DNA of 64,000 nt from Sutcliffiella sp. FSL R7-0096 (lineage in GTDB: Bacteria > Bacillota > Bacilli > Bacillales > Bacillaceae_I): NCBI RefSeq assembly GCF_038595065.1, contig NZ_CP152003.1, positions 4,320,001 to 4,384,000 on the forward strand, written 5' to 3'. The notes under the pieces were generated by a model that saw only the letters and a program-made list of their open reading frames with translations, was not told where the DNA came from and did no database searches. Positions 1 through 64,000 of the stretch are shown here, piece by piece; positions within the stretch are counted from its first letter, which is position 1; each line of letters opens with the position of its first letter. The translations under genes and the position numbers were made by a program.

Positions 1-1413
1 TGCTTCACTTTCCGGATTCAGTCCGACAATGCTCACACTCTTACCTAACTTTTGATATTTCAATACCGTTTTTGCAATGGCTGTTACTGCTGATTGGTCC
101 CAGACATGCGTGTTACTGAAGTCAATAACCACTTCTTTTGGGTCATTGTTATAATCAAAAAGTTCTACAAAGTGGCTCATCGTTCCAAAGAACATTTGTC
201 CAGAAATGTGATAATATACTTTATTTTCTCTTAATGTCATTGTTGCTTTAATTTTGGCCATTTTCCATCCGAAGATCAAGGCACTTAAAACAACCCCTGC
301 TGCCACACCTTTTGCCAAATCATGCGTGTAAACAACAATTGCTACTGTTACAATCATAACAACTGCATCTGCACGAGGAATCTTGTGCAGTTCACGAATA
401 GATTGCCAGTCGAACGTACCAATTGCTACCATGAACATTACACCTACAAGTGCTGCCATAGGAATTTGCACGACAATATCTCCAAGAACCATAATGAGGA
501 ATAATAAGAACACTCCGGCAACCATGGAAGAAAGCCTTCCCCTACCACCAGATTTAACATTAATCACCGATTGACCAATCATTGCACAACCAGCCATACC
601 ACCGAAGAATCCAGTAATGACATTGGCAATACCTTGACCCTTCATCTCACGGTTTTTATCACTTTTGGTTTCTGTCATCTCATCAACGATTGTTGCTGTT
701 AATAAAGATTCTAAATTACCTACAATCGCTAGAGTAAATGCGTAAGGTAAAACAATCATAAATGTTTCCCAAGAAAGTTCAACCATCGGAATGTTGAAAA
801 TAGGAAGGGCTCTAGTAATCTCCCCTTGATCTCCAACAGTACTTAAGCCAAAACCTCCACCAAAGATGGCAATTGCAGTGATTACAGCAATCGCAAACAA
901 AGCAGATGGAATAGCTTTAGTAAATCGAGGTAAAATATAGATGATAGCTAGTGTAGCTGCTACAAAAGCATACATTACCCAAGTTGCACCAACAAATTGC
1001 TCCAATTGAGCCATAAAGATAAGAATTGCTAGTGCATTAACAAAACCGATAATGACTGCCTGTGGTAAGAAAGACAAATACTTACCTAGCTTGAATATCC
1101 CCATCAGTATCTGAATGATACCTGTCAGGATTGTTGCAGCAAAAAGATACTGCACACCATGATCGGCAACTAATGTAATCATCAGTAATGCCATGGCTCC
1201 AGTTGCTGCAGAAATCATTCCTGGTCGTCCACCTGTAAACGCAATTATTACTGCGATACAGAAAGAAGCATATAAGCCTACCATCGGGTCCACACCTGCA
1301 ATGATAGAAAATGCGATTGCTTCTGGAATGAGGGCTAATGCTACGGTCATACCGGCAAGTACGTCTCCGCGTACATTACCGAACCATTCTTGTTTTAAGT
1401 TTGCTACGTTCAT
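1..1413 (-). CDS. SulP-family anion transporter (3' end outside window)
   Basis: This is a SulP (SLC26-type) inner-membrane permease, predicted to carry sulfate, bicarbonate or a related anion. The open frame runs 471 codons from ATG at 1413 (Shine-Dalgarno AGAGGTG) to the left edge with no stop. The N-terminal core has the SulP signature [19 protein letters not shown], followed by about ten hydrophobic segments. A STAS domain begins near the left edge ([15 protein letters not shown]). It is closely similar to the divergently transcribed SulP gene at 1996, so the two are paralogs facing away from each other across about 580 bp. Substrate is not readable from sequence. Confidence 0.9.
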
Positions 1414-1671
1414 AGCACACCTCTTTCTATAATATTTAGTTGTTGACTTTCTACTCTCAAGAAAGTCGGGTCCGTTTGCAACAGAATGAATCATAACACA
1501 GAATAAAATGTCTGCAAATCTCCCTGAAAACGCAAACAATAAGAAATAGCTCTTTCATTCTTCCCCTTACTTCATTTTCCTCGATATTTCGTATGAACTT
1601 CAAAAAAATACAAATAGGCCCGGTACCAGCGTTCGGGTAACCAGGGGAAAAGTAAATTCTTTTATCCGTAA

Positions 1672-1697
1672 AGTCCTAACTTTCAGGGCTTTTTTTA
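1672..1697 (+). terminator. Hairpin plus U-tract between the divergent SulP genes
   Basis: AGTCCT pairs with AGGGCT around a 7-nt loop (1672-1690) and is followed by seven T residues. This is a compact intrinsic terminator on the plus strand, about 300 bp upstream of the second SulP gene. Just upstream (1617-1655) is a GC-rich structured stretch including CCCG/CGGG. The pair could be a leader RNA with an attenuator, but I do not recognise a known riboswitch class. Confidence 0.5.
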
Positions 1698-1701
1698 TAT
1701 G

Positions 1702-1857
1702 TCAATTTTCGATAAAATTAGGAAGTTTGCAGCAACAGATTAAGTCTTCTGCTCCAATTTCATCACGAACAAGCTTAAACTCAACCATTCGTTTCCATCT
1801 GGTTCTGTTACCCACAACTTATCTTGTACTAAATCACAATCGTGCCCTTCGGAGCAA
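1702..1857 (-). pseudogene. Remnant of an ArsI/CadI-like glyoxalase-fold (VOC) protein
   Basis: Reading the minus strand gives VQDKLWVTEPDGNEW in one frame, which resembles the C-terminal QDKVWVTDPDGNEWE segment of ArsI/CadI-type VOC dioxygenases. The frame then continues naturally only after a shift, as VEFKLVRDEIGAEDLICCCK, ending at the stop at 1702. The Cys-rich tail also resembles that family. No start or N-terminal domain precedes it. The remnant suggests that an arsenic or cadmium resistance gene once sat here. Assignment rests on about 35 residues. Confidence 0.55.
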
Positions 1858-1995
1858 CACTATTAAGAAATTCAAATATGCAATTTAGAAAATATTGGTG
1901 GCTGGGTATCACTTTCCTTTTAACATTTAATCTACTTTCACTATTCATGAATTTATCTTATTTGCAAATAATAATTCATGAAAGGAGGAGGTATC

Positions 1996-3444
1996 TTGGA
2001 GAACACTAATTATTTTCACTCATGGTTTGGAAATATTAAAGGGGATATACTTTCTGGTATCGTCGTAGCATTAGCCTTAATACCAGAGGCAATTGCTTTC
2101 TCCATAATAGCGGGAGTAGATCCTATGGTAGGATTATATGCTTCTTTTACAATTGCTGTTGTCATTGCATTTGTCGGTGGTAGACCTGGAATGATTTCAG
2201 GTGCAACTGGAGCAATGGCCTTGTTATTTATTCACTTAGTTGCAGAGCATGGATATCAGTATTTATTGGCAGCAACCATATTAACAGGGGTCTTACAAAT
2301 TATCTTTGGTGTGCTAAAACTAGCTCGATATATGAAGTTTATTCCACGTTCTGTGATGGTGGGATTTGTTAATGCATTAGCAGTATTAATTTTTATGGCA
2401 CAATTGGAGCATTTTATAGGTGAAACTTGGATTATGTTTGTATTAGTAGCCTTGACCCTTGGTATTATTTACTTGTTTCCTTATCTAAATAAAACCATTC
2501 CCTCTACTTTAGTCGCAATTATTACAGTAACAACGATCGCAATCTTTAGTAATACTGGTGTCCGGACAGTTGGGGATATGGGAACTATTTCTAAAACCCT
2601 GCCTTCCTTTTTCATTCCAGACATTCCCCTATCTATAGAAACTTTGATGATTATCCTCCCTTACTCACTTGCTCTTGCTTTAGTAGGTATATTAGAGTCC
2701 TTGTTGACTGCCTCTATCGTGGATGATATGACGGATACTGGAAGTAATAAAAATTCCGAAAGTAATGGACAAGGTATTGCCAATATTATTACAGGATTCT
2801 TTGGAGGAATGGCAGGTTGTGCAATGATTGGTCAATCGATTATTAATGTAAGTTCTGGAGGCAGAGGAAGATTATCCTCCTTGTTTTCTGGTATTTTCCT
2901 CATGTTTCTAATCGTTGTACTGGGAGACATCGTTGTTCAAATTCCGATGGCCGCATTAGCTGGAGTGATGATAATGGTAGCTATAAGTACGTTTGACTGG
3001 AATTCAATAAAAACCTTACACCTTATTCCAAGAACTGACGCTGTGGTAATGGTAGTAACCGTTCTAACCGTAATATTTACTCACAATCTTGCCATTGGTG
3101 TTTTTACTGGGATACTTTTAAGTGCCATATTCTTCGTTTCTAAGATTTCAAAAGTTCGTGTAGAAAGCACTCTTGATGGGAATAAAAGAATATATAAATT
3201 AACAGGTCAGTTGTTTTTCGCGTCTGTTACAGAATTATTAACTAAATTTGATTATAAAGAAGATGTTTCGGCAGTAGAGATCAACTTGAGAAGATCGCAT
3301 TTATGGGACGACTCTGCCATTGCTGCTATTGACAAAATTGTTAATAAATTCGAGGAAAGTGGCAAACAAGTAATCCTAACGGGGTTAAACGAGGATAGTT
3401 CTGAATTAGTTGAGAAATTAACCAATAAACTAGGTTCACACTAA
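1996..3444 (+). CDS. SulP-family anion transporter with STAS domain
   Basis: This 482-residue integral membrane permease is predicted to move sulfate, bicarbonate or a similar anion. An ATG lies at 1978, but AAAGGAGGAGGT sits inside that frame and points to the TTG at 1996. That start also aligns with the N-terminus of the paralog ending at 1413. The SulP core ([22 protein letters not shown] near residues 25-45, about ten transmembrane segments) is followed by a C-terminal STAS domain with [20 protein letters not shown] universal stress protein follows after 15 bp, so the two are probably cotranscribed. Confidence 0.92.
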
Positions 3445-3459
3445 GCAAGGAGGCGTAAG

Positions 3460-3879
3460 ATGTTTCATAAAATATTACTTGCATCAGATGGATCAGAACA
3501 TTCAAAAAGAGCAGCTGAAAAGGCAATAGAAGTTGCTAAATGTAGCAAAGATTCTTTATTAGAAATTGTGTATGTTATTGACGGAGATCAAGCTAAATCT
3601 GACGTTTTACAGAATTGGAACACAGCAGATTTGGATGACAAAAGAACGAAAAAAATTAGATGGGTAGAGCAGAAAGCAAAAGAATCAAATATTACTTTTA
3701 ATGTGAAGACACTTAGTGGAGAGCCGGGACCCTCTATTGTAAAACATGCTAACGAATACGATTTTGATTTAGTAGTTATAGGAAGCAGAGGGCTTAATAC
3801 ACTTCAAGAATTCGTATTAGGGAGCGTAAGTCATAAGGTTGCAAAGAGAGCACAATGCCCCGTTATGATTGTGAAATAA
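3460..3879 (+). CDS. Universal stress protein, UspA family
   Basis: This 139-residue cytoplasmic protein has the nucleotide-binding Usp fold. It starts MFHKILLASDGSEHS and ends with the ATP-binding-type motif GSRG-x9-GSVS followed by CPVMIVK, the full Usp architecture. A Shine-Dalgarno AAGGAGG precedes the ATG, 15 bp after the SulP stop. SulP-Usp gene pairs are common in bacteria, and the stress protein may modulate or respond to the transporter. That link is inference. Confidence 0.92.
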   Translation: MFHKILLASDGSEHSKRAAEKAIEVAKCSKDSLLEIVYVIDGDQAKSDVLQNWNTADLDDKRTKKIRWVEQKAKESNITFNVKTLSGEPGPSIVKHANEYDFDLVVIGSRGLNTLQEFVLGSVSHKVAKRAQCPVMIVK

Positions 3880-4040
3880 AACAATCTTTATAGCTATTGT
3901 TGGGTTATAAAAAAGTTTGATTAAAAACACGTCCTATTATGTTGAATTTCCAAATATAAAAGAGCCTGCTTTTGAAAAAAGATGTAGCTTTGAAATAAAA
4001 TTTGAGCAAAAATACCTCGAAATCCTTATTTTACGATAAA

Positions 4041-4090
4041 TAAGAAGAATCCATTTTGAAAAAAGATTGATCAAAAAGGATTCTTCTTTA
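4041..4090. repeat. Inverted repeat between usp and the GNAT gene
   Basis: TAAGAAGAATCC (4041-4052) is complementary to GGATTCTTCTTTA (4078-4090) across a 25-nt spacer. It lies between the convergent usp and acetyltransferase genes and may act as a weak bidirectional terminator, although neither side has a clean U-tract. The rest of the 3880-4222 gap shows no coding potential that I can support. Confidence 0.45.
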
Positions 4091-4140
4091 GTAGATTTAA
4101 GTTTGGTTTTTATAAAAATGCTTGATCATTTTCTACCTGT

Positions 4141-4171
4141 GTTGCTCCACAATTTCGCCCGATTGCTGAAG
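4141..4171 (+). repeat. Island repeat, copy 1
   Basis: GTTGCTCCACAATTTCGCCC followed by GATTGCTGAAG. It shares the GCCCGATTGCTGAA core with copies at 4773, 5136, 6409, 6791 (inverted) and 10502. The GTTGCTCCACAAT part recurs at 6792. Confidence 0.55.
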
Positions 4172-4222
4172 AACTAAAATCCTAAATTAGAGCTTCCAAA
4201 ATGGAATAGCTGCTATTTCATT

Positions 4223-4630
4223 TCAACTTCCAGATTGCTTTTTATAATTCCTTAAAATCATACCATTTGTCTTTATCATACCAAACTTATCATAATAGGG
4301 AACCAAGTCATCGTCACAACATAAATCAATCATGTATATGTCATCAAGTTCTTTTAGCATACGATTTACTAGTTCTTTACCTATCCCTTTATTTTTGTAC
4401 TCTGGTAACACCTCAAGGAGTGGAATATAGGCAGATAGAACACCGTCGCTAATCGCGGTAATAAATCCAATTACTTGATCTGTATTATCATCTAACCCAA
4501 TAACTACTTTACTGCTATTTTTCAGCAGTTTTAAGTGAGTTTCTAGTTTTGGTGGATTAGGCCAATTAACAAAAAAACCTTTTAACATATCTGAAGAAAT
4601 ACCATCGAGTGAATTCTTGTATATCATCAT
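4223..4630 (-). CDS. GNAT-family N-acetyltransferase
   Basis: This 135-residue soluble protein has the GNAT fold and would transfer an acyl group from acyl-CoA to an unidentified amine. The acyl-CoA binding motif is seen as LLEVLPEYKNKGIGKELVNRML (R/Q-x-x-G-x-G/A type loop, near residues 73-94), preceded by the VIGFITAISDGVLSAYI strand. The start at 4630 follows GGGAG. It stands alone between intergenic repeats. Similar small GNATs are typical cargo or accessory genes. Substrate unknown. Confidence 0.85.
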   Translation of the reverse strand: MMIYKNSLDGISSDMLKGFFVNWPNPPKLETHLKLLKNSSKVVIGLDDNTDQVIGFITAISDGVLSAYIPLLEVLPEYKNKGIGKELVNRMLKELDDIYMIDLCCDDDLVPYYDKFGMIKTNGMILRNYKKQSGS

Positions 4631-4772
4631 ATATCAGCTCCCAATTTTTAATAACTTATTAGACAGATGATATATCAAAAGTAAAGTAACAAAAATATGA
4701 CCCCCAAGTCTTCTAAGAAATACTTAATTATTCAATTCACATTTAAGAATTCCTACCACTGGCTCGATAAAT

Positions 4773-4800
4773 GCGCCCGTTTGCTGAAAAATATTTAATG
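4773..4800 (+). repeat. Island repeat, copy 2
   Basis: GCGCCCGTTTGCTGAA followed by an AT-rich tail. It has the same core as the other island copies and lies just downstream of the small membrane protein gene. Confidence 0.5.
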
Positions 4801-5010
4801 AAGTCCATGTTTTAATATTTGATCCCTGATAACCTCGTTACCAAATGTGAACCAAAATAAAAGCAGCAATACTATTACTCCCATCACCAGACTAAACCAA
4901 GCAAAATATTTATTTTCCCTATTTATCATAGGATATAGAACAATTAGTAATGACCCAAATGCAAGAGTAATTACTACCGATAGTTGTCCTGTTAGTGTTT
5001 CAAATACCAT
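4795..5010 (-). CDS. Small two-helix membrane protein, unknown function
   Basis: This 71-residue protein has two clear hydrophobic segments (about residues 9-28 and 36-58) separated by the short polar stretch NRENKY, so it is probably a helical hairpin in the membrane. The ATG at 5010 is preceded by GGAGGC at good spacing. I do not recognise a family. It sits alone between repeats in the accessory region. Confidence 0.7.
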   Translation of the reverse strand: MVFETLTGQLSVVITLAFGSLLIVLYPMINRENKYFAWFSLVMGVIVLLLLFWFTFGNEVIRDQILKHGLH

Positions 5011-5135
5011 TTAAACTGCCTCCGCTTCTAATATTATTTCAAGTTAAATAATTCTACCCGATTACTTCATACCAATTATTTCATAATCTAAGAATTCCTA
5101 CATTAAGTTATTTATCGTCTTGGTCCATATAAAAA

Positions 5136-5182
5136 CGAGCGCTGATCCTTGTTCCTGGATCGCGCCCGATAGTTGAATAAGG
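5136..5182 (+). repeat. Island repeat, copy 3 (long form)
   Basis: GAGCGCTGATCCTTGTTCC then TGGATCGCGCCCGATAGTTGAATAAGG. It closely matches the copy at 6409 (GCGCTAATCCTTATTC, AAGGATTGCGCCCTATAGT). The left half has an internal ATCC/GGAT complement and could fold as a small hairpin. Confidence 0.6.
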
Positions 5183-5186
5183 TAAA

Positions 5187-5213
5187 GGCGATCCTTCAAT
5201 TAGAAGAATCGCC
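5187..5213 (-). terminator. Probable terminator of the MBL-fold gene
   Basis: GGCGAT..CTTC pairs with GAAG..ATCGCC around a 5-nt loop with one mismatch. It lies 50 bp past the stop of the hydrolase gene. The following minus-strand sequence is TTTACC, a weak U-tract. Confidence 0.6.
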
Positions 5214-5263
5214 CCTATATTATGTTTGCTGTTAACTTATTGGTGCAAATTTTAGTTAGAAAT

Positions 5264-6121
5264 TCATTTACTTAATTGTGATTTAATTATTTGGTCATTC
5301 ACAAAGGCTTTTATAAAGAAATGTTCATTTGAATTGGGAGTTCTATTATTCTCCCTTTCAAAGCGTTCAATGGCTTTATCAATTGATGTAGAATCTGTGG
5401 CTTTGCTGGTAGAGATAAGTTCCTTCCAATACAGATTCATTTCTTCTAAGTCACAAATAGACTCATGTCCAAGTATGAAGTAATTAGCATCATACTTTTG
5501 AATATCTTCGATCATAGACAATAAAAGCGATTGTTTGTAATGAAATAAAGAATTTGTTGTTGTTCCATAAGCACTATCACCTAAAAAAAGAACTTTATCG
5601 TCAGGAATATAAATAATGGTTGAATCTTCACTATGCGTTCCCTTTATTGTTTCTAGGACACAAATCTTGTTTCCTAGATCAATAGTTAGGGATTTTTCAA
5701 ATATAATATCCGCAGAGTTTAACCTAAAGGAATCCCTCAAGGGTATTTCATTTATTATGATTTCCATACATTTAGAAGAGATCCTATTAGACTCTACATA
5801 TTTGTGAAGGGAATCATCATCAAAAGAATAGCTTTGCCACTCTTCTAGTATTTGATTTGTAAGGCTATTAACTATGATTGTAGCACCAAATTCATTCAGC
5901 CCTAAGATATGGTCCCAATGTCCATGAGTTACAATCAAATATTTAACTGGAGGCAGATTTAAAGCCTCAATTTCCTTTAAAAAGTCTTGTGCATGCTGGA
6001 CTGAATTTCCAGAGTCTATTACAAGACTAAATTTATCTCCACAAACCAACCCTAAAGTTGGTCTTTCTTTAATATCATCGTTTGATAAATAATAAATAGA
6101 TGGGGTAATTTTATTTAGCAT
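5264..6121 (-). CDS. Metallo-beta-lactamase-fold hydrolase
   Basis: This 285-residue protein carries the MBL-superfamily zinc motif THGHWDHILG (HxHxDH, about residues 65-74). Downstream metal ligands are visible as GTHSEDSTI (His) and LFLGDSAYG (Asp), with a later His in ILGHES. It has no signal peptide. The ATG at 6121 follows GAGGAG. Substrates in this superfamily range from beta-lactams to thioesters and lactones, and nothing here fixes which. The gene has its own leader with an inverted repeat, so it is likely a single transcription unit. Confidence 0.85.
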   Translation of the reverse strand: MLNKITPSIYYLSNDDIKERPTLGLVCGDKFSLVIDSGNSVQHAQDFLKEIEALNLPPVKYLIVTHGHWDHILGLNEFGATIIVNSLTNQILEEWQSYSFDDDSLHKYVESNRISSKCMEIIINEIPLRDSFRLNSADIIFEKSLTIDLGNKICVLETIKGTHSEDSTIIYIPDDKVLFLGDSAYGTTTNSLFHYKQSLLLSMIEDIQKYDANYFILGHESICDLEEMNLYWKELISTSKATDSTSIDKAIERFERENNRTPNSNEHFFIKAFVNDQIIKSQLSK

Positions 6122-6155
6122 GTTATTTCTCCTCTTTTAATTATTTTTGAGAAAT

Positions 6156-6196
6156 GAGAAAATCTACATGCTCGGTTAAATTGTATAGATTTTCTC
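6156..6196. repeat. Inverted repeat in the leader of the MBL gene
   Basis: GAGAAAATCTA (6156-6166) and TAGATTTTCTC (6186-6196) are perfect 11-nt inverted arms 35-75 bp upstream of the hydrolase start. They could be an operator or a leader hairpin. The rest of 6197-6408 is AT-rich with no supported gene. Confidence 0.45.
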
Positions 6197-6408
6197 AGAT
6201 TATTTTTTTACCATTGGACTTTACCTCCTTTGTCTAAGAACATTCAGATAATAACACAATAATACTCTAACATACTTTACCAATCGATGGATGATTTATT
6301 TACCAACTTTTTCAAGGACTCTTCTTATGAGATAACTCTAGGGTAATGTCAGCCTTCCTAAACTTCTCCCTCTAACCTATTTTTTTGCAAACTATCCAAT
6401 TAGTTAAA

Positions 6409-6455
6409 ATTAGCGCTAATCCTTATTCAAGGATTGCGCCCTATAGTGTAATAAG
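6409..6455 (+). repeat. Island repeat, copy 4 (long form)
   Basis: TTAGCGCTAATCCTTATTC then AAGGATTGCGCCCTATAGTGTAATAAGG. It is the closest relative of the copy at 5136, with ATCCTT/AAGGAT able to form a hairpin. Confidence 0.6.
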
Positions 6456-6594
6456 GAAATAAATAATTTAGTGTAGATTGTCTTCGAACTCATTTAATAG
6501 CCTAATTGAACCTTAAATATTGTAAATACTTGGTATAAGTGATAACTTGTATAGACATAGTGTTGCTTTTCCTATGTAAAGGAGGAAATACACT

Positions 6595-6747
6595 ATGATT
6601 AGTAATGCTGAACGCTTACTATTTATTAGAGGACTTGGACGTTTACAAAAAGATTTCAAAAAATGTAGCGATAACCCCGTGCGTAACGCTATTCATCAAG
6701 ACATTCTTCTACTTCGAAAGACATTATCTATAACTGCTAGAAATTAG
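6595..6747 (+). CDS. 50-residue protein, unknown function
   Basis: This short gene has a strong ribosome site (AAAGGAGG, 7 nt before ATG) and an intrinsic terminator overlapping its stop codon. Both argue that it is real. The product begins MISNAERLLFIRGLGRLQKD, is basic (several Lys and Arg) and ends LLLRKTLSITARN. No transmembrane segment or signal peptide is visible. It is transcribed toward the tnpC gene. I do not recognise the family. Confidence 0.65.
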   Translation: MISNAERLLFIRGLGRLQKDFKKCSDNPVRNAIHQDILLLRKTLSITARN

Positions 6748-6757
6748 CAGTTTTTTT
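6734..6757 (+). terminator. Terminator of the 50-residue gene
   Basis: CTGCTA pairs with TAGCAG around GAAAT, followed by seven T residues. The right arm overlaps the TAG stop at 6745. Confidence 0.8.
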
Positions 6758-6790
6758 AATGTATAGTATGTAGTCAACTTCACAGATATG

Positions 6791-6830
6791 AGTTGCTCCA
6801 CAATCGGGCCATTATATATAGTATCATGGT
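6791..6830 (-). repeat. Island repeat, copy 5 (inverted), left flank of the Tn554-like module
   Basis: On the minus strand this reads ATACTATATATAATGGCCCG then ATTGTGGAGCAACT. It matches 10502-10525 (ATACTACATATAATGGCCCG) at 19 of the first 20 positions, in the opposite orientation. The two copies bracket tnpC, tnpB and tnpA. Confidence 0.6.
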
Positions 6831-6834
6831 AAAA

Positions 6835-6858
6835 AATGAGGTTCGATCGAACCTCATT
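6835..6858 (-). terminator. Terminator of the tnpABC genes
   Basis: AATGAGGTTCGA and TCGAACCTCATT form a perfect 24-nt palindrome 35 bp after the tnpC stop. On the minus strand it runs into TTTTACC. Confidence 0.75.
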
Positions 6859-6892
6859 CTATGTTTACATGTTAATAAAGATATGGTTTATT

Positions 6893-7279
6893 TTAATTGA
6901 TTTCCTTATAAATTGCGGCCCAATCGACCTTTAATTGTTCCTTCAATTTCTTATTTTCTTCTTCGAGATGCATCATTTTCTTTCGAAGTGATGCAATTAT
7001 CACATCTTTAGAATGGTCTGTCATGTTTCGTTTTACTTGATTCGGTGAATCTAATTTTTCTTCTTGTTTTCTTAATGTTTCAATTCTCGACCTGATATCG
7101 CTGTGTTTATATAAAAATGGTTTTGATACCCCTGATTTTGCTGATACAGAATTAAAATTTATCTTTTCTTTATGTTTAATCATTTCTTTAATGGTACTTT
7201 CAACCTTTTGCTTTGCTTTTTGCTGTTTTTCTTCGATACTTCGAAGAAGTGGTTGAGTATTTGGGTTTATATTTGCCAT
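6893..7279 (-). CDS. TnpC-like accessory transposition protein (DUF6262 type)
   Basis: This 128-residue, highly charged protein has no membrane segment. The N-terminal half contains a helix-turn-helix-like stretch (NFNSVSAKSGVSKPFLYKHSD, residues about 41-61). The C-terminal third is a coiled coil (IIASLRKKMMHLEEENKKLKEQL). Small proteins of this build follow the two recombinases in Tn554-family elements, where TnpC influences the efficiency and orientation of transposition but is not essential. It starts 22 bp after tnpB. Assignment rests on position and layout as well as sequence. Confidence 0.75.
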   Translation of the reverse strand: MANINPNTQPLLRSIEEKQQKAKQKVESTIKEMIKHKEKINFNSVSAKSGVSKPFLYKHSDIRSRIETLRKQEEKLDSPNQVKRNMTDHSKDVIIASLRKKMMHLEEENKKLKEQLKVDWAAIYKEIN

Positions 7280-7301
7280 TGTATTTCATCTCTTTCTATA
7301 T

Positions 7302-9275
7302 TCAGTTTCTCAATTCTCTTCTTGTTTTAGGAAGTCCATAAATCCCACCATTTTTTATTATTCCATCTCTAATTTCTTTATACTTTTTCAATTTTGGCTG
7401 AATAATTTCAATTGATCTATTTCTACCTGATTTTTGATATATCTCAATATCAGATTCCATTTTAAGAATTTGGTCGTTATAGAAATCTAGAAACGTCAGA
7501 TCTACATGGAAACTGCGGCAATTGTTTTTTATACATGGTGGTTCTAAAGTTTGTTCCAAAAAGTCACAATTATTTTTGGGGCTTTTAATACACAAACCGT
7601 GATCTAATCGAATGGAATCCAAATTGTGGCGGAGCCATTCTAACTCTAATCCATTTTCGTCTGCTTGTTTTTCTATACTAGTAGCGATAATTTTGCCACC
7701 TGGATTTAATCTTACAGCCCCATTACTTGTGGCTTTTTCCCATTCTTTTCGAAGGGTTGTATCATGAATCTGGGCGTATACCAGTGTCATTTCAGGGCTC
7801 ACATGAGCCATCAGCTTTTGTACATGTAAAATGTTCATACCGTTATTAATAAGGTTTACTCCATAACGATGTCTAAATGCATGTGCTTTACATCGATAGA
7901 TATCTCCGTTTTCATCCATTATATTATTTTCAATAGCTAGTTTATTTAAATTATTTACTACATTGTCACGCGAAATGGGCTGTCCTTTTCTTGTACCATG
8001 ATAGGTTGGAAATAAATAATTTAATGGATTTGTTTCTGAAGTCGATTTTTCCCTTGTTAATTTTTGTTGGGAAAGCACAACCTTAGCTATTTCTTCCGAA
8101 ATTGGGACCCGATGATTTTTCCCCTTTACTTTACGCTGATCTCCGGTAATCCACCAACCATCTTCTCTTTGAATCAAGCAATCTACTTTCAAAGAACACA
8201 CATCTGAAATTCTAAAGCCTGATGTCTCTAACAATATTACAACCGGAATAATCTCCTGCGGCAGTTTTCCCATGTGATCAATGATCTGATTCCAAACAAA
8301 ATCAGATATGTATTTAATTTCGTTAGATGCCTTTGGAGGTAGTCTAGGTTTATCTTCAGGTACAATTAGGATTCCTACAGGCTTTTTGGGAGCTTCATCC
8401 CATTCATATCTTTGAATATATACAATAAACGTTTCTAGTACAGATAATGAGCGATGGATGTGATTCTCAGTAGGGGGTTGACCTTTGTGAACGCTATCTC
8501 CACCCATTGGAGAGGTTCGCAAATAATGCATAAATTCCTCGATATCTCTCCTACTTAATGAGGTTAAGTCTTGCCAGTTTGGATACTTTTTATAAATATA
8601 TTTAAAGAATTCTTGCAGCTTTGCCATGGTTTGTATGCCAGAACCCCAGCTTAAACTTTCTTGTATTAGAACACGTTTTTCGATATATCTTTTTGCCAAG
8701 TTTTGAAAAGGTCTTGGTACAGAAGTGAAATTTAAAGTGTACCCGCAATTACTGTTATTATAGTCAATACCTAGTTTTCGAACATCCCAAATATCTTTCT
8801 CTGTTTCCTTCCGTTGATCATACCAGTCAAAGAAAAATGAATAAATTCGGTTGTATAACTGGAGGTAGCCTTTTACTGTTAAGTCGCTTTTCCCATGTTC
8901 AAAAAGATAGGTTTTATAGTGAATTGAAAATTTCCCGTAAGGGATGTCTAGAATAGAACCAATATCAGAATAGAATCTGAAAATAAAATCTTGCAATTTA
9001 TTAAATGCAGTAGAATTACTCCATACTGTTGCCATATTTATTTCTAAATTAGTCAACCGACTGAAGAAATAATATTTAAATTCATTTCTAATTCTTGGAT
9101 TCAATGTTTCCTCAAATTTAATTATTGGGCTTTTTATTATTATTTCTTTTTTGTAAAGGGGACAATCTAATGCATCCCATTCTTCGTTTTCCCAATACCC
9201 ACTTAACTCTTGTAAAATTTGCTCATATCTTACAGCTCTAGCTTGTTGTTCAGTTGCTTTATTTAATAAAATCAT
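7302..9275 (-). CDS. Tn554 TnpB-like tyrosine recombinase
   Basis: This 657-residue site-specific recombinase acts with TnpA. An N-terminal core-binding region runs to about residue 340. The catalytic domain shows the tyrosine-recombinase residues: Arg in SGFRISDVCSLK, HAFRH in CKAHAFRHRYG, and His plus the nucleophilic Tyr in LMAHVSPEMTLVYAQ. A Cys-containing C-terminal extension (CDFLEQTLEPPCIKNNC) is typical of this long subgroup. The frame opens at TTG-like codons near 9284, but AAAGGTGACAAG favours the ATG at 9275. It overlaps the 3' end of tnpA by 17 bp, so the two are translationally coupled. Confidence 0.85.
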   Translation of the reverse strand: MILLNKATEQQARAVRYEQILQELSGYWENEEWDALDCPLYKKEIIIKSPIIKFEETLNPRIRNEFKYYFFSRLTNLEINMATVWSNSTAFNKLQDFIFRFYSDIGSILDIPYGKFSIHYKTYLFEHGKSDLTVKGYLQLYNRIYSFFFDWYDQRKETEKDIWDVRKLGIDYNNSNCGYTLNFTSVPRPFQNLAKRYIEKRVLIQESLSWGSGIQTMAKLQEFFKYIYKKYPNWQDLTSLSRRDIEEFMHYLRTSPMGGDSVHKGQPPTENHIHRSLSVLETFIVYIQRYEWDEAPKKPVGILIVPEDKPRLPPKASNEIKYISDFVWNQIIDHMGKLPQEIIPVVILLETSGFRISDVCSLKVDCLIQREDGWWITGDQRKVKGKNHRVPISEEIAKVVLSQQKLTREKSTSETNPLNYLFPTYHGTRKGQPISRDNVVNNLNKLAIENNIMDENGDIYRCKAHAFRHRYGVNLINNGMNILHVQKLMAHVSPEMTLVYAQIHDTTLRKEWEKATSNGAVRLNPGGKIIATSIEKQADENGLELEWLRHNLDSIRLDHGLCIKSPKNNCDFLEQTLEPPCIKNNCRSFHVDLTFLDFYNDQILKMESDIEIYQKSGRNRSIEIIQPKLKKYKEIRDGIIKNGGIYGLPKTRRELRN

Positions 9276-10347
9276 TCTTGTCACCTTTCATCTTGTCATG
9301 TGCTTTCTGCCACTCTTTTCGTATAGTGACATCGGTGGGATGAACATAAGTCTTAATTGTTGTTTGAACGTTCGAATGACCCAACAACTTTTGGATTATC
9401 GATATTTCTACCCCTTGTTCATGAAGCTCAGTGGCATAAGTATGCCTTAACATATGGGGGGTAATATCAATCTGGGTTTTCTTTCTTATACGTTTAATTA
9501 CATCGAAAGCTGCTTGATAATTTAATGGTTCTCCCTTATTAGGACCAGTTAGATTTATAAATACATGATTGGTATCCGCGTCATGATAATCAATTAGGTA
9601 ATCTTGAAAAACATTCATTGTATCGCCAGATACATATACTCTTCTTCCTTTGCCGTTTACAGTTTTAGATTCTCGTACTTGAATGGAGGTAGAGCCAATA
9701 TCAAAGTCCTCGATCCATAAAGATAATGCCTCTCCAATTCTAAGACCGCCTTCATACAAAATTCGAACCAATAAAGCATCTCGAATATTGCTACACGCAT
9801 CATGAATAGATTGAACCTGATCTTTTGTAAGTGTTAAAACCTCTCTCCGAGGTTCTTTAATTTTTAAAATGTTTTTATCAAGTGGCTTCCCCTTTGATAT
9901 ATGATGTAGAAAGGGTTTGAACGATCGGTAATTCCCAATCACTTGCTTCTTTGTTTTTTCTGATAGATCTTTTTCATAATCTTCAATTCGCATTAAATAA
10001 TCGTAGAAACTCTGAACGCAAGTCACCATAGTATTAACTGTTCGCTCAGATCTCCTTGCTTTTGTTTGTTGAAATTGAATTACTTTAGTAGATTGATTAG
10101 GACTTCTTAGCCAAGATACATACTCCGCCAGAAGGTTAAGATCCACTTCCTTGTACTCTTTTTCTTTTTCGTTTAAAAATTGAAAGTAAAACTTTAAATA
10201 ATGACAGTATGACTTTAAGGTATTTTCGGCCTTTCCAATGTTATCTAGATATTTAAGAAACCTTAAAACTGGACCGACAGGTTTGTTATCTCCATCAATA
10301 AGCAAATATCTTTTTCTGTCATTAATTAAAACCTCTTGCACTTTCAT
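9259..10347 (-). CDS. Tn554 TnpA-like tyrosine recombinase
   Basis: This 362-residue phage-integrase-fold recombinase has an N-terminal SAM-like core-binding domain (about residues 20-160) and a C-terminal catalytic domain. The catalytic residues are visible: Arg in YEGGLRIGEALS, His-x-x-Arg in TPHMLRHTYATEL, His in LLGHSNVQTT, and Tyr in IKTYVHP. GGAGGTGATG before the ATG at 10347 decides the start over the upstream in-frame codons. It is first of three coupled genes. Length and order match Tn554 TnpA. A XerC/D-type role is unlikely given the context. Confidence 0.85.
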   Translation of the reverse strand: MKVQEVLINDRKRYLLIDGDNKPVGPVLRFLKYLDNIGKAENTLKSYCHYLKFYFQFLNEKEKEYKEVDLNLLAEYVSWLRSPNQSTKVIQFQQTKARRSERTVNTMVTCVQSFYDYLMRIEDYEKDLSEKTKKQVIGNYRSFKPFLHHISKGKPLDKNILKIKEPRREVLTLTKDQVQSIHDACSNIRDALLVRILYEGGLRIGEALSLWIEDFDIGSTSIQVRESKTVNGKGRRVYVSGDTMNVFQDYLIDYHDADTNHVFINLTGPNKGEPLNYQAAFDVIKRIRKKTQIDITPHMLRHTYATELHEQGVEISIIQKLLGHSNVQTTIKTYVHPTDVTIRKEWQKAHDKMKGDKNDFIK

Positions 10348-10456
10348 TAACATCACCTCCAAAAACAATAGTGATGTATTTTTGTTTCTCTTTCTATGAA
10401 AACTATGTTTACTATATTTATCTACTATATATATGTTGTAAATAAAGAAACAAAAA

Positions 10457-10497
10457 GGGCGTAGTAATTAACGTTATTAACGTTAATTACTACGCCC
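10457..10497 (-). terminator. Strong terminator of the tns operon
   Basis: GGGCGTAGTAATTAACG and its exact complement form a 17-bp stem around a 7-nt loop. On the minus strand it is followed by TTTTTG. It lies 120 bp after the tnsD stop and separates tnsABCD from tnpABC. The near-perfect symmetry would also work on the other strand. Confidence 0.85.
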
Positions 10498-10501
10498 TGG
10501 T

Positions 10502-10538
10502 ATACTACATATAATGGCCCGTTTGTTGAATACTATAT
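10502..10538 (+). repeat. Island repeat, copy 6, right flank of the Tn554-like module
   Basis: ATACTACATATAATGGCCCG followed by TTTGTTGAATACTATA. It is an inverted match to 6803-6830, and its GCCCGTTTGTTGAA part matches the general island repeat core. Confidence 0.6.
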
Positions 10539-10616
10539 GATTGAAATCAGTATATTTTTTTATAATAAAACTTTTCCTTTGAAGAAAGAACACTGCATTT
10601 TTAGCTATACCTTTAT

Positions 10617-12488
10617 TCATTCATAGAAGTCATCGACCATAGACTTCAATATTTGTTTCTTTTTTTTACACTTAACATTAAAATACCCCACTTTATGGCT
10701 AAGGGTTTTACGCTTATACCTTTGTTCAATAGGTAAGGTCCTTTGAGTATCTAAAATCGTCTTAGCCCTCCTTAAATAAAAATCCTCCCGTTCTTCTTCA
10801 TGCTCTTTTAAAAAACTATAGGTTTTCGGAAGCATAGGAAAATGATTTTTATGCAATTTAATGTTAGCTTTTCTCAAAATACTAGTAAGGGTTATTCTCT
10901 TAGGGTCATTATCATCCGAAAATAACTCTAGATAAGAAATACGAGCCCTAGCTAGATATTCTTCATCTCTTTGCTCCCAATTAACAATGGGTTTATACTG
11001 TCTAGTTTTTTTATGATATGTTAGGCTATTAAGCCACTCTTTGTCGTTATTGTATAATCGTTTATATAGGGGATAATTTAATTTTTTTATTTCCGTTATA
11101 TTGAATCCTGGATTATTTTCTACTAACCTAAACCAATCAGAGCGATCTTTCTCTTGGTCATATACCGAATATTTAATATCCAAAGGCTTCTTTTTTTGTT
11201 CTAGACAATATCTTACTGAATTTTCAGGAATCCCTAAGATTTTCGCAATGGTATAAATCTTGTGTTTTTCTATATGATATAGATAATTTATTTTCTCTGC
11301 TAGCATGTGACCACAAAAATGCAATAAGTCCCATGTATAATCCATGGTATCGAAATCACTACCTTTTTTAACATAAGACATTCCGCATATATTACAAGAA
11401 TAGGTAGAAGAAATAGTCTGATTTGAAACATATGTTTTAATAGATGCACCAGTATTCGTCTTATACGACATACAATGATGGTTTAAACAAACAAGCTTTT
11501 CTTCAATATATTCTCTATTTACAAGCGCTGTATCTTTTATTCTTAAGCCATTTTCTAAAAAACCTTTTATATTAATCATACCTCTATTAATATTCATTTT
11601 ATAGTATAGGAAATTGATAAGTATTAGATGAAACAAAGGGTGTTTGTTTCTTTTGTTTTCAGTCCATAATGAAGCTAGTTGTTTACCAATTCTAGACAAG
11701 TTAAAACCTAAATCTATTAGTACATCACCGTAGTAACTAATAATTTCTTCAGCTACTTCACGAGTTTTAATTACTTTCTGGTACTTGCCAAACCCTAGTT
11801 GCTTTAACAAATTCCTATATATTTCCGGTAATTCACTTGCAAAGGGCAACCCACCTTCGTCATCAATTATTTCATGAATTAGTTTTGATAGGTCTATTAA
11901 ACTTTCTTTCTCATTATTTTTCTCTCCAATATCAATACTTGATTTTAATCTTTCACTATTAATTAAAACAAACTCTTTATCAATTTTATTAACATCGCTC
12001 ATTTGAATATATTCGTTATGAATGGGACAAACCAATACCCCTGGAAGTTGATGCAATATTCTCCAATATGAATATCCAAACTTAGCCATATCTTCTTCTG
12101 CGCAGCTTCTACAAAACCTTAGGTATGGAAAATCCTTAATTCTTGATGCTGTTTTACCAGTAGACAGCTGAAAATGGTAGTAATTATCTTCAATCATCTC
12201 TTTTAATACTCTCTTTCTCAGTTCTGCCTGCATAAAATACATATAATAACAATAGCTTGTATGTGCTATTATCCAATCTTCACTTGTTTCTTTTACGTTA
12301 AAAATCTTTGTTTTTTTGTAAAGACTCCCAATATTACTTGAGAAGTCTAATTTCAGATTTTTACTCTCACTTTCAAATAAATCTTTAAGCGTATGCTTCT
12401 CTACACTTCCATTTCCGCTAATAATATGATATCTACTAATTACTGAATATAACATCTCACCTTGGTGAGGTTCCGGAAAAATATTCAT
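10617..12488 (-). CDS. tnsD: TnsD/TniQ-family target-site selector
   Basis: This 623-residue protein is the likely DNA-binding target selector that recruits TnsABC to the chosen site. The N-terminal TniQ domain starts FPEPHQGEMLYSVISRYH and has the family zinc motif CRSCAEEDMAKFG-x-SYWR then HQLPGVLVCPIHN (about residues 128-160). A second Cys/His cluster (CLNHHC, CNICG) follows near 335-370. The long C-terminal region is the expected place for site-specific DNA binding, and its length is TnsD-like rather than short-TniQ-like. The start overlaps the tnsC stop (ATGA). Confidence 0.88.
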   Translation of the reverse strand: MNIFPEPHQGEMLYSVISRYHIISGNGSVEKHTLKDLFESESKNLKLDFSSNIGSLYKKTKIFNVKETSEDWIIAHTSYCYYMYFMQAELRKRVLKEMIEDNYYHFQLSTGKTASRIKDFPYLRFCRSCAEEDMAKFGYSYWRILHQLPGVLVCPIHNEYIQMSDVNKIDKEFVLINSERLKSSIDIGEKNNEKESLIDLSKLIHEIIDDEGGLPFASELPEIYRNLLKQLGFGKYQKVIKTREVAEEIISYYGDVLIDLGFNLSRIGKQLASLWTENKRNKHPLFHLILINFLYYKMNINRGMINIKGFLENGLRIKDTALVNREYIEEKLVCLNHHCMSYKTNTGASIKTYVSNQTISSTYSCNICGMSYVKKGSDFDTMDYTWDLLHFCGHMLAEKINYLYHIEKHKIYTIAKILGIPENSVRYCLEQKKKPLDIKYSVYDQEKDRSDWFRLVENNPGFNITEIKKLNYPLYKRLYNNDKEWLNSLTYHKKTRQYKPIVNWEQRDEEYLARARISYLELFSDDNDPKRITLTSILRKANIKLHKNHFPMLPKTYSFLKEHEEEREDFYLRRAKTILDTQRTLPIEQRYKRKTLSHKVGYFNVKCKKKKQILKSMVDDFYE

Positions 12489-14038
12489 AGTTTATCGCCC
12501 ATAAAATCATCAAAGGGGTTGGAAATAAATTTTGCATCAATTAAGTACTTGTGTATTTTTTCTGGTGCATCTTCTTCCTTAGCTAACTTTAAAATTTCCG
12601 TATAAATGACCGTTTTAATAGTTTTAATGGGTTGCTTATTCTCCATTAACTCACTAACAACAATCTTTAATACTTCTGCCAAAGTTGCATTTTTATTCTC
12701 ATAAAGGCAACTTTTCACTATTATTTCTGTCTTATATAAATCAAGATTCAAAGGCTGTAAATAGTTCATAATTTCTTGAAACTTGGAAATATTTTTCTGC
12801 CCTTTTGCTTCGCTAATTATTTTTAATGGCTTACCTTTTCTATTGCTGATATATTCCTTTATATCTAACGGTAAAATATCATTGTATTTAATAATTTCCT
12901 TTTCATTATTACTCTTAAGTGCACCTATAAATGGCTTTACTAATTTTAAATCTTCATGAGATACTGCTTTAATTAACTTTACATTCAATTTTTCTATCCC
13001 TAATTCCATTGAGCGACATTGTGTTAGCCAAAACAATTTAATAAGAATATCTATTATGCCTTGCGTTTCTTCATAGAGTAGTTTTTTTATCTGCGGAGTT
13101 AATGGAGTATATTCTCTTGTAATCTGATTCTGCCAAAGTGTCTCTACAATAGCATCCCATTCCTCATCATCTGAATTAAAATTCTCCCAAACAAGATCTC
13201 CCAAACCACTGCTTCTTCTTGCCTGCCTTAAGTCTTTCTGAAGAATACTTTTCGCACTCATAGTCCCTATTAATAAAGTAGGAATACCTATAGAGTTCGT
13301 TAAAGTTACAAAAAAGTTCATCATCTGTTCAGTAGACCCTCCTCTTTTACTTAACAGATGTTGAATTTCATCAATAACAAGCACTCCAATTACATGTATT
13401 TTTGATAAATGTGCCATATGAGTAACCATAGCACTAACAGAAACCCTATTGTTTCCGAATTTATAGGAGTAATCTGTACCTATTAGGTTATCTATTTCTT
13501 TAAAGAAAGAAATACACAAAGTTTTCAAAGAGCCATCATGAGGGCAATTTAATTTCAGCCATACGATTTGTAATCTATTTACTGGGCTTCTATGAACTAA
13601 GACCTGTGAATACATAGAAAGTACAGATTCAATATTCCTGCTTTTCCCCATACCTGGAAATCCCATTAATGAGAAACTTTTAGTGAAGACAGTTGATGTA
13701 TTAATATTTCTATCATATAGACTTAGGTTAGCAATTTTATTATAGGGGTTTCTACTAATATATCCAGATCTTAACAACATAGAAAGTTTTCTTTCTAAAT
13801 CTAAGGTTGCACTGATTGGTTGAAAGAATGTGCTGAATCGAAGAATTAAATGATATCTATGTTCTAGAGGTAAACTTCTATCTAAATCAGTAAACAATAT
13901 AGTTTTATTTAAAGTATCATAAACCGAAGATTGACTTTTTATTTCTGGCAGTGCTTCAATAAATGGATTTCCTTCATATTCTTTGATATCTTGTTTAAAA
14001 TACGTTGCCACTGTTAAATTTTGTTCTTCAATTTTCAT
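12485..14038 (-). CDS. tnsC: TnsC-like AAA+ ATPase
   Basis: This 517-residue AAA+ regulator couples target recognition by TnsD to the TnsAB transposase. Walker A is GFPGMGKSRNIESVL (about residue 132), Walker B is VIGVLVIDEIQHLL, and sensor-1-like TLLIGTMSAK follows. The two ATGs close to GGGGGGC compete. The second, at 14038, has proper spacing and is chosen. It overlaps tnsB by 11 bp and tnsD by 4 bp, so the operon is tightly coupled. Confidence 0.88.
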   Translation of the reverse strand: MKIEEQNLTVATYFKQDIKEYEGNPFIEALPEIKSQSSVYDTLNKTILFTDLDRSLPLEHRYHLILRFSTFFQPISATLDLERKLSMLLRSGYISRNPYNKIANLSLYDRNINTSTVFTKSFSLMGFPGMGKSRNIESVLSMYSQVLVHRSPVNRLQIVWLKLNCPHDGSLKTLCISFFKEIDNLIGTDYSYKFGNNRVSVSAMVTHMAHLSKIHVIGVLVIDEIQHLLSKRGGSTEQMMNFFVTLTNSIGIPTLLIGTMSAKSILQKDLRQARRSSGLGDLVWENFNSDDEEWDAIVETLWQNQITREYTPLTPQIKKLLYEETQGIIDILIKLFWLTQCRSMELGIEKLNVKLIKAVSHEDLKLVKPFIGALKSNNEKEIIKYNDILPLDIKEYISNRKGKPLKIISEAKGQKNISKFQEIMNYLQPLNLDLYKTEIIVKSCLYENKNATLAEVLKIVVSELMENKQPIKTIKTVIYTEILKLAKEEDAPEKIHKYLIDAKFISNPFDDFMGDKL

Positions 14039-16148
14039 ATTCATGCCCCCCCTTATATAAACCAAGAGCTAAGATAGATTTTTTCTTATAACTTGCTGTT
14101 CCAGTTTCTTTCTCATAGGGAGCTGTTTTTTCAACTAAAGCTTTCTGATCGATAATAGAATTTATCTGTCTTTCTTTTCTTCTATTTTCTTTAATATTTT
14201 TAATAATGTGACTTTTCGGGATAGAAATTGTTTTCTTTATTTCTATATTAGCCTTTTCTACATATTCCTTGGTTAATGTCTGTAAGTTATGATAAAGTGT
14301 TATATCTCTTCCAACCTGGTGTTTATCTTCTTGTGCTCGTTCTTTTTTTATAAATTCATTTAAATATTCTATATCTTCAAAAGAAACATCAAAGTATCTC
14401 TCCTGATGGGGGAGCAAATAACATGGATAAAGTTTGTTACCATATTCCATATATATTTCTTCAGTAAATCGTTTGTCATACCTTACATTGACTCTCCAAT
14501 TCCCCTCAACTCGCGCTTTTGATAGCCAGTTGTTATCTTCTATTATCTTTGCAGAATACCTAGCTCCCTTAAAGTGTAATCCATCTCTCTTAATTACTCC
14601 CACTCCTCCTGGTAATAGATGTATATATACATAGTTAGGAGTATAACTTTTTAAATCTCCGGCGTAATTCCTTATTCCCCAATGCCATATATCTTTTGGT
14701 TTTGCTTTTAAACCGTCTTCAAACATTGCTTTTGTAAAAGGATATGTTTTTAAATAACTTCCATTGTAGTGAAGGATGCAACGAATCATAAGTTGGCTAA
14801 ACTCCTTAAGAGTTAGTTTTGCTTCAAGTCTATAATCTTTTCCGCCTCTTTGCTGAAAATCCTTTTCTATAGTTCCTGGTGCAAAAAGATAAATGTGTTC
14901 TGGTATTAAGTCTAATAATTTCTCTACAGTTCCTTTCATGTCTCCACGGTAGGATGAAGTATTTTCTATTGTTATGTTAAAATTTGATTCTAAGCTATCC
15001 GAGTTATACCCAATAAATTCTGCCTTATCTGCCAATAACACCTTAGGAAAATGAGAGGAAGGCCATTGAAATTCTTCCATTTCTATACCATATTTTTGGC
15101 ATAGCTCTTTCTTATTAGTAATTGTATTGACCATTGCTGCAATAGCACCATCCCATGAAGATACTGATTCGAGTCCTACATGAAACCCTGTTACTAACCT
15201 ACTGAAAACATCTACGCAAATATATATAGTAGGCTTTCCTATAATTTTATTTCTGTCATATGCACTTACTATATACATATTTGCTGGTGTTGAATCAATT
15301 TCAAATCTAGAACCTGGTCCGTTAGTTTCATATACACTAGAGCCAAGCAACCCTCTATGGTCTCGTTCATAAGCTTTGGATCCCTCTTTATGTTCAATTA
15401 TTTCTTTAGATGTATATAATTTTTTAGCCCAATAAATAAATTGTCTATAGGAAGGCGATGCAGCAACAGTTACTAGTTCTTCTTGACCATATGGATTTAT
15501 TATTTTTTCCGAATAATGCTCTAGTAACATCATTTTATACGCAAATTTATAGGTACTTCTATGTTTTTCAAAGTAGTGGGTTTTCAATGCTGAACGGATT
15601 TGACCTTTTACCTTTTCGTCAACATTTAAACCAGTGTAAGGTGAGTGTTCTGAATTTGGCCTACCTGTTTTTTTAGACTTTAAGAATTTATCTTTACCTC
15701 TCCCACCAGAGTTATATTTTTTATTTGCAAGTGCGTTTTGGGTCATACCACCAGACCAATATCTTTTAAGGTAATGATAAATCGTTACGTCGGATACCTT
15801 AAATTCAGCTATCTGCTTTTCAATTAGTCTATATCGTTGATCCCTAATATAAATATCAGGTTCCACTGTTACTATATCTTTAATTATGTTCCAAGCTTTT
15901 AAACTTTCACTTTGTAGTTTAGGGGATAATGAATCAATTCTTACGAGGTCAGTAAATTCGTCTTCTATATGTTCAATTTCATTTCCAATTAACCCCCTAT
16001 TTAATTCACTTATATTAATAATGTAAGGTAACTTTTGTTTTTCCCCACAGTCAATAACATAACCGTAAATGTTGTTAGGGTTAATCCAAAGTAATCTAAA
16101 TTTTATATTTTTGAACTTATCAAAATAAACATTGTTAACTGCTATCAA
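14028..16148 (-). CDS. tnsB: TnsB-like DDE transposase
   Basis: This 706-residue DDE-family transposase would bind the end repeats and join the 3' ends to target DNA. The rve-type catalytic core shows Asp in FEIDSTPANMYIV, Asp in VLLADKAEFIGYN, and Glu in GDMKGTVEKLLDL. N-terminal helix-turn-helix regions (such as KVSDVTIYHYLKRYW) precede it, and a C-terminal region rich in Lys and Glu probably contacts TnsC. The start is TTG at 16148 with AGGAGGGG 6 nt upstream. The four repeats at 17057-17137 are the expected binding sites. Confidence 0.9.
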   Translation of the reverse strand: MIAVNNVYFDKFKNIKFRLLWINPNNIYGYVIDCGEKQKLPYIINISELNRGLIGNEIEHIEDEFTDLVRIDSLSPKLQSESLKAWNIIKDIVTVEPDIYIRDQRYRLIEKQIAEFKVSDVTIYHYLKRYWSGGMTQNALANKKYNSGGRGKDKFLKSKKTGRPNSEHSPYTGLNVDEKVKGQIRSALKTHYFEKHRSTYKFAYKMMLLEHYSEKIINPYGQEELVTVAASPSYRQFIYWAKKLYTSKEIIEHKEGSKAYERDHRGLLGSSVYETNGPGSRFEIDSTPANMYIVSAYDRNKIIGKPTIYICVDVFSRLVTGFHVGLESVSSWDGAIAAMVNTITNKKELCQKYGIEMEEFQWPSSHFPKVLLADKAEFIGYNSDSLESNFNITIENTSSYRGDMKGTVEKLLDLIPEHIYLFAPGTIEKDFQQRGGKDYRLEAKLTLKEFSQLMIRCILHYNGSYLKTYPFTKAMFEDGLKAKPKDIWHWGIRNYAGDLKSYTPNYVYIHLLPGGVGVIKRDGLHFKGARYSAKIIEDNNWLSKARVEGNWRVNVRYDKRFTEEIYMEYGNKLYPCYLLPHQERYFDVSFEDIEYLNEFIKKERAQEDKHQVGRDITLYHNLQTLTKEYVEKANIEIKKTISIPKSHIIKNIKENRRKERQINSIIDQKALVEKTAPYEKETGTASYKKKSILALGLYKGGHEYEN

Positions 16149-16164
16149 TTTAGACCCCTCCTAC

Positions 16165-16965
16165 TTAATCTACCAGTCCTTTTTTCCAACTTTGATGAAA
16201 ATTTAATTTCTCATTTAAATTAATTCTTATTTTTTTGTTATACACTAGATAATGGAGTACCTTTAAAACTTTTTCATGTGAGACATATAATTCCCTTCCT
16301 ATCTCTACCACTGAATCAATAATTTTTGATTCAGGATTTTGATTTAAAAACAATTCGTTTATTTCATGAATTAATTGTTGGTCTATTTCACTTATATATA
16401 AACTAGAATCTCTTAAATCATATAGGTTGTTGGCAAGTACTTTAGGAATCTCTTTTTCTGTAATAACCGCCCAGTTAATACCTTCTTGCATAAAATATTG
16501 TCTTTCAATTAATAATTTTTGAATTGTTCTTTCGTCAGTTAACTCTGATGAAGGTTTAATTGAACGTGCATAAGTTGTTATTTTTCCACTCTTATCTCTC
16601 GCTGTTAATAGAAAATCTAGTGTAACGACCGTTTTTGTTTTTGTATTAGGATAAACCGGATGTTTGAACCCTAAAATATCCGCTATTTCAGCTGTTTTGT
16701 CTCGATTAAGAATTGGGTATTGCTCTCTTATATCAATAATTTTGTCACTCCATTCGAATAATAGAAATGCATTTCTTTCTAGGTCAGAAAGGGTGTGATA
16801 AATTCTATTAATCTTGGTTCCTGGTATTCTAGCAACTCTTCCAGTAGATGGAACATCCCTCACAGTTAACCACGGTTGATATTGTTCAAATTCCCCCTTT
16901 CCACGACCTTCTTTAATATATCTTCTTATTTTTTCTTCATTCCACTTATAGTTATATCTTGGCAT
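16165..16965 (-). CDS. tnsA: TnsA-like endonuclease
   Basis: This 266-residue protein would cut the 5' transposon strands, making transposition cut-and-paste together with TnsB. The restriction-endonuclease-like core is visible: Glu in SDLERNAFLLFEW, Asp in VVTLDFLLTA, and Lys in ARSIKPSSEL, matching the E-D-K arrangement of Tn7 TnsA. The C-terminal winged-helix part (VSHEKVLKVLHYLVYN) would contact TnsC. GGAG spacing favours the ATG at 16965 over 16971. It is the first gene of the operon, next to the element end as in Tn7. Confidence 0.88.
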   Translation of the reverse strand: MPRYNYKWNEEKIRRYIKEGRGKGEFEQYQPWLTVRDVPSTGRVARIPGTKINRIYHTLSDLERNAFLLFEWSDKIIDIREQYPILNRDKTAEIADILGFKHPVYPNTKTKTVVTLDFLLTARDKSGKITTYARSIKPSSELTDERTIQKLLIERQYFMQEGINWAVITEKEIPKVLANNLYDLRDSSLYISEIDQQLIHEINELFLNQNPESKIIDSVVEIGRELYVSHEKVLKVLHYLVYNKKIRINLNEKLNFHQSWKKGLVD

Positions 16966-16995
16966 TTTCATACTCCTTTTTTATAAAATAAAAAA

Positions 16996-17032
16996 AACAC
17001 AACTTTATCAATAGGTTTGACAAAGTTGTGTT
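16996..17032 (-). terminator. Terminator-like hairpin just inside the transposon end
   Basis: AACACAACTTT pairs with AAAGTTGTGTT, extended by TCA/TGA in the loop. On the minus strand it is followed by eight T residues. It would stop transcription entering from the M23 peptidase gene before tnsA, and is also a possible leader structure for tnsA. Confidence 0.75.
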
Positions 17033-17056
17033 TTGCTAATCGTATATTTATTCATT

Positions 17057-17137
17057 TTAACAATATTCTTGTTAATAAATTTTAAAAACTTTTTTGTAAT
17101 TCAAGTACATTCTTGTAATTTAAGGACTTTCTTGTGG
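17057..17137 (-). repeat. Four TnsB-type repeats at the transposon right end
   Basis: Read on the minus strand from the outside, four units follow the pattern ATTACAAGAANGTNNTTRA: 17137-17120 (CCACAAGAAAGTCCTTAA), 17119-17100, 17100-17082 (ATTACAAAAAAGTTTTTAA) and 17076-17057 (ATTAACAAGAATATTGTTAA). The first three are almost end to end; the fourth is 5 bp further in. Multiple directly repeated TnsB sites, packed at the tnsA-proximal end, are the hallmark of Tn7-like right ends. The terminal TGTG is at 17144-17141. Confidence 0.75.
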
Positions 17138-17148
17138 TATCACAAAAG

Positions 17149-18492
17149 TTAAAAGTTGATATAAGACGCAGGGTTCACTGCATTGGACTTGGATCCATTC
17201 CAGCCGCCTTTGTGTAGCTCAAAGTGTAAGTGAGGGCCTGTAGAGAATCCAGTGTTCCCCATGTTACCGATGAATTGGCCTTTGGATACGGATTGTCCCG
17301 CACTTACTGCCATGCTATCAAGGTGGGCATAAACAGTCGTCCAAGTTTGTCCATCAATGTAGTGAGTGATGAATACTACATTACCATAAGAGCTGGAGTA
17401 GTAAGCTTGGAATACAGTACCGCTTCCTGCTGCCACTACCGGTACATTTCCAGTTCTACCGTTTTTACCGACATCAATTCCGTAGTGCTGGGAGCCCCAA
17501 CGAGTACCAAATCCGGAAGTCACGCTACCAGTTGTCGGTCTTGTCCAAGATCCGGATGAAACCGGTGGTGGCGGTGATGATACTTGAGTCGGTGGTGGTG
17601 CTGGCTTACCTGCAGCTTTTGCCGCGGCAGCTGCCGCTTCTTGCTCTTTACGTTGTTGCTCTTCAAGGCGTTTTCTTTCTGCCTCTTGTCTTGCACGTTC
17701 TTCTGCTTCACGCTTGGCACGCTCTTCTGCAGCTTTGATTTCTGCGCGGATTGCTTGTTCCTGAGCTGCTAGAACTTCTGCTTCGTTCTCAAGCTCATGG
17801 ATTTCGTGCATGGTGGCTTGTTCTTTTTTCTTTAATTCTGCCAGTAGCTTATCTTTTTCAGCGATTTGATTTTTCAGTTGTACTTCCATGTTTTCCAAAT
17901 CAATCAACTGCTGCTCTAAGGAAGCAAGCTGTTCACGCATTTCCAGCTCTTTTTGTTCGAGAGCCTGCATGTCCTCTTGATGAGCTTGTAGAATATCACG
18001 ATCGGCTTGAACAATTGTTGCTACCGCACCAACGCGGTCCAGAAAATCTCCAAAGCTTTGTGCACCTAACAATACATCTAAGTAATTCACGGCTCCCCCA
18101 CCCTGTTGGAAGGAACGAGCGCGATCTTCTAGAAGCTCATTTCTTTTTGCGATACGTTCTTTTAGTACTTCGATTTCTTCTTTTAACTTCTCAATCTCTT
18201 TACGAGTAGTATCGATTTCTTCTTTTTTACCACTGATTTTATTTTTCGTTTCTGCTACCGCTTTATCAAGGCGTGCCACTTCTGCTCTGATTTCATCTTG
18301 CTCCGCTTGTAGCTTATTTACTTCATTTTTCTTTTCGGATCTAGTAGATTCATTTGATGATTGTTGATCTTTCACTTCATTAAGCTTTTGCTGCATCTCA
18401 TTCGCAAACGCTTTTTCGGATACACCCGAAGCGAAGAATCCGGAAAAGCCAATGACTGCAGCAATAGCAATTGTACCAATCTTTCTTCTCAT
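17149..18492 (-). CDS. FtsEX-linked M23 peptidoglycan hydrolase with coiled coil
   Basis: This secreted 447-residue cell-wall hydrolase has a signal peptide (residues 1-30, ending AFA). Long coiled coils span about 35-290 with a Gln/Glu-rich heptad pattern, then a Pro/Ser linker. A C-terminal M23 metallopeptidase domain shows HYGIDVG (His, Asp) and the GPHLHFELH zinc motif. Enzymes of this build (EnvC, PcsB, CwlO analogues) are switched on by FtsX, and it lies directly downstream of ftsEX. The Tn7-like end abuts its stop codon, so this gene is probably the transposon's attachment gene. Confidence 0.92.
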   Translation of the reverse strand: MRRKIGTIAIAAVIGFSGFFASGVSEKAFANEMQQKLNEVKDQQSSNESTRSEKKNEVNKLQAEQDEIRAEVARLDKAVAETKNKISGKKEEIDTTRKEIEKLKEEIEVLKERIAKRNELLEDRARSFQQGGGAVNYLDVLLGAQSFGDFLDRVGAVATIVQADRDILQAHQEDMQALEQKELEMREQLASLEQQLIDLENMEVQLKNQIAEKDKLLAELKKKEQATMHEIHELENEAEVLAAQEQAIRAEIKAAEERAKREAEERARQEAERKRLEEQQRKEQEAAAAAAKAAGKPAPPPTQVSSPPPPVSSGSWTRPTTGSVTSGFGTRWGSQHYGIDVGKNGRTGNVPVVAAGSGTVFQAYYSSSYGNVVFITHYIDGQTWTTVYAHLDSMAVSAGQSVSKGQFIGNMGNTGFSTGPHLHFELHKGGWNGSKSNAVNPASYINF

Positions 18493-18606
18493 CCCTTACT
18501 TCCCCCTAATTTCTTATGTATCCTGACAGGAACAAATTGGATGCTCCCATCAGGTTTTTGTTTTTTATTGAACGGGTATTTCTACCATAGAATAGTTAGT
18601 AATCTC

Positions 18607-19500
18607 TTACACTCTCAAAAACTTGCGGACGGACATCATGCTTCCCCACATACCGATAAACGCTCCGATTGCCACCAGGATTGCGATGACCTGGAATGCG
18701 AATGGGTAGAATGGAAGCATTTGAATGAATGTGCCTTGGATTCTCGGCTGTACTAAATCTATTAAATAATAGTAGGATGTGAGGATGATTCCAATCGGCA
18801 CAATCGAACCGAGGACTCCCAACCACAAACCTTCTAAGAAGAATGGCCAACGGATGAAACCGTTTGTGGCACCAACCAACTTCATGATTTCTATTTCTTT
18901 CCTTCTGGCAAAAATGGTGATCTTGATGGTGTTGGAAATTAAGAACATAGCCGTAAATACTAGTCCCAAAATCAGGGCCAATCCTACGTTTCTTGCAATC
19001 TCAAACACTTTGAATAATCTTTCCACCGTTTCTGCGCCGTAAATGACTTTGTGTGTGTAATCCAGCTCGTCAATCTTCTTGGCAGCTGTGATGGTTTCTT
19101 GTGGTGTTGCAGTCTTTACGATGAAAACATCATATAGCGGATTATTTTGTTCAAACAACTCAAAAGCTCCGCCTTCTTCTCCAAAACTGTCCACTAAACC
19201 TTTTAACTCATCTTCCTTCGAGGAATAGTCGACTGTTTCCACTTCCGGAATGTTCTCTATCTGCTCTTTTAGTACTTCTTGGTTTTCCTCGTTTGCTGTC
19301 AGATCAATATGAACTCGAATCTCTACGTCGCTTTCAATTTCGGATGCGACGTTATTCAGGTTCATCATCAGTACAAGAAACACACCAACCAATAGGAGAG
19401 TAACCGTCACGGCACTGACAGATGCAAAGGTCATCCAGCCGTTACGTGCCAAGCTTTTAAAACTTTCCTTAAAGTGTCGCATCAGAGTTCTAGGCTTCAT
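18607..19500 (-). CDS. ftsX: Cell-division ABC transporter permease FtsX
   Basis: This 297-residue membrane protein forms the FtsEX complex that controls peptidoglycan hydrolases. It starts MKPRTLMRHFKESFKSLARN, close to B. subtilis FtsX. Transmembrane helix 1 (about residues 24-45) is followed by an extracellular loop of about 120 residues and three C-terminal helices, the FtsX topology. Although the frame is open up to 19527, GAGGGGG nine bases before 19500 picks that start. It overlaps ftsE by 11 bp. Confidence 0.95.
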   Translation of the reverse strand: MKPRTLMRHFKESFKSLARNGWMTFASVSAVTVTLLLVGVFLVLMMNLNNVASEIESDVEIRVHIDLTANEENQEVLKEQIENIPEVETVDYSSKEDELKGLVDSFGEEGGAFELFEQNNPLYDVFIVKTATPQETITAAKKIDELDYTHKVIYGAETVERLFKVFEIARNVGLALILGLVFTAMFLISNTIKITIFARRKEIEIMKLVGATNGFIRWPFFLEGLWLGVLGSIVPIGIILTSYYYLIDLVQPRIQGTFIQMLPFYPFAFQVIAILVAIGAFIGMWGSMMSVRKFLRV

Positions 19501-20176
19501 AACCGTAGTCCCCCTCTGCTTGGTCACGCACTATCTTCCCGTTTTCAATTGCAATCACACGTTTTTTGATGGTGTTTACAATCTCACGGTTATGTGTGGC
19601 CATTACTATCGTTGTACCTTTTTCATTTATCTCTTCAAAAATATTCATGATCTCCCATGAGGTATCCGGATCAAGGTTACCCGTTGGTTCATCTGCTATC
19701 ATTACTTTCGGATTATTGACAATGGAGCGGGCAATGGAAATACGTTGCTGCTCTCCACCTGATAGTTCATTTGGAAGATGGCGCGCCTTGTGTTTCAATT
19801 TTACTAGATCAAGAACTTCCATGACACGCTTTTTTATATTTTTGGGACTTTCTTCTATTACTTCAAGGGCAAAAGCTACATTTTCATAAACCGTCAACTG
19901 CGGAAGAAGCTTAAAGTCCTGAAACACAACTCCTATGTTTCTTCTAAGTATAGGGACTTTGCCTTCCTTCAGCTTGGAAAGGTTCACTCCGTCTATGACA
20001 ATACTCCCGTTTGTAGGCTTTTCCTCTCTGTACATCATTTTGATGAACGTGGATTTTCCAGCCCCGCTGGGTCCTACTACATAGACAAATTCGCCTGCTT
20101 TTATATTTATATTTATACCATCCAAAGCTTGGACGCCGTTTGGGTATTTTTTATAGACGTCTTGCATTTCAATCAT
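19490..20176 (-). CDS. ftsE: Cell-division ABC transporter ATPase FtsE
   Basis: This 228-residue cytoplasmic ATPase powers the FtsEX complex. Walker A GPSGAGKST, the signature LSGGEQQR, Walker B VMIADEPTGNLD and the switch His in MATHNREIV are all intact. The ATG at 20176 follows AGGTG. It is first of the ftsE-ftsX-peptidase operon, and a strong terminator of the upstream protease gene separates it from its neighbour. Confidence 0.96.
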   Translation of the reverse strand: MIEMQDVYKKYPNGVQALDGININIKAGEFVYVVGPSGAGKSTFIKMMYREEKPTNGSIVIDGVNLSKLKEGKVPILRRNIGVVFQDFKLLPQLTVYENVAFALEVIEESPKNIKKRVMEVLDLVKLKHKARHLPNELSGGEQQRISIARSIVNNPKVMIADEPTGNLDPDTSWEIMNIFEEINEKGTTIVMATHNREIVNTIKKRVIAIENGKIVRDQAEGDYGYEA

Positions 20177-20480
20177 TTAATCACCTATCTGGGTCAAAGA
20201 TTTGAATCTCATTGCAGTCCCTGTTTTCGACGCACAGGAAGGAGAGTATTCATTAAACACTGGTGAATACGGATAGAACACTTGCTACAGAAAACGCAAT
20301 ATGTATATTTATCTAATTTTTCCGCATAAATCACTTTATTATTATATCATCTATTTCGACAAAATAAGAGTTTTTATTATTACAGTTTCTTTTCAATTGT
20401 ATGATAGGGTTGGTAATAGAGGGATAAATTACCTTCACTGTGGGGTTTGTCGAAAAATATTGTCGGTTTGGAGAGAAAAA
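20177..20480. other. Upstream region of ftsE, no gene seen
   Basis: About 300 bp of AT-rich sequence between ftsE and the terminator of the subtilase gene. It must hold the ftsEX promoter, but I cannot pick a clear -35/-10 pair. Short plus-strand frames here lack ribosome sites. Confidence 0.5.
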
Positions 20481-20516
20481 AACACCTTTTGGGGGTCAGA
20501 CCCCCAAAGGTGTTTT
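20481..20516 (-). terminator. Terminator of the subtilase gene
   Basis: AACACCTTT(T)GGGGGT pairs with ACCCCCAAAGGTGTT around CAG, a 15-bp stem with one bulged base. On the minus strand T-rich sequence follows. It starts 38 bp past the protease stop. Confidence 0.9.
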
Positions 20517-20553
20517 TGAAGTTTTATAGAATACTATAAGGTTACTCTTAGCA

Positions 20554-22977
20554 TTATTGGATAGTTAGTACGTCGGCAGCAGCGATTGCGCGCTCATTGT
20601 TGCCTTTTTTCGCGTAGACTGCCACACGGTAGTTTCCTGCTGGCAGTTGTGTTCCATCAGCCAGGGTACCATTCCAGTCATGGTAGTTATAGCCTTTTCC
20701 AAGATCTGCATCATAAAGTGCGTCTCCCACGTAAGTACCAAGTCCACCAGTTGCTGTAGCAGTGTAAACCCAAACCTCGAACTCATCTGCTCCACCTGGA
20801 AGGTAAGAGTAGAGTTCAAAGTTGTTATCTCCCAGTGGAGTAAATCCAAAGTGAGTAACACGAGGGTAATCCGGCTCGCCTACAAATAGAATAGTAGGAA
20901 CTTGAATTGTGGTGCCACCCTCTGTCACAAGCAAGTGCCCTTCATAATATCCAGGCTCAAGCTTGGAAGCATCCACTTGAACATTTACATTCACATTTTG
21001 TTTCTTACCAGCTTTTACTTTTGTGTTATTGCTAGTTTTTACTTTAACGTGTTTGCCTACTTCATTTTTAAAAGTAAACTCTACACTGTAGTTCTTATCT
21101 TTATTGGACAAGTTCTTAATTTCGAACTTTTGATTTTCTGTTTGCTTCCCTTTCTTCTTTTCAAACACTCCGAATGAATAGCTTCCAGGGTTCACAAGTG
21201 TCTCAGCTTGTAGAGCATCAACCACACGGATGCTTCCTGCACCTTGAGAGTTGTGTGCATACTCTTCACCAGTTACCGGGTTGATCATTTTTTCCGCTGT
21301 GTTCATCAATGCAGATTTCACTTCATACACGCCCCAATCAGGGTTTGCTTGAAGAATCACCGCTGCAGCACCAGCTACGTGTGGAGCCGCCATACTTGTA
21401 CCTTGTTTCGCTCCGTAACCATGTGGGTTAGCAGGATCGAAAGTTGGTACTGTACTTACAATGTTCACACCAGGGGCGGAAACGTCAGGCTTGATCATCC
21501 AAGTGTCCACTACAGGGCCACGGGAAGAGAAGTCTGCCATTGTTTCTCCGACTCTTTGAGAAAATGCAATATCGAAGCTTACTGTTACATTAGCTACTTT
21601 TGCTTTTAGTGCTTCTCCATCAGCTTGGTTCAGCATGATAGTTGGTACATCCATACCAGGAATTAATGGCATTGCACCTGCAACATTATTGTATAGAACT
21701 GCTCCAACCGCTCCGGCTTTCTTCGCTTCTGTAGCTTTGTCTACGAAAGGAATGCCAGCTCCACGGCTGATTAAAGCGATTTTACCTGTTAAATCTTTAC
21801 CTGCAAACTCAGCAGGAGAACCAAATCCTACATCTACTAGTCCAAAATTTTGACCATTAAGTGCCAATAACGCTTCCTCGGATGGGAAACCTTGAACGGC
21901 AGAAGATGCATAGGATACACCGTCAGAAGACGTTGTTGCTGCTGTAAATACGTTGTAAGGAAGCTGTGTAGCCCCTACAGAAATAGCTTCACGGGAAGTT
22001 CCCGGAGAACCAACTGTCCAGTTGTTTGGACCAGCGTTACCATTTGAAGTTACTGCAACTACTCCCTCAGCCATTGCTTGATCAAGAGCAATGGAAGTTG
22101 CCCAGTCAGGAGCGTTTAAAGAGTTACCTAATGAAAGGTTCATTACGTCCGCACCATCAAGCACTGCGCGCTCGATAGCTGCTACTACGTTTTCTGTAGA
22201 TCCGCTACCACCAGGCCCAAGAACACGGTAAGCAAGTAATGTAGCGTCAGGAGCTACCCCTTTGATTTGTCCATTTGCTGCAACTGTTCCCGCAACGTGG
22301 GAACCGTGAGTCGTTGCCGCTCCACGAGGGTCACCTGGGAACGTTTCTTGTGGATCTGCATCGTTATCTACAAAATCCCAACCTAGATACTCACCAAAGT
22401 TACCTGCTAAATCAGGGTGCGTGTAATCAACACCAGTATCGATGATTGCTACTTTTACACCTTCACCTGTAAAACCAAGGTCCCAAGCTTCGTTAGAACC
22501 GATGAATGGCGCAGAATCGAACATTGCCGGGCTGAATTCCTCTTCGGAAACAACCTCGGTAGTCGTGTATTCCACATTCGGATATACCGCTTTTACACCA
22601 GGAGTCGCTAGTAGACTAGGAATCTCATTTGCTGGAATCTCAAGAGAGAAACCGGAGAATACATGCTCGTACTCACGCTCTACTTTGCTTTTGGAAGTAC
22701 GTGCTGCCACTTCCTTCTTTACTTTATCACGAGCACTTTTCAGATTCTGCTTAGACTGCTTCTTCCCATTGTGCTTCGCTTCAACAATAGATTGTTCTTG
22801 TAATTCGACAATTACCTTAACTGCTTTGGAGGATGATAAATCAAAATCCCCTTGTAATGTAGCCAATTCATGGTTTTCTTTACCTGTGTTGGCAGAGACA
22901 CCGTTTGCTGCAAACGTACTGAATACAAGTACAAGAACCAGCAAAGGCATGAATGCTGCGATAAACTTCTGCTTCAA
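20554..22977 (-). CDS. Vpr-like secreted subtilisin-family serine protease
   Basis: This 807-residue extracellular protease has a signal peptide (residues 1-29), an I9 inhibitor propeptide to about residue 130, and a subtilase catalytic domain. Catalytic Asp is in VAIIDTGVDYTHPDL, His in HGSHVAGTVA and Ser in GTSMAAPHVAGAA. A PA domain is inserted (KIALISRGAGIPFVDKATEA). A C-terminal beta-rich domain of about 200 residues follows, ending GTLADGTQLPAGNYRVAVYA, a FlgD-like fold. The start is TTG at 22977 after GGGGAG. Its place between ftsE and cccB is not the B. subtilis position of vpr. Confidence 0.92.
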   Translation of the reverse strand: MKQKFIAAFMPLLVLVLVFSTFAANGVSANTGKENHELATLQGDFDLSSSKAVKVIVELQEQSIVEAKHNGKKQSKQNLKSARDKVKKEVAARTSKSKVEREYEHVFSGFSLEIPANEIPSLLATPGVKAVYPNVEYTTTEVVSEEEFSPAMFDSAPFIGSNEAWDLGFTGEGVKVAIIDTGVDYTHPDLAGNFGEYLGWDFVDNDADPQETFPGDPRGAATTHGSHVAGTVAANGQIKGVAPDATLLAYRVLGPGGSGSTENVVAAIERAVLDGADVMNLSLGNSLNAPDWATSIALDQAMAEGVVAVTSNGNAGPNNWTVGSPGTSREAISVGATQLPYNVFTAATTSSDGVSYASSAVQGFPSEEALLALNGQNFGLVDVGFGSPAEFAGKDLTGKIALISRGAGIPFVDKATEAKKAGAVGAVLYNNVAGAMPLIPGMDVPTIMLNQADGEALKAKVANVTVSFDIAFSQRVGETMADFSSRGPVVDTWMIKPDVSAPGVNIVSTVPTFDPANPHGYGAKQGTSMAAPHVAGAAAVILQANPDWGVYEVKSALMNTAEKMINPVTGEEYAHNSQGAGSIRVVDALQAETLVNPGSYSFGVFEKKKGKQTENQKFEIKNLSNKDKNYSVEFTFKNEVGKHVKVKTSNNTKVKAGKKQNVNVNVQVDASKLEPGYYEGHLLVTEGGTTIQVPTILFVGEPDYPRVTHFGFTPLGDNNFELYSYLPGGADEFEVWVYTATATGGLGTYVGDALYDADLGKGYNYHDWNGTLADGTQLPAGNYRVAVYAKKGNNERAIAAADVLTIQ

Positions 22978-23249
22978 ATCATCCCACTCCCCTTTTTTTG
23001 TATCTTACGACTTATGTAAAAAATTCTAGACATATACTTAAGTACCATTTACTTACGTTAGTCCAAAATCTTTACAATCCACATTATATTTTTAAAAATT
23101 CAAATTTTCAATATACTTTAGTATAACAAACGAACAATTTCGACAATTTGGTTAAATATAACTAGTAAAGTTCCATAATACTCCAATTAAAACACCCTTA
23201 ATTCCCTATGATTTAATAAAAGCGTTTAGGTATCTTAGGGCATAAAAAA
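22978..23249. other. Upstream region of the subtilase gene
   Basis: An AT-rich regulatory stretch between the protease start and the cccB terminator. No gene or clear promoter pair is readable. Runs such as TATTGAAAATTTG suggest curved DNA only. Confidence 0.4.
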
Positions 23250-23275
23250 GAACCCTCCATTTTTCAGGAGAGTTC
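23250..23275 (-). terminator. Terminator of cccB
   Basis: GAACCCTCC and GGAGAGTTC pair (one G-U) around an 8-nt loop. The minus strand continues TTTTTTATG. It begins 10 bp after the cccB stop. Confidence 0.88.
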
Positions 23276-23284
23276 CTTACTTTC

Positions 23285-23623
23285 TTATTTATGTTGCGCT
23301 AACCACTCTGCTAAAACTGTCGCATCTTCTTCCGGAACAAGACCAGCTGGCATGCTTCCTTGACCATTGTTGATGATGTTTTCAATTTCATCCTGATTAT
23401 ATTTGCTTCCTACTTTTTGAAGGTTCGGCCCGCTTGCTCCTTCCATGTTACGACCATGACAGCCGATACAGCTTTGATACAATTGCTGTGCCTCTTCATT
23501 TTCTACCATTGCGAACTCGCCTCCGCCGCCAGTTGTTTCCTGATCCTCATTGGCGCCGCCTCCGCAGGCTGCAAGCGTAAGTAGTGATGAACCTAAGACA
23601 AATGCCATAAAATACTTTTTCAT
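23285..23623 (-). CDS. cccB: Lipoprotein cytochrome c551
   Basis: This 112-residue membrane-anchored c-type cytochrome is an electron carrier outside the membrane. A lipobox LTLAAC gives lipid attachment at Cys20, followed by a Gly-rich linker. The haem site CIGCH lies near residue 51, and the axial Met is likely in NNGQGSMPAG. GGGGGA before the ATG at 23623 sets the start. Its position beside yitT and prfB matches B. subtilis cccB. Confidence 0.93.
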   Translation of the reverse strand: MKKYFMAFVLGSSLLTLAACGGGANEDQETTGGGGEFAMVENEEAQQLYQSCIGCHGRNMEGASGPNLQKVGSKYNQDEIENIINNGQGSMPAGLVPEEDATVLAEWLAQHK

Positions 23624-23683
23624 AGATAGGTCCCCCAATTTTGAGATGTAATTATTACCAAGTTCGATTATATTATATCCTAT

Positions 23684-24553
23684 TTACTCTCTTTTAAAAC
23701 CCTCACCCAATACCTCGGATGCGTTGGTAACCACGACAAACGCCGACGGATCAATGGTCCGGACCACTTGTTTCAATTTTGTGAATTCGGTCTGATCGAC
23801 CACGCACATTAATACAGGCAACTCACTTTCCGTGTAGCCCCCATATGCGGCAAGCTTTGTCACACCACGATCGATTTTCGTAAGGATGGCTTCCTTGACT
23901 TCATCTTCCTTCTTCGTGATAATGATCGCCATCTTGGAATAACCAAGTCCGACCTGTACAAAATCGATAGTCTTACTAGTGACGAAAAGTCCGATAAGTG
24001 CATACATCCCAAGCTCCAAATCAAATACCACCGCTGCAGAGATAACTATAAGGCCATCAATGATTGCCACACAAGCTCCAAGCGTCAACCCGGTATACTT
24101 ATGGATGATCTGTGCTGCAAGGTCTGTTCCACCTGTGGAAGCACGGCCCCTGAATACCAGCCCAAGCCCAAGTCCTACACCAATTCCCCCGAACAAGGAA
24201 CCAAGTAACGGATCCTCTGTAGCCGGTGCCATGTTGCTTGTCCAAAGTACTATCAGCGGGAGCGTAATAGTACCCACTAATGTCTTAAGACCAAATTGTT
24301 TCCCTAATAATATGACCCCAGCCAGGAATAGCGGAATATTAAAGCATAACTGCACAATCCCCGGTTCCCAATCAAGGAGTGATTTCAATATGGTACTGAT
24401 TCCACTAACCCCACCGGACGCTACCCTATTTGGAAGTAAGAACAAGTTGAACGCCAGCGCCACAATCGCTGAACCCAACACCACATATGTATATTCCTTC
24501 ACCCGTTGATACACAGGCTTCACTTGATATCCATTTCTATTTTTACGACTCAA
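23684..24553 (-). CDS. YitT-family membrane protein (YvjA-like)
   Basis: This 289-residue membrane protein of unknown function has five or so N-terminal transmembrane helices (YitT domain) and a cytoplasmic C-terminal DUF2179 domain (KMAIIITKKEDEVKEAIL to the end). The frame is open to 24595, but GGAGGG eight bases before the TTG at 24553 is the better start. It lies upstream of cccB as yvjA does in B. subtilis. Gly-rich segments such as GSLFGGIGVGLGLGLVF are typical. Confidence 0.88.
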   Translation of the reverse strand: MSRKNRNGYQVKPVYQRVKEYTYVVLGSAIVALAFNLFLLPNRVASGGVSGISTILKSLLDWEPGIVQLCFNIPLFLAGVILLGKQFGLKTLVGTITLPLIVLWTSNMAPATEDPLLGSLFGGIGVGLGLGLVFRGRASTGGTDLAAQIIHKYTGLTLGACVAIIDGLIVISAAVVFDLELGMYALIGLFVTSKTIDFVQVGLGYSKMAIIITKKEDEVKEAILTKIDRGVTKLAAYGGYTESELPVLMCVVDQTEFTKLKQVVRTIDPSAFVVVTNASEVLGEGFKRE

Positions 24554-25094
24554 CTTTATGTCCCTCCAAGTCTTTCCTCTAAGCTCTTTTCTCAAAAATT
24601 GTTGCTAGCCACTGGTAAAAAGTCAGCACTTGGACTTTTTACAGCTTATCTCTCTTAAACATACATGTAATTTTTCTGTACAGCCGGGAAAAGAGCACGA
24701 CAGTATGAAAGATAACGGTTAATTGATAAATTCAAAAAAGCAACAAAGTTTACGAAAACAGCTTTTCTCTTTAAAAATTCACACAACGAGCAAGAGTATA
24801 GCACGCGATGGCAAGGGTGTAAATGGCATTGGTATAACGTGGTAAAGCGTTAACGGAAGTAGTGTAAATATATAGTTCTAATCATTTTCTAGCTTAATTG
24901 GGCTAATGTGCTCATTTCTTGGTAGGATTTCCTTAAGTTTGTACACTATGCAAAGGAAGAGCTAAGTGAGTTTTGCATTGGGAATTTGAGAGCTATTGGA
25001 GCTAGGCAAACTCTGTTTTACTTACTACCTGGGTATTATATAGGGTTATTGATTACCCTTTCCTCCGATTTGTCCACTTCTTGAGACAAAAATA
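24554..25094. other. 540-bp gap between yitT and prfB, no gene seen
   Basis: No frame with a ribosome site was found on either strand. The right end holds the prfB terminator. The stretch near 24820-24880 has repeated GGTATAACGTGGTAAAGCG-like purine-rich sequence but no clear fold or promoter pair. Confidence 0.5.
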
Positions 25095-25121
25095 CACCCC
25101 CAGCCATCCAGGCCAGAGGTG
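25095..25121 (-). terminator. Terminator of prfB
   Basis: CACCTCTGGCC pairs fully (with G-U pairs) with GGCTGGGGGTG around TGGAT, followed by TATTTTTG on the minus strand. It is 12 bp past the prfB stop. Confidence 0.85.
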
Positions 25122-25132
25122 CTATCATCATC

Positions 25133-26231
25133 TTATAATTTCGATCTCAAATATGCATCAATAAACGGATCCAAGTCCCCGTCCATGACCGCTTGCGTAT
25201 TGCCGACCTCCGTATTTGTACGGTGATCTTTTACCATGGAGTATGGATGGAACACATAGGAACGGATCTGGGAACCCCAGCCAATATCCTTCTGCTCGCC
25301 GCGGATTTCATCCAGTTCCGCCTGCTGTTCATCCAACTTTTTCTGATAAAGCTTGGCTTGCAACATTTTCATCGCGCGCTCACGGTTCTTGATTTGAGAA
25401 CGCTCCGTCTGACAAGTCACGACCACATTCGTTGGGGTGTGGGTAATACGAACCGCGGAATCGGTTGTATTGATATGCTGCCCACCCGCTCCACTTGCAC
25501 GGTACGTATCAATTTTCAGATCTTCCGTACGGATATCAATCTCGATGTTATCGTCAAACTCCGGCATAACCTCACAAGAAACAAAGCTTGTGTGACGGCG
25601 GCCGGAAGAATCGAACGGGGAAATACGCACAAGGCGGTGAACCCCTTTTTCCGCTTTCAAGTATCCATATGCATTGTGACCCTTGATCAGCAACGTGACA
25701 CTCTTGATTCCCGCTTCGTCCCCAGGCAGGTAATCAAGCGTCTCAACTTTAAAGCCTTTGCGTTCTGCCCAGCGAGTGTACATACGCAGCAACAATGAAC
25801 CCCAGTCTTGGGACTCGGTACCACCAGCACCCGGGTGCAATTCAAGAATCGCGTTGTTCTTATCATGCTCACCGCTCAACAATAGTTGAAGTTCGAACTT
25901 GTTGAAATCTTCCGCTACCGTTTTCACTTCGCTCGCAAGCTCCGTTTGTAGCTCCGCATCCGGCTCTTCTTTTACCAACTCATAAGTTAACTGCAAGTTC
26001 TCATAGTTCTCACTTAACTCATGAAACTGTCCAACAGGTTCCTTCAGTGCATTAGCTTCATTGATGACCACTTGAGCTTCACTCTGATTGTTCCAGAACT
26101 CGGGATTGGACATTTCATTATCAAGCTCGGCAATTCGACGTTCTTTGGCCTCTAAGTCAAAGAGACCCCCTAAACTCGACTAATCGCTTAGCCATTTTTT
26201 CTAACTCGTGACGAATCTCTACTAATTCCAT
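25133..26231 (-). CDS. prfB: Peptide chain release factor 2, programmed +1 frameshift
   Basis: RF2 ends translation at UGA and UAA. The first 24 codons start with ATG at 26231 ([15 protein letters not shown]) and meet an in-frame TGA at 26159-26157. The frame continues in +1 to 25133, giving about 366 residues. The shift site reads AGGGGG-TCT-CTT-TGA-C: an internal Shine-Dalgarno, a slippery CTT and a poor-context TGA, as in known prfB genes. GGQ is present as GAGGQHIN, and the RF2 family region around [11 protein letters not shown] follows. The gene lies between secA and cccB/yitT as in Bacillus. Confidence 0.96.
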
Positions 26232-26392
26232 TTATTTCACCTCATAAAATTTTCACTAACCGAATTTTAACCCTTTTCAAACAAACAGGGCAACTAATAG
26301 TCTATAATATCGTATTTCACTAAAATAAAAAAGTACCTGAGTCTGGTATCGGGAATTTGAAGAATCATTTTGTGCGTGTTAACTTTCCTGAG

Positions 26393-26497
26393 ATAGCTTT
26401 TTCAAAAGTTAATTTCAAATTGAAACGCTGTAGCCCATGGGAAACTTGAATTTTCATTTTTGATTAATCAATCGTTTGTTTAAAAATTACTATGCCA
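26393..26497. repeat. Duplicated intergenic element, copy A
   Basis: This 105-bp segment resembles 26555-26662. Shared blocks in the same order are ATAGC-(T/A)TT, TCAAAAGTTAAT, CGCTGTA/GGCTGTA with CCC, GGGAA, TTTTCATTT, CGTTTGTTTAAAAA and CTAT. On the minus strand each copy begins with TTTTTAAACAAACG. It may be a duplicated leader or small-RNA element between secA and prfB. I know no family for it. Confidence 0.6.
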
Positions 26498-26554
26498 GCA
26501 AAGGGAAACCTTCTAAAAGTGACAAAAACATGAGAAAATCCCCACTATCCTGCC

Positions 26555-26662
26555 ATAGCATTCTCAAAAGTTAATCTTAAAGTTAACGGCTGTACCCTTT
26601 GGGAATCCTAACTTTCCATTTTCATTTATACCAACGTTTGTTTAAAAAGAGCTATCGTACCA
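26555..26662. repeat. Duplicated intergenic element, copy B
   Basis: Second copy of the element at 26393, 58 bp away and in the same orientation. The preceding bases also match (CTTTCCTGAGATAGC versus CTATCCTGCCATAGC), so the duplicated unit may be nearer 120 bp. No open frame spans it. Confidence 0.6.
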
Positions 26663-26691
26663 AAATGGCACCTAGCCTTAAACAAGCAAAA

Positions 26692-26714
26692 AGCGGGGCC
26701 AAAATAGCCCCACT
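26692..26714 (-). terminator. Terminator of secA
   Basis: AGCGGGGC and GCCCCACT form a stem with one mismatch around a 7-nt loop. The minus strand continues into TTTTTGC. It starts 20 bp past the secA stop. Confidence 0.85.
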
Positions 26715-26733
26715 TCCACTCTCAAAACCGCCA

Positions 26734-29244
26734 TTACTTCCCGCAGCAGTTTTTATATTTCTTTCCGCTACCACAGATGCAAGCATCATTGCGGCCAACG
26801 TCCATCACTTTTTTCACTGGTTTTTTCTTTGGAGGCTCGCCGCCACTTTCTTTTGGAACGACTGCCTGACCTTTGGCTACTTCTTCACGTTGAAGGTTGT
26901 TGCGGATCTGTGCTTTCATCACATATTTCGCTACATCTTCTTCGATAGCAGCAATCATGTTTTCAAACATCGCAAATCCTTCGAACTGATACTCACGAAG
27001 CGGATCGATCTGACCGTATGCACGTAAGTGGATACCTTGACGAAGCTGATCCATCGCGTCGATATGATCCATCCACTTGCTGTCCACCGCACGCAGCACG
27101 ACAACCTTTTCGAACTCACGCATCTGTTCTGCGGAAAGCTCCTGCTCCTTCTCGTCATAACGAGCTTTCACTTTTTCTACGATAAGCTCAGAGATTTCCT
27201 CAGGCTCTTTACCCCGCAGGTCGTTAAGTGTTACCGCTCCTTCTTCTAACAGATTAGCGTCTACATAGTCAACGATTCCCTGCAGGTTCCAATCCTCCGG
27301 AACCTCCTCTTTTGGAGTATAAAGTCCAACTTGACGCTCAATTGCGGAAACAAGCATTCTTTCCACCACTTCACGCAAGTTCTCGGAATCCAACACTTCG
27401 AATCGTTGCTTGTAAATAACTTCACGTTGTTGACGAAGAACATCGTCATATTGTAGAAGTTGCTTACGAGCATCAAAGTTGTTGCCTTCCACACGTTTCT
27501 GGGCTGATTCCACAGCACGAGAAACCATTTTACTTTGGATAGGCTGGGTATCATCCATACCTAAACGTTCCATCATCGTTTTCATGTTGTCCGAACCAAA
27601 GCGGCGCATCAATTCATCTTCCATGGAAAGGTAGAATTGCGTCACACCAGGGTCTCCTTGACGACCGGAACGTCCACGAAGCTGGTTATCAATACGGCGG
27701 GATTCATGTCGCTCTGTACCGATAACAGCTAGTCCGCCTACTTCTTTTACACCTTCGCCGAGCTTGATATCTGTACCACGACCGGCCATGTTCGTCGCAA
27801 TCGTAACAGATCCCTTTTGACCTGCGCCAAGGATGATATCCGCTTCACGCGCATGGTTTTTCGCATTCAACACGTCATGCTTGATTCCGCGCTTCGTTAG
27901 AAGTTTCGAAATAACCTCAGATGTTTCAATCGCAACCGTACCCACAAGCACAGGTTGTCCGTTTTTATTACGCTCTGCGATATCATCCGCAACCGCATTG
28001 AATTTTCCTTCAATCGTTTTAAAGATAAGATCGGCACGGTCATCACGCACTATTTCCTGGTTTGTCGGAATCGCGATAACGTTCATATTGTATATGTTAC
28101 GAAACTCCTCTTCCTCTGTTTTCGCCGTACCAGTCATTCCGGCAAGCTTTTCGTACATACGGAAGTAATTCTGGAATGTAATCGTTGCGAGCGTCATGCT
28201 CTCATTTTGGATATCCAAACCTTCTTTTGCTTCAATTGCTTGGTGTAATCCATCGGAATAGCGGCGACCTTTCATCAGACGACCAGTAAATTGGTCAACG
28301 ATGACAACCTCGCCTTCCTGCACGACATAGTCCACATCATGATGCATGGTCACATGTGCTTTTAACGCCTGGTTGATATGGTGGTTCAAGGTAACATTGC
28401 CAATATCAAACAGGTTTTCAATGCCGAACGCTTTCTCGGACTTCGTAATCCCGTCCTCTGTCAGCTGCACACCTTTTGTTTTCACATCATACGTGTAGTC
28501 CACATCTTTTACTAATGTACGGGCAAACGCATTCGCTTGGATGTACAAGGCAGCAGACTTCTGGGCACTACCGGAAATGATCAATGGCGTACGCGCTTCA
28601 TCAATCAAGATGGAGTCAACCTCATCAATTACTGCATAGTGAAGGGGACGCTGCACCATTTGCTCTTTATATAGGACCATATTGTCACGCAGGTAGTCGA
28701 ATCCGAATTCATTGTTTGTACCATATGTGATATCCGCTTTGTAGGCTTCAATTTTTTCATCACGGGACAGTCCGTTTAGGTTCAAGCCGACAGTAAGGCC
28801 AAGGAACTCGTAAAGCTGACCCATTTCCGTCGCGTCACGGCTTGCCAAGTATTCATTGACTGTTACAACATGAACGCCTTTACCAGTAATAGCGTTCAGG
28901 TAAACAGGCATCGTTGCCGTCAACGTTTTACCTTCCCCCGTTTTCATCTCGGAAATGTTTCCTTCATGTAGGGAGACACCACCCATGAGCTGTACTTTAT
29001 ACGGATAAAGTCCGAGTACACGCTTGGACGCCTCGCGAACAACCGCAAATGCCTCGACCATCATATCATCGAGCTTTTCACCCTTCTGGTAACGGCCTTG
29101 AAATTCTGCCGTTTTCTCGCGAAGCTGTTCATCGGTCAGCCTTGCCACATCTTCACTTAGTGATTCTATCTGATCCGCCATTTTTTCAAGACGCTTCAGT
29201 TGACGCTTATTCATATCAAACACTTTATTCAATAAACCAAGCAT
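26734..29244 (-). CDS. secA: Preprotein translocase ATPase SecA
   Basis: This 836-residue motor drives protein export through SecYEG. Walker A is MKTGEGKT (about residue 100), the DEVD box is in [17 protein letters not shown], and motif VI is in [13 protein letters not shown]. The C-terminal zinc-binding SEC-C tail [13 protein letters not shown] is intact. GAGGAG precedes ATG at 29244. Order hpf-secA-prfB is the Bacillus one. Confidence 0.97.
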
Positions 29245-29439
29245 ACAAACGCTCCTCTGTAACTATAGTTTTATAGCCTAAATAATATATAAATTTTAAC
29301 ACTTATTGGGGGTTGGTACAACTTAAAGCAAGATTTGCAGACAGTCTTTTCTGAAAATAAACGGGAAATGACAAAATAATCAACGGTTCAACATTTCCCG
29401 AGAAATGTTGCTAGCCGAAAACGTCGAACAAATAGAAAA

Positions 29440-29459
29440 GGACCCTGCTGGCAGGGTCC
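29440..29459 (-). terminator. Terminator of hpf
   Basis: GGACCCTGC and GCAGGGTCC form a 9-bp perfect stem with a 2-nt loop. The minus strand continues TTTTCTATTTG. Confidence 0.85.
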
Positions 29460-29466
29460 CCTTTAA

Positions 29467-30027
29467 TCAGTAAGACTCAATCAATCCATATTTCCCATCG
29501 TTGCGCTTATACACAACATTCGTTTCGTTTGTTGCCGCGTTCAGGAATACGAAGAAATTATGTCCCAGCAGGTTCATCTGCAGGATTGCTTCCTCACTGT
29601 CCATCGGTTTCAAGTTGTAGCGCTTCGTACGAACCAAATCTGCTTCGTCCTCTTCATCCTCCACTGCTACATGGGCTGGTGCGCCATTATCAATTACTTC
29701 GTTGAATAAGTATTTAGGTGAACCTGTATCGCGAAGCTTACGGTTGACCTTTGTTTTATGTTTTCGTATTTGTCGCTCTAGTTTATCTACGACAAGGTCT
29801 ATCGCTGCATAGAGATCATCGTGACTTTCTTCTGCACGTAACACTAGGCCTGTCATAGGGATGGTTACTTCAATTTTTTGTTGGTTGTTGTAGACTTTCA
29901 GATTTACTTTGCATTCTGCATTGTCTGTGGAATCAAAATAGCGTTCAATCTTTCCGATCTTATTTTCTACATAATCTCGGATTGCTGGAGTTACCTCAAT
30001 GTTTTCACCGCGTACGTTGTACTTCAT
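29467..30027 (-). CDS. hpf: Long-form ribosome hibernation promoting factor
   Basis: This 186-residue protein pairs 70S ribosomes into inactive dimers in slow growth (YvyD in B. subtilis). The N-terminal S30AE domain starts MKYNVRGENIEVTPAIRDYV. A charged linker leads to the C-terminal dimerisation domain (LVRTKRYNLKPMDSEEAI). The frame is open to 30078, but GGAGGAG seven bases before 30027 sets the start. A CCCTTCT/AGAAGGG hairpin lies in the leader near 30093-30110. Confidence 0.95.
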   Translation of the reverse strand: MKYNVRGENIEVTPAIRDYVENKIGKIERYFDSTDNAECKVNLKVYNNQQKIEVTIPMTGLVLRAEESHDDLYAAIDLVVDKLERQIRKHKTKVNRKLRDTGSPKYLFNEVIDNGAPAHVAVEDEEDEADLVRTKRYNLKPMDSEEAILQMNLLGHNFFVFLNAATNETNVVYKRNDGKYGLIESY

Positions 30028-30304
30028 AAACGAACTCCTCCTTTTGTTCCTGTTTGGACTTTTCTTACGCCCAAACAATCTGCCTACATATTCCCTTCTA
30101 AAAGAAGGGTTAAGCTTTATTAAGCTTATGTAAACATATTTCTACAATACCCTACAGAATTCCTGCCTAAACGTAAAAGAAATGTTAAGAATTTGTGAAG
30201 GTTTGAGTTTAGCTTGGTCTTTGTGGGGTGAAACAAGTATATGCGAGGTTATGGAAAAACTTTCTTAAAAATCGGGGGCAACATTTAACTCCCTGTTTCC
30301 TTTC

Positions 30305-30420
30305 ATTCCAGACGTTCGCTTTTCGAGGGGCGCTGCTTGAGCCTCCTCACTTCGTTGCGGGGTCTCAAGCTACCGCTCTCTCCATTCGGAGTCTCACGTC
30401 TTGCACTTCAGTCAACAGGG
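30305..30420 (+). repeat. Dispersed GC-rich intergenic repeat, copy 1
   Basis: A ~115-bp element with the blocks TTGAGCCTCCTC, GGGGTCTCAAGCTACCGCT and GGAGTCTCACGTCTTGC. Copies at 36417 (inverted) and 39874 share the same blocks in order. Elements of this type are scattered between genes in many Bacillaceae genomes; their function is unknown. The rest of the 30028-30491 gap contains the hpf leader. Confidence 0.7.
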
Positions 30421-30468
30421 GGGAATTGCAACCTCAGATATTCACCCTTTCCCCATAAAGAAATAAAA

Positions 30469-30493
30469 AACCCTCCTAAGTTGGTGGAGGGTT
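30469..30493 (-). terminator. Terminator of the fliD-fliS operon
   Basis: AACCCTCC and GGAGGGTT form an 8-bp stem around a 9-nt loop, followed by TTTTTATT on the minus strand. The stem overlaps the stop codon at 30492. Confidence 0.8.
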
Positions 30494-30878
30494 AGTGGGT
30501 GATGCGGGGGAGGATGTGGTGTTGTATTTGGTTCTTCCAGTTTTCGTATGCTGGTTTGAAATAGGTTTCTAAGGCTTCTTTTTCAGGAATGGTGTTTTGA
30601 TCGAAATGGCCGATTTGTTCGAGCTCATCTAAGAGGGTGCTATATTGAGCAATCACCTGAAGGACTTCCCCGTTCTTTTCAAAGAGAGTAACGAGTTTTA
30701 CGTGCACTTCTGCAATTTTCCCAATCGCCTCGTGGCTGTCCAGCACGACTTGGCGTGTCACAGGTGTGGAGGCGTTACGGTTTTCGTCACTCAAATACTC
30801 AAAAGCTTCTTCTATCGTTTCCAGTAGGGCATTATATTTCTTAAGTAAGACAAATTCACCTTCTTTCAAAGCTGCCAT
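30492..30878 (-). CDS. Uncharacterised protein at the end of the flagellar operon
   Basis: This 128-residue, all-helical, acidic protein (MAALKEGEFVLLKKYNALLE) has no membrane segment or motif that I recognise. It begins 9 bp after the fliT-like gene and ends in the operon terminator. A helical-bundle chaperone or FliT/FliS-type accessory role is possible from position, but the sequence alone does not show it. Confidence 0.7.
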   Translation of the reverse strand: MAALKEGEFVLLKKYNALLETIEEAFEYLSDENRNASTPVTRQVVLDSHEAIGKIAEVHVKLVTLFEKNGEVLQVIAQYSTLLDELEQIGHFDQNTIPEKEALETYFKPAYENWKNQIQHHILPRITH

Positions 30879-30887
30879 ACTCTACAC

Positions 30888-31241
30888 CTAGTTTCTTTTA
30901 TCATAATACATCCCGTCTGCTGTGGGAGAGCTGTAGGCTTGACCATATGCCTTGACAGTCTTTTTGGACTGCTGAATTTGTCCCCACTCCTGCTTTAACT
31001 GTTTGTGAAAGCCCTCAAGCTTTGGAGTGACCTGCTGGCTTGCTAGGGCCACCTTTTTTCCCAGTGCCATCTCTGCTTCCGAAAAAGGAGGAACAAGGCG
31101 TTGTAGTAAAGAGTCCCTAATCTGTAACGCTTTATCAATCTCTTCCAAAAACGCATCTCGGTTATCCTCTGAAGGTAAAGGGCCATCTAGTAATGCCAAT
31201 AGATGCGTCGTTACTTTATCCAGGTTCTCGACAACGTTCAT
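30888..31241 (-). CDS. FliT-like flagellar chaperone
   Basis: This 117-residue helical protein starts MNVVENLDKVTTHLLALLDG. The frame extends upstream to 31301, but the ATG at 31241 overlaps the fliS stop (TAATG), a coupled start. In B. subtilis a small helical FliT follows fliS at this point and chaperones the cap protein FliD. Sequence similarity that I can see is weak, so the call leans on position, size and helical character. Confidence 0.6.
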   Translation of the reverse strand: MNVVENLDKVTTHLLALLDGPLPSEDNRDAFLEEIDKALQIRDSLLQRLVPPFSEAEMALGKKVALASQQVTPKLEGFHKQLKQEWGQIQQSKKTVKAYGQAYSSPTADGMYYDKRN

Positions 31242-31642
31242 TACGCTTGGCCACCTTGCGTAAACGCCTGCTGGCGATTCAATTGAATTACCTGCTTCCA
31301 AGCATCGCGAAATTCCGTCATATGTCCTTCCACTTCTTCCACCATCGCAGAATCATTATTCATGTTCGCTTCAATAAGACGACGGTTCATATAGTCGTAC
31401 ATCGTCATCATCGATTTTCCGACATCTTGGCTAGTATCAAGGGTCACCATCAGTTCCTGAATGATTTTTTGCGCCTTGACAAGGTTAATATTTTTCAATT
31501 CTATATTCTTGTCTTCTATAGCTTTCTTGGCCAACTTCATAAACTTCAGAGAGCCATTATAAAGCATTAGCGTCAGCTCACCAGGGGTAGCGGTGTTGAC
31601 CGAATTTTGTTGATAGGCTTGATAGGGATTCTTCATTGCCAT
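31241..31642 (-). CDS. fliS: Flagellin export chaperone FliS
   Basis: This 133-residue cytoplasmic helical-bundle protein binds the flagellin C-terminus before export. The family start NPYQAYQQNSVNTATPGELTLMLY is clear, with YDYMNRRLIEAN and EVEGHMTEFRDAWKQ further on. The start at 31642 follows GGAG. It lies 19 bp after fliD and is coupled to the next gene. Confidence 0.96.
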   Translation of the reverse strand: MAMKNPYQAYQQNSVNTATPGELTLMLYNGSLKFMKLAKKAIEDKNIELKNINLVKAQKIIQELMVTLDTSQDVGKSMMTMYDYMNRRLIEANMNNDSAMVEEVEGHMTEFRDAWKQVIQLNRQQAFTQGGQA

Positions 31643-31661
31643 TGTTGATCACTCCTTATTA

Positions 31662-33170
31662 TCAGCCATTATAAAATTGACTCATTAATTGCATGGATTG
31701 TTGATTGGACTGTCCTATTGCTTTTTCCATCGCGGTAAATTGGCGCCAATAGCGTGCCTCTACCGTTTGCATCCGTTTCTCAAAATCCGAAATACGTTTG
31801 TCTACATTCATTAACTCGCGACCAATTGTGAACTGCTGTGCGGTACGACTTGTATTTCCTGCACGCGCTTCAATGCTTTGGACAGTTGCTGTTGCAGATT
31901 CACGTAATTTCCTGGCTATTCCTGTACCATTAGCTGTGAAGAGCTCCATAACCGAGTTAGAATCATTTTCTATTGCCGCTCTTAGCTTATCTTCATCAAT
32001 TAGCAACTTTCCTTTGTCTCGGTAGTTAGCTCCTGTAGCGATTCCTATTTCAGAAAGTTGACTGAACGATCCAGTCACTCCACCAACTTTCTCATATAGA
32101 CTCAATCGCATTTTGTTCAAACCAGAAGAAAGGATAGAGTCATTGCGTAACAAACCACTTCTTGCTTTCTCTTCCCACTGTTCAATCTGTTTTTCAGAAA
32201 GAGCTTCTCTTTCTTGATCTGATAATGGTTTATAATCACGGTATACTGGTTCCCCGATTTTCCCGTTTATTTTCTCTATTAATTCGTTATATTTTGTAAT
32301 ATAATCCTTGATGGCATTAAAGGTTTTGTCAGTGTCGTTCCTCACTGCTACTACAGCAGAATCCCCTTCCATATCCCCATGCAATGTAAAAGTTACACCA
32401 TTTACGGAAAACGTGTTAGACTTCCTTGTTGTTTCTACTCCATTGATTTTCAATTTAGCGTCCGTACCCATTACTTCTTCGGGCGATCCGCCTAAATTTA
32501 GAGTATCAGTGAGGAAATCCCCATCAAAGTTAAAGGCTTTTCCTTCTGCCCCCACCAAGTTTCCAGCATTTTTTCTGGTCAGCATTAATTGACCATTCAC
32601 TTCATCAAAAAAGGCAGTGACACCAATTTTTGACGTGCTTATTTTATTCATTAAATCATTCATCGTAGATGTTTGATTTATTTTAAAAGTATCCTGTATT
32701 TCATTTCCATCTGCATCAAAGGTTGTAATGGTAAAACTGTGTTCCTCTCCATCTCCTAATATGGCTGGTGGGGTAGAAAATTTATCTCGCTGATCCATAA
32801 TACTTTTGCTAGGATCGAATTTTTCTCCTGTCCCATTCAAAATCTCCTTTGAATGAATAGAGGCAGGAGTAGCAACTTTGACATCTGAAATGGTATAGGT
32901 AACGTTTGCTGCAGTCGAGGAAGCTGTCGCAGTTACCTTGTCATTACTAGATGTTACTTGCTTTTGTGAATAAGTCCGTTGAAGAGTCATATCAAAAGAA
33001 AGATTACGAAAATCATTCAATAGTCTATTAGTTTCGCGGTAATCATCACGCTTCCACTCCAACAGCTGCTTCTGCTGTGTAAGTTTATTCATGGGCATTC
33101 GCTGGGCTTTCATCAAATCAGCTACCATCTGATTAATATCCAACCCACTCTGAAATCCAGTTAAGCGCAT
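31662..33170 (-). CDS. fliD: Flagellar filament cap protein FliD
   Basis: This 502-residue secreted cap protein helps flagellin polymerise at the filament tip. The N-terminus MRLTGFQSGLDINQMVADLM and C-terminus VEARYWRQFTAMEKAIGQSNQQSMQLMSQF are typical conserved coiled ends with variable middle domains. A GTG at 33182 is in frame, but the AGGTGG overlaps it and points to ATG at 33170. Confidence 0.96.
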   Translation of the reverse strand: MRLTGFQSGLDINQMVADLMKAQRMPMNKLTQQKQLLEWKRDDYRETNRLLNDFRNLSFDMTLQRTYSQKQVTSSNDKVTATASSTAANVTYTISDVKVATPASIHSKEILNGTGEKFDPSKSIMDQRDKFSTPPAILGDGEEHSFTITTFDADGNEIQDTFKINQTSTMNDLMNKISTSKIGVTAFFDEVNGQLMLTRKNAGNLVGAEGKAFNFDGDFLTDTLNLGGSPEEVMGTDAKLKINGVETTRKSNTFSVNGVTFTLHGDMEGDSAVVAVRNDTDKTFNAIKDYITKYNELIEKINGKIGEPVYRDYKPLSDQEREALSEKQIEQWEEKARSGLLRNDSILSSGLNKMRLSLYEKVGGVTGSFSQLSEIGIATGANYRDKGKLLIDEDKLRAAIENDSNSVMELFTANGTGIARKLRESATATVQSIEARAGNTSRTAQQFTIGRELMNVDKRISDFEKRMQTVEARYWRQFTAMEKAIGQSNQQSMQLMSQFYNG

Positions 33171-33182
33171 CTCTTTCACCAC

Positions 33183-33527
33183 CTAAATCTTTTTATCGAC
33201 AAATAACCCCATATATTCGGTCATTGCTGCATACATATCCAAAAACTTTTTGGAAGGAATCTCCCGTATTACTTCCTCAGTGGCAACATCCACCACCGTC
33301 ACATAATATTCGTTTAACTCATCATGCAGCTCAAAACGGACAGACACATTCATTGGTTTTATAAAATCATTCATGCCTTCCACAATCGTCTCCATTTGAC
33401 GCCTGCTTTGTTCAGGATGAGTTTGCTTTGTTTCCTTGATTGAAACATCTACTTTTGTGGATACTGTACCTAGTGATTGCGTTCTAGTTGTAGAGTCTAA
33501 GATGATAGCCATTGGCGAAATATGCAT
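33183..33527 (-). CDS. flaG: FlaG family protein (YvyC-like)
   Basis: This 114-residue protein has a conserved C-terminal FlaG domain (VRFELHDELNEYYVTVVD then REIPSKKFLDMYAAMTEYMGLF). FlaG proteins influence filament length. A variable N-terminal tail precedes it. GAGGGG precedes the ATG at 33527. It heads the flaG-fliD-fliS operon. A possible sigma-D -10 element (ACCGATAA, minus strand, 33572-33565) lies 38 bp upstream, but its -35 is poor. Confidence 0.92.
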   Translation of the reverse strand: MHISPMAIILDSTTRTQSLGTVSTKVDVSIKETKQTHPEQSRRQMETIVEGMNDFIKPMNVSVRFELHDELNEYYVTVVDVATEEVIREIPSKKFLDMYAAMTEYMGLFVDKKI

Positions 33528-33649
33528 ACGGGTCCCCTCCGCGAAAATGTTAATTCTAGTAGTATTATCGGTAGGAAGAAAAATAAATAAAGAGGGTTTA
33601 GTAGAAAATTATCTTAATGTGAGTTATAGTTAGACGTTTGGAATAGAAA

Positions 33650-33676
33650 AGAGACCCTATATAATTTAGAGTCTCT
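33650..33676 (-). terminator. Terminator of the flagellin gene
   Basis: AGAGACCCTA and TAGAGTCTCT form a 10-bp stem (one G-U) around a 7-nt loop, then TTTCTATTC on the minus strand. It begins 14 bp after the stop of flagellin exon 2. Confidence 0.82.
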
Positions 33677-33689
33677 CCTAAAAGGATTA

Positions 33690-34901
33690 TTAACGAAGAA
33701 GTTGTAATACTCCTTGTGGTTGTTGATTTGCTTGAGCTAGCATAGCTTGAGATGCTTGTGCAAGAATAGAATTTTTGGTTTGTTCCATCATTTCTTTCGC
33801 CATCGTGCGAACATTTACTTTCATAAATGACTAGACTATATCTTCACCCATTTTAAGGGGTCGGGCACTTCGGATTCACAGTGCTGATGGACACTGTTTC
33901 ACCTACGGATTTCATCATCATAACTTTCGCCTTAGATGGTTTATCCTAGTCGTTGAACCTTCTCCATCCTTTCGGAACAGGAGCTTGGCTGCTGATTGCC
34001 AAATCTTTTCTTTTTTCAGACCGTCACGCCTGTCGTTTCCAACTACGTTGTGGAAAGAAAAGCTCTCATGGGTTTCCAGCAATTCACCCGATAATAATCA
34101 CTAACCGTTACCAGTTAGGACGACTGTACTTAGTGCTACTTAGGCAACTAAAGCATAATCAACGTCACGGATACGAGATTCCGCAGCAGTTAGGTTTTCA
34201 GAAGATGTGTTTAGGTTGTTTATCGCATACTCAATACGGTTTTGGTAAGATCCTAAGTTTGATCTTTCCGCAGAAACTAATTTAATTGCATCATTAATTG
34301 TTGTAATAGCAGCAGTTGCAGTCGCACTATCGGATGAAATATCTATTGCATCTGCTGTTTCATCATCTCCAGTTGCAATACTTAGTCCAGTCCCCCCGGT
34401 CATGTCTGCAATTGACAATGTGATTGTCTGATCTTCATTTGCTCCTAACTGAAAAGTAAAGGAACCATCTGTATTTGGACCGCCAGCACCAGTAAGTAAT
34501 TCTTGCCCATTGAATTGTGTATCTTTTGCAATTCTATTAATGTCCTTTGCAAGTTGATTTGCTTCTTCTTGGATTGCTTCACGGTCCTCTGTAGTATTTG
34601 TATCGTTAGAAGCCTGTACTGCCAATTCTCTCATTCGCTGAAGCATAGAATGTGTTTCATTCAATGCACCTTCAGCCGTTTGAATCAAAGATACGCCGTC
34701 CTGACCATTACGAGCTGCTTGGTCTAATCCGCGAATTTGTCCACGCATTTTTTCTGAAATTGACAGTCCTGCTGCATCGTCCCCAGCACGGTTAATACGT
34801 AAACCAGAAGACAATTTTTCCATAGACTTCATTTGACCTGCAGTAGCACTGTTCAATTGACGGTGTGTGTTCATAGCAGCGATATTGTGATTAATTCTCA
34901 T
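33690..34901 (-). CDS. hag: Flagellin, split by a group I intron
   Basis: Filament subunit. Exon 1 (34901-34158, 248 codons) starts [20 protein letters not shown] and ends at SRIRDVD. Exon 2 (33803-33690, 37 codons plus stop) is [11 protein letters not shown] to the canonical end PQGVLQLLR. Joining GAT to ATG across a 354-nt intron restores the standard RDVD-MAKEM flagellin sequence in frame and gives 285 residues, the usual Bacillus size. Without splicing, reading ends four codons into the intron (YALVA stop) and the D0 C-terminal helix needed for assembly is lost. It has its own sigma-D promoter, CsrA-type leader and terminator. Confidence 0.93.
33804..34157 (-). ncRNA. Group I self-splicing intron in the flagellin gene
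   Basis: A 354-nt ORF-less intron. Hallmarks on the minus strand: AATTGCTGGAAACCC (P4-P5 strand, 34084-34070), CAGCAGCCAAGCTC (P6 to P7 join, 33994-33981), GAAGGTTCAACGACTAGG (P7/P3, 33962-33945) and GAAGATATAGTC (P7 3' strand, 33845-33834). The 5' splice site follows U and can pair with UAGUUG just inside the intron, giving the required U-G at the site. The last intron base is G. Group I introns in flagellin genes are reported in a few Bacillaceae. Confidence 0.93.
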
Positions 34902-34910
34902 TACAATTTT

Positions 34911-34952
34911 CCTCCTTGAGTTGTCGCCGATTTCACGTCCTTGTGTAATCGG
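34911..34952 (-). promoter_or_regulatory. CsrA-type hairpin and ribosome site in the flagellin leader
   Basis: On the minus strand CCGATT-A-CAC-AAGGAC-GTG-A-AATCGG (34952-34927) folds as a stem-loop showing AAGGA in the loop, the preferred CsrA target. A second GGA lies in the ribosome site AAGGAGG (34917-34911). CsrA spanning both would block translation. In B. subtilis CsrA represses hag in this way and FliW relieves it; csrA and fliW are the next genes upstream here. Confidence 0.7.
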
Positions 34953-35014
34953 TGTTGAATTTGCAAATAGGGCAAAAGTCGGCCGCCTTTCGATTCTATT
35001 TGCTTACATATTTT

Positions 35015-35041
35015 ATATCGACCGTACTCGACAACTGTTAA
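35015..35041 (-). promoter_or_regulatory. Sigma-D promoter of the flagellin gene
   Basis: On the minus strand TTAA at 35041-35038, a 15-nt spacer, and GTCGATAT at 35022-35015. The sigma-D consensus is TAAA-N15-GCCGATAT. The spacing is exact and the sites fit with two deviations. It gives a leader of about 110 nt. Confidence 0.72.
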
Positions 35042-35074
35042 TAGGGATAGATAGAATTTTTCACAAAAATTATA

Positions 35075-35302
35075 TTAGTTTTTTAGTTGGTGGCTCAAAG
35101 CCTGCAGAAGATCAAGAGAGGAATTGGACGCTGCGTTGTTTTCCTCTTGGATAGAAAGATAGATTTCTTTTCTATGTATCTCTATGTGCTTTGGTGCTTG
35201 TATGCCAAGTTTCACTTGATCGCCATTGATACCAAGGACCGTAATTTCGAGGTCATCCCCGATTTTTATGGCTTCATCTTTTTTGCGAGTTAAAACTAGC
35301 AA
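35075..35302 (-). CDS. csrA: Carbon storage/flagellin translation regulator CsrA
   Basis: This 75-residue RNA-binding dimer represses flagellin translation. It starts [20 protein letters not shown], with the RNA-contacting [10 protein letters not shown] strand at about residues 39-48. A C-terminal tail beyond residue 55 is variable. It lies 15 bp after fliW and is coupled with it. Flagellin is the direct downstream gene. Confidence 0.97.
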
Positions 35303-35317
35303 ATGGTCTCCTCCTCC

Positions 35318-35755
35318 CTATTTAGCTACCGCTTCCGGAAACAGATTGTGTTTCGTTTGATAAGGACTGCCTGTTAGAATCACTTGTTTTCCAATCTTCT
35401 TTTTAACATTCACCACAATAGGCGCCTGCAGGTTGGCAGTTGTGAGGTGAAATGGGTCTGCCATTGTCAGAACCATATAGACAGTCACTTCTTCAGCAGA
35501 ATCCAACTCGAGAACATCCACCGCTTGGTTCTCTAGGTCGAAATCATAATCTGGATAGAACGCAAAAGGATTAGCCAAAACAAATCCAAGCACGGGTGTC
35601 TGTACCGACTGTAAAATATGAAACGTCCCTTCCTCCGTAAAAGGGATCACCGTAAATTCCTTCTCCTCTAAAAACCCTGGCAAGCCATTCGGGAACCTTA
35701 GCACTTCTTCTTCCTGTACCTCTATTAAACCATGGTACTTCGTTTCTATTTTCAT
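35318..35755 (-). CDS. fliW: Flagellar assembly factor FliW
   Basis: This 145-residue protein binds either flagellin or CsrA and so links flagellin export to its translation. Typical features: the start MKIETKYHGLIEVQEEEVLRF, FPNGLPGFLEEKEF, and ILQSVQTPVLGFVLANPFAF. It sits between the YviE-like gene and csrA, as in B. subtilis. Confidence 0.97.
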   Translation of the reverse strand: MKIETKYHGLIEVQEEEVLRFPNGLPGFLEEKEFTVIPFTEEGTFHILQSVQTPVLGFVLANPFAFYPDYDFDLENQAVDVLELDSAEEVTVYMVLTMADPFHLTTANLQAPIVVNVKKKIGKQVILTGSPYQTKHNLFPEAVAK

Positions 35756-35767
35756 CTTCTCACAACC

Positions 35768-36373
35768 TTATATTTTTTGTTCGTAGCCGCCTGTACCGAC
35801 ATACCGCAAATTCTCAAAATCTATATCAAGTGAGGAGTAATTAGCCATATTGACCTGTGTGTTTCCCGGTGTATACTCATGCACTGGCTTATTTATCACT
35901 ACATCTATAACAGGCTTACGCTCCTGCCACTGAATATCCAAAGAACCAGGCTCATAATTAATTTTCACACTAAAATGGGAAGGAATCCAGCCAATATTGA
36001 ATTCTTTTGGAGGACCTTCACTATTCCGCTTCGCCTGACGGACAATTGCGCCACCACCATGTTCAATTCTCATCATTTCATTTCCGTCCTGTACAACGCG
36101 TGTTAGCCCCGCAAGCCATTCCTGCCGCCCAAGTTGCGCCGCTTCCTCAGTCCTCCTGGCAACACTCTTCAAATCCATATCCTCTCTAGCCTGCGTCTGA
36201 TCAATCGTCAACCTCCCCGGCGTCCGCTGCATCATCAACTCTGCCTTCGGTTGCTCCATACTAAGTTCGGCCCTAGGTTGCTGGATTTGTTGTACCGGTT
36301 TCTGAATCTGCAACTCAGTCTGAGCAAAAGTCGACTGCAACCGTATCTGTGGAAATAACATGTAATCACCCAT
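35768..36373 (-). CDS. YviE-like protein (DUF6470 family)
   Basis: This 201-residue cytoplasmic protein of unknown function is encoded in flagellar clusters next to fliW. It starts MGDYMLFPQIRLQSTFAQTEL. The N-terminal part is rich in Gln and repeats QQP/EQPKAEL-like units. The C-terminal half is beta-rich with NIGWIPSHFSVKINYEPGSLDIQW. It ends 12 bp before fliW. Confidence 0.85.
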   Translation of the reverse strand: MGDYMLFPQIRLQSTFAQTELQIQKPVQQIQQPRAELSMEQPKAELMMQRTPGRLTIDQTQAREDMDLKSVARRTEEAAQLGRQEWLAGLTRVVQDGNEMMRIEHGGGAIVRQAKRNSEGPPKEFNIGWIPSHFSVKINYEPGSLDIQWQERKPVIDVVINKPVHEYTPGNTQVNMANYSSLDIDFENLRYVGTGGYEQKI

Positions 36374-36416
36374 CTCTTAAAAGGTTTTTGTCTCGATCTA
36401 GAAAGATATCATAGGT

Positions 36417-36545
36417 GTGGATTGCAGCAAATGGCGTAGACTCCAGCGGGGGAGCTGCAATGTTGAGACCCCCTGAAGCTTTGTGAGGAGGCTCAAGGTC
36501 GCCCCGCGGAAAGCAAAGCCATTTTCGGAAAGGAACAGCGGTGCG
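36417..36545 (-). repeat. Dispersed GC-rich intergenic repeat, copy 2
   Basis: An inverted copy of the element at 30305. On the minus strand it contains GCTTTCCGCGGGGCGACC, TTGAGCCTCCTCACAAAGC and GGGGGTCTCAACATTGC. It fills most of the gap between flgL and the YviE-like gene. Confidence 0.7.
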
Positions 36546-36619
36546 GTGCTAATTCCAAAATAAAAACTGCCCCGGAAACAACTGCCCCCCAGACAGATCT
36601 CTCCAAGACAGTTCGTCCC

Positions 36620-37498
36620 CTACCGTAGAAAATCCAACAACGAAGGCTGAATCACACGCGCTCCCACACCAAGCGAAGCACGGTGCACACTTTCCTGCAT
36701 CGTCAAATTCGTAATCACTTTCTCAATATCCGCATCCTCATTATCGGACAGGATTCGTGTCGCTACCACTTCTTGATAACCAATGCGGTTGTCCACCATT
36801 TCAAGACGGTTATAGCGAGCTCCTAACTCAGAACGCTCCGCAGAAATCGCATCCGCAGCTTTGTCAAAACGTCCCATCAAACTCTTCAACGCATCCGTAT
36901 CACTAGATTCAAGTGCCGATTGAAGGCCATTCCAAATCTCTATCATATCTTTATTAAAAACATTATCAGCATTGATGTTTGATTGCAGCTTAATTCCACG
37001 GGATACCTCCACCTCGAATGGAGAGTTTTCCATGCTTACAGACATAGGATCGTTTGCATCCGTAATTCTCGGCTTATCAATCGCAGTACCGTTAAAAATG
37101 TACTTCCCGGCAACCTGTGTATTTGCAACCTGTACGAAATCGTGCTTCAACTGCTCAATTTCTTTTGCCATCGCCTGGCGGTCTTCCGGTGAGTAAGTAT
37201 CATTGGATCCCTGAACCACCAACTCGCGAGCACGGTGCATCACACTTTGCACGTGGTCCAACGCCGCTTCGGAATTTTCCATCCATGCATATGATTCACT
37301 CAGGTTACGTTTGTATTGTTCAAGTTCCGTCAAATTCGTACGATAATACATCCCTTTCATCGCCACGACCGGGTCGTCGGATGGCCGGGAGATTTTCTTG
37401 CCTGTGGAGAGTTGTTCCATCAACTTACCCATTTTCCCATAGCTTGTACTTAATTGTCGCAGTGAGTTCTGCGTCAGCATGCTTTGTGTGACACGCAT
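36620..37498 (-). CDS. flgL: Hook-filament junction protein FlgL
   Basis: This 292-residue flagellin-like protein joins hook and filament. The N-terminal D0/D1 region MRVTQSMLTQNSLRQLSTSY with GKKISRPSDDP, and the C-terminal LTMQESVHRASLGVGARVIQPSLLDFLR, are typical. GGTAGGTG precedes the ATG. It lies 10 bp after flgK. Confidence 0.96.
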   Translation of the reverse strand: MRVTQSMLTQNSLRQLSTSYGKMGKLMEQLSTGKKISRPSDDPVVAMKGMYYRTNLTELEQYKRNLSESYAWMENSEAALDHVQSVMHRARELVVQGSNDTYSPEDRQAMAKEIEQLKHDFVQVANTQVAGKYIFNGTAIDKPRITDANDPMSVSMENSPFEVEVSRGIKLQSNINADNVFNKDMIEIWNGLQSALESSDTDALKSLMGRFDKAADAISAERSELGARYNRLEMVDNRIGYQEVVATRILSDNEDADIEKVITNLTMQESVHRASLGVGARVIQPSLLDFLR

Positions 37499-37508
37499 TT
37501 ATCTACAC

Positions 37509-39371
37509 CTACCTTCCGCCTAATCCTAATCCGTTAATGATTCTATCTAAAAGTTCGTCCGTTAATGTAATCATTCTTGCCGATGCATTGTAAGCATGCT
37601 GGAACTGAATCATGTTGGTCATTTCCTCGTCCAAGGATACACCGCTGACCGATTGGCGACGTTGATCAACAGACAATCGCAATGTTTCACTATTGTAGGA
37701 GAGTCGGTTTGCTTCCTGGGCATCAACCGCCAATCCTCCAATTACACTTTCGTAATAGTTTTGGAAGGTTGTAGAAACACCGTTCAACTGAAGTGTCCGG
37801 GCTTTTACTTCTGCCAATGCAATGGCATTGCTTCCGTCACCTACACGGCCACCGACTTCACCGGTCTTCGGGATATCAACCGCAATGAAATTCCCTTTTG
37901 AAACGTCTTCCAAGCGGACTTTACTCAAGTCAAAATTGACAGAAGGATTGCCAGCCGAATCGACAAACTCTCCCGACAATCCTGCACCAAGGTCTTCTAA
38001 AGTGGAAAAACTTCCAGAAGTCATTAATTCCTGTTTCGGAGACTTTGCTGCATCATAGACAGTGTATGTAAATTGCTGGACCCCATCAGCATCTACTGTC
38101 GACTGCACGGTAACAGACACATTTCCCACTCCGTTATAGCCATGGAACTCACCCGATGTGATGATACCCTTGTTGTAGCCGGAAGCAGCGATATTGTCCA
38201 ACGACTGGACGATATCCGCTGATACCGTGAAAAGTTTTGCCGCATTTTTTATATTACCAGCTACTATATTTGTATTTTTAAATTCAAAGAACTTAAACGC
38301 AGTGTGCTCACCTGTTTCCATGCTCGAGATGCTCCACCCGGATTCATGTACCCTATTGATCTCCTGTGCGAATTCAAACGCCAAGGTATCGAGGTGATTA
38401 AGCATGTCAGGGTAAAGACCCTTTTCTGTATTTCCGTCCATAAATCCGTAAGAATCAATAAGACCTCGAAGCTTGCCGGATGACTGCATGCTACCGATCC
38501 CGAAGCTCGTATCTCCGAGTCTGAAGCCATCCACGAGACCGGTATCCGCTCGATACTCCAAGGAAAGCCTGTTGACTCTATTGCTTGTCGCATCGACCAG
38601 CGTGCCAATTTTACGGCCGGAGTCATCCACCATTTCAATGGTATACTTCCCTTCCGCCAGGGGACTTGCACTACCACCGGTCCCAACTTTTGATACCTTG
38701 ATATTGACCAGCTGAGAAAGCTCATCTACCAGGCGATCGCGTTCATCATATAGATCGTTGGCAAGATAACCATGCGGTTCCAAATCTCCAATCTGTTTGT
38801 TGATATTGTTAATTTGTTGGCTCAGTGCGTTGACTTGCTTTTCCGTGACATCCATTTCATTTTTCATGTCCCCTTGAACCGAACTAAGTGAATCCGATAA
38901 AAACCGAAATGTTTCCGCAACAGCTAATCCGCGCTGTCTTACAACCGAACGTGCCCCTGCATTCGTCGGGTTAACTGCTAGATCTTGAAACGCCTGCCAA
39001 AAACGGTCCAACGTAGTGGAAAGACCAGTTTCGGATGGCTCATTCATGATTTCCTCCATCTTCTGCAGGGAGCCTGCGCGCGCTTCCCAATAGCCAAGCT
39101 TATTGTTTTCACCACGATACTGGATATCCAGGAAACTCTCCCGCACACGCTGGATACTGCCCGCCTCTACCCCTGTCCCCATTTGCCCGGGTATTTGCGG
39201 ACGGTTCATGGAAGCTGGTGGATATGGTTCTGTTTGGACAAAATTGACCCGTTGTCTGGTATATCCTGGGGTATTGGCGTTGGCAATATTATGCCCGACC
39301 GTTTGAAGGGCAGTTTGCTGGGTAACCAGGCCTCGCCTTGCTACTTCGAGACTATGAAATGTTGAACGCAT
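37509..39371 (-). CDS. flgK: Hook-filament junction protein FlgK
   Basis: This 620-residue hook-associated protein 1 has the start MRSTFHSLEVARRGLVTQQT, with ANANTPGYTRQRV near residue 31. The C-terminal VSLDEEMTNMIQFQHAYNASARMITLTDELLDRIINGLG is the standard rod/hook tail motif. It is longer than B. subtilis FlgK (about 507 residues as I recall), so it has an enlarged variable middle domain. Confidence 0.96.
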   Translation of the reverse strand: MRSTFHSLEVARRGLVTQQTALQTVGHNIANANTPGYTRQRVNFVQTEPYPPASMNRPQIPGQMGTGVEAGSIQRVRESFLDIQYRGENNKLGYWEARAGSLQKMEEIMNEPSETGLSTTLDRFWQAFQDLAVNPTNAGARSVVRQRGLAVAETFRFLSDSLSSVQGDMKNEMDVTEKQVNALSQQINNINKQIGDLEPHGYLANDLYDERDRLVDELSQLVNIKVSKVGTGGSASPLAEGKYTIEMVDDSGRKIGTLVDATSNRVNRLSLEYRADTGLVDGFRLGDTSFGIGSMQSSGKLRGLIDSYGFMDGNTEKGLYPDMLNHLDTLAFEFAQEINRVHESGWSISSMETGEHTAFKFFEFKNTNIVAGNIKNAAKLFTVSADIVQSLDNIAASGYNKGIITSGEFHGYNGVGNVSVTVQSTVDADGVQQFTYTVYDAAKSPKQELMTSGSFSTLEDLGAGLSGEFVDSAGNPSVNFDLSKVRLEDVSKGNFIAVDIPKTGEVGGRVGDGSNAIALAEVKARTLQLNGVSTTFQNYYESVIGGLAVDAQEANRLSYNSETLRLSVDQRRQSVSGVSLDEEMTNMIQFQHAYNASARMITLTDELLDRIINGLGLGGR

Positions 39372-39382
39372 GGGTGTTCCTC

Positions 39383-39847
39383 CTAAGCTTTTGAATCGAA
39401 CAGAGAGCGCGCAGGTGCACTAACGCTTTTCTTCGTGTTCACAGGTTTTTCGTAATTTAGCGCATTAGGTTGCGGGTTAAGGGTGTTTATCGTCATGGTG
39501 ACAAATTGCAGGGATTGTTCAAGTAACAGTTGATTGAGCTCGTTTTGCTTTTGGATGTTTGCAATGGTTTCAGCTAATTTGTCTTTCAAGGTAATTAGTT
39601 CAACCTTTTCGCCCGGTGAACACATTTCAATTAGATCGGTCACCGTTTTACCATCGGATAGGGTCGCACGTTGCTTTTCTAGTTGAACAATCGCGCGAGT
39701 GTATTGCTTCTCTTCTCTTGTAATCTCTTGGAGCTCATCTACCTTGTTCGCCTTTACAACCTTTTCTTTCCGTACAGTCACTTCATAAAGGTAAGTATGC
39801 AAGGTGAGCATTTTTTCTAGTATCGTGATAATTGTTGGAATGGACAT
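39383..39847 (-). CDS. flgN: Export chaperone FlgN
   Basis: This 154-residue helical protein would chaperone FlgK and FlgL. FlgN features are the long coiled coil (LTLHTYLYEVTVRKEKVVKA, REEKQYTRAIVQLEKQRATL) and a Ser/Lys-rich tail. It lies directly upstream of flgK (11 bp). Confidence 0.9.
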   Translation of the reverse strand: MSIPTIITILEKMLTLHTYLYEVTVRKEKVVKANKVDELQEITREEKQYTRAIVQLEKQRATLSDGKTVTDLIEMCSPGEKVELITLKDKLAETIANIQKQNELNQLLLEQSLQFVTMTINTLNPQPNALNYEKPVNTKKSVSAPARSLFDSKA

Positions 39848-39873
39848 AGGTTCTCCTTATTTCAAGGCTCTGT

Positions 39874-40008
39874 TAAACACCACTGTTGTTTTTCGCACTA
39901 GGCTTCGCTTTCCGCGGGGCGGTGCTTGAGCCTCCTCCCAACGCTTCAGGGGTCTCAACCTACCGCTACCTCCCGCGAGTCTCCACCTTGTGCTACAATC
40001 AACAGCTA
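39874..40008 (+). repeat. Dispersed GC-rich intergenic repeat, copy 3
   Basis: Blocks GGCTTCGCTTTCCGCGGGGC, TTGAGCCTCCTCCCAACGC, GGGGTCTCAACCTACCGCTA and GCGAGTCTCCACCTTGTGC. It is in the same orientation as the copy at 30305. It lies between flgN and flgM, genes that are adjacent in B. subtilis. Confidence 0.72.
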
Positions 40009-40043
40009 GGATTCTTATAATGCTTCTACATGCTCTAACAGCC

Positions 40044-40307
40044 CTATTTATTAAAATAAAAATCTATCATCTTACTAGCAACAGCCTTAGGGTCTACCTT
40101 GTAGGTGCCGTTTTCCACAGAAACCTTAAGCTTTGCGATTTTTTCCTGTCGTGCCTCTGCAAATTGGGAACGCTCCTGCATTTCTTTTGCTTTACTGGAG
40201 ATTTCCACCTGATCGCTCTTTGCCTGATTAGGCGTCTGAACCTGCTGTTGTTTCATATGATTCTTATAGGGGTTGACTCCTGAAGGACCAATATTATTAA
40301 TCTTCAT
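40044..40307 (-). CDS. flgM: Anti-sigma-D factor FlgM
   Basis: This 87-residue protein holds sigma-D until the hook is complete. Typical FlgM: MKINNIGPSGVNPYKNHM at the start and the C-terminal sigma-binding helices IAKLKVSVENGTYKVDPKAV with ASKMIDFYFNK. A consensus sigma-D promoter lies 40 bp upstream, so it is under its own target factor's control. Confidence 0.95.
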   Translation of the reverse strand: MKINNIGPSGVNPYKNHMKQQQVQTPNQAKSDQVEISSKAKEMQERSQFAEARQEKIAKLKVSVENGTYKVDPKAVASKMIDFYFNK

Positions 40308-40346
40308 TGTTATCCCTTCCTTTTCGAACAGTTTATCTATCTATGA

Positions 40347-40373
40347 ATATCGGCACAGATTAACGAATGTTTA
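40347..40373 (-). promoter_or_regulatory. Sigma-D promoter of flgM
   Basis: On the minus strand TAAA (40373-40370), exactly 15 nt, then GCCGATAT (40354-40347): a perfect match to the sigma-D consensus. The -35 overlaps the last codons of the upstream YvyF-type gene. Confidence 0.88.
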
Positions 40374-40787
40374 TAGGAATTTCTTATCAATTGCATGGTA
40401 GGTTCTTCCTTCGCTCCGGATTACCCGCTGTCTTTCTTCTTCACGGTCCAATTGCGAAAGTTGTCCCTGGATATCTTTTTTACAACCAATACACAGCTTA
40501 TCCTCTCTAATCATCCTACCACAACGGTCGCACGGATACCCCAAATTTGGAAATTGGGTCAGCTGGATGCGGCCTTTACAGATGAACTTGAGGATCAACG
40601 ACTCTGCCACGCCCGTATTTTCCACGACTTGGTCCAAGCTTGCCATTCTGTTATCTCGTTGTCGGATGTACTTGTATACAGTCTGATACTGAACTTCCTC
40701 TTCTTTATAACATGCTTCACACACTTCCCTGAAAGCATTTTTTACATAAATCTCTCCACAGTTTGGACAATTATCGAGCTGGGACAT
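40371..40787 (-). CDS. yvyF: YvyF-type flagellar operon zinc-finger protein
   Basis: This 138-residue protein belongs to the family found between comF and flgM. An N-terminal zinc finger (CPNCGEIYV, CEACY) is followed by an HTH-like region with CKGRIQL, a second Cys pair (CDRCGRM) and CIGC. Function is uncertain; a regulatory role is often assumed. GGAAG precedes the ATG at 40787. Confidence 0.88.
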   Translation of the reverse strand: MSQLDNCPNCGEIYVKNAFREVCEACYKEEEVQYQTVYKYIRQRDNRMASLDQVVENTGVAESLILKFICKGRIQLTQFPNLGYPCDRCGRMIREDKLCIGCKKDIQGQLSQLDREEERQRVIRSEGRTYHAIDKKFL

Positions 40788-40848
40788 GAGGCAACTTCCT
40801 TTCGAGCAAAAGTTTCTTACTTTTTATATCGTAAAGGAAGCAAAAAAG

Positions 40849-41568
40849 TTAACTGCGAACTAAGGTGAGCGAAAAAATATCGGTCGCCCCTGCCTCTAGC
40901 AGGACTTTTGCGGCCATTCGTAAAGTCGTTCCGGTTGTGTAAATATCGTCGATCAGAAGTACACTTTTCCCTTTGACCTTTTGGGGTGCGGTGACGTAAA
41001 AAGGATTCTCTTGCTGCAGTCGTGACCTGCGTTCTTTTTTGGACTGCTTAACAGAGTCCGTTTTTGCTAGGGGTTCAGTTATTTTACTTGGAGCTAAAAG
41101 GTGTGCTAAAAGCAGGGACTGGTTGAACCCCCGCTCATAAAGGCGTTTTAGCCCTAAGGGAATAGGAACCAGTATACACTGCTCTTTTTTGAATTCCTCT
41201 TCATACATTTTCCGAAAATCCCTATAAAAAGCTTTTGCAATGATCGCATCCCCTCTAAATTTGTATAGCGCCAACGTTTCCTTCATGTATTTGTTATAGG
41301 CAAAAACAGAACGATTCATCTTTAGCATTCCAGCTGTCTCATCATCACTTTCCCACCTGTGGCAATCAAAGCAGATATCCCCATGCCGATTTTCCACCGG
41401 GACCTCCTCCCAAACCCTGCCACATATCCTGCATAACTTACCGCTGATTTTCTGAAAAGCTTGCTCACAAGATTCACATACTTTTTCTGGCTTGCTAATA
41501 CCTAAGAATTCACCCCATCCAAATGAGCGAGCCACCTCGTCCTGACAGATCAAACAGTTACTCATCAA
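40849..41568 (-). CDS. comFC: ComFC-type phosphoribosyltransferase-like competence protein
   Basis: This 239-residue ComF protein is needed for transformation. The N-terminal zinc finger has CLICQDE, CESCEQ, CRICGR and CFDCH. The C-terminal PRTase domain has the PRPP-binding loop VLLIDDIYTTGTT (about residues 201-213). It overlaps comFA by 11 bp. No comFB lies between them, unlike B. subtilis. Confidence 0.93.
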   Translation of the reverse strand: MMSNCLICQDEVARSFGWGEFLGISKPEKVCESCEQAFQKISGKLCRICGRVWEEVPVENRHGDICFDCHRWESDDETAGMLKMNRSVFAYNKYMKETLALYKFRGDAIIAKAFYRDFRKMYEEEFKKEQCILVPIPLGLKRLYERGFNQSLLLAHLLAPSKITEPLAKTDSVKQSKKERRSRLQQENPFYVTAPQKVKGKSVLLIDDIYTTGTTLRMAAKVLLEAGATDIFSLTLVRS

Positions 41569-42535
41569 GATATCCCCCCGTCTTCGCTCGATAGTTCATA
41601 CGCCTGATTTGATCAATTGCGGCTACCATCTCACGTGTCCTACCGTAATGAAAAAACCTCACATCCCCTTCCGGATGCTGACTACTTCGGCCAGCCCTGC
41701 CTGCAATTTGCACGAGGGCACTTTCCGTAAACAGATTGTCCTCCGCTCCAAGTACACCAACTTGAACATCTGATACCGTAACTCCTCGCTCCAGTATAGT
41801 GGTCGTCACCAAAACTTTTACCTTTCCCTCCCGGAAATCAGCCACCTTTTCTTTTCGTTTCTTATCTTTGGCATGAACCCCAGCCACAAGCTCTCCATAA
41901 TCCTTTTGTAGGATAACGACAATCCGTTCGAGCAGATCAATAGTAGGAACAAAAAGAAAAGTGGGTCGGTTTGCCGCATGGTGCTTTCGGACCCAATAAA
42001 GCACATTCCCAGGAAGCCTGTTTTTCTTCACCCTTTTTTCCCAGTCCCCACACCACTCCATGAATGGGACCGGTAAAAGGTGCTGGTGATACCTCGCGGG
42101 AATGATGACAGAAGAAAGCTTGCCTGAATGTACTGCACGCTGCATTTTCTTAGAAGGAGTTGCACTCAGATAAATAGTGCTCCCTCCTTCTGTCTGAGCT
42201 TGTCTCGCTGCATATTCCAACGCAGGGTCGACCGAATATGGGAAAGCATCCACTTCATCAATAATGATGGTATCAAAGGCGCTGTAGTAACGAAGTAGCT
42301 GATGGGTCGTTGCGATGGTAAGCGGAGAGTTCTTCGTTCTGTCCTCACTGCCTCCATACAGGGTGGCAATCTCCATTTCCGGAAACACCTGTTGGAGACG
42401 AGGAGACAGTTCTAGGGCAACATCGGTACGCGGCGTAGCGATGCATACCCGCTTGCCTTGGGTCAAAGCTTTTTCTATTCCTTTAAAAAGAACCTCTGTT
42501 TTTCCCGCACCACAAGTGACCAGTAATGAATACAT
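41558..42535 (-). pseudogene. comFA: ComFA DNA helicase, 5' part removed by the prophage
   Basis: ComFA is the ATPase that helps pull single-stranded DNA in during transformation. Only 325 residues remain (B. subtilis ComFA has about 460). The reading frame opens four codons before the Walker A motif CGAGKTE, so the Zn finger and N-terminal region are missing. Motifs that remain are the DEVD box (IIIDEVDAFPY), LSATPSKKM and motif VI QIAGRAGRSS. The first few codons (MYSL) and the missing promoter come from the prophage side. A precise excision could restore the gene; the missing half should lie at the far end of the prophage. Confidence 0.88.
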
Positions 42536-42540
42536 AATTT
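42505..42540. other. Prophage-comFA junction, probable attachment site
   Basis: ComFA sequence becomes recognisable at LVTCGAGKTE, encoded by 42528-42499, and phage coding begins with the stop of the gene at 42542. The crossover core therefore lies within this stretch, most likely in or beside CTGGTCACTTGTGGTGCGGG. The exact core needs the other junction. Confidence 0.65.
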
Positions 42541-42541
42541 T

Positions 42542-42769
42542 CTACCTCACGTCAATTTGACGCCCGCATTTCGTACACTCAAATAAATCCTCCTGGATCT
42601 CCAAGTGATGTTTAAGTTTCCGGCAAGTTTGGCATGATAGTGTTACAAGGCGTCCAGGGCTTTTCGTTCCCCCGACCAACATATTTTCCTGGACGTCTTC
42701 CTTATTCCTAAATATACATACTGCAAATGACGTCACAAGAACACCAGTTACCAGGCTTACTACCTCCAT
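42542..42769 (-). CDS. Small membrane-anchored zinc-ribbon protein, phage end
   Basis: This 75-residue protein has an N-terminal hydrophobic segment (EVVSLVTGVLVTSFAVCIF) and a CxxC...CxxC pair (CQTC, CTKC) likely to bind zinc. GACGTC lies exactly between its ribosome site AAAGGAGAG and the ATG. It is the gene nearest the attachment site, and its stop lies 7 bp from the comFA fragment. Family unknown. Confidence 0.65.
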   Translation of the reverse strand: MEVVSLVTGVLVTSFAVCIFRNKEDVQENMLVGGTKSPGRLVTLSCQTCRKLKHHLEIQEDLFECTKCGRQIDVR

Positions 42770-43044
42770 GAAGACGTCTCTCCTTTCAACATGTATGTGA
42801 CGTTCGGTGCGTCATGTTTCTTAACCGGTAACACTCTGTACGCCTCATAGACACCAAACTCATTCTGCAGCTGTTCCACCATCAAGGTGTCATCCAGGCA
42901 CCTCTCCAAGATCAGTCCGGCCAAGGTGGTAGGTTTCTTATTACAAGCTGTAGCCAACCTGTTCAAATTCTTTAAGTAACTATTACTCAATGATACTCCA
43001 ACTCTATTTATCTTCTTATTGCCTAACCCCTTCCCTTCTATCAC
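42760..43044 (-). CDS. Possible ribbon-helix-helix DNA-binding protein
   Basis: This 94-residue protein is read from GTG at 43044, eight bases after AAGGAGG; an ATG in frame at 43074 lacks a ribosome site. The segment NRVGVSLSNSYLKNLNRLAT followed by KPTTLAGLILERCLDD has the strand-helix-helix pattern of CopG/Arc-type repressors (about residues 13-50). It could bind the GACGTC cluster that covers its own operon. No close family recognised. Confidence 0.6.
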   Translation of the reverse strand: MIEGKGLGNKKINRVGVSLSNSYLKNLNRLATACNKKPTTLAGLILERCLDDTLMVEQLQNEFGVYEAYRVLPVKKHDAPNVTYMLKGETSSWR

Positions 43045-43108
43045 ACTCATAACCTCCTTAAATGTCATTACCAATTGACAATGGCAACCGTGTTACAGTG
43101 TAACTAGG

Positions 43109-43474
43109 TCACCCGGGGAGGAAGAGGCTAATCCCCCCGCGATTTTTAACCTCTATTCTTCTCCCCTGCCCTTGGGACTCTAAGACGGGAGCAGGGACGT
43201 CAACAGGCTTCATTTGCCCGTATATCTCGGCATTTTGTTCTAGCCAATACTTAGCCTCCCTCATGGACCATTTAGGCTCCGGAAGAGGGACGTCAACCCT
43301 CTCCTCCTGCTCATAAAAGTATGGCTTCATCAGCTGGTGAAATTGTGGAGAATAGGCAGCCGTAAATAATGCAGCTCTAATAATTTGATTGCGATCCAGG
43401 GACGTCACCTTAAATACGTCATCAACATACTTCCTGAAGACGTCATGATACCTTACTGTTGGACGGTACACCAT
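43109..43474 (-). CDS. Uncharacterised phage protein
   Basis: This 121-residue protein begins MVYRPTVRYHDVFRKYVDD. DRNQIIRAALFTAAYSP (about residues 29-45) looks like the helix-turn-helix part of a ribbon-helix-helix or related small DNA-binding fold. The second half repeats a VDVPxPxP motif (VDVPLPEPK, VDVPAPV), encoded by GACGTC-containing codons. Its ribosome site GGAGGAGG is followed by GACGTC before the ATG at 43474. Confidence 0.6.
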   Translation of the reverse strand: MVYRPTVRYHDVFRKYVDDVFKVTSLDRNQIIRAALFTAAYSPQFHQLMKPYFYEQEERVDVPLPEPKWSMREAKYWLEQNAEIYGQMKPVDVPAPVLESQGQGRRIEVKNRGGISLFLPG

Positions 43475-43589
43475 TAGAGGACGTCACCTCCTCCACCATT
43501 TCTAAAAGCAATGAGTGCCCTTCAGACGTCAGAAATACGTCTGTACGCGCCAATAAGACTTCTGCCAACTCTTTAGTCATGCTTAACAA
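43443..43589 (-). CDS. 48-residue protein upstream of the GACGTC operon
   Basis: A short frame from TTG at 43589, with AAGGAGG eight bases upstream, ends at TGA 43445-43443 inside the next gene. The product (MLSMTKELAEVLLARTDVFL start, helical, acidic) has no recognised family. The overlap with the next gene suggests translational coupling. The ATG at 43580 is an alternative start. Confidence 0.5.
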   Translation of the reverse strand: MLSMTKELAEVLLARTDVFLTSEGHSLLLEMVEEVTSSNGVPSNSKVS

Positions 43590-43759
43590 TAAAACCGCCT
43601 CCTTGGGGTCATTTTGGCGCCCTTTTGACGCCTTTAATAAAACTTATGTAGGTGAACTAAAAATATGTCTTGTTTACTTAACTTTTTTATTCTTTGATTC
43701 ACTAACGATTAGAGGAATTATTTTAAAGAATGTGGAATGATACAAATGGAGGTGTCGTG

Positions 43760-44017
43760 ATGCCTATTAAAGGATTCACTTGTAATCTAAGAGTGATATT
43801 AGCCGAAGAGAAGACGAGAAACCCAGCCTTTACTCAGAAGAGGCTTGCAGAGAAAATAGGATTAAGCAGGACTGCTCTTAATGCCCTGGTAAATGAAAAC
43901 ACCTTACCAAGCTTTGAGACAGCTTATGCAATAGCAACTGAACTAAATCGACCAATTGAACGAATTTGGGTGAAATTCGATAATAGAGTCGAAGACCAGG
44001 AGAATGATAGTGTATGA
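43760..44017 (+). CDS. XRE/Cro-type helix-turn-helix regulator
   Basis: This 85-residue DNA-binding protein has an HTH covering TQKRLAEKIGLSRTALNALVN (about residues 29-49), then SFETAYAIATELNRPIERIW, the standard XRE layout. The start is ATG 43760, after GGAGG; the upstream ATG at 43730 is not supported. It is transcribed away from the GACGTC genes across a 170-bp divergent promoter region and heads a four-gene cassette. Confidence 0.85.
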   Translation: MPIKGFTCNLRVILAEEKTRNPAFTQKRLAEKIGLSRTALNALVNENTLPSFETAYAIATELNRPIERIWVKFDNRVEDQENDSV

Positions 44018-44223
44018 GTAAACAGCGAATTGAAGTAGGAGACACCATTCGAAACTCCGAAAATGGTTTAATTGGAGTTTTAAAAAAAGAAGTTGATAGA
44101 AAGAATTATTATGTTGAGGGTTATCATGAATATGCTGGTAAGTGGCAAACAGCAGGGGGATCTTTAAGCGACTATCAGAAATGGGATTTGTACCAGAAAG
44201 GTGAGAATGATAACATTACATAA
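44014..44223 (+). CDS. Small uncharacterised protein in the XRE cassette
   Basis: This 69-residue protein begins MSKQRIEVGDTIRNSENGL and has alternating polar and hydrophobic strands (IGVLKKEVDRKNYYVEGYHE), which suggests a small SH3-like beta barrel. Its ATG overlaps the XRE gene's stop (ATGA), so translation is coupled. Function unknown. Confidence 0.65.
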   Translation: MSKQRIEVGDTIRNSENGLIGVLKKEVDRKNYYVEGYHEYAGKWQTAGGSLSDYQKWDLYQKGENDNIT

Positions 44224-44245
44224 TATTAACAAACGAGGTGTTTAT

Positions 44246-44722
44246 ATGTCAGTTGAAAATTTACTACCTGCATTGCATACGTTCACTCTAAGAAATCCAA
44301 ATAACAAACAAGATTTCCTTATTAATTTAAAAGAAATGGATGGACAATGTCTTGAGGTCAAGTTTGATTTATCCGGGTTGGACAAGCTTGTAAACCCAAT
44401 AACCGGAAAAAGAGTGCCATTTTATCTTTATTTGTTTTTATTTCATCAAAAGGGTGGGAAAGAAGTTGAAATATTATCATCCGCCAGTTTTTATTGCGAT
44501 GAAAATAAGCTTGAGATTGGAAACCTAGGGATGGAAACTCCTTTAAAACTTCCTGAAGATATTGAATCACTAATCGGTGATTTTACTAACAACTTTTTCA
44601 GTATTGAACTTCTATATTCGCCAAAAGAGCTTGAAGATGGATCAGACTTAAACCTATTATTAAATAATCCGGAAAGCAGACTCTTCAAATCAAAAGTAGC
44701 AATTATTTCGGAGGAATATTAA
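44246..44722 (+). CDS. Uncharacterised protein in the XRE cassette
   Basis: This 158-residue soluble protein starts at ATG 44246, after ACGAGGTG; the frame runs open upstream to 44201 inside the previous gene. It is mixed alpha/beta in pattern, with FLINLKEMDGQCLEVKFDLS and acidic C-terminal regions. No membrane segment or known motif. The following gene's ATG overlaps its stop (TAATG). Confidence 0.65.
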   Translation: MSVENLLPALHTFTLRNPNNKQDFLINLKEMDGQCLEVKFDLSGLDKLVNPITGKRVPFYLYLFLFHQKGGKEVEILSSASFYCDENKLEIGNLGMETPLKLPEDIESLIGDFTNNFFSIELLYSPKELEDGSDLNLLLNNPESRLFKSKVAIISEEY

Positions 44723-45261
44723 TGTCCAGGTCAATTTTTCAAATGGAACAGTCCAAAAGGTTTAATCGTAAAGTTGTTCCTTTGTTACCAAGGAATGATA
44801 TAATAAACAACAAGAAGTACACTCCATATAATATCCCCTTAACTTCATTTCAAGAAGTAGCAAGCGGAAAAGACTCTTTTCAAGAGGGTGAAGAAATGAA
44901 AAATGAACAGGAATATACAGGTATATTATTTGAAGAACTAAAGCGAGATATTAGAGAACGTGAAGAACGATCAAGGAGAGAAATAAGCGAACGAGAAGAG
45001 CGTTTCTTAAAGCAAATGGAGCAATTTTCAAAAGATGCAAAAGAACGTGAAGATCGTTATCGAGAAGAAGCAAAAGAACGTGAACTAAGAATTTCACAAT
45101 CTATTGAAACTTTACAAACTGAATTCAAGGAAACAAAAAAGGATCTTGTGGATACTTCCAGGTATATTAAAACCCTTTCCATTACTTCTATTATTGCTCT
45201 AGTAACAACTGGAGTTGCGATTGCAGGTGTAGCAATAACAATATTTATGACTATAAAATAG
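44722..45261 (+). CDS. Coiled-coil protein with C-terminal membrane anchor
   Basis: This 179-residue protein has a long charged coiled coil of repeated ERE/REERSRRE-type units (about residues 65-135). A single C-terminal transmembrane helix follows (TSIIALVTTGVAIAGVAITIFM). The start at 44722 follows GGAGGAATATTA; a second start at the internal MKNEQEY (44896) with GAGGGTG is possible. A tail-anchored coiled coil next to a repressor in a prophage suggests superinfection exclusion or a holin-like role, but this is only inference. Confidence 0.7.
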   Translation: MSRSIFQMEQSKRFNRKVVPLLPRNDIINNKKYTPYNIPLTSFQEVASGKDSFQEGEEMKNEQEYTGILFEELKRDIREREERSRREISEREERFLKQMEQFSKDAKEREDRYREEAKERELRISQSIETLQTEFKETKKDLVDTSRYIKTLSITSIIALVTTGVAIAGVAITIFMTIK

Positions 45262-45262
45262 A

Positions 45263-45292
45263 AAAAGCCCCTCCGATTAAGGAAGGGCTTTT
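45263..45292. terminator. Bidirectional terminator between the XRE cassette and lysis genes
   Basis: AAAAGCCCCTCC pairs with GGAAGGGCTTTT around GATTA. A-tract and T-tract flank both sides, and it separates convergent genes. Confidence 0.88.
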
Positions 45293-45295
45293 AAT

Positions 45296-45406
45296 TTACA
45301 TCTTTTCCAATTTAATATTATTCGCGCTAATTAAGATTGATTTTTCCATTACCTTTACCTTTGTTTTAGACTGATTATCTTTAGATACGACCTCAAATGT
45401 TGCCAC
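45296..45406 (-). CDS. 36-residue phage protein
   Basis: A short frame from GTG 45406 with an excellent ribosome site (AAGGAGGGG, 6 nt before). The product starts MATFEVVSKDNQSKTKVKVM and is basic with no membrane segment. It is the last gene of the lysis operon, 24 bp after the amidase. Family unknown. Confidence 0.6.
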   Translation of the reverse strand: MATFEVVSKDNQSKTKVKVMEKSILISANNIKLEKM

Positions 45407-45430
45407 TAGAATCCCCTCCTTTATAATTTT

Positions 45431-46327
45431 TCACAAAGATCTATAAAACTTACCCATCGCCTCAGCAGCTTCGTAACGATCTTTCCCGGTTAACTCCACA
45501 AACTTGTTCCCTTTAAGACCTTCTTTAGATCCCCCGCAAACGAGAATTTCCTTTGCTACTTGGACTTGAGTTGCAGTAGTTCTTAGAAAAATTGGTACTT
45601 TCAACTTTCCTGCAATAAGCTCTGCAGAAGGGAAATCAGAATACTGATTAATGACAATTGCTTTCTCTAACATAAATGGTTCCTCCTTTTTAGGTGGTAC
45701 TGGTTTAGGTGTGGGCTTTGGTTTAGCCGGAGCCGGATTAATCGGAATTACCCCGTGTGTCATGTCCAGAAGTACTTTGTAGTAAGATGCCCTCGTCACC
45801 ATTGGAGCAGGACAGTTTTTCCCTGTTACGTCATAATGACGTACAAAACGGTTATATGTGTCTTTCAACTGAGGGAAGCGTTTTTGTAACATTTGATGGA
45901 CCAATGCAGTTCTTTTAAGTGTATTGGGATGAATAGATCCATCACTTTCCTGACACATTTCTACACTTATAGTTAAAAGGTTTGCGTTACCCCCTGGATA
46001 TTGAGGGCTTGTCGCACGTAAGGTGGATAATAACGGTCCTTGTCGTCTATCGTTTGCTTGGAAACACACTTCATCCAGAGGAACAAGTTCTAAAGCCTCA
46101 ACCTTGTCTACAAATATATGTGCGCTGGCATACCTTTTCTTATCTTCTGGTTGTTTATCATTTAGATCAGGTAATGAGCTATCGAAATAGGTAAAGTGGT
46201 TAGCTGCGGAAGCCCCATGATTTGCAGTAGCGTGGTCAATAACCGCTTGGACCCTGAGTAGTTTAATTCCTGGTCTTGTAGTAGGATGTCTACGGATGTG
46301 CCTCTTTTTATAATTCAAAGTAACCAT
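45431..46327 (-). CDS. Phage endolysin, N-acetylmuramoyl-L-alanine amidase
   Basis: This 298-residue lysin cuts the amide bond between MurNAc and L-Ala. The amidase_2 (PGRP-like) domain covers residues 10-190, with zinc ligands likely His in IDHATANHG and His in RFVRHYDVTGKNCP. A Pro/Lys linker (PAPAKPKPTPKPVPPKKEE) leads to a cell-wall-binding-2-like domain with GKDRYEAAEAMGKF. AAAGGAGAG selects ATG 46327 over 46345. It has no signal peptide and so depends on the holin. Confidence 0.92.
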   Translation of the reverse strand: MVTLNYKKRHIRRHPTTRPGIKLLRVQAVIDHATANHGASAANHFTYFDSSLPDLNDKQPEDKKRYASAHIFVDKVEALELVPLDEVCFQANDRRQGPLLSTLRATSPQYPGGNANLLTISVEMCQESDGSIHPNTLKRTALVHQMLQKRFPQLKDTYNRFVRHYDVTGKNCPAPMVTRASYYKVLLDMTHGVIPINPAPAKPKPTPKPVPPKKEEPFMLEKAIVINQYSDFPSAELIAGKLKVPIFLRTTATQVQVAKEILVCGGSKEGLKGNKFVELTGKDRYEAAEAMGKFYRSL

Positions 46328-46372
46328 AAAGATCTCTCCTTTCAAAATGAAAAAGCCACCACGAATGGCAGC

Positions 46373-46759
46373 TTAAATTTCTTCCTTCTTTTCTTCCTCT
46401 TGAATAACATGGAGTTTTTCACTGATAACCTTTGGAACTCTGACACCTACTTGAGCAAGGTTTTCAATAATCGACAGAATTTCATTTGCCAAATAAAAAA
46501 GAACCGTAGCATATGCCACCGCTCCATTTAACCCAAGAATATTATCTATTACATTTGCAACAATGATGACCCCAAACACTAACATTTTTCTGGCATAACC
46601 GAATAATGCATTTCGGCTTCTTAGCCGTTTTAATTTGATTGCTTTAAATATGCCTGTAATGATATCAATAAGCATAAGTAGAGCTAGAAAATCCAAAAAC
46701 TTCACTCCGCCAAATAGGTATGCTTGTACGATTTGTAAACTTTCAATGTTTATCCACAT
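46373..46759 (-). CDS. Phage holin (phi-29/toxin-secretion holin family)
   Basis: This 128-residue membrane protein forms the lysis pore. Hydrophobic helices are at about residues 17-36, 56-76 and 80-100, with the family-typical DIITGIFKAIKLKRLRSRNALFGYARKM between them. A charged Glu/Lys tail (EEEKKEEI) closes the protein. It lies just upstream of the endolysin. Confidence 0.92.
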   Translation of the reverse strand: MWINIESLQIVQAYLFGGVKFLDFLALLMLIDIITGIFKAIKLKRLRSRNALFGYARKMLVFGVIIVANVIDNILGLNGAVAYATVLFYLANEILSIIENLAQVGVRVPKVISEKLHVIQEEEKKEEI

Positions 46760-46799
46760 TTTATGTTCTCCTTAAGTTAAGAGCCAAATGCTCTTTTTG

Positions 46800-47012
46800 T
46801 TATTCTGATAATCGAGTAGCTAAATGCTGTTTTACAATGCCTGTTAATGCTGGAATAGATTCGTTGCCTCGATACTCTTCCGAGGTCAAAGGAATAATCC
46901 CATTTATGTTGATGTTTCTTTCTGCTGTGTGGCCACTAAAGCTTATTTGTACAGAACTTACTTCTCCCTCATCCGTCCATTGCACATTGGTAGATCTAAT
47001 TTGAATAATCAT
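46800..47012 (-). CDS. Small uncharacterised phage protein
   Basis: This 70-residue soluble protein starts MIIQIRSTNVQWTDEGEVSS. It overlaps the DUF1617-type gene stop by 4 bp and lies upstream of the holin. Proteins of this size and position in related phages are unassigned. Confidence 0.7.
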   Translation of the reverse strand: MIIQIRSTNVQWTDEGEVSSVQISFSGHTAERNININGIIPLTSEEYRGNESIPALTGIVKQHLATRLSE

Positions 47013-47434
47013 TCTTCATCACTCTCCTCATCTGCATTTTCAAAAGCTTCACAAAGGTGGTCCAATACAAAGGCTTCTCTCCCACTTACTTCTCCTTCAT
47101 AATCCAGAACAATGGGTTTTATAGTCTTTAACATTCCATGGTAATCACCGCCCTCAAGCACATACTCTTCTTCAAACAACTCGTCCTGTTGCTTTTTAAA
47201 GCCCTTGATATCTTTAATGGCAAATCCTGTTTCTGTCCTGTTTGGTTGCCCTTCTTCATCCACCCCGGCATACTCTTTGATAAGTGCCATCTCTTCTGCA
47301 CTAATCTGTTTATATTTTTCTTGCAACGTGTTTACCAATCTGATGCGATGTCTATTTTGTTTTCCTTTTAGGGATAGATTGACTAGAAATGTAATGATTT
47401 CTCCAATGTACGCATATTTCAATTTGATTTTCAT
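47009..47434 (-). CDS. DUF1617-type phage protein
   Basis: This 141-residue protein begins MKIKLKYAYIGEIITFLVNL. The charged helical body contains RHRIRLVNTLQEKYKQISAEEMALIKEYA. This pattern is found in a family of unknown function encoded between tail and holin genes. TTGGAGG before ATG 47434 sets the start; the frame extends to 47449. Confidence 0.78.
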   Translation of the reverse strand: MKIKLKYAYIGEIITFLVNLSLKGKQNRHRIRLVNTLQEKYKQISAEEMALIKEYAGVDEEGQPNRTETGFAIKDIKGFKKQQDELFEEEYVLEGGDYHGMLKTIKPIVLDYEGEVSGREAFVLDHLCEAFENADEESDEE

Positions 47435-47455
47435 TATGTTTTCCTCCAATTAAAA

Positions 47456-47483
47456 ACAGACAAAGGATATTTCCTCTGCCTGT
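47456..47483 (-). terminator. Terminator between tail and lysis genes
   Basis: ACAGACAAAGGA and TCCTCTGCCTGT pair over 12 bp (with G-U) around a 4-nt loop. The minus strand continues into TTTTTAATT. It may reduce read-through from tail to lysis genes. Confidence 0.7.
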
Positions 47484-47500
47484 TTCGCCTATTTTTTTAT

Positions 47501-47863
47501 TTAGAATGGTATGCTTAGAAAATATAATCTGCTGCCACTTTCCCCAGGGAAGTCGCTGATCTCTTCCTCGTAGTTAAGAAAAACATGTTTCTCGATATCG
47601 GGCAGATAATAGACTAGTTCATAACGTTTGATAGTTGGTGTGACAGTTCTTAAATACTCACCAACAAGCTCGGCTTCAATGGTTAGATGTTCTTCGCCTG
47701 TTGATGGATGTGTGGTGGGAATCATACCATAAACAGGGTTATCATCAGTTAACCTATATCGTTTCCCATCCAAATCATTCACATAGATATGTTCCTTATG
47801 TTCCTCTTCTAAAAAACGAAAAATGTACGTAACTTCTTTTTGCCAATTGATTGTCCGGGCCAT
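47501..47863 (-). CDS. Uncharacterised phage tail-region protein
   Basis: This 120-residue protein starts MARTINWQKEVTYIFRFLEE, is acidic and aromatic, and lies 3 bp after the large tail protein. Beta-rich pattern (HIYVNDLDGKRYRLTDDNP). It could be a baseplate or receptor-binding accessory, but I have no family match. Confidence 0.7.
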   Translation of the reverse strand: MARTINWQKEVTYIFRFLEEEHKEHIYVNDLDGKRYRLTDDNPVYGMIPTTHPSTGEEHLTIEAELVGEYLRTVTPTIKRYELVYYLPDIEKHVFLNYEEEISDFPGESGSRLYFLSIPF

Positions 47864-47866
47864 AGA

Positions 47867-50800
47867 TTAAGTAGTCCTCCTCATAGTATGAACACTAACG
47901 CCGTCTACATAAAACTGAATGCTGCCATTATTGATTCTGATATAGTTGTTGTTGTCCCTCATAATACGTAAGTCCCCGCCTGTCATATCTATTTGAGCAT
48001 CTCCTATGCCTAGGAAGAACTTTACCGGATCAATTAATCCCCTTAATCTATTGATATTCAAATTTCCTTGCACGTTAATCCCCCTGCCGACACCAGGAGT
48101 AAGGTTGATATCTCGCCCTCCTGAAAGAACTATATCCCTTGAAGCATATAAAGTAGCATCATGCGTATTTGCATTTATTCTACTAAACTGCAAACTAGAC
48201 CAAGGCAACCCGTTTTCTTCTGAACGCAATTGAATTCCATTACTGTCTGTGACCATAGTTACTAAGGAACTACTAGAAAACAGGCCTTCCCCATTGGAAA
48301 GTCGTGCAATCCGATTCGCATTTGTGGATTCAACTCTATCTGCAGATAGCGAAATAGAACCTTGACTCCCAACAGTAGAGATATTTACTCCAGAGATATT
48401 ACCAGCTGTGACAGTACCCAAGTTTGCACTAAGTGCAGATAAGGAGGTTACACTTATCTGATTAGCAGTGACGGTATTGGTCCGAATTCTTCCTCCGTTT
48501 ATTTCCGTTGTGTTGCCCCAGACCCAATTATCTACTAACCGAGCTGAACGTGATGCCTTAATAACAGATAAAGGATCCACTTCTTGCACTTTAGGATTCG
48601 CAACCCAAACCTGTCTGACTGTTCCGGCATTCGACCAATTTAAAAACCTGATCCGGATTCGTCTTATATTTGGCCGGAAACGTGCTATTTGGCCTACACC
48701 GTTACCGACTCCTATCACATCAGTCCCTAGTGTACCAGATGGCATGATATATCCAACTAATTGTACCCAATCCGTCGGAACCTCTGGAGCAGAATAAAAA
48801 TAAAAGTTTGTGTTATTTGCAGTTACAGAGCCATTACTTACGTTTATTTGATCAAATCCAACATTGATACTGTTTTCGTCAAGTCCAGTCAATCCAAAAT
48901 ATATCCGCCCAGCGTTTGCGCTTTTCTTTATCCATAACGATACCTCATAAGCCTTGGAAGTATCTATGTCAAAGTATCCGCTGTAATTTTGCGTATCAGT
49001 CGAAACGCTTGACTGTAATACGGGAACACTAAGACCATCAAACGAATGATTAACCACACTTAATCCAGAAGCGTTCCACCTTCCGATTCCTTTTCCTGCG
49101 GTAGGATTGTCCACAAGGTTGCCGGTGTTTTGATTTGTGTACACAATCGCTTCGTCACGGGCCGAATTCGCTTTGCTCTGTGCCCCTGTTGGAGTTTCCT
49201 TTGTGGAAGGGTCATAATTATTACTGAAAGTCACGTTACCATCTATATGAATTCTAGATGAGAGAATCCTTGTTCCCTCTGTACTGAGATTAATGGCAGC
49301 GACTACTCCATTTTTTTCTACTCTTGCATTTAATTCACCTGGTAGTAAGGCTAGGGTAGTCTCTGCGGTGCTCATACGTCCTGTTAAGCTGTTTACCTCT
49401 TGTTGTGATGCTTTTGCATTTATCTGTCCAGGTAAGATTTGAAGGGATGCTTCTGCCGATGTTAGTCTTGCATCAATATCTTCTGGTGCAGGAGTCCAAT
49501 CCGTAGCTTTATTACCAAACTCTAGTTTCACTTCTTTTAAACTGACGTTTCCTGTAGCATCCCTCATTAGTACGGTGTAGGAAGCTATATTAGAAATTTC
49601 TTTATCTTGAATAAGTACTGTTCGGACATATTTTTTCCAATCACTCGTTCCAGCTTGTACAACCCTTTGACCAAGGCTAATATACATTATGGAATTATCA
49701 GCAAACCTTATTCCCATTTCCACGCCTAACCATGGGTTGCTTGTTCCATAGGCTAAATCCGTGGTTTTGACTAAAAAAGAAAGGGTTACAAATCTCCCTT
49801 TCATTTCCTTGATTGTTGATTCAGAAAGGGACATTCCATGCGATGACTTAGGATGTGATTGTCCTAAACTAGTAACGTTCCAATCAAATTGTTGGTTAGT
49901 GTTCCTTAATAAATTCCTTCCACCAATCTCCAAGTTGTTTAGATCCGCACGAACCTCACTAACACTAGCCACAATTTCGTTTGCTTTAATATCGAGATTG
50001 GCAATTTGACTTTTAGCAGAATTTAATTCTCCGGTTAGAGAATTAATTTCTGTCTCAGTGTTAGAGACACGGGTGGTGACACCTGAAAGGGCCACATCAA
50101 GTTGAGACATCTTATTGTTATATACGTTAGTGTCTATCTTCTTTCCAAGTTCAACATTAACTTCAGACTTGGTGTAAACATCTGAAGCATTTGCTTTGAA
50201 AGATACCTGACCAGCAAGAAGTTCGATGCTCCCTTCAGTCGTTGTGACTCTTCCCGTCAAGGTGTCCACCGTGTCTTTATTGGCTTTGCCGGAGAGAATG
50301 CCAGCCTGTTGTTCAATGGTGATTTGTTGTTCAGTAACCACACCATTCAAAACGGATAACTCGTTGATAGTGGTGCTTATACGGCCATTGATGGTATCCA
50401 CGTTTTGCTCCACATTCACAATTCGATTTCCATTTACTAAGAGATCGAGTTCCAATTGATTTGCACGTAATAACAAATCATCGGCAATACCTTGAACTCG
50501 TGAAATTTCTGAATTAACATCACCAATACGATTATTCAGGTCTTCTAAAATCGCTTGTTCTGCTGCTTCTATTTCCGCCCTGGTGTATCCCCTTGCTTCC
50601 GTGATTAATTCCTCTTTGGCACTCTCCACCACAATGTCTGTATACCATGTAGAGTCATCATACACACTTCGGTCTTTTTGATCTACGGTTTCCTTATCAT
50701 AGGCCCCCACTTCTTCAGCAAACGTAGGAGTCGCTTTCTCCCACTTCTGGGCATAGTGGTTCCAAGTGAAGATAACGTCTAGTTCTCCACTAGTATCTAC

Positions 50801-51934
50801 CCATACCATTCCTTGACGTGGGTTAGGTGGGGGGGTGTCTCTTCGGATGACTTTCTGACCGTATAAGATTTGGAGTTGCAAGAAAGTTTTCATCAGATCT
50901 TCTTCGTTATACTCAATAAAGTCACCCAGGACGTATTTCCGTTTTACTTTACCAGCTGCAATGGATCGTTGAATTTCAATAACCCGTGCTTCTAAATACA
51001 ATGGGGGCACATAGGAAGTATCAATGATGCGATTTGTATCACCCAGACGGACCTTTTCATGGGTGTACCCAAACACTTCCTCCATCGCTACTGCCTCGGC
51101 TGTATATTGGACTGTGGTGTTTATACGCTTGTCCAATTGTGCTTCCCCAAGCTCCTTTAAGCGTGCTGTAGTTACGTTATCATCAGAAATAGACGGTTCA
51201 TAATCTTCCCATAGGTGATTACCATCCCGGGACCATCGTTTCCTAGCTTCCTCGTTTTTAACTTCAACGATTAGCCTGTCACCGTCCTCCTGCTCCGGTC
51301 CCAGCACCCGAAGGGCAGTAACGATATCAGCGTTTTCAATGCGCTCTACACCAATGAGGTCTTTCCCTATCCTGGTTTCTTTCTTGGTGTCCTCTCCGCG
51401 TTTTTTAATCATATCTACGTATCTACCTACAATACGGCTACCATCTACTACTATTCGGAAACGAAGTTCCAAACCATATAAACTAGCAAGCTGCTTCAAC
51501 GTCTGGTAAGGATCCTGATAACCCTCAATGGTTACTTTCCGTATTCCGGCATACTCTGTGATACCACGTTGCCATCCAGTGCCAGCTAACGTCCAATCCA
51601 TCGACATATTGACTGTCTGGCCTTCTAAAACTATTGGAGAAATCCTCTTGCTTTTTTTTAACTCAATGTAAGAGGCCACTGTCTTTACTTGTTTCTTTTT
51701 GTTTAGTTGGATCGTATCCAAAATGATGAATTCCCTATAATGGCCATCGTCATCCGGAATAATCACTCGGTTACGCCTGGTAGCATGTGCAGCATTTGGT
51801 GTGGTTGCTAGAATAGTGAAATCATAGGTTTCGAAGTTCTTAATATTATCAATGTGTATATCATCAAAAAAGGCGGGGGCATTAATTTTGTTTTCCAAAG
51901 TGCATAGTATTTCATCGGTTTGATGATGTAACAA
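47867..51934 (-). CDS. Large phage tail protein with Prophage_tail-type N-terminus
   Basis: This 1355-residue structural protein sits at the tail tip and probably contacts the host. The N-terminal ~370 residues match the tail-hub/endopeptidase type (TLAGTGWQRGITEYAG, IGKDLIGVERIENADIVTALRVLG). There follow coiled regions repeating SLTGRMSTAETTLALLPGELNAR-like units (about 470-890), two IGGRNLLRNT/GNLVDNPTAG-type carbohydrate-binding-like blocks, and a beta-helical C-terminus (GGRDINLTPG). It starts 10 bp after Dit. Confidence 0.88.
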   Translation of the reverse strand: MLHHQTDEILCTLENKINAPAFFDDIHIDNIKNFETYDFTILATTPNAAHATRRNRVIIPDDDGHYREFIILDTIQLNKKKQVKTVASYIELKKSKRISPIVLEGQTVNMSMDWTLAGTGWQRGITEYAGIRKVTIEGYQDPYQTLKQLASLYGLELRFRIVVDGSRIVGRYVDMIKKRGEDTKKETRIGKDLIGVERIENADIVTALRVLGPEQEDGDRLIVEVKNEEARKRWSRDGNHLWEDYEPSISDDNVTTARLKELGEAQLDKRINTTVQYTAEAVAMEEVFGYTHEKVRLGDTNRIIDTSYVPPLYLEARVIEIQRSIAAGKVKRKYVLGDFIEYNEEDLMKTFLQLQILYGQKVIRRDTPPPNPRQGMVWVDTSGELDVIFTWNHYAQKWEKATPTFAEEVGAYDKETVDQKDRSVYDDSTWYTDIVVESAKEELITEARGYTRAEIEAAEQAILEDLNNRIGDVNSEISRVQGIADDLLLRANQLELDLLVNGNRIVNVEQNVDTINGRISTTINELSVLNGVVTEQQITIEQQAGILSGKANKDTVDTLTGRVTTTEGSIELLAGQVSFKANASDVYTKSEVNVELGKKIDTNVYNNKMSQLDVALSGVTTRVSNTETEINSLTGELNSAKSQIANLDIKANEIVASVSEVRADLNNLEIGGRNLLRNTNQQFDWNVTSLGQSHPKSSHGMSLSESTIKEMKGRFVTLSFLVKTTDLAYGTSNPWLGVEMGIRFADNSIMYISLGQRVVQAGTSDWKKYVRTVLIQDKEISNIASYTVLMRDATGNVSLKEVKLEFGNKATDWTPAPEDIDARLTSAEASLQILPGQINAKASQQEVNSLTGRMSTAETTLALLPGELNARVEKNGVVAAINLSTEGTRILSSRIHIDGNVTFSNNYDPSTKETPTGAQSKANSARDEAIVYTNQNTGNLVDNPTAGKGIGRWNASGLSVVNHSFDGLSVPVLQSSVSTDTQNYSGYFDIDTSKAYEVSLWIKKSANAGRIYFGLTGLDENSINVGFDQINVSNGSVTANNTNFYFYSAPEVPTDWVQLVGYIMPSGTLGTDVIGVGNGVGQIARFRPNIRRIRIRFLNWSNAGTVRQVWVANPKVQEVDPLSVIKASRSARLVDNWVWGNTTEINGGRIRTNTVTANQISVTSLSALSANLGTVTAGNISGVNISTVGSQGSISLSADRVESTNANRIARLSNGEGLFSSSSLVTMVTDSNGIQLRSEENGLPWSSLQFSRINANTHDATLYASRDIVLSGGRDINLTPGVGRGINVQGNLNINRLRGLIDPVKFFLGIGDAQIDMTGGDLRIMRDNNNYIRINNGSIQFYVDGVSVHTMRRTT

Positions 51935-51944
51935 ATGTATTTGA

Positions 51945-53372
51945 CTAATGGTAAGGTCCCCTCACTTTTGCTTCGACGTCTACAGCATCTCCAGGAGAAA
52001 TGACTAGGGCGGTATCGCCCGGCTTGATTGGGAAGAAGGAAGAGATAAAATCACCTTTCAGCTTCTTCATATCTTCACCGTTTATTAGGATCAAGTCTTT
52101 TTTAAAGTCCATTACAATCTCGTCTCCTGGTTGGGCGATGTTAGGCACCACCGCACCGGATAGATCGTTTACTTTTTCAACCCATATATGATTTACCGTC
52201 ATGTAGGCTGGTGTATTTTGCCCACTAACAGCAGCATGAATTTTAATTCCTGCAAGGTTTGCAGAAACACTCTCATCCAAGATAGACCCTTGCATTTCCC
52301 CGACATGCTGATTGGAAATGTTGGCTACATACGCTTCCCATTTCCCTTTTACACGCTTGAGTCGAAGGATTCCCGTAAAGAAATCAAACATCTTAGGATC
52401 CGCAGGTTGTCCAGCGATGATAAAGGTACCGCCAAACAACGGACCCACTCTCGCTTCAGCTTGTTGTTTGTATTCGTAACGGTGGATATCTTTGAATGCC
52501 AATTTTCCAAAGGCATTTCCGTTTTCATCTAACAAGTAAAGCTCAATCCTACCCACACCATCATTGCTTGGAGAATAAAAGGTACACTGCATGACCACTT
52601 GGAAATCTTGTAATGGTTGTGAAACGGATTTTTGTAATGCAGGTCCGTGCCAAGCTTCTCCTGTTCCAAAATTACTAACTCTAAATCCATTTTCTGTAGC
52701 TTGGAAACTACCCGAAATGACTCCTCCATCCACATTATGAGCATTTGTCCAGCCAATCAGAGTGCGCATAGTATCGGATAGAATGGTTTCTGTAGGATTG
52801 ACAATGGTTTCTTCAACCGTTACTGGTCTACCAATTCTCATGTACTTATCCGGACCAATGATATCCAAGTGTGTAATTGGTTTCTTAACTAAAAACTTAA
52901 ATTCTGGATATGCTTCAACGGTTCCTGGGTTGGTCATGATTAACGTAAATGTGCCACTTGTTGATGCAGACTTTGTAAAGGTAAGTTGTGGTCCATATTT
53001 GAAAGGATCTGCACAAATAAAAGTAAGAAGCCCTTTCCCTTTATCCAGAACTTCCTCCAAGTTTAACTCTCCGGTGAGTTCTGCATAATACACTCGATCC
53101 GGTTCATCTGGAAAAACAAGATTCCTAGGGCCGTCCTTAATCAACCACTTGGCTAAATCTTCTTTAACTTTTTGTAGATTAAGTGCCCCTATCCCTCTGA
53201 CTTCCACTGGGACGTATAGAATTCTAACTTTTCTCTTCTTCTCGACAGCAATACCGCCCGCGCTACCTGGCACCTCAATTATTTCATGTTCAATCGGAGC
53301 CCAGGATGGTCGCTCCACCCCTCTTAATGCCCTGATATAGGACTTGGTAATGTTATCATAATAGAAACTCAA
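51945..53372 (-). CDS. Distal tail protein (Dit), long form
   Basis: This 475-residue baseplate hub protein links the tail tube to the tip. The N-terminal Dit domain starts MSFYYDNITKSYIRALRGVE and includes RKVRILYVPVEVRG and the LNLEEV segment. The long C-terminal insertion (about 200-420, GVISGSFQATENGFRVSNF) looks like a lectin-type domain, as in evolved Dit proteins that bind cell-wall sugars. Confidence 0.88.
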   Translation of the reverse strand: MSFYYDNITKSYIRALRGVERPSWAPIEHEIIEVPGSAGGIAVEKKRKVRILYVPVEVRGIGALNLQKVKEDLAKWLIKDGPRNLVFPDEPDRVYYAELTGELNLEEVLDKGKGLLTFICADPFKYGPQLTFTKSASTSGTFTLIMTNPGTVEAYPEFKFLVKKPITHLDIIGPDKYMRIGRPVTVEETIVNPTETILSDTMRTLIGWTNAHNVDGGVISGSFQATENGFRVSNFGTGEAWHGPALQKSVSQPLQDFQVVMQCTFYSPSNDGVGRIELYLLDENGNAFGKLAFKDIHRYEYKQQAEARVGPLFGGTFIIAGQPADPKMFDFFTGILRLKRVKGKWEAYVANISNQHVGEMQGSILDESVSANLAGIKIHAAVSGQNTPAYMTVNHIWVEKVNDLSGAVVPNIAQPGDEIVMDFKKDLILINGEDMKKLKGDFISSFFPIKPGDTALVISPGDAVDVEAKVRGPYH

Positions 53373-53383
53373 GTTATCACCTC

Positions 53384-56300
53384 CTAGAACAGGTCCTTTC
53401 GTGCTTGTTTAAACTGCAGTGCTGCATCCATGCCATCAACGGTAGCTTCAATAAATTCATGGCCATCAATTCCTACTCTGATCGGCCTTGCTGCCAATCG
53501 CTCGATAGCAGATATCAGTCCAGTTAGATTCATATTGGAATTGGAAGTATTATTACCAGGGAGTGGTACTCTTTTGAATGGATCCATGACTTGGCTGCTA
53601 GAACTTGCATACGCCATTCTAGAGGTCCCTAATGCTTGCTCAGGTGTAGATGACAGAACCATGTTTTTAGAAAGGATGTCTAACTCTCTGTAAACAGACT
53701 TTGCATTTTCCTTTATCCCCACTGCTATCCCTTCCGGAATGAAACGACCGACATCGTCACGCATTAACCTAGAAGGTGAATGGATCCTTAAAGCGCTTTT
53801 CATCGTGCTGGCGACTTGGTTGGCTATAGTTCTAGCAGTGGATAGCACTTGCCCTCTACCAGCCAATAACCCTTGATTTAAGCCCGCCATGGAATTTCTA
53901 CCAATAGAATGAAATTGGGATGGGGTATTATTAAAAGGGCTTAACATGTCTCTAGCCAATCCTCTCACGACATCTTTTTGACGGTTGGAACCATCCCTTA
54001 ATCGATCCAACATGTTTTTCATACCTGTCTGAGTGACTACTTTCAAATTATCAAAAGACTTCTCTATGTCTTTTACTGAATTATGATGATTTTTAGTAAT
54101 AGATTTAAAGCTTAATTCAGAATCAGTTTGGATTGATTTGAATAATTTTTGAATGGCTTGAGTTACTTGGGAAGTACCATCATTAATCCCTAATGCAAGA
54201 CCGGCGGTTATATCGTTACCAATTCGTTTAAATACCCTGGATGGGCTACGAGTTTCTGCTTGCTTCCTTGCAGCCTCTTCAGTAGCTTTGGCCATATTCG
54301 CAGCTGCTTTCTCGGCTTCTGGCGTTCCGGCCACCACCCCTCCACTAAACCCTGTAGCAACATCTTTTCCAATTGAAGCAAAATCGGATTTTTTAACCTG
54401 ATCTTTCATAGATACTGACATGTCATCAACATAGCCGGTAACTAAAGCTATAGATTCGTCGAACCCATCTCCAAGAGTTGTCTTTAAGGCGTCTGTCGCT
54501 GTAACTGCTCCGCCTTCTACTGCGTCCGCGAAATTTTTTAACTCATCTTCACCCGCTTGGGCTAACACTGCCAGTTCTGCTGCAGAATCAATCCCCATAC
54601 TTTCGATATAAGGAATAAAACTATCGTAACCATTCTCACCAGCCCACTTCATCAGTTTAGCCTGGTTTTGACTCCATTCTTCTACTGCTTTTTGATTATG
54701 GAGCATCGTCTCAGTCATACTTTTCATCGTGTGATCGGTTTTGGTTTCGATCTTATCAAACGCATCAGTCGCAGCATCTTTTAAACTTTCATATGAATCT
54801 TTCATACTATCGAAAGCTGCTTTGTTTGCTCCTTCAAGAGCTTCATAAGAAAATTGCTGTCTGATATTTCCTTCTTCAATAGCAGCGGCCATTCCATCAG
54901 CTGCTTCTGACACAAGAATTTCGGTTTCTTTGTGTTGCTCACCTAATTTTGCGTTTGTTTCTTTTAGCGCTGCTTCTTTTTCATCTAAGCTCGCGAATGC
55001 TTTTTCTGCGTCACCCGCACTCACAGCATTTTCTTTAACTTTTTCACTCCATTCAGCCCTAAGTGCATTGATTTCTTCAAGTTTGGCATCTACTTCATTT
55101 TGCTCTTTGGAGATTTCCACTTGCCTTTCCCGGGCAGAAATTAACTTTTCTTCTTCTTTCATCAAATCCACTCGCGCGCTCAATTCTTCGGAAGACATAC
55201 TTAAAGCGTTGGCTTCTTCATCAAAAGAAAGATTTAAATCCTTTACATTACCATTCATCTCTTCAATATAGGCGCTTAACAATTGTTTCTCGGCTGCGGA
55301 CTTATTTTCTTTGGCTGCTAGGTCCTCGACCTTTTTCGCCAAGTTTACATTTTCTTCAGCTGTGGCTTTTAATTCGTTTTGATTTTTTCTAAATGCTTCA
55401 TTTGAGCTATCCAGTTCATCATTTAATGAATCTATGGAACTTGATAAATCCTCCGCCTCCGCATTTAAACGCTTTGCCTCTTCACTCGACCTATTCAGCC
55501 ATTTAATTAACCCTACAGCAGCTCCAACTAATGCACCAATTCCTAGAGTTACCCATCCGACTGGTCCCATTAGGACTTTCAGAGCCTTTCCTACCACGCC
55601 TACCGCTACGGCTTTTGCATATAGCGCAACGTTGGCCAATGTGATTTGTCGTGTGAAAAGTAGCTCGACCGTAGTGGCAGTTACCAAAACAGCAGAACGC
55701 GCTTTGGTCGCTACGGTTGCCACTTTTGCAGAAGCTGCATTGACCAAATACCCTGTGGAACTTTCTGTAATGGCCAAGATATATAATTTTTTAACAGTTG
55801 TCCCTACTGCTACCGCTGTGGTATTTGCTTTGATTGCTGCTGTAGTCAGATGGATCACTTTGTGCATGGCATATGCAGATGCCAACCCAATTAGCGCAGG
55901 GGACAAGAATTTCACAACCGGTAATGTCGATTGGACAGCGGAAGTAAAACCTTTAACATAAGGGGTTGTTCCTTCTATTGTTTTTTGAATCACTTTAAAC
56001 GATTGATTCACAATTACTTTTAAACCATCTATATTTTCGGCTATCTCCTTGCCCGTTGCATCCCTTGATAATTTATTAAAAGAATCAATCATACCTGCTA
56101 CACCACGGGCAGCTGCATTACGCAAATTGCCAAGAGAGGTAGCTATACCTAAACTGTTATCTTTGGCTAATTTAGCCATGATTCCTGTACCTGTTCCTAC
56201 CTCAATTAACTTAGCGTTAAATTGATCCATTGAAATGGTCCCACTTTGTAATGCTTGGTACATCTCGGTTTCTGTCATTCCAAACCCTTCGGCGATTTTA

Positions 56301-57031
56301 ACAAGCCCCACGCTCATTGTTTCCTGGAGGGTTGTCCACATGTTCATATCCATTTTCCCAGTTTGCAAAGCCTTAATATATTGATCTGTCCCACGTTTTG
56401 CATCAACTGCACTGGATCCAGAACCAAGTAGTGCATTATTCAATGCAAGTGCTGATTCTGTTGCCAAATCCATATCATTGAAGGAGGTGTACATTCTTTG
56501 TGCTATCAAAGCAATTTCATCAAGTTTGGTAGGTAGCCCGTCAATTCCTTCGGATAGCCTGGACATAGCACGTTCTGAGTCCTTTGCAGATACACCTAAT
56601 GCTTGTAGTACTTTAGGGAACTTGTTAAGTGTGTCGAAACGACTTATCGCATCATCCATAGATGACTTTAAGACACCGAACGCAGCGGATGCTATGGCGA
56701 TAAGTCCGATGGCTACTGCAAACTTTTTAGTTCTGTCCGATGCTTTATCAGATTCATCAGCTATCCCTTTTGTTTCATTCTTAGCCTTGTTTAAATCGTT
56801 AGCAGCTTCACTGGCTTCACTGGAAACCTGGTCTAAACTATTTGATACACCTTTAACACTCTTGGAAGCTTCCACACTACTATCACTGATGTTGTCCATT
56901 GCCTTTTCGGCTGCTTTGACACCTTTACTAGAATCTAAGCTAGTTTTTTCGAGCTTATCTAGTTCTTTAGATGCCACAGATACTTGTTTACCATCTACTT
57001 CGATATCTATTTTAATTCTACCGTCTGCCAT
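53384..57031 (-). CDS. Tape measure protein
   Basis: This 1215-residue protein sets tail length and is ejected with DNA. The N-terminal coiled coil (residues 1-110) is followed by the tape-measure domain (SRLSEGIDGLPTKLDEIALIAQRMYTSF). A hydrophobic pair lies near 365-500 (VKVLMGPVGWVTLGIGALVG), followed by long heptad-rich segments and C-terminal GLNQGLLAGRGQVLSTA repeats. It is the largest gene of the tail module after the tail protein, as expected for a long-tailed siphovirus. Confidence 0.93.
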   Translation of the reverse strand: MADGRIKIDIEVDGKQVSVASKELDKLEKTSLDSSKGVKAAEKAMDNISDSSVEASKSVKGVSNSLDQVSSEASEAANDLNKAKNETKGIADESDKASDRTKKFAVAIGLIAIASAAFGVLKSSMDDAISRFDTLNKFPKVLQALGVSAKDSERAMSRLSEGIDGLPTKLDEIALIAQRMYTSFNDMDLATESALALNNALLGSGSSAVDAKRGTDQYIKALQTGKMDMNMWTTLQETMSVGLVKIAEGFGMTETEMYQALQSGTISMDQFNAKLIEVGTGTGIMAKLAKDNSLGIATSLGNLRNAAARGVAGMIDSFNKLSRDATGKEIAENIDGLKVIVNQSFKVIQKTIEGTTPYVKGFTSAVQSTLPVVKFLSPALIGLASAYAMHKVIHLTTAAIKANTTAVAVGTTVKKLYILAITESSTGYLVNAASAKVATVATKARSAVLVTATTVELLFTRQITLANVALYAKAVAVGVVGKALKVLMGPVGWVTLGIGALVGAAVGLIKWLNRSSEEAKRLNAEAEDLSSSIDSLNDELDSSNEAFRKNQNELKATAEENVNLAKKVEDLAAKENKSAAEKQLLSAYIEEMNGNVKDLNLSFDEEANALSMSSEELSARVDLMKEEEKLISARERQVEISKEQNEVDAKLEEINALRAEWSEKVKENAVSAGDAEKAFASLDEKEAALKETNAKLGEQHKETEILVSEAADGMAAAIEEGNIRQQFSYEALEGANKAAFDSMKDSYESLKDAATDAFDKIETKTDHTMKSMTETMLHNQKAVEEWSQNQAKLMKWAGENGYDSFIPYIESMGIDSAAELAVLAQAGEDELKNFADAVEGGAVTATDALKTTLGDGFDESIALVTGYVDDMSVSMKDQVKKSDFASIGKDVATGFSGGVVAGTPEAEKAAANMAKATEEAARKQAETRSPSRVFKRIGNDITAGLALGINDGTSQVTQAIQKLFKSIQTDSELSFKSITKNHHNSVKDIEKSFDNLKVVTQTGMKNMLDRLRDGSNRQKDVVRGLARDMLSPFNNTPSQFHSIGRNSMAGLNQGLLAGRGQVLSTARTIANQVASTMKSALRIHSPSRLMRDDVGRFIPEGIAVGIKENAKSVYRELDILSKNMVLSSTPEQALGTSRMAYASSSSQVMDPFKRVPLPGNNTSNSNMNLTGLISAIERLAARPIRVGIDGHEFIEATVDGMDAALQFKQARKDLF

Positions 57032-57601
57032 TTAATCCACCTCCTCTTCGTCTCCGTCATCCAAGGCATAAACTTTTTGTAATCTTTTCATCGCTTGCTG
57101 ATACTCACTCGACTCCCCTTTGGAGGGTTTCCACATCCTGATCTGGATAACTCTTTGCATGATGGTTTCACTTGGCAAACCATTTAACAATGCTTGGAAT
57201 TCGTGCCAATGCAACTTTCCCTGATACTCAAGTAAGTTCAAATTGTACGCTTGCTTAAACGAAGCAAAAATATATTCTGCATCTCTATCCAAATTGATAA
57301 GACTTTTTGTATCTTCCTCTTGAACAGGTAAAGGATTTCCCTTAAGGTCATATTCAATTGGTTGCGTACTTTCGATTTTGATAAACGATTCATAGATGAA
57401 ATTCCATAGCTGAATAGCTTCATGCCCTTTAAATGACTCATTCAGCAACAGAACAAGGCATATTTCAGCCTTTTCTTGTTCTCGAAGGGTTTTATCCCCT
57501 AACACGTCAAACACGTCTAGGACGTTATCAAAAGCCAAATCAAGAGGATACTTTTTATCTTGGTATAAAAAAGAGGTGACTAAAGGGTCGTTTAACCTCA
57601 T
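57032..57601 (-). CDS. Phage Gp15-type tail assembly protein
   Basis: This 189-residue protein begins MRLNDPLVTSFLYQDKKYPL and has the Gp15-family pattern ALDYEEDAEYI-like (SLINLDRDAEYIFASFKQAYNLNL) near residues 87-110. It sits between the tail-assembly chaperone and the tape measure, the usual place of the frameshift chaperone pair. I see no obvious slippery site joining it to the gene before. Confidence 0.85.
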   Translation of the reverse strand: MRLNDPLVTSFLYQDKKYPLDLAFDNVLDVFDVLGDKTLREQEKAEICLVLLLNESFKGHEAIQLWNFIYESFIKIESTQPIEYDLKGNPLPVQEEDTKSLINLDRDAEYIFASFKQAYNLNLLEYQGKLHWHEFQALLNGLPSETIMQRVIQIRMWKPSKGESSEYQQAMKRLQKVYALDDGDEEEVD

Positions 57602-57609
57602 TTAATCAC

Positions 57610-58059
57610 CTACTGTTTTTGAGCTTTTTTATTTAAGTATTCGTTTTTCTTCACTTCTACTTTTTCGCTTCGTTCTACTTCTAATTCCTCAATCTTTTTA
57701 GCAATAGCCACACCGATGGGATCCAGGGCGTTTTCTAATGCCAGAATGTCTGGATATTCCTTGTAGATCTTTTTAAAAGTACCATCACCAAAGATAACAT
57801 CGTATTGAGCTGCTATAAACTCCTTATTCACATCAAAAGCAGCATCCACTAATTGAATATCTATATTTTCTAACTCGATTTCTTCCGGAAAGTGTATATG
57901 TTTTGCCTTTTCTTGAGCCTGTTTTAATTTTTCTTGTGCAAGTTCTTCCACATCGAAAAACCGCCTTAAATTCTCTAACGAACTGTCAAACCATAATTCT
58001 ATGGTTCCGATTTTCACTGGAAAACCAGTCCGGTGTATATCAACCTTTAACCCTTCCAT
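57610..58059 (-). CDS. Phage tail assembly chaperone-like protein (DUF6673 type)
   Basis: This 149-residue helical protein (MEGLKVDIHRTGFPVKIGTI) has a long charged helix (LAQEKLKQAQEKAKHIHFPE) and a Lys-rich C-terminus. It lies between the tail tube and the Gp15 gene. AAAGGAGG with 6-nt spacing sets ATG 58059; the upstream ATG at 58065 is too close. Confidence 0.8.
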   Translation of the reverse strand: MEGLKVDIHRTGFPVKIGTIELWFDSSLENLRRFFDVEELAQEKLKQAQEKAKHIHFPEEIELENIDIQLVDAAFDVNKEFIAAQYDVIFGDGTFKKIYKEYPDILALENALDPIGVAIAKKIEELEVERSEKVEVKKNEYLNKKAQKQ

Positions 58060-58083
58060 GTTCATCCTCCTTTACATTGTAAA

Positions 58084-58098
58084 GGGGCAATAAGCCCC
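58084..58098 (-). terminator. Attenuator-like hairpin after the tail tube gene
   Basis: GGGGC AATAA GCCCC, a 5-bp GC stem directly after the tail tube stop, with TTTAC following on the minus strand. Tail tube is needed in excess, so partial termination would make sense. Confidence 0.5.
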
Positions 58099-58102
58099 TC
58101 AT

Positions 58103-58558
58103 TTATCCGGCTGGTACAACATCGGTTTCTTTTGGAATTTGGTCGAAACGAATGTTACAACTAAACGTCTCGTATGCTGATGCATCCCCTGCTCCAGCGA
58201 CGATAGATGAAATAGTGGCACGTCCTATCCATTGTTTTGTTCCATCTGAGGAAACGACTTTATGCCATACCTTTCGTCCTTCTCCTACCTTATATTTTTT
58301 TCCTGCGATAAGCGCCTGGGCAGGATCATCAGAAAAGAAGTGACCTTCAGGTGTGTATGCTCCTGCAACAGAAATAATCTCAGTTTCTGGAGTTCCATCA
58401 CCTGAATAATATGCTGTTTCCTCTGTTTCTTCTTGTGTATCATCCCCAATGGTTGAAATCCCTGTTGCTAATTCCAACCACTCTGTTCCAGGTTCTTCTT
58501 GTCCTGGCGTAAACTCTTGTACAAAATGAGTACGCATTGCATTTTTTAATTTACCCAC
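58103..58558 (-). CDS. Major tail (tube) protein
   Basis: This 151-residue protein starts GTG 58558 with AAGGAGGAG and reads MGKLKNAMRTHFVQEFTPGQ. The sequence LATGISTIGDDTQEETEETAYYSGDG and the C-terminal RATISSIVAGAGDASAYETF are typical of A118-like tail tubes. It follows the connector genes and is followed by a hairpin. Confidence 0.88.
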   Translation of the reverse strand: MGKLKNAMRTHFVQEFTPGQEEPGTEWLELATGISTIGDDTQEETEETAYYSGDGTPETEIISVAGAYTPEGHFFSDDPAQALIAGKKYKVGEGRKVWHKVVSSDGTKQWIGRATISSIVAGAGDASAYETFSCNIRFDQIPKETDVVPAG

Positions 58559-58957
58559 TTATTTCTCCTCCTTATAAACAGTTATATTTGCTTGTATATT
58601 TAACAAAAAAATGTACCATCCTTGGTTATCAATCTGATTAATAAATGGCTTATTCGTCACCACTAATTCTTCCAATTCAAAGCTACCATTATGGCTACCT
58701 AATTCAGTTAATAATTCCAGTTCATTTTGAACTAGCCACAAGGTATCATTTAAAATCTTGTGGCCTTTTGACTTCATGGCAAACTCATAATTTAATTGCT
58801 GATCCTTGGTGCCATCCATATACTCCTGAACGGTTCGTGATCCAGGTAGTGGATAAACTACAAAAGATTCTTCTGCACCTAAGAATCCGGTTTTTAAAGG
58901 TATAGGGAGATCGGGCAACGCATTAACTTTATCTTTTAATCTCTCGATAAAATCCAT
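58559..58957 (-). CDS. Minor capsid/tail completion protein
   Basis: This 132-residue protein (MDFIERLKDKVNALPDLPIPLK start) has the LPLPGSRTVQEYMDGTKDQQLNYEFAMK-type pattern of the family just before the tail tube in A118-like phages. Its ATG overlaps the previous stop (TGATG). Confidence 0.8.
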   Translation of the reverse strand: MDFIERLKDKVNALPDLPIPLKTGFLGAEESFVVYPLPGSRTVQEYMDGTKDQQLNYEFAMKSKGHKILNDTLWLVQNELELLTELGSHNGSFELEELVVTNKPFINQIDNQGWYIFLLNIQANITVYKEEK

Positions 58958-59283
58958 CACCAGTCAGCTCCCTTCAAGAATGCTTTTACCCAATGTGGCG
59001 TGTGCGATGCTTTTGCCTTGTTATCCCACCGGGGTCCGGTTCCAGGTGTAGTATAGTTGTACATGTACATATAAAAGAGTCTTCTTGCATAAGGTGTGTT
59101 GTAATTAATCGCTTTGCCATCAATGTCTATGGTTGCTGTTTGCCTCAGGGTACCTTCATCCATAGGAACATATTGATTCATATCCGCTAATGCTTGATTG
59201 GCCAGTGCGTACCTTCCCCGGTCTACATTTTTCTGCTCTAGCTTTTGCTTAACGTTATTTAGATCCACTGTTACCCTTACCAT
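58957..59283 (-). CDS. Minor capsid protein, HK97 gp10-like connector
   Basis: This 108-residue protein contains QALADMNQYVPMDEGTLRQTATI and YNTPYARRLFYMYMYNYTTPGTGPRW, the core of the minor capsid/gp10-like family that completes the head-tail joint. The start ATG 59283 overlaps the preceding stop. Confidence 0.83.
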   Translation of the reverse strand: MVRVTVDLNNVKQKLEQKNVDRGRYALANQALADMNQYVPMDEGTLRQTATIDIDGKAINYNTPYARRLFYMYMYNYTTPGTGPRWDNKAKASHTPHWVKAFLKGADW

Positions 59284-59624
59284 CAAACCACCTCTAATTC
59301 ATACGAATAAATAGTTTTAGAGTATGCTTCGTAGATGGGTACAACTTTAGTAAGTTTATGGTCAATTCCATCAAAATGAAGAAGAGATCCATGTTTAAAT
59401 AAAGGTAATGGTGTTGTTATCCCTTCATAACAAAAAACAACTGCATTATAGATCAGTTGTTTTCCAGAGGTTGTGGATGAATATTCGGCACCGCGGTCAA
59501 TACGACAATGTTCTATTAACTTTGGAACTGAATAAACAGGTTCTGACCAACTATTCTCGCCCATATATTCCTTGTATTCAAAAGAATCAATACAGAATTT
59601 TTTGGGTGGCTTAGGCATTACCAT
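59283..59624 (-). CDS. Minor capsid (head-tail connector) protein
   Basis: This 113-residue protein (MVMPKPPKKFCIDSFEYKEY) has the two-domain beta pattern with HCRIDRGAEYSSTTSGKQLIYNAVVF, found in phage stopper/minor capsid proteins. It overlaps its neighbour at both ends, part of a four-gene connector block. Confidence 0.82.
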   Translation of the reverse strand: MVMPKPPKKFCIDSFEYKEYMGENSWSEPVYSVPKLIEHCRIDRGAEYSSTTSGKQLIYNAVVFCYEGITTPLPLFKHGSLLHFDGIDHKLTKVVPIYEAYSKTIYSYELEVV

Positions 59625-60016
59625 AGACTCACCCCTCTGAATAAAAGCCCAGTACCTTCAAGGTAAATAAACACATCTTCTGCAACTAAAGGTTTACTTT
59701 CATTTGCACCAGATGGATTATACCTACTTGCATTTGAGACGCTAGTACGGCCAGCAGTGAACGTCTGAGGAGTGTTGTTTATCTCTTCAAATGTCGTAGC
59801 ACCCAAAACATGAAAATACTCAATTTGAGCGGTCAGAGCAAGTTTGAATTGCCGCACTCTCCAAGCATTATCTCCCGAAATATCTTGACGTTGATAAAAA
59901 TGATTCGTCACGGTGTCCAGAATGGAAGAAGATTTAGGCAGAAGCTCACTAAACTGTTCTACCGGAATGTCTTTTTGCGTCATTTGCTGAAATTCTTCAA
60001 ATGTGAGATAGGGCAT
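59618..60016 (-). CDS. Head-tail connector (minor capsid protein 1-like)
   Basis: This 132-residue helical protein starts MPYLTFEEFQQMTQKDIPVE and contains RQFKLALTAQIEYFHVLGA and TVSNASRYNPSG-like segments seen in adaptor proteins. Fourth gene after the capsid, reading into the connector block. Confidence 0.83.
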   Translation of the reverse strand: MPYLTFEEFQQMTQKDIPVEQFSELLPKSSSILDTVTNHFYQRQDISGDNAWRVRQFKLALTAQIEYFHVLGATTFEEINNTPQTFTAGRTSVSNASRYNPSGANESKPLVAEDVFIYLEGTGLLFRGVSLW

Positions 60017-60045
60017 GTTCTCCCTCCTATAAAAAGAAAGGAAGA

Positions 60046-60321
60046 CTATTCGCCTTCCTCCTGATCTTCAAGTAACTGTTTAAGAGTTTCATTGCTAGCG
60101 TTCCCCTTAAACTCAACGCCTAGCTCTGTAAGTCGTTCTTTAGCAACTTCTCTATCAAACTCTTGTTTTTCCTCAATCAGTTCGATAAATTTCCCTTTTT
60201 CTTTAAGGTTGTGCTCCACTTCATCTGCTCGTTCTTCAGATAATTCAATTTCTGCATTTTGCTTGTACACTTCTTTTGTATGAATGTCGCGAAATGTGTT
60301 TAAAACCTTGTATTTAGCCAT
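60046..60321 (-). CDS. Small head protein with C-terminal HeH/SAP-like fold
   Basis: This 91-residue protein (MAKYKVLNTFRDIHTKEVYK) has an SH3-like N-terminus, a central charged helix and a C-terminal AKERLTELGVEFKGNASNETLKQLLE helix-extended loop-helix. AGGTG sets ATG 60321. Placed directly after the capsid gene, it may be a decoration or completion protein. Confidence 0.7.
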   Translation of the reverse strand: MAKYKVLNTFRDIHTKEVYKQNAEIELSEERADEVEHNLKEKGKFIELIEEKQEFDREVAKERLTELGVEFKGNASNETLKQLLEDQEEGE

Positions 60322-60341
60322 TGCTATCACCTATCCCTTTC

Positions 60342-61268
60342 TTATCCTACTGGTGCATCAATTACCTTGATGACAGCTTTCTTATTTGCTGGCAGGATAA
60401 ACTCTCCCGCTTTACCAGCTCCCTGGAAAGCCACTCCATCAAAGTCTTCTGATTCGATTGTTCGAGTAGTGTTGATACCAGTGAATTGTTTACCGACTCC
60501 GGTAATGGAAGTGTAAGCAATTTCACCAGTTTGGAACTTCGTTTCTGGAACTTCTTTAATCAAGAAACCTTTGAACATAAGGATGTTATTTTGATCTACA
60601 TTGGCACCAGAACGCTTTGCAGAAGTAGTAATAGGGTGGTCAACAATCGCATTGTACAATGCAGGTTTTACCCATGCCATCTTCGTCCCCACGGCTCCCA
60701 TGTTTACGTATGCTGTAGATAGATCATTGAATAGTTTTAGTACTGCATCATTGGACAAGTCCAATAATTCCAGGGCAGAGGCAGCACTATTAGAAATGAA
60801 TAACCCGCCTTTATTATCAAACAATTGTACCTTAGCTTGGGCCTGTAGCTCTGAGCGATCGGCAACGGTTGCGGCAAAGTCATTATTTACTGTGTGACGG
60901 TCAATACCTTCGTGGAATACCCATTCCCAAGTGTAAGGTACATCTGTGTCCGTGTAGATGATTTCTTGTCGTTGTCCAAAGCGTGTGGTGCTACTTGTGC
61001 CTGTTCCAAATCCAACGTTTGGATCTTTGTTGTATTCAGTCCCGATTACCACAGGGATGTCGCTGGTTTTAATGGAGAACGCTGTTTTGTTGTGCGTTAC
61101 CCCATCCAATGCTTCCAGGCCACCTCCAAAGAACTCGGAGAAGTATGCCTGTTTTTTGTAAACGGCTTGCAAGAGCTCCTTGAATTGCTTTTGATAGCTG
61201 CGTACTGCTTGATTGTTGTTTTCACCGGCGAAAGTTTGTAAGTCTAATCGTAATAGTTGTTTTCCCAT
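60342..61268 (-). CDS. Major capsid protein
   Basis: This 308-residue HK97-fold capsid protein begins MGKQLLRLDLQTFAGENNNQ. Typical segments are FFGGGLEALDGVTHNKTAFSIKTS, the E-loop-like TDVPYTWEWVFHEG and the C-terminal GEFILPANKKAVIKVID. It is similar in layout to A118-type capsids and follows the scaffold gene. Confidence 0.92.
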   Translation of the reverse strand: MGKQLLRLDLQTFAGENNNQAVRSYQKQFKELLQAVYKKQAYFSEFFGGGLEALDGVTHNKTAFSIKTSDIPVVIGTEYNKDPNVGFGTGTSSTTRFGQRQEIIYTDTDVPYTWEWVFHEGIDRHTVNNDFAATVADRSELQAQAKVQLFDNKGGLFISNSAASALELLDLSNDAVLKLFNDLSTAYVNMGAVGTKMAWVKPALYNAIVDHPITTSAKRSGANVDQNNILMFKGFLIKEVPETKFQTGEIAYTSITGVGKQFTGINTTRTIESEDFDGVAFQGAGKAGEFILPANKKAVIKVIDAPVG

Positions 61269-61287
61269 GTTTCATTCCTTCTTTCTT

Positions 61288-61854
61288 TTAATTGTATTTA
61301 GCCATTTTAGCTGCAAAAGGGTCATCGTCCCCCGTGCTTGTACCACCATTCGGATTACCTGGATTAACGATTGTTGGCTTGGTTGGTTCTGTTTCTTGCT
61401 CAAATAAATACGAATCACTTTCTTTCAGGCTGTTAAGTTGGTCATCAAGACCTTTCAGCGTTTCACCATCCAGTTTGATCGTATCCATATCCAAAAGCCC
61501 TCGAATTGCTTTTGAATTCTTTACCTTTGCGCCAGTCAGTGCCTTGTCCAGTGCAAAATCAAAAGCCTGTGTTTCTAACTTTTTTTGCAAATCAGCAGTG
61601 GCCGTTTTGTTTTCATCTTTCAAACGGTCTATTTCTGCCGTTAGATCCGCATTATCCTTTACTTGTTTTGATAAGTCATCCAGCTGCGTATCACGGTCCG
61701 CAAGTTGCGTCTTGTAATCTTCTAGTTGAGACTCCAAGCCCTCCACTTTATCTGCTTTATCTTTCGTAGCATTCACTACTTTCCCGTGTGCTGCCATCAC
61801 CTTATCGATTTGTTCATCCGTTAATCCTAATGCTTTCAGTTCTTCTCTGTTCAC
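61288..61854 (-). CDS. Capsid scaffold protein (Phage GP20 type)
   Basis: This 188-residue protein helps procapsid assembly. The GP20-type start LTDEQIDKVMAAHGKVVNAT is followed by a long coiled coil (LEDYKTQLADRDTQLDDLSKQV) and an extended tail PTIVNPGNPNGGTSTGDDDPF. It lies directly upstream of the capsid gene. Confidence 0.9.
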   Translation of the reverse strand: MNREELKALGLTDEQIDKVMAAHGKVVNATKDKADKVEGLESQLEDYKTQLADRDTQLDDLSKQVKDNADLTAEIDRLKDENKTATADLQKKLETQAFDFALDKALTGAKVKNSKAIRGLLDMDTIKLDGETLKGLDDQLNSLKESDSYLFEQETEPTKPTIVNPGNPNGGTSTGDDDPFAAKMAKYN

Positions 61855-61943
61855 ACTTCATTCCTCCTACATTATTTTTACGTGGTAGAGTCCACGTTGG
61901 AATAGTTATTTAACGCATAACTGCGATTGATTGCATAATAAAA

Positions 61944-61960
61944 GACGGCACCTCGCCGCC
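61944..61960 (-). terminator. Hairpin between head genes and scaffold
   Basis: GACGGC and GCCGCC pair (one G-U) around ACCTC; the minus strand continues TTTTATT. It lies 90 bp before the scaffold start and could partly stop early-head transcripts. Confidence 0.55.
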
Positions 61961-62025
61961 TCAATGATTAACCCCGCCACCCGTTTTACCAGGTCTGCAC
62001 CCAATGTTAATCTTCCCTTTATTCC

Positions 62026-62280
62026 TTAACCGATAATATCTAGTTGTTCTGCTCCGCCGTGCGACAAACCACGAATGAATACATTTTTATTCATTACATG
62101 GACTAAATCTTCAGTGTAACTTCTCTCATAAAACGCCTGTTTCTCGTCAAATGAGCGCTCTGGAATACAGATAGTCTCTTGGACACCTTCAGCTTCAATC
62201 CCAACAAAAACAAATTTGCTACCTTCTTCTTTTGCTTTGTTGAAGATTGTTTTTAAATCTTCCTTGGTTAACTTGGACAT
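62026..62280 (-). CDS. Small uncharacterised head-region protein
   Basis: This 84-residue soluble protein (MSKLTKEDLKTIFNKAKEEG) has pattern GSKFVFVGIEAEGVQET and a hydrophilic end. It lies 11 bp after the minor capsid gene. No function assigned. Confidence 0.7.
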   Translation of the reverse strand: MSKLTKEDLKTIFNKAKEEGSKFVFVGIEAEGVQETICIPERSFDEKQAFYERSYTEDLVHVMNKNVFIRGLSHGGAEQLDIIG

Positions 62281-62290
62281 GATATCCCTC

Positions 62291-63466
62291 CTAATCTTTA
62301 TATGAAAAATCCTCTAGCAAAGTAGCTAAAGGAGTGTAGACTTTTTCTCTTTTGTAGTTCCTTCTCAAATATCGGCCATTACTCTCCAAATGCTCGCGCA
62401 TGGCAGCCTGTCTTTTTTTCACCATCATTCCCCAATAGTCTGCATGCTTGCTTTTAAGCGCCTCTGCAACCATTAGATTCTTCTTGTATTTCACTATTTC
62501 TCTTTCTATACGTCTTTGAACATCCATTGCCTGGGCAACCTTAGCGTTTAATTTCTCATCATATACAGGTTGATTGTTTGTATTTACCCCAGGAATGAAA
62601 GGTATGTGTAGATGCTTGCAATTTACCCCTCTATGGCCCCCGGCTTCACCATAACTTGCTTTCCAGGAAGAATCATAGATGGACTTATACTGGCTATCGG
62701 GAGGCAGCTGATCCACTGGCCTGAGATCCACCACGTTACCTTGGATGGTAGAACAAGCTTTTCTCGCTCCAACGTGGCTAGTTACAAGGACTGTATGGAC
62801 TCCGTACTCCGCCATCCTTTCCGTTCTCAATTGGTTATAGGTGTTGCCAAGAGTTGACTTTAGGACGGTCCGAACGTACCTTTCAAGGCTCCAAGTGTTG
62901 CCTCCTTTATCAAGCAAGGTAGATTTAATACCCTTTTGGGCCAATTCAGTTACAGCTCGTTCCAATGATTGTTCGAATGTATATAATCCAGTGTTAAACA
63001 TTGCAGCAGTTTTGCTTAATACATTTTGATAGGCAATTTGCGCAGTACCCATCCCGTATCTAGTTGTGATGAGTGTCTGGTTTACGTAATTGTCCATCTC
63101 AGTCCACACTTGATTGTGGTAAGCTCGCATCAGGTTATCGATGTTATTTGGCATAGGTTTTGTTGCAAATGGCATAGCCTTATCTACATCTTCGATTATA
63201 GCTACACCTGTTTCTTCAAACATCTTTCTAATTTGTGGCTCTGCTACAACTGTAACCCTGGATAACTGTTTCATCACTTCGTTATTGAACAACCCTAATT
63301 CATACATCTTTTGAGCTTGCCACTCATGAATTTCATTAAAACCACTATTCAATTGCTTAATAATAATTCGAATGATTTCACCTTCAAGAGAATTGTATAT
63401 CTCGGCCATGTTTCCAGACCATATGTCTAATTGGTGAGGAGTGATTCTAGGCTTTTTAGGATCCAT
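62291..63466 (-). CDS. Phage minor capsid protein 2 (MuF-like)
   Basis: This 391-residue head protein belongs to the minor capsid 2/MuF type, encoded between portal and scaffold. Recognisable parts are PITTRYGMGTAQIAYQNVLS-like central helices (QTLITTRYGMGTAQIAYQNV), the SHVGARKACSTIQGNVVDL Cys-containing stretch and RGVNCKHLHIPFIPG. AAGGAGTG precedes ATG 63466. Few such copies bind the inside of the portal vertex. Confidence 0.88.
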   Translation of the reverse strand: MDPKKPRITPHQLDIWSGNMAEIYNSLEGEIIRIIIKQLNSGFNEIHEWQAQKMYELGLFNNEVMKQLSRVTVVAEPQIRKMFEETGVAIIEDVDKAMPFATKPMPNNIDNLMRAYHNQVWTEMDNYVNQTLITTRYGMGTAQIAYQNVLSKTAAMFNTGLYTFEQSLERAVTELAQKGIKSTLLDKGGNTWSLERYVRTVLKSTLGNTYNQLRTERMAEYGVHTVLVTSHVGARKACSTIQGNVVDLRPVDQLPPDSQYKSIYDSSWKASYGEAGGHRGVNCKHLHIPFIPGVNTNNQPVYDEKLNAKVAQAMDVQRRIEREIVKYKKNLMVAEALKSKHADYWGMMVKKRQAAMREHLESNGRYLRRNYKREKVYTPLATLLEDFSYKD

Positions 63467-63470
63467 TTAA

Positions 63471-63671
63471 TCACTCCTTACCAGTTACTTTAATTTCTCC
63501 TTGGTCGGTTTCTATTTCCACATCATGGACGCGGTAAGTTAACGTTAAATAATTACCATTCATTACACTCATGTCCAAATTCATTGCTGTTAAATAATTT
63601 AACTTTATCGGCTCACCGTCAAGAAAGACTTCGGTTTCCTTTTTGACTTGCTTTATTTTAAGCTTAGCCAT
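63471..63671 (-). CDS. Small uncharacterised protein next to the portal gene
   Basis: This 66-residue protein (MAKLKIKQVKKETEVFLDGE) is beta-rich with no membrane segment. GGAGGAAT precedes ATG 63671, 4 bp before the minor capsid gene on the same strand. Unassigned in this phage type. Confidence 0.7.
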   Translation of the reverse strand: MAKLKIKQVKKETEVFLDGEPIKLNYLTAMNLDMSVMNGNYLTLTYRVHDVEIETDQGEIKVTGKE

Positions 63672-63675
63672 TCAC

Positions 63676-64000
63676 TTATTCCTCCTCACCAAACATATGC
63701 TTTGCTGTACGTTCACTAATTTCAGTTGGATCCACACCAGTGACTTCTCGATTTATTTCATCAAGCCATTGCTTTGCTGTTTCCTTTGGCACCTTAAATA
63801 CTCGCTGAATGATCTCAGAAGTAGGTATGAGCCCCATAAGCTTTGCTTGTCCGTAGAATTTAAGCAGCGCGGACCGGTCCTGGAATACACCATCGTCAAA
63901 GTCTACGCCAATGTGTTCATGTGTTGGTATATCGCCCTTAAACAGGTCATAGGCTTGCGCTAATTCTAAAACGGATACAACCAACCCTTTGATGAATTGT
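63676..64000 (-). CDS. Probable phage portal protein, 3' end only
   Basis: The frame is open through the right edge (QFIKGLVVSVLELAQAYDLF), so the gene starts outside. About 108 C-terminal residues are seen, helical and acidic (SEIIQRVFKVPKETAKQWLD, ending KHMFGEEE). It directly precedes the minor capsid gene, where A118-like phages have the portal (SPP1 gp6 type). The call is from position and helical pattern; a terminase is not excluded. Confidence 0.55.
   Translation of the reverse strand, partial: QFIKGLVVSVLELAQAYDLFKGDIPTHEHIGVDFDDGVFQDRSALLKFYGQAKLMGLIPTSEIIQRVFKVPKETAKQWLDEINREVTGVDPTEISERTAKHMFGEEE

Follow-up and report, generated by a model that had tools for sequence, protein, structure and literature searches.

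The window, a stretch of 64,000 nucleotides, corresponds to bases 4320001-4384000 of a single contig of 4,908,118 bp and holds, on the minus strand, the 3' part of the competence helicase gene comFA (41558-42514). This part comprises host codons 181-498 and the stop, from the Walker A motif onward, and its end is overlapped by comFC (40849-41568, minus strand). It makes up most of an ORF (41558-42535, minus strand) encoding the motor part of ComFA, with matches to the Helicase_C, DEAD and ResIII domains. The remainder of that ORF, at 42515-42535, belongs to the phage, which thereby supplies the ATG annotated as its start: it lies in frame within a phage att half-site (42515-42537, minus strand), giving the sequence MYSLLVT-CGAGKT.

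The 5' part of comFA, of 180 codons plus TG, was found on the same contig past the end of the window, at 84180-84721 in window coordinates (4404180-4404721 of the genome), also on the minus strand. The two halves are set apart by an insert of 41,667 bp, and since both flank it, the claim of the first-pass annotation that a prophage interrupts comFA holds. That annotation rightly placed the start of the C-terminal half at Walker A and saw that the N-terminal part and the region upstream were replaced at the junction. Its figure of about 140 lost residues has to be corrected to 180 displaced ones, and these, together with the region upstream of them, are not gone but lie beyond the window. The sequence to the right of position 64000 contains what it had suggested looking for, namely the comFA 5' half, a serine-type integrase and a shared core, and the far end of the insert is thus in comFA rather than in another gene. 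The crossover TG lies at 42513-42514 (minus strand) at the junction with the 3' half and its counterpart at 84180-84181, beyond the window, at the junction with the 5' half. On the comFA strand, the 5' half terminates in ...TTTGGGCAGTC-TG-AACAGCC, and the 3' half opens with ...CTGGTCACT-TG-TGGTGCGGG.

When the flanks were joined in silico with a script, they gave a ComFA frame of 498 codons without internal stop, in agreement with the earlier idea that precise excision could restore the gene. The N-terminal half is intact, is present as a single copy in the genome (at E≤0.001) and matches the N-terminal half of the nearest relative at 79%. A comFA match was present in all 40 relatives searched and forms one open frame of 448-555 aa in 39 of them, the remaining one (G027) having the gene in two pieces with stops. 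Within the genus, the two halves form one uninterrupted open frame in each of the 15 other genomes, so a short ComFA without a prophage is not a trait of close relatives. Relative-rate counts for the N-terminal half gave 14 amino acid changes specific to the host vs. 7 specific to G013 with G003 as outgroup (p=0.19), and 14 vs. 6 with G002 as outgroup (p=0.12), while those for the C-terminal half were 11 vs. 16 and 15 vs. 11, respectively. These counts would be compatible with decay of the comFA halves or with none, and neither show nor exclude it.

Prophage content and integrase

The in-window part of the prophage spans 42515-64000, and the element continues to 84181. Starting from comFA, and all on the minus strand, there are three small ORFs directed towards comFA and comFC (42542-43474), the endolysin and holin genes (45431-46759), genes for a tail tip/minor structural protein, Dit, tape measure, major tail protein and head-tail adaptors along with unnamed ORFs (47867-60016), and genes for the major head, scaffold and minor head proteins (60342-63466), with the portal gene extending to 65223. 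Beyond the window, a gene for a CI-like repressor with an S24 domain (82117-82773) and the integrase gene (82786-84144) are both on the plus strand. From the insert, 66 ORFs of at least 45 aa were picked, of which 50 were scanned against PHROGs. The matches include 1) for packaging and head, both terminase subunits, portal, major head, scaffold and adaptors, 2) for tail and lysis, major tail, tape measure, Dit, tail-tip/minor structural protein, holin and endolysin, 3) for replication and recombination, a DnaB-like helicase, a DnaD-like loader, RecT and a RuvC-like resolvase, and 4) for control, an antirepressor, the repressor and the integrase. No stop or frameshift was noticed in the integrase, in either comFA half or in the key phage genes scanned. 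The insert therefore looks like a complete temperate siphophage, and the S24 peptidase domain suggests that its repressor might be under SOS control.

The integrase, of 452 aa, is encoded by an open frame that stops 35 bp short of the junction. It combines a catalytic Resolvase domain with a long C-terminal Recombinase domain and a zinc ribbon, matches phrog_95 (integrase) with an E value of 2.4e-120, and is 46.3% identical to the A118 integrase over 99% of its length. By these criteria it is a large serine integrase of the A118 subfamily, with predicted recombination activity, and the guess that it might be of the serine type was correct. The same cannot be said of the suggestion that the structural genes are A118-like. 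The major head protein has its best match, among those listed, in Latilactobacillus phage TMW 1.591 P1 (73%) and is 66% identical to that of Bacillus phage BCJA1c (NC_006557), with which the tape measure shares 47% identity. For the tape measure, 23 of the 678 matched records were Listeria phages, none of them among the best 12. The integrase is thus A118-like, the best listed structural matches lying with other phages. The order of head and tail genes is similar to that of BCJA1c, and DNA similarity to phage records covers 4% of the stretch 42514-64000, in BCJA1c. Unlike here, the BCJA1c integrase is annotated as a two-piece gene with ribosome slippage, and this phage is absent from the best 30 of the 959 records matched by the integrase of the host prophage.

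Attachment site and related prophages

In the host, TG is the only sequence common to both junctions, attP and attB being otherwise unrelated. It forms the first two bases of the Cys codon preceding GAGKT in the motif CGAGKT, and attB therefore overlies Walker A. When the phage ends were rejoined, 18 of 23 positions of the attP arms were complementary outward from TG, compared with 9 of 23 for the arms of attB. Among 30 comFA genes, both TG columns are invariant, and the 44-nt window of attB, with a conservation of 0.80 (mean 0.684, maximum 0.836), comes 45th among 1451 such windows; it is thus well conserved, though other windows are more so. In A118, attP requires specific sequence 22 bp on each side of a 2-bp crossover (PMC3556126), and the attP described here resembles it in having a 2-bp core flanked on each side by about 22-23 bp of imperfect palindrome. 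Like the Listeria phages A118 and U153, which reside in comK, the prophage thus pairs an integrase of this kind (46% identical) with a competence gene as target, but the target is comFA instead of comK and the core TG instead of GG.

Related integrase loci were gathered from genomes and viral contigs, and 69 were examined. In 25 of these, the integrase is at least 46.5% identical to that of the host. The comFA 5' half directly adjoins the integrase in 12 of the 25, one (L054) is in a peptide-synthetase-like gene, two (L043 and L052) resemble by eye an uninterrupted attP, and for the other 10 the sequence is too short to place the insertion site. Ten of these 12 records also yielded the comFA 3' half, each time as a frame of 289-345 aa that is not full length; the other two are viral fragments. 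Both junctions were resolved in 10 of 11 lysogens examined, including the host. The host and the nine others all have the same site, a TG core and an open joined frame, with 11-19 of 23 complementary arm positions. Among the hosts are Bacillus sp. J33, Bacillus sp. MM2020_4, Neobacillus niacini, N. notoginsengisoli, Cytobacillus stercorigallinarum, Alkalihalobacillus sp. BA299 and Bacillus massiliglaciei, together with genomes G251 and G287. A phage-supplied start codon was discarded as a conserved feature, the resolved lysogens having ATG (2/10), GTG or TTG (5/10) or no start (3/10). At E≤1e-90, the integrase was detected in 4 of 398 sampled genomes of the class, and comFA is split in all four.

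G305 (locus L119) was excluded from the resolved lysogens because its 5' junction fell outside the search pattern, but its prophage is also within comFA, close to the same place. Here, the comFA 3' half carries two TAG stops and a frameshift; to judge from this, the gene has decayed after insertion, and the disruption can become permanent. An integrase tree was made of 29 sequences (30 chosen loci and the host, minus L129 and L094; A118 was not included), in which the 12 comFA/Walker A rows, G305 and five unlabelled rows form one clade of 18 (support 100/100). Separating the site label from the "other comFA" rows (G305 and L128) takes two changes, and a single change in 15% of bootstrap trees, so the tree does not set G305 apart.

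Several other loci deserve mention. G251 carries an identical second copy of the integrase (L054/L131), the one lying in the gene judged peptide-synthetase-like from its translation, perhaps a secondary site used if comFA is occupied. In G287 (L055, L118), the comFA halves are about 1 Mb apart across contig ends and in the orientation opposite to the usual, and their coordinates and strands suggest a later inversion. In the viral contigs L128 and L129, comFA is interrupted elsewhere, at about residues 424 and 272 in host ComFA numbering, next to remoter serine integrases (38% and 30% identity, respectively). A single-protein scan of the viral contigs for comFA fragments irrespective of integrase found none, and an alignment scan found three, including one on the L040 contig.

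The study that described comFA prophages in 2016 is reportedly the work of Croucher and colleagues. It places a prophage in the 5' half of comFA in Bacillus cereus VD214 and another in comFA of B. thuringiensis tolworthi, with integrases resembling that of the Listeria comK prophage (LMRG_01511), and comFA prophages with A118-like integrases are thus already known since that year (PMC4774983). As far as these cases are described there, the prophage studied here shares with them an integrase of the Listeria comK type, insertion in comFA (in its 5' half in B. cereus) and the splitting of a competence gene between attL and attR. It differs in host lineage, the sites being likened by description, and we add to those reports the core at base level, the attP arms, the placement on Walker A and a companion gene. 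Searches of the literature, covering titles and abstracts with few subscription papers or preprints, returned no such comFA insertion in another lineage. Prophages of this kind with A118-type integrases now extend past the reported B. cereus group, with the insertion site fixed to one dinucleotide within Walker A in ten lysogens from several genera. Among other cases described, comFA is likewise interrupted by prophages in Streptococcus suis, in the 3' half, and in S. equi (PMC4774983), SpST71A disrupts a different late competence gene, comGA, in Staphylococcus pseudintermedius (PMC7029219), and the targets of large serine recombinases are stated to be enriched in competence genes (PMC10083194).

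A small gene accompanying the integrase

We compared host ORFs of at least 35 aa in the right half of the element (64001-84181) with eight loci of the integrase clade, seven of them represented by early regions of 19-20 kb and the eighth, L052, by 7.3 kb. With ORFs located within the integrase gene set aside, a 78-aa ORF (81427-81663, minus strand, beyond the window; L002:17427-17663) had the widest distribution, being found by tblastn in six of the eight loci, while the repressor was matched in five, in one of them over 57 residues only. An iterated profile retrieved the 78-aa family in all eight. With that profile, which was trained on these very loci, the family was found beside the integrase in 25/25 loci of the clade vs. 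0/44 loci with remoter integrases, for 39 of which the scan covered 2 kb or more of the corresponding side. These 25 do not count as independent cases, since they include near copies or the same records (L049 and L060, L044-L046, L054 and L057). A second model, built from 16 members with none from G251, G287, G305 or G224, was run on the 398 genomes and matched five, i.e., the four integrase carriers and G224. In G251, both copies were matched, the matches running over a TGA. G224 (L148) has a homologue of the 78-aa protein, and the 19 kb read there contain no related integrase.

In L136, L139 and L052, the small gene is present and the repressor has no tblastn match at E≤1e-4, which indicates that the gene follows the integrase and not the repressor. 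It is among the first genes of the operon leading away from the repressor. Small size, operon position and linkage to the integrase are traits expected of a directionality factor, and we propose on these grounds that the 78-aa protein is a candidate excision factor of the integrase; it might also be an early regulator. At E≤0.1, the protein matched nothing in PHROGs, nor, by tblastn, anything in 50,697 phage records, and its AlphaFold model, which is weak (mean pLDDT 69.6, pTM 0.34), has no PDB match at E≤0.001. The literature searched (titles and abstracts, few subscription papers or preprints) yielded nothing on it, and its occurrence beside this integrase clade looks new. Two other candidates were dropped. 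One was a homologue of Gp44, which we take to be the directionality factor of A118: none was found in the prophage, where the best tblastn match had an E value of 0.04 over 22 residues inside another gene, and the excision step accordingly rests on prediction. The other was a YqaI-like ORF of 65 aa (78483-78680, Pfam match), with a tblastn match in one of the eight early regions. Retrieval of matching directionality factors is named as a future direction in PMC10083194; for the excision factor missing here, the 78-aa protein is a candidate that can be put to the test. We are evenly divided on a wider proposal, in which the integrase and the 78-aa protein would form a dedicated cassette for integration into and excision from comFA Walker A, exchanged among otherwise different phages, with the 78-aa protein as a new directionality-factor family, and in which these phages could hence switch comFA between split and whole across many Bacillus-like hosts.

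Host operon and readings of the insertion

Downstream of comFA and on the same strand follow comFC, a zinc-finger-like ORF, flgM (40044-40307, minus strand; the third gene after comFA), flgN and flgK. Directly upstream of flgM is a sigma-D-like site, TAAA-N15-GCCGATAT (40347-40373, minus strand). Judged against what we take to be the sigma-D consensus, it is the window's only single-mismatch match; if up to three are allowed, there are 105 matches, with 79 expected. This suggests that flgM and the flagellar genes may keep a promoter of their own. The first-pass annotation held that comFC would depend on phage or read-through transcription. Loss of the comF promoter is upheld, and the next gene too is predicted to be cut off from it, the refinement being that flgM has its own sigma-D-like site. 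In B. subtilis, ComK-driven read-through from comFA into flgM lowers motility (work of Liu and Zuber, described in PMC4793158). A predicted second effect of the insertion is the loss of this competence-driven read-through in the lysogen.

On the phage side, the lysis genes are followed by a 12-pair terminator-like hairpin (45263-45292, minus strand), which would stop late phage transcripts ahead of comFA, and the three small ORFs at 42542-43474 are a possible source of read-through towards comFA and comFC. Within 200 nt upstream of the host TG, a strict script found no terminator-like hairpin and a separate scan one weak 5-pair site, while in the same interval upstream of the core the script found hairpins in two of the ten resolved lysogens (G434 and G287). 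Over 39300-46400, promoter-like sites (12, against 13.3 expected) and terminator-like sites (7, against 6.8 expected) are no more frequent than by chance.

Very probably, then, a temperate siphophage with an A118-type large serine integrase recombined its attP into the Walker A attB of comFA. The two imperfect inverted arms of attP around TG would recombine with attB over the Walker A codons, leaving a lysogen that should be ComFA-negative, because the ATPase part is severed from the N-terminal half, and in which DNA uptake would presumably fail. Such failure would shield the prophage from removal by transformation, as PMC4774983 argues for insertions of this type, holding that they block transformation. 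SOS induction would inactivate the CI/S24 repressor, a directionality factor, for which the 78-aa ORF is our candidate, would let the integrase recombine attL with attR, and exit of the phage would restore comFA in any surviving cell.

Exit and return might instead be under host control, making comFA an on/off switch as proposed for Listeria comK and by the first-pass annotation. The intact halves and restorable frame in all ten resolved lysogens, the candidate directionality factor linked to the integrase, and the open frames of ComK (two copies), ComEC and ComGA in the same genome speak for such regulation, which is possible. We nonetheless find it unlikely, given that only four of the 398 sampled class genomes have the integrase at E≤1e-90, that comFA is uninterrupted in the 15 other members of the genus, that it has decayed in the relative lysogen G305, which argues against a general switch, and that no host signal is known. 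Permanent loss, with a prophage unable to excise and comFA a two-piece pseudogene, would fit the lack of a recognized directionality factor and the slight, nonsignificant excess of changes in the N-terminal half, but it is quite improbable for an element whose integrase, comFA halves and scanned key genes read through without noticed stop or frameshift.

That the phage ATG keeps a Walker A-containing ComFA motor expressed, with partial function, has in its favour the host's in-frame ATG 21 nt before TG and, in five other resolved lysogens, a GTG or TTG in frame 6-33 nt ahead of TG. Yet ATG is usable in only two of the ten, the open phage stretch of three others offers no start in frame, five are closed by an in-frame stop 12 nt ahead of TG, and the protein would lack the N-terminal half with its cysteine pairs, all of which makes this reading very doubtful. 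An assembly or annotation artefact is barely credible with a single 4.9-Mb contig, a matching core at both att junctions and the same site in other assemblies. The preferred reading remains integration by an A118-type integrase at Walker A, in a genome whose ComK-family genes lie at 1403600-1404043 and 4483460-4483891; two or more ComK matches, some of them fragments, were found in all 16 genomes of the genus.
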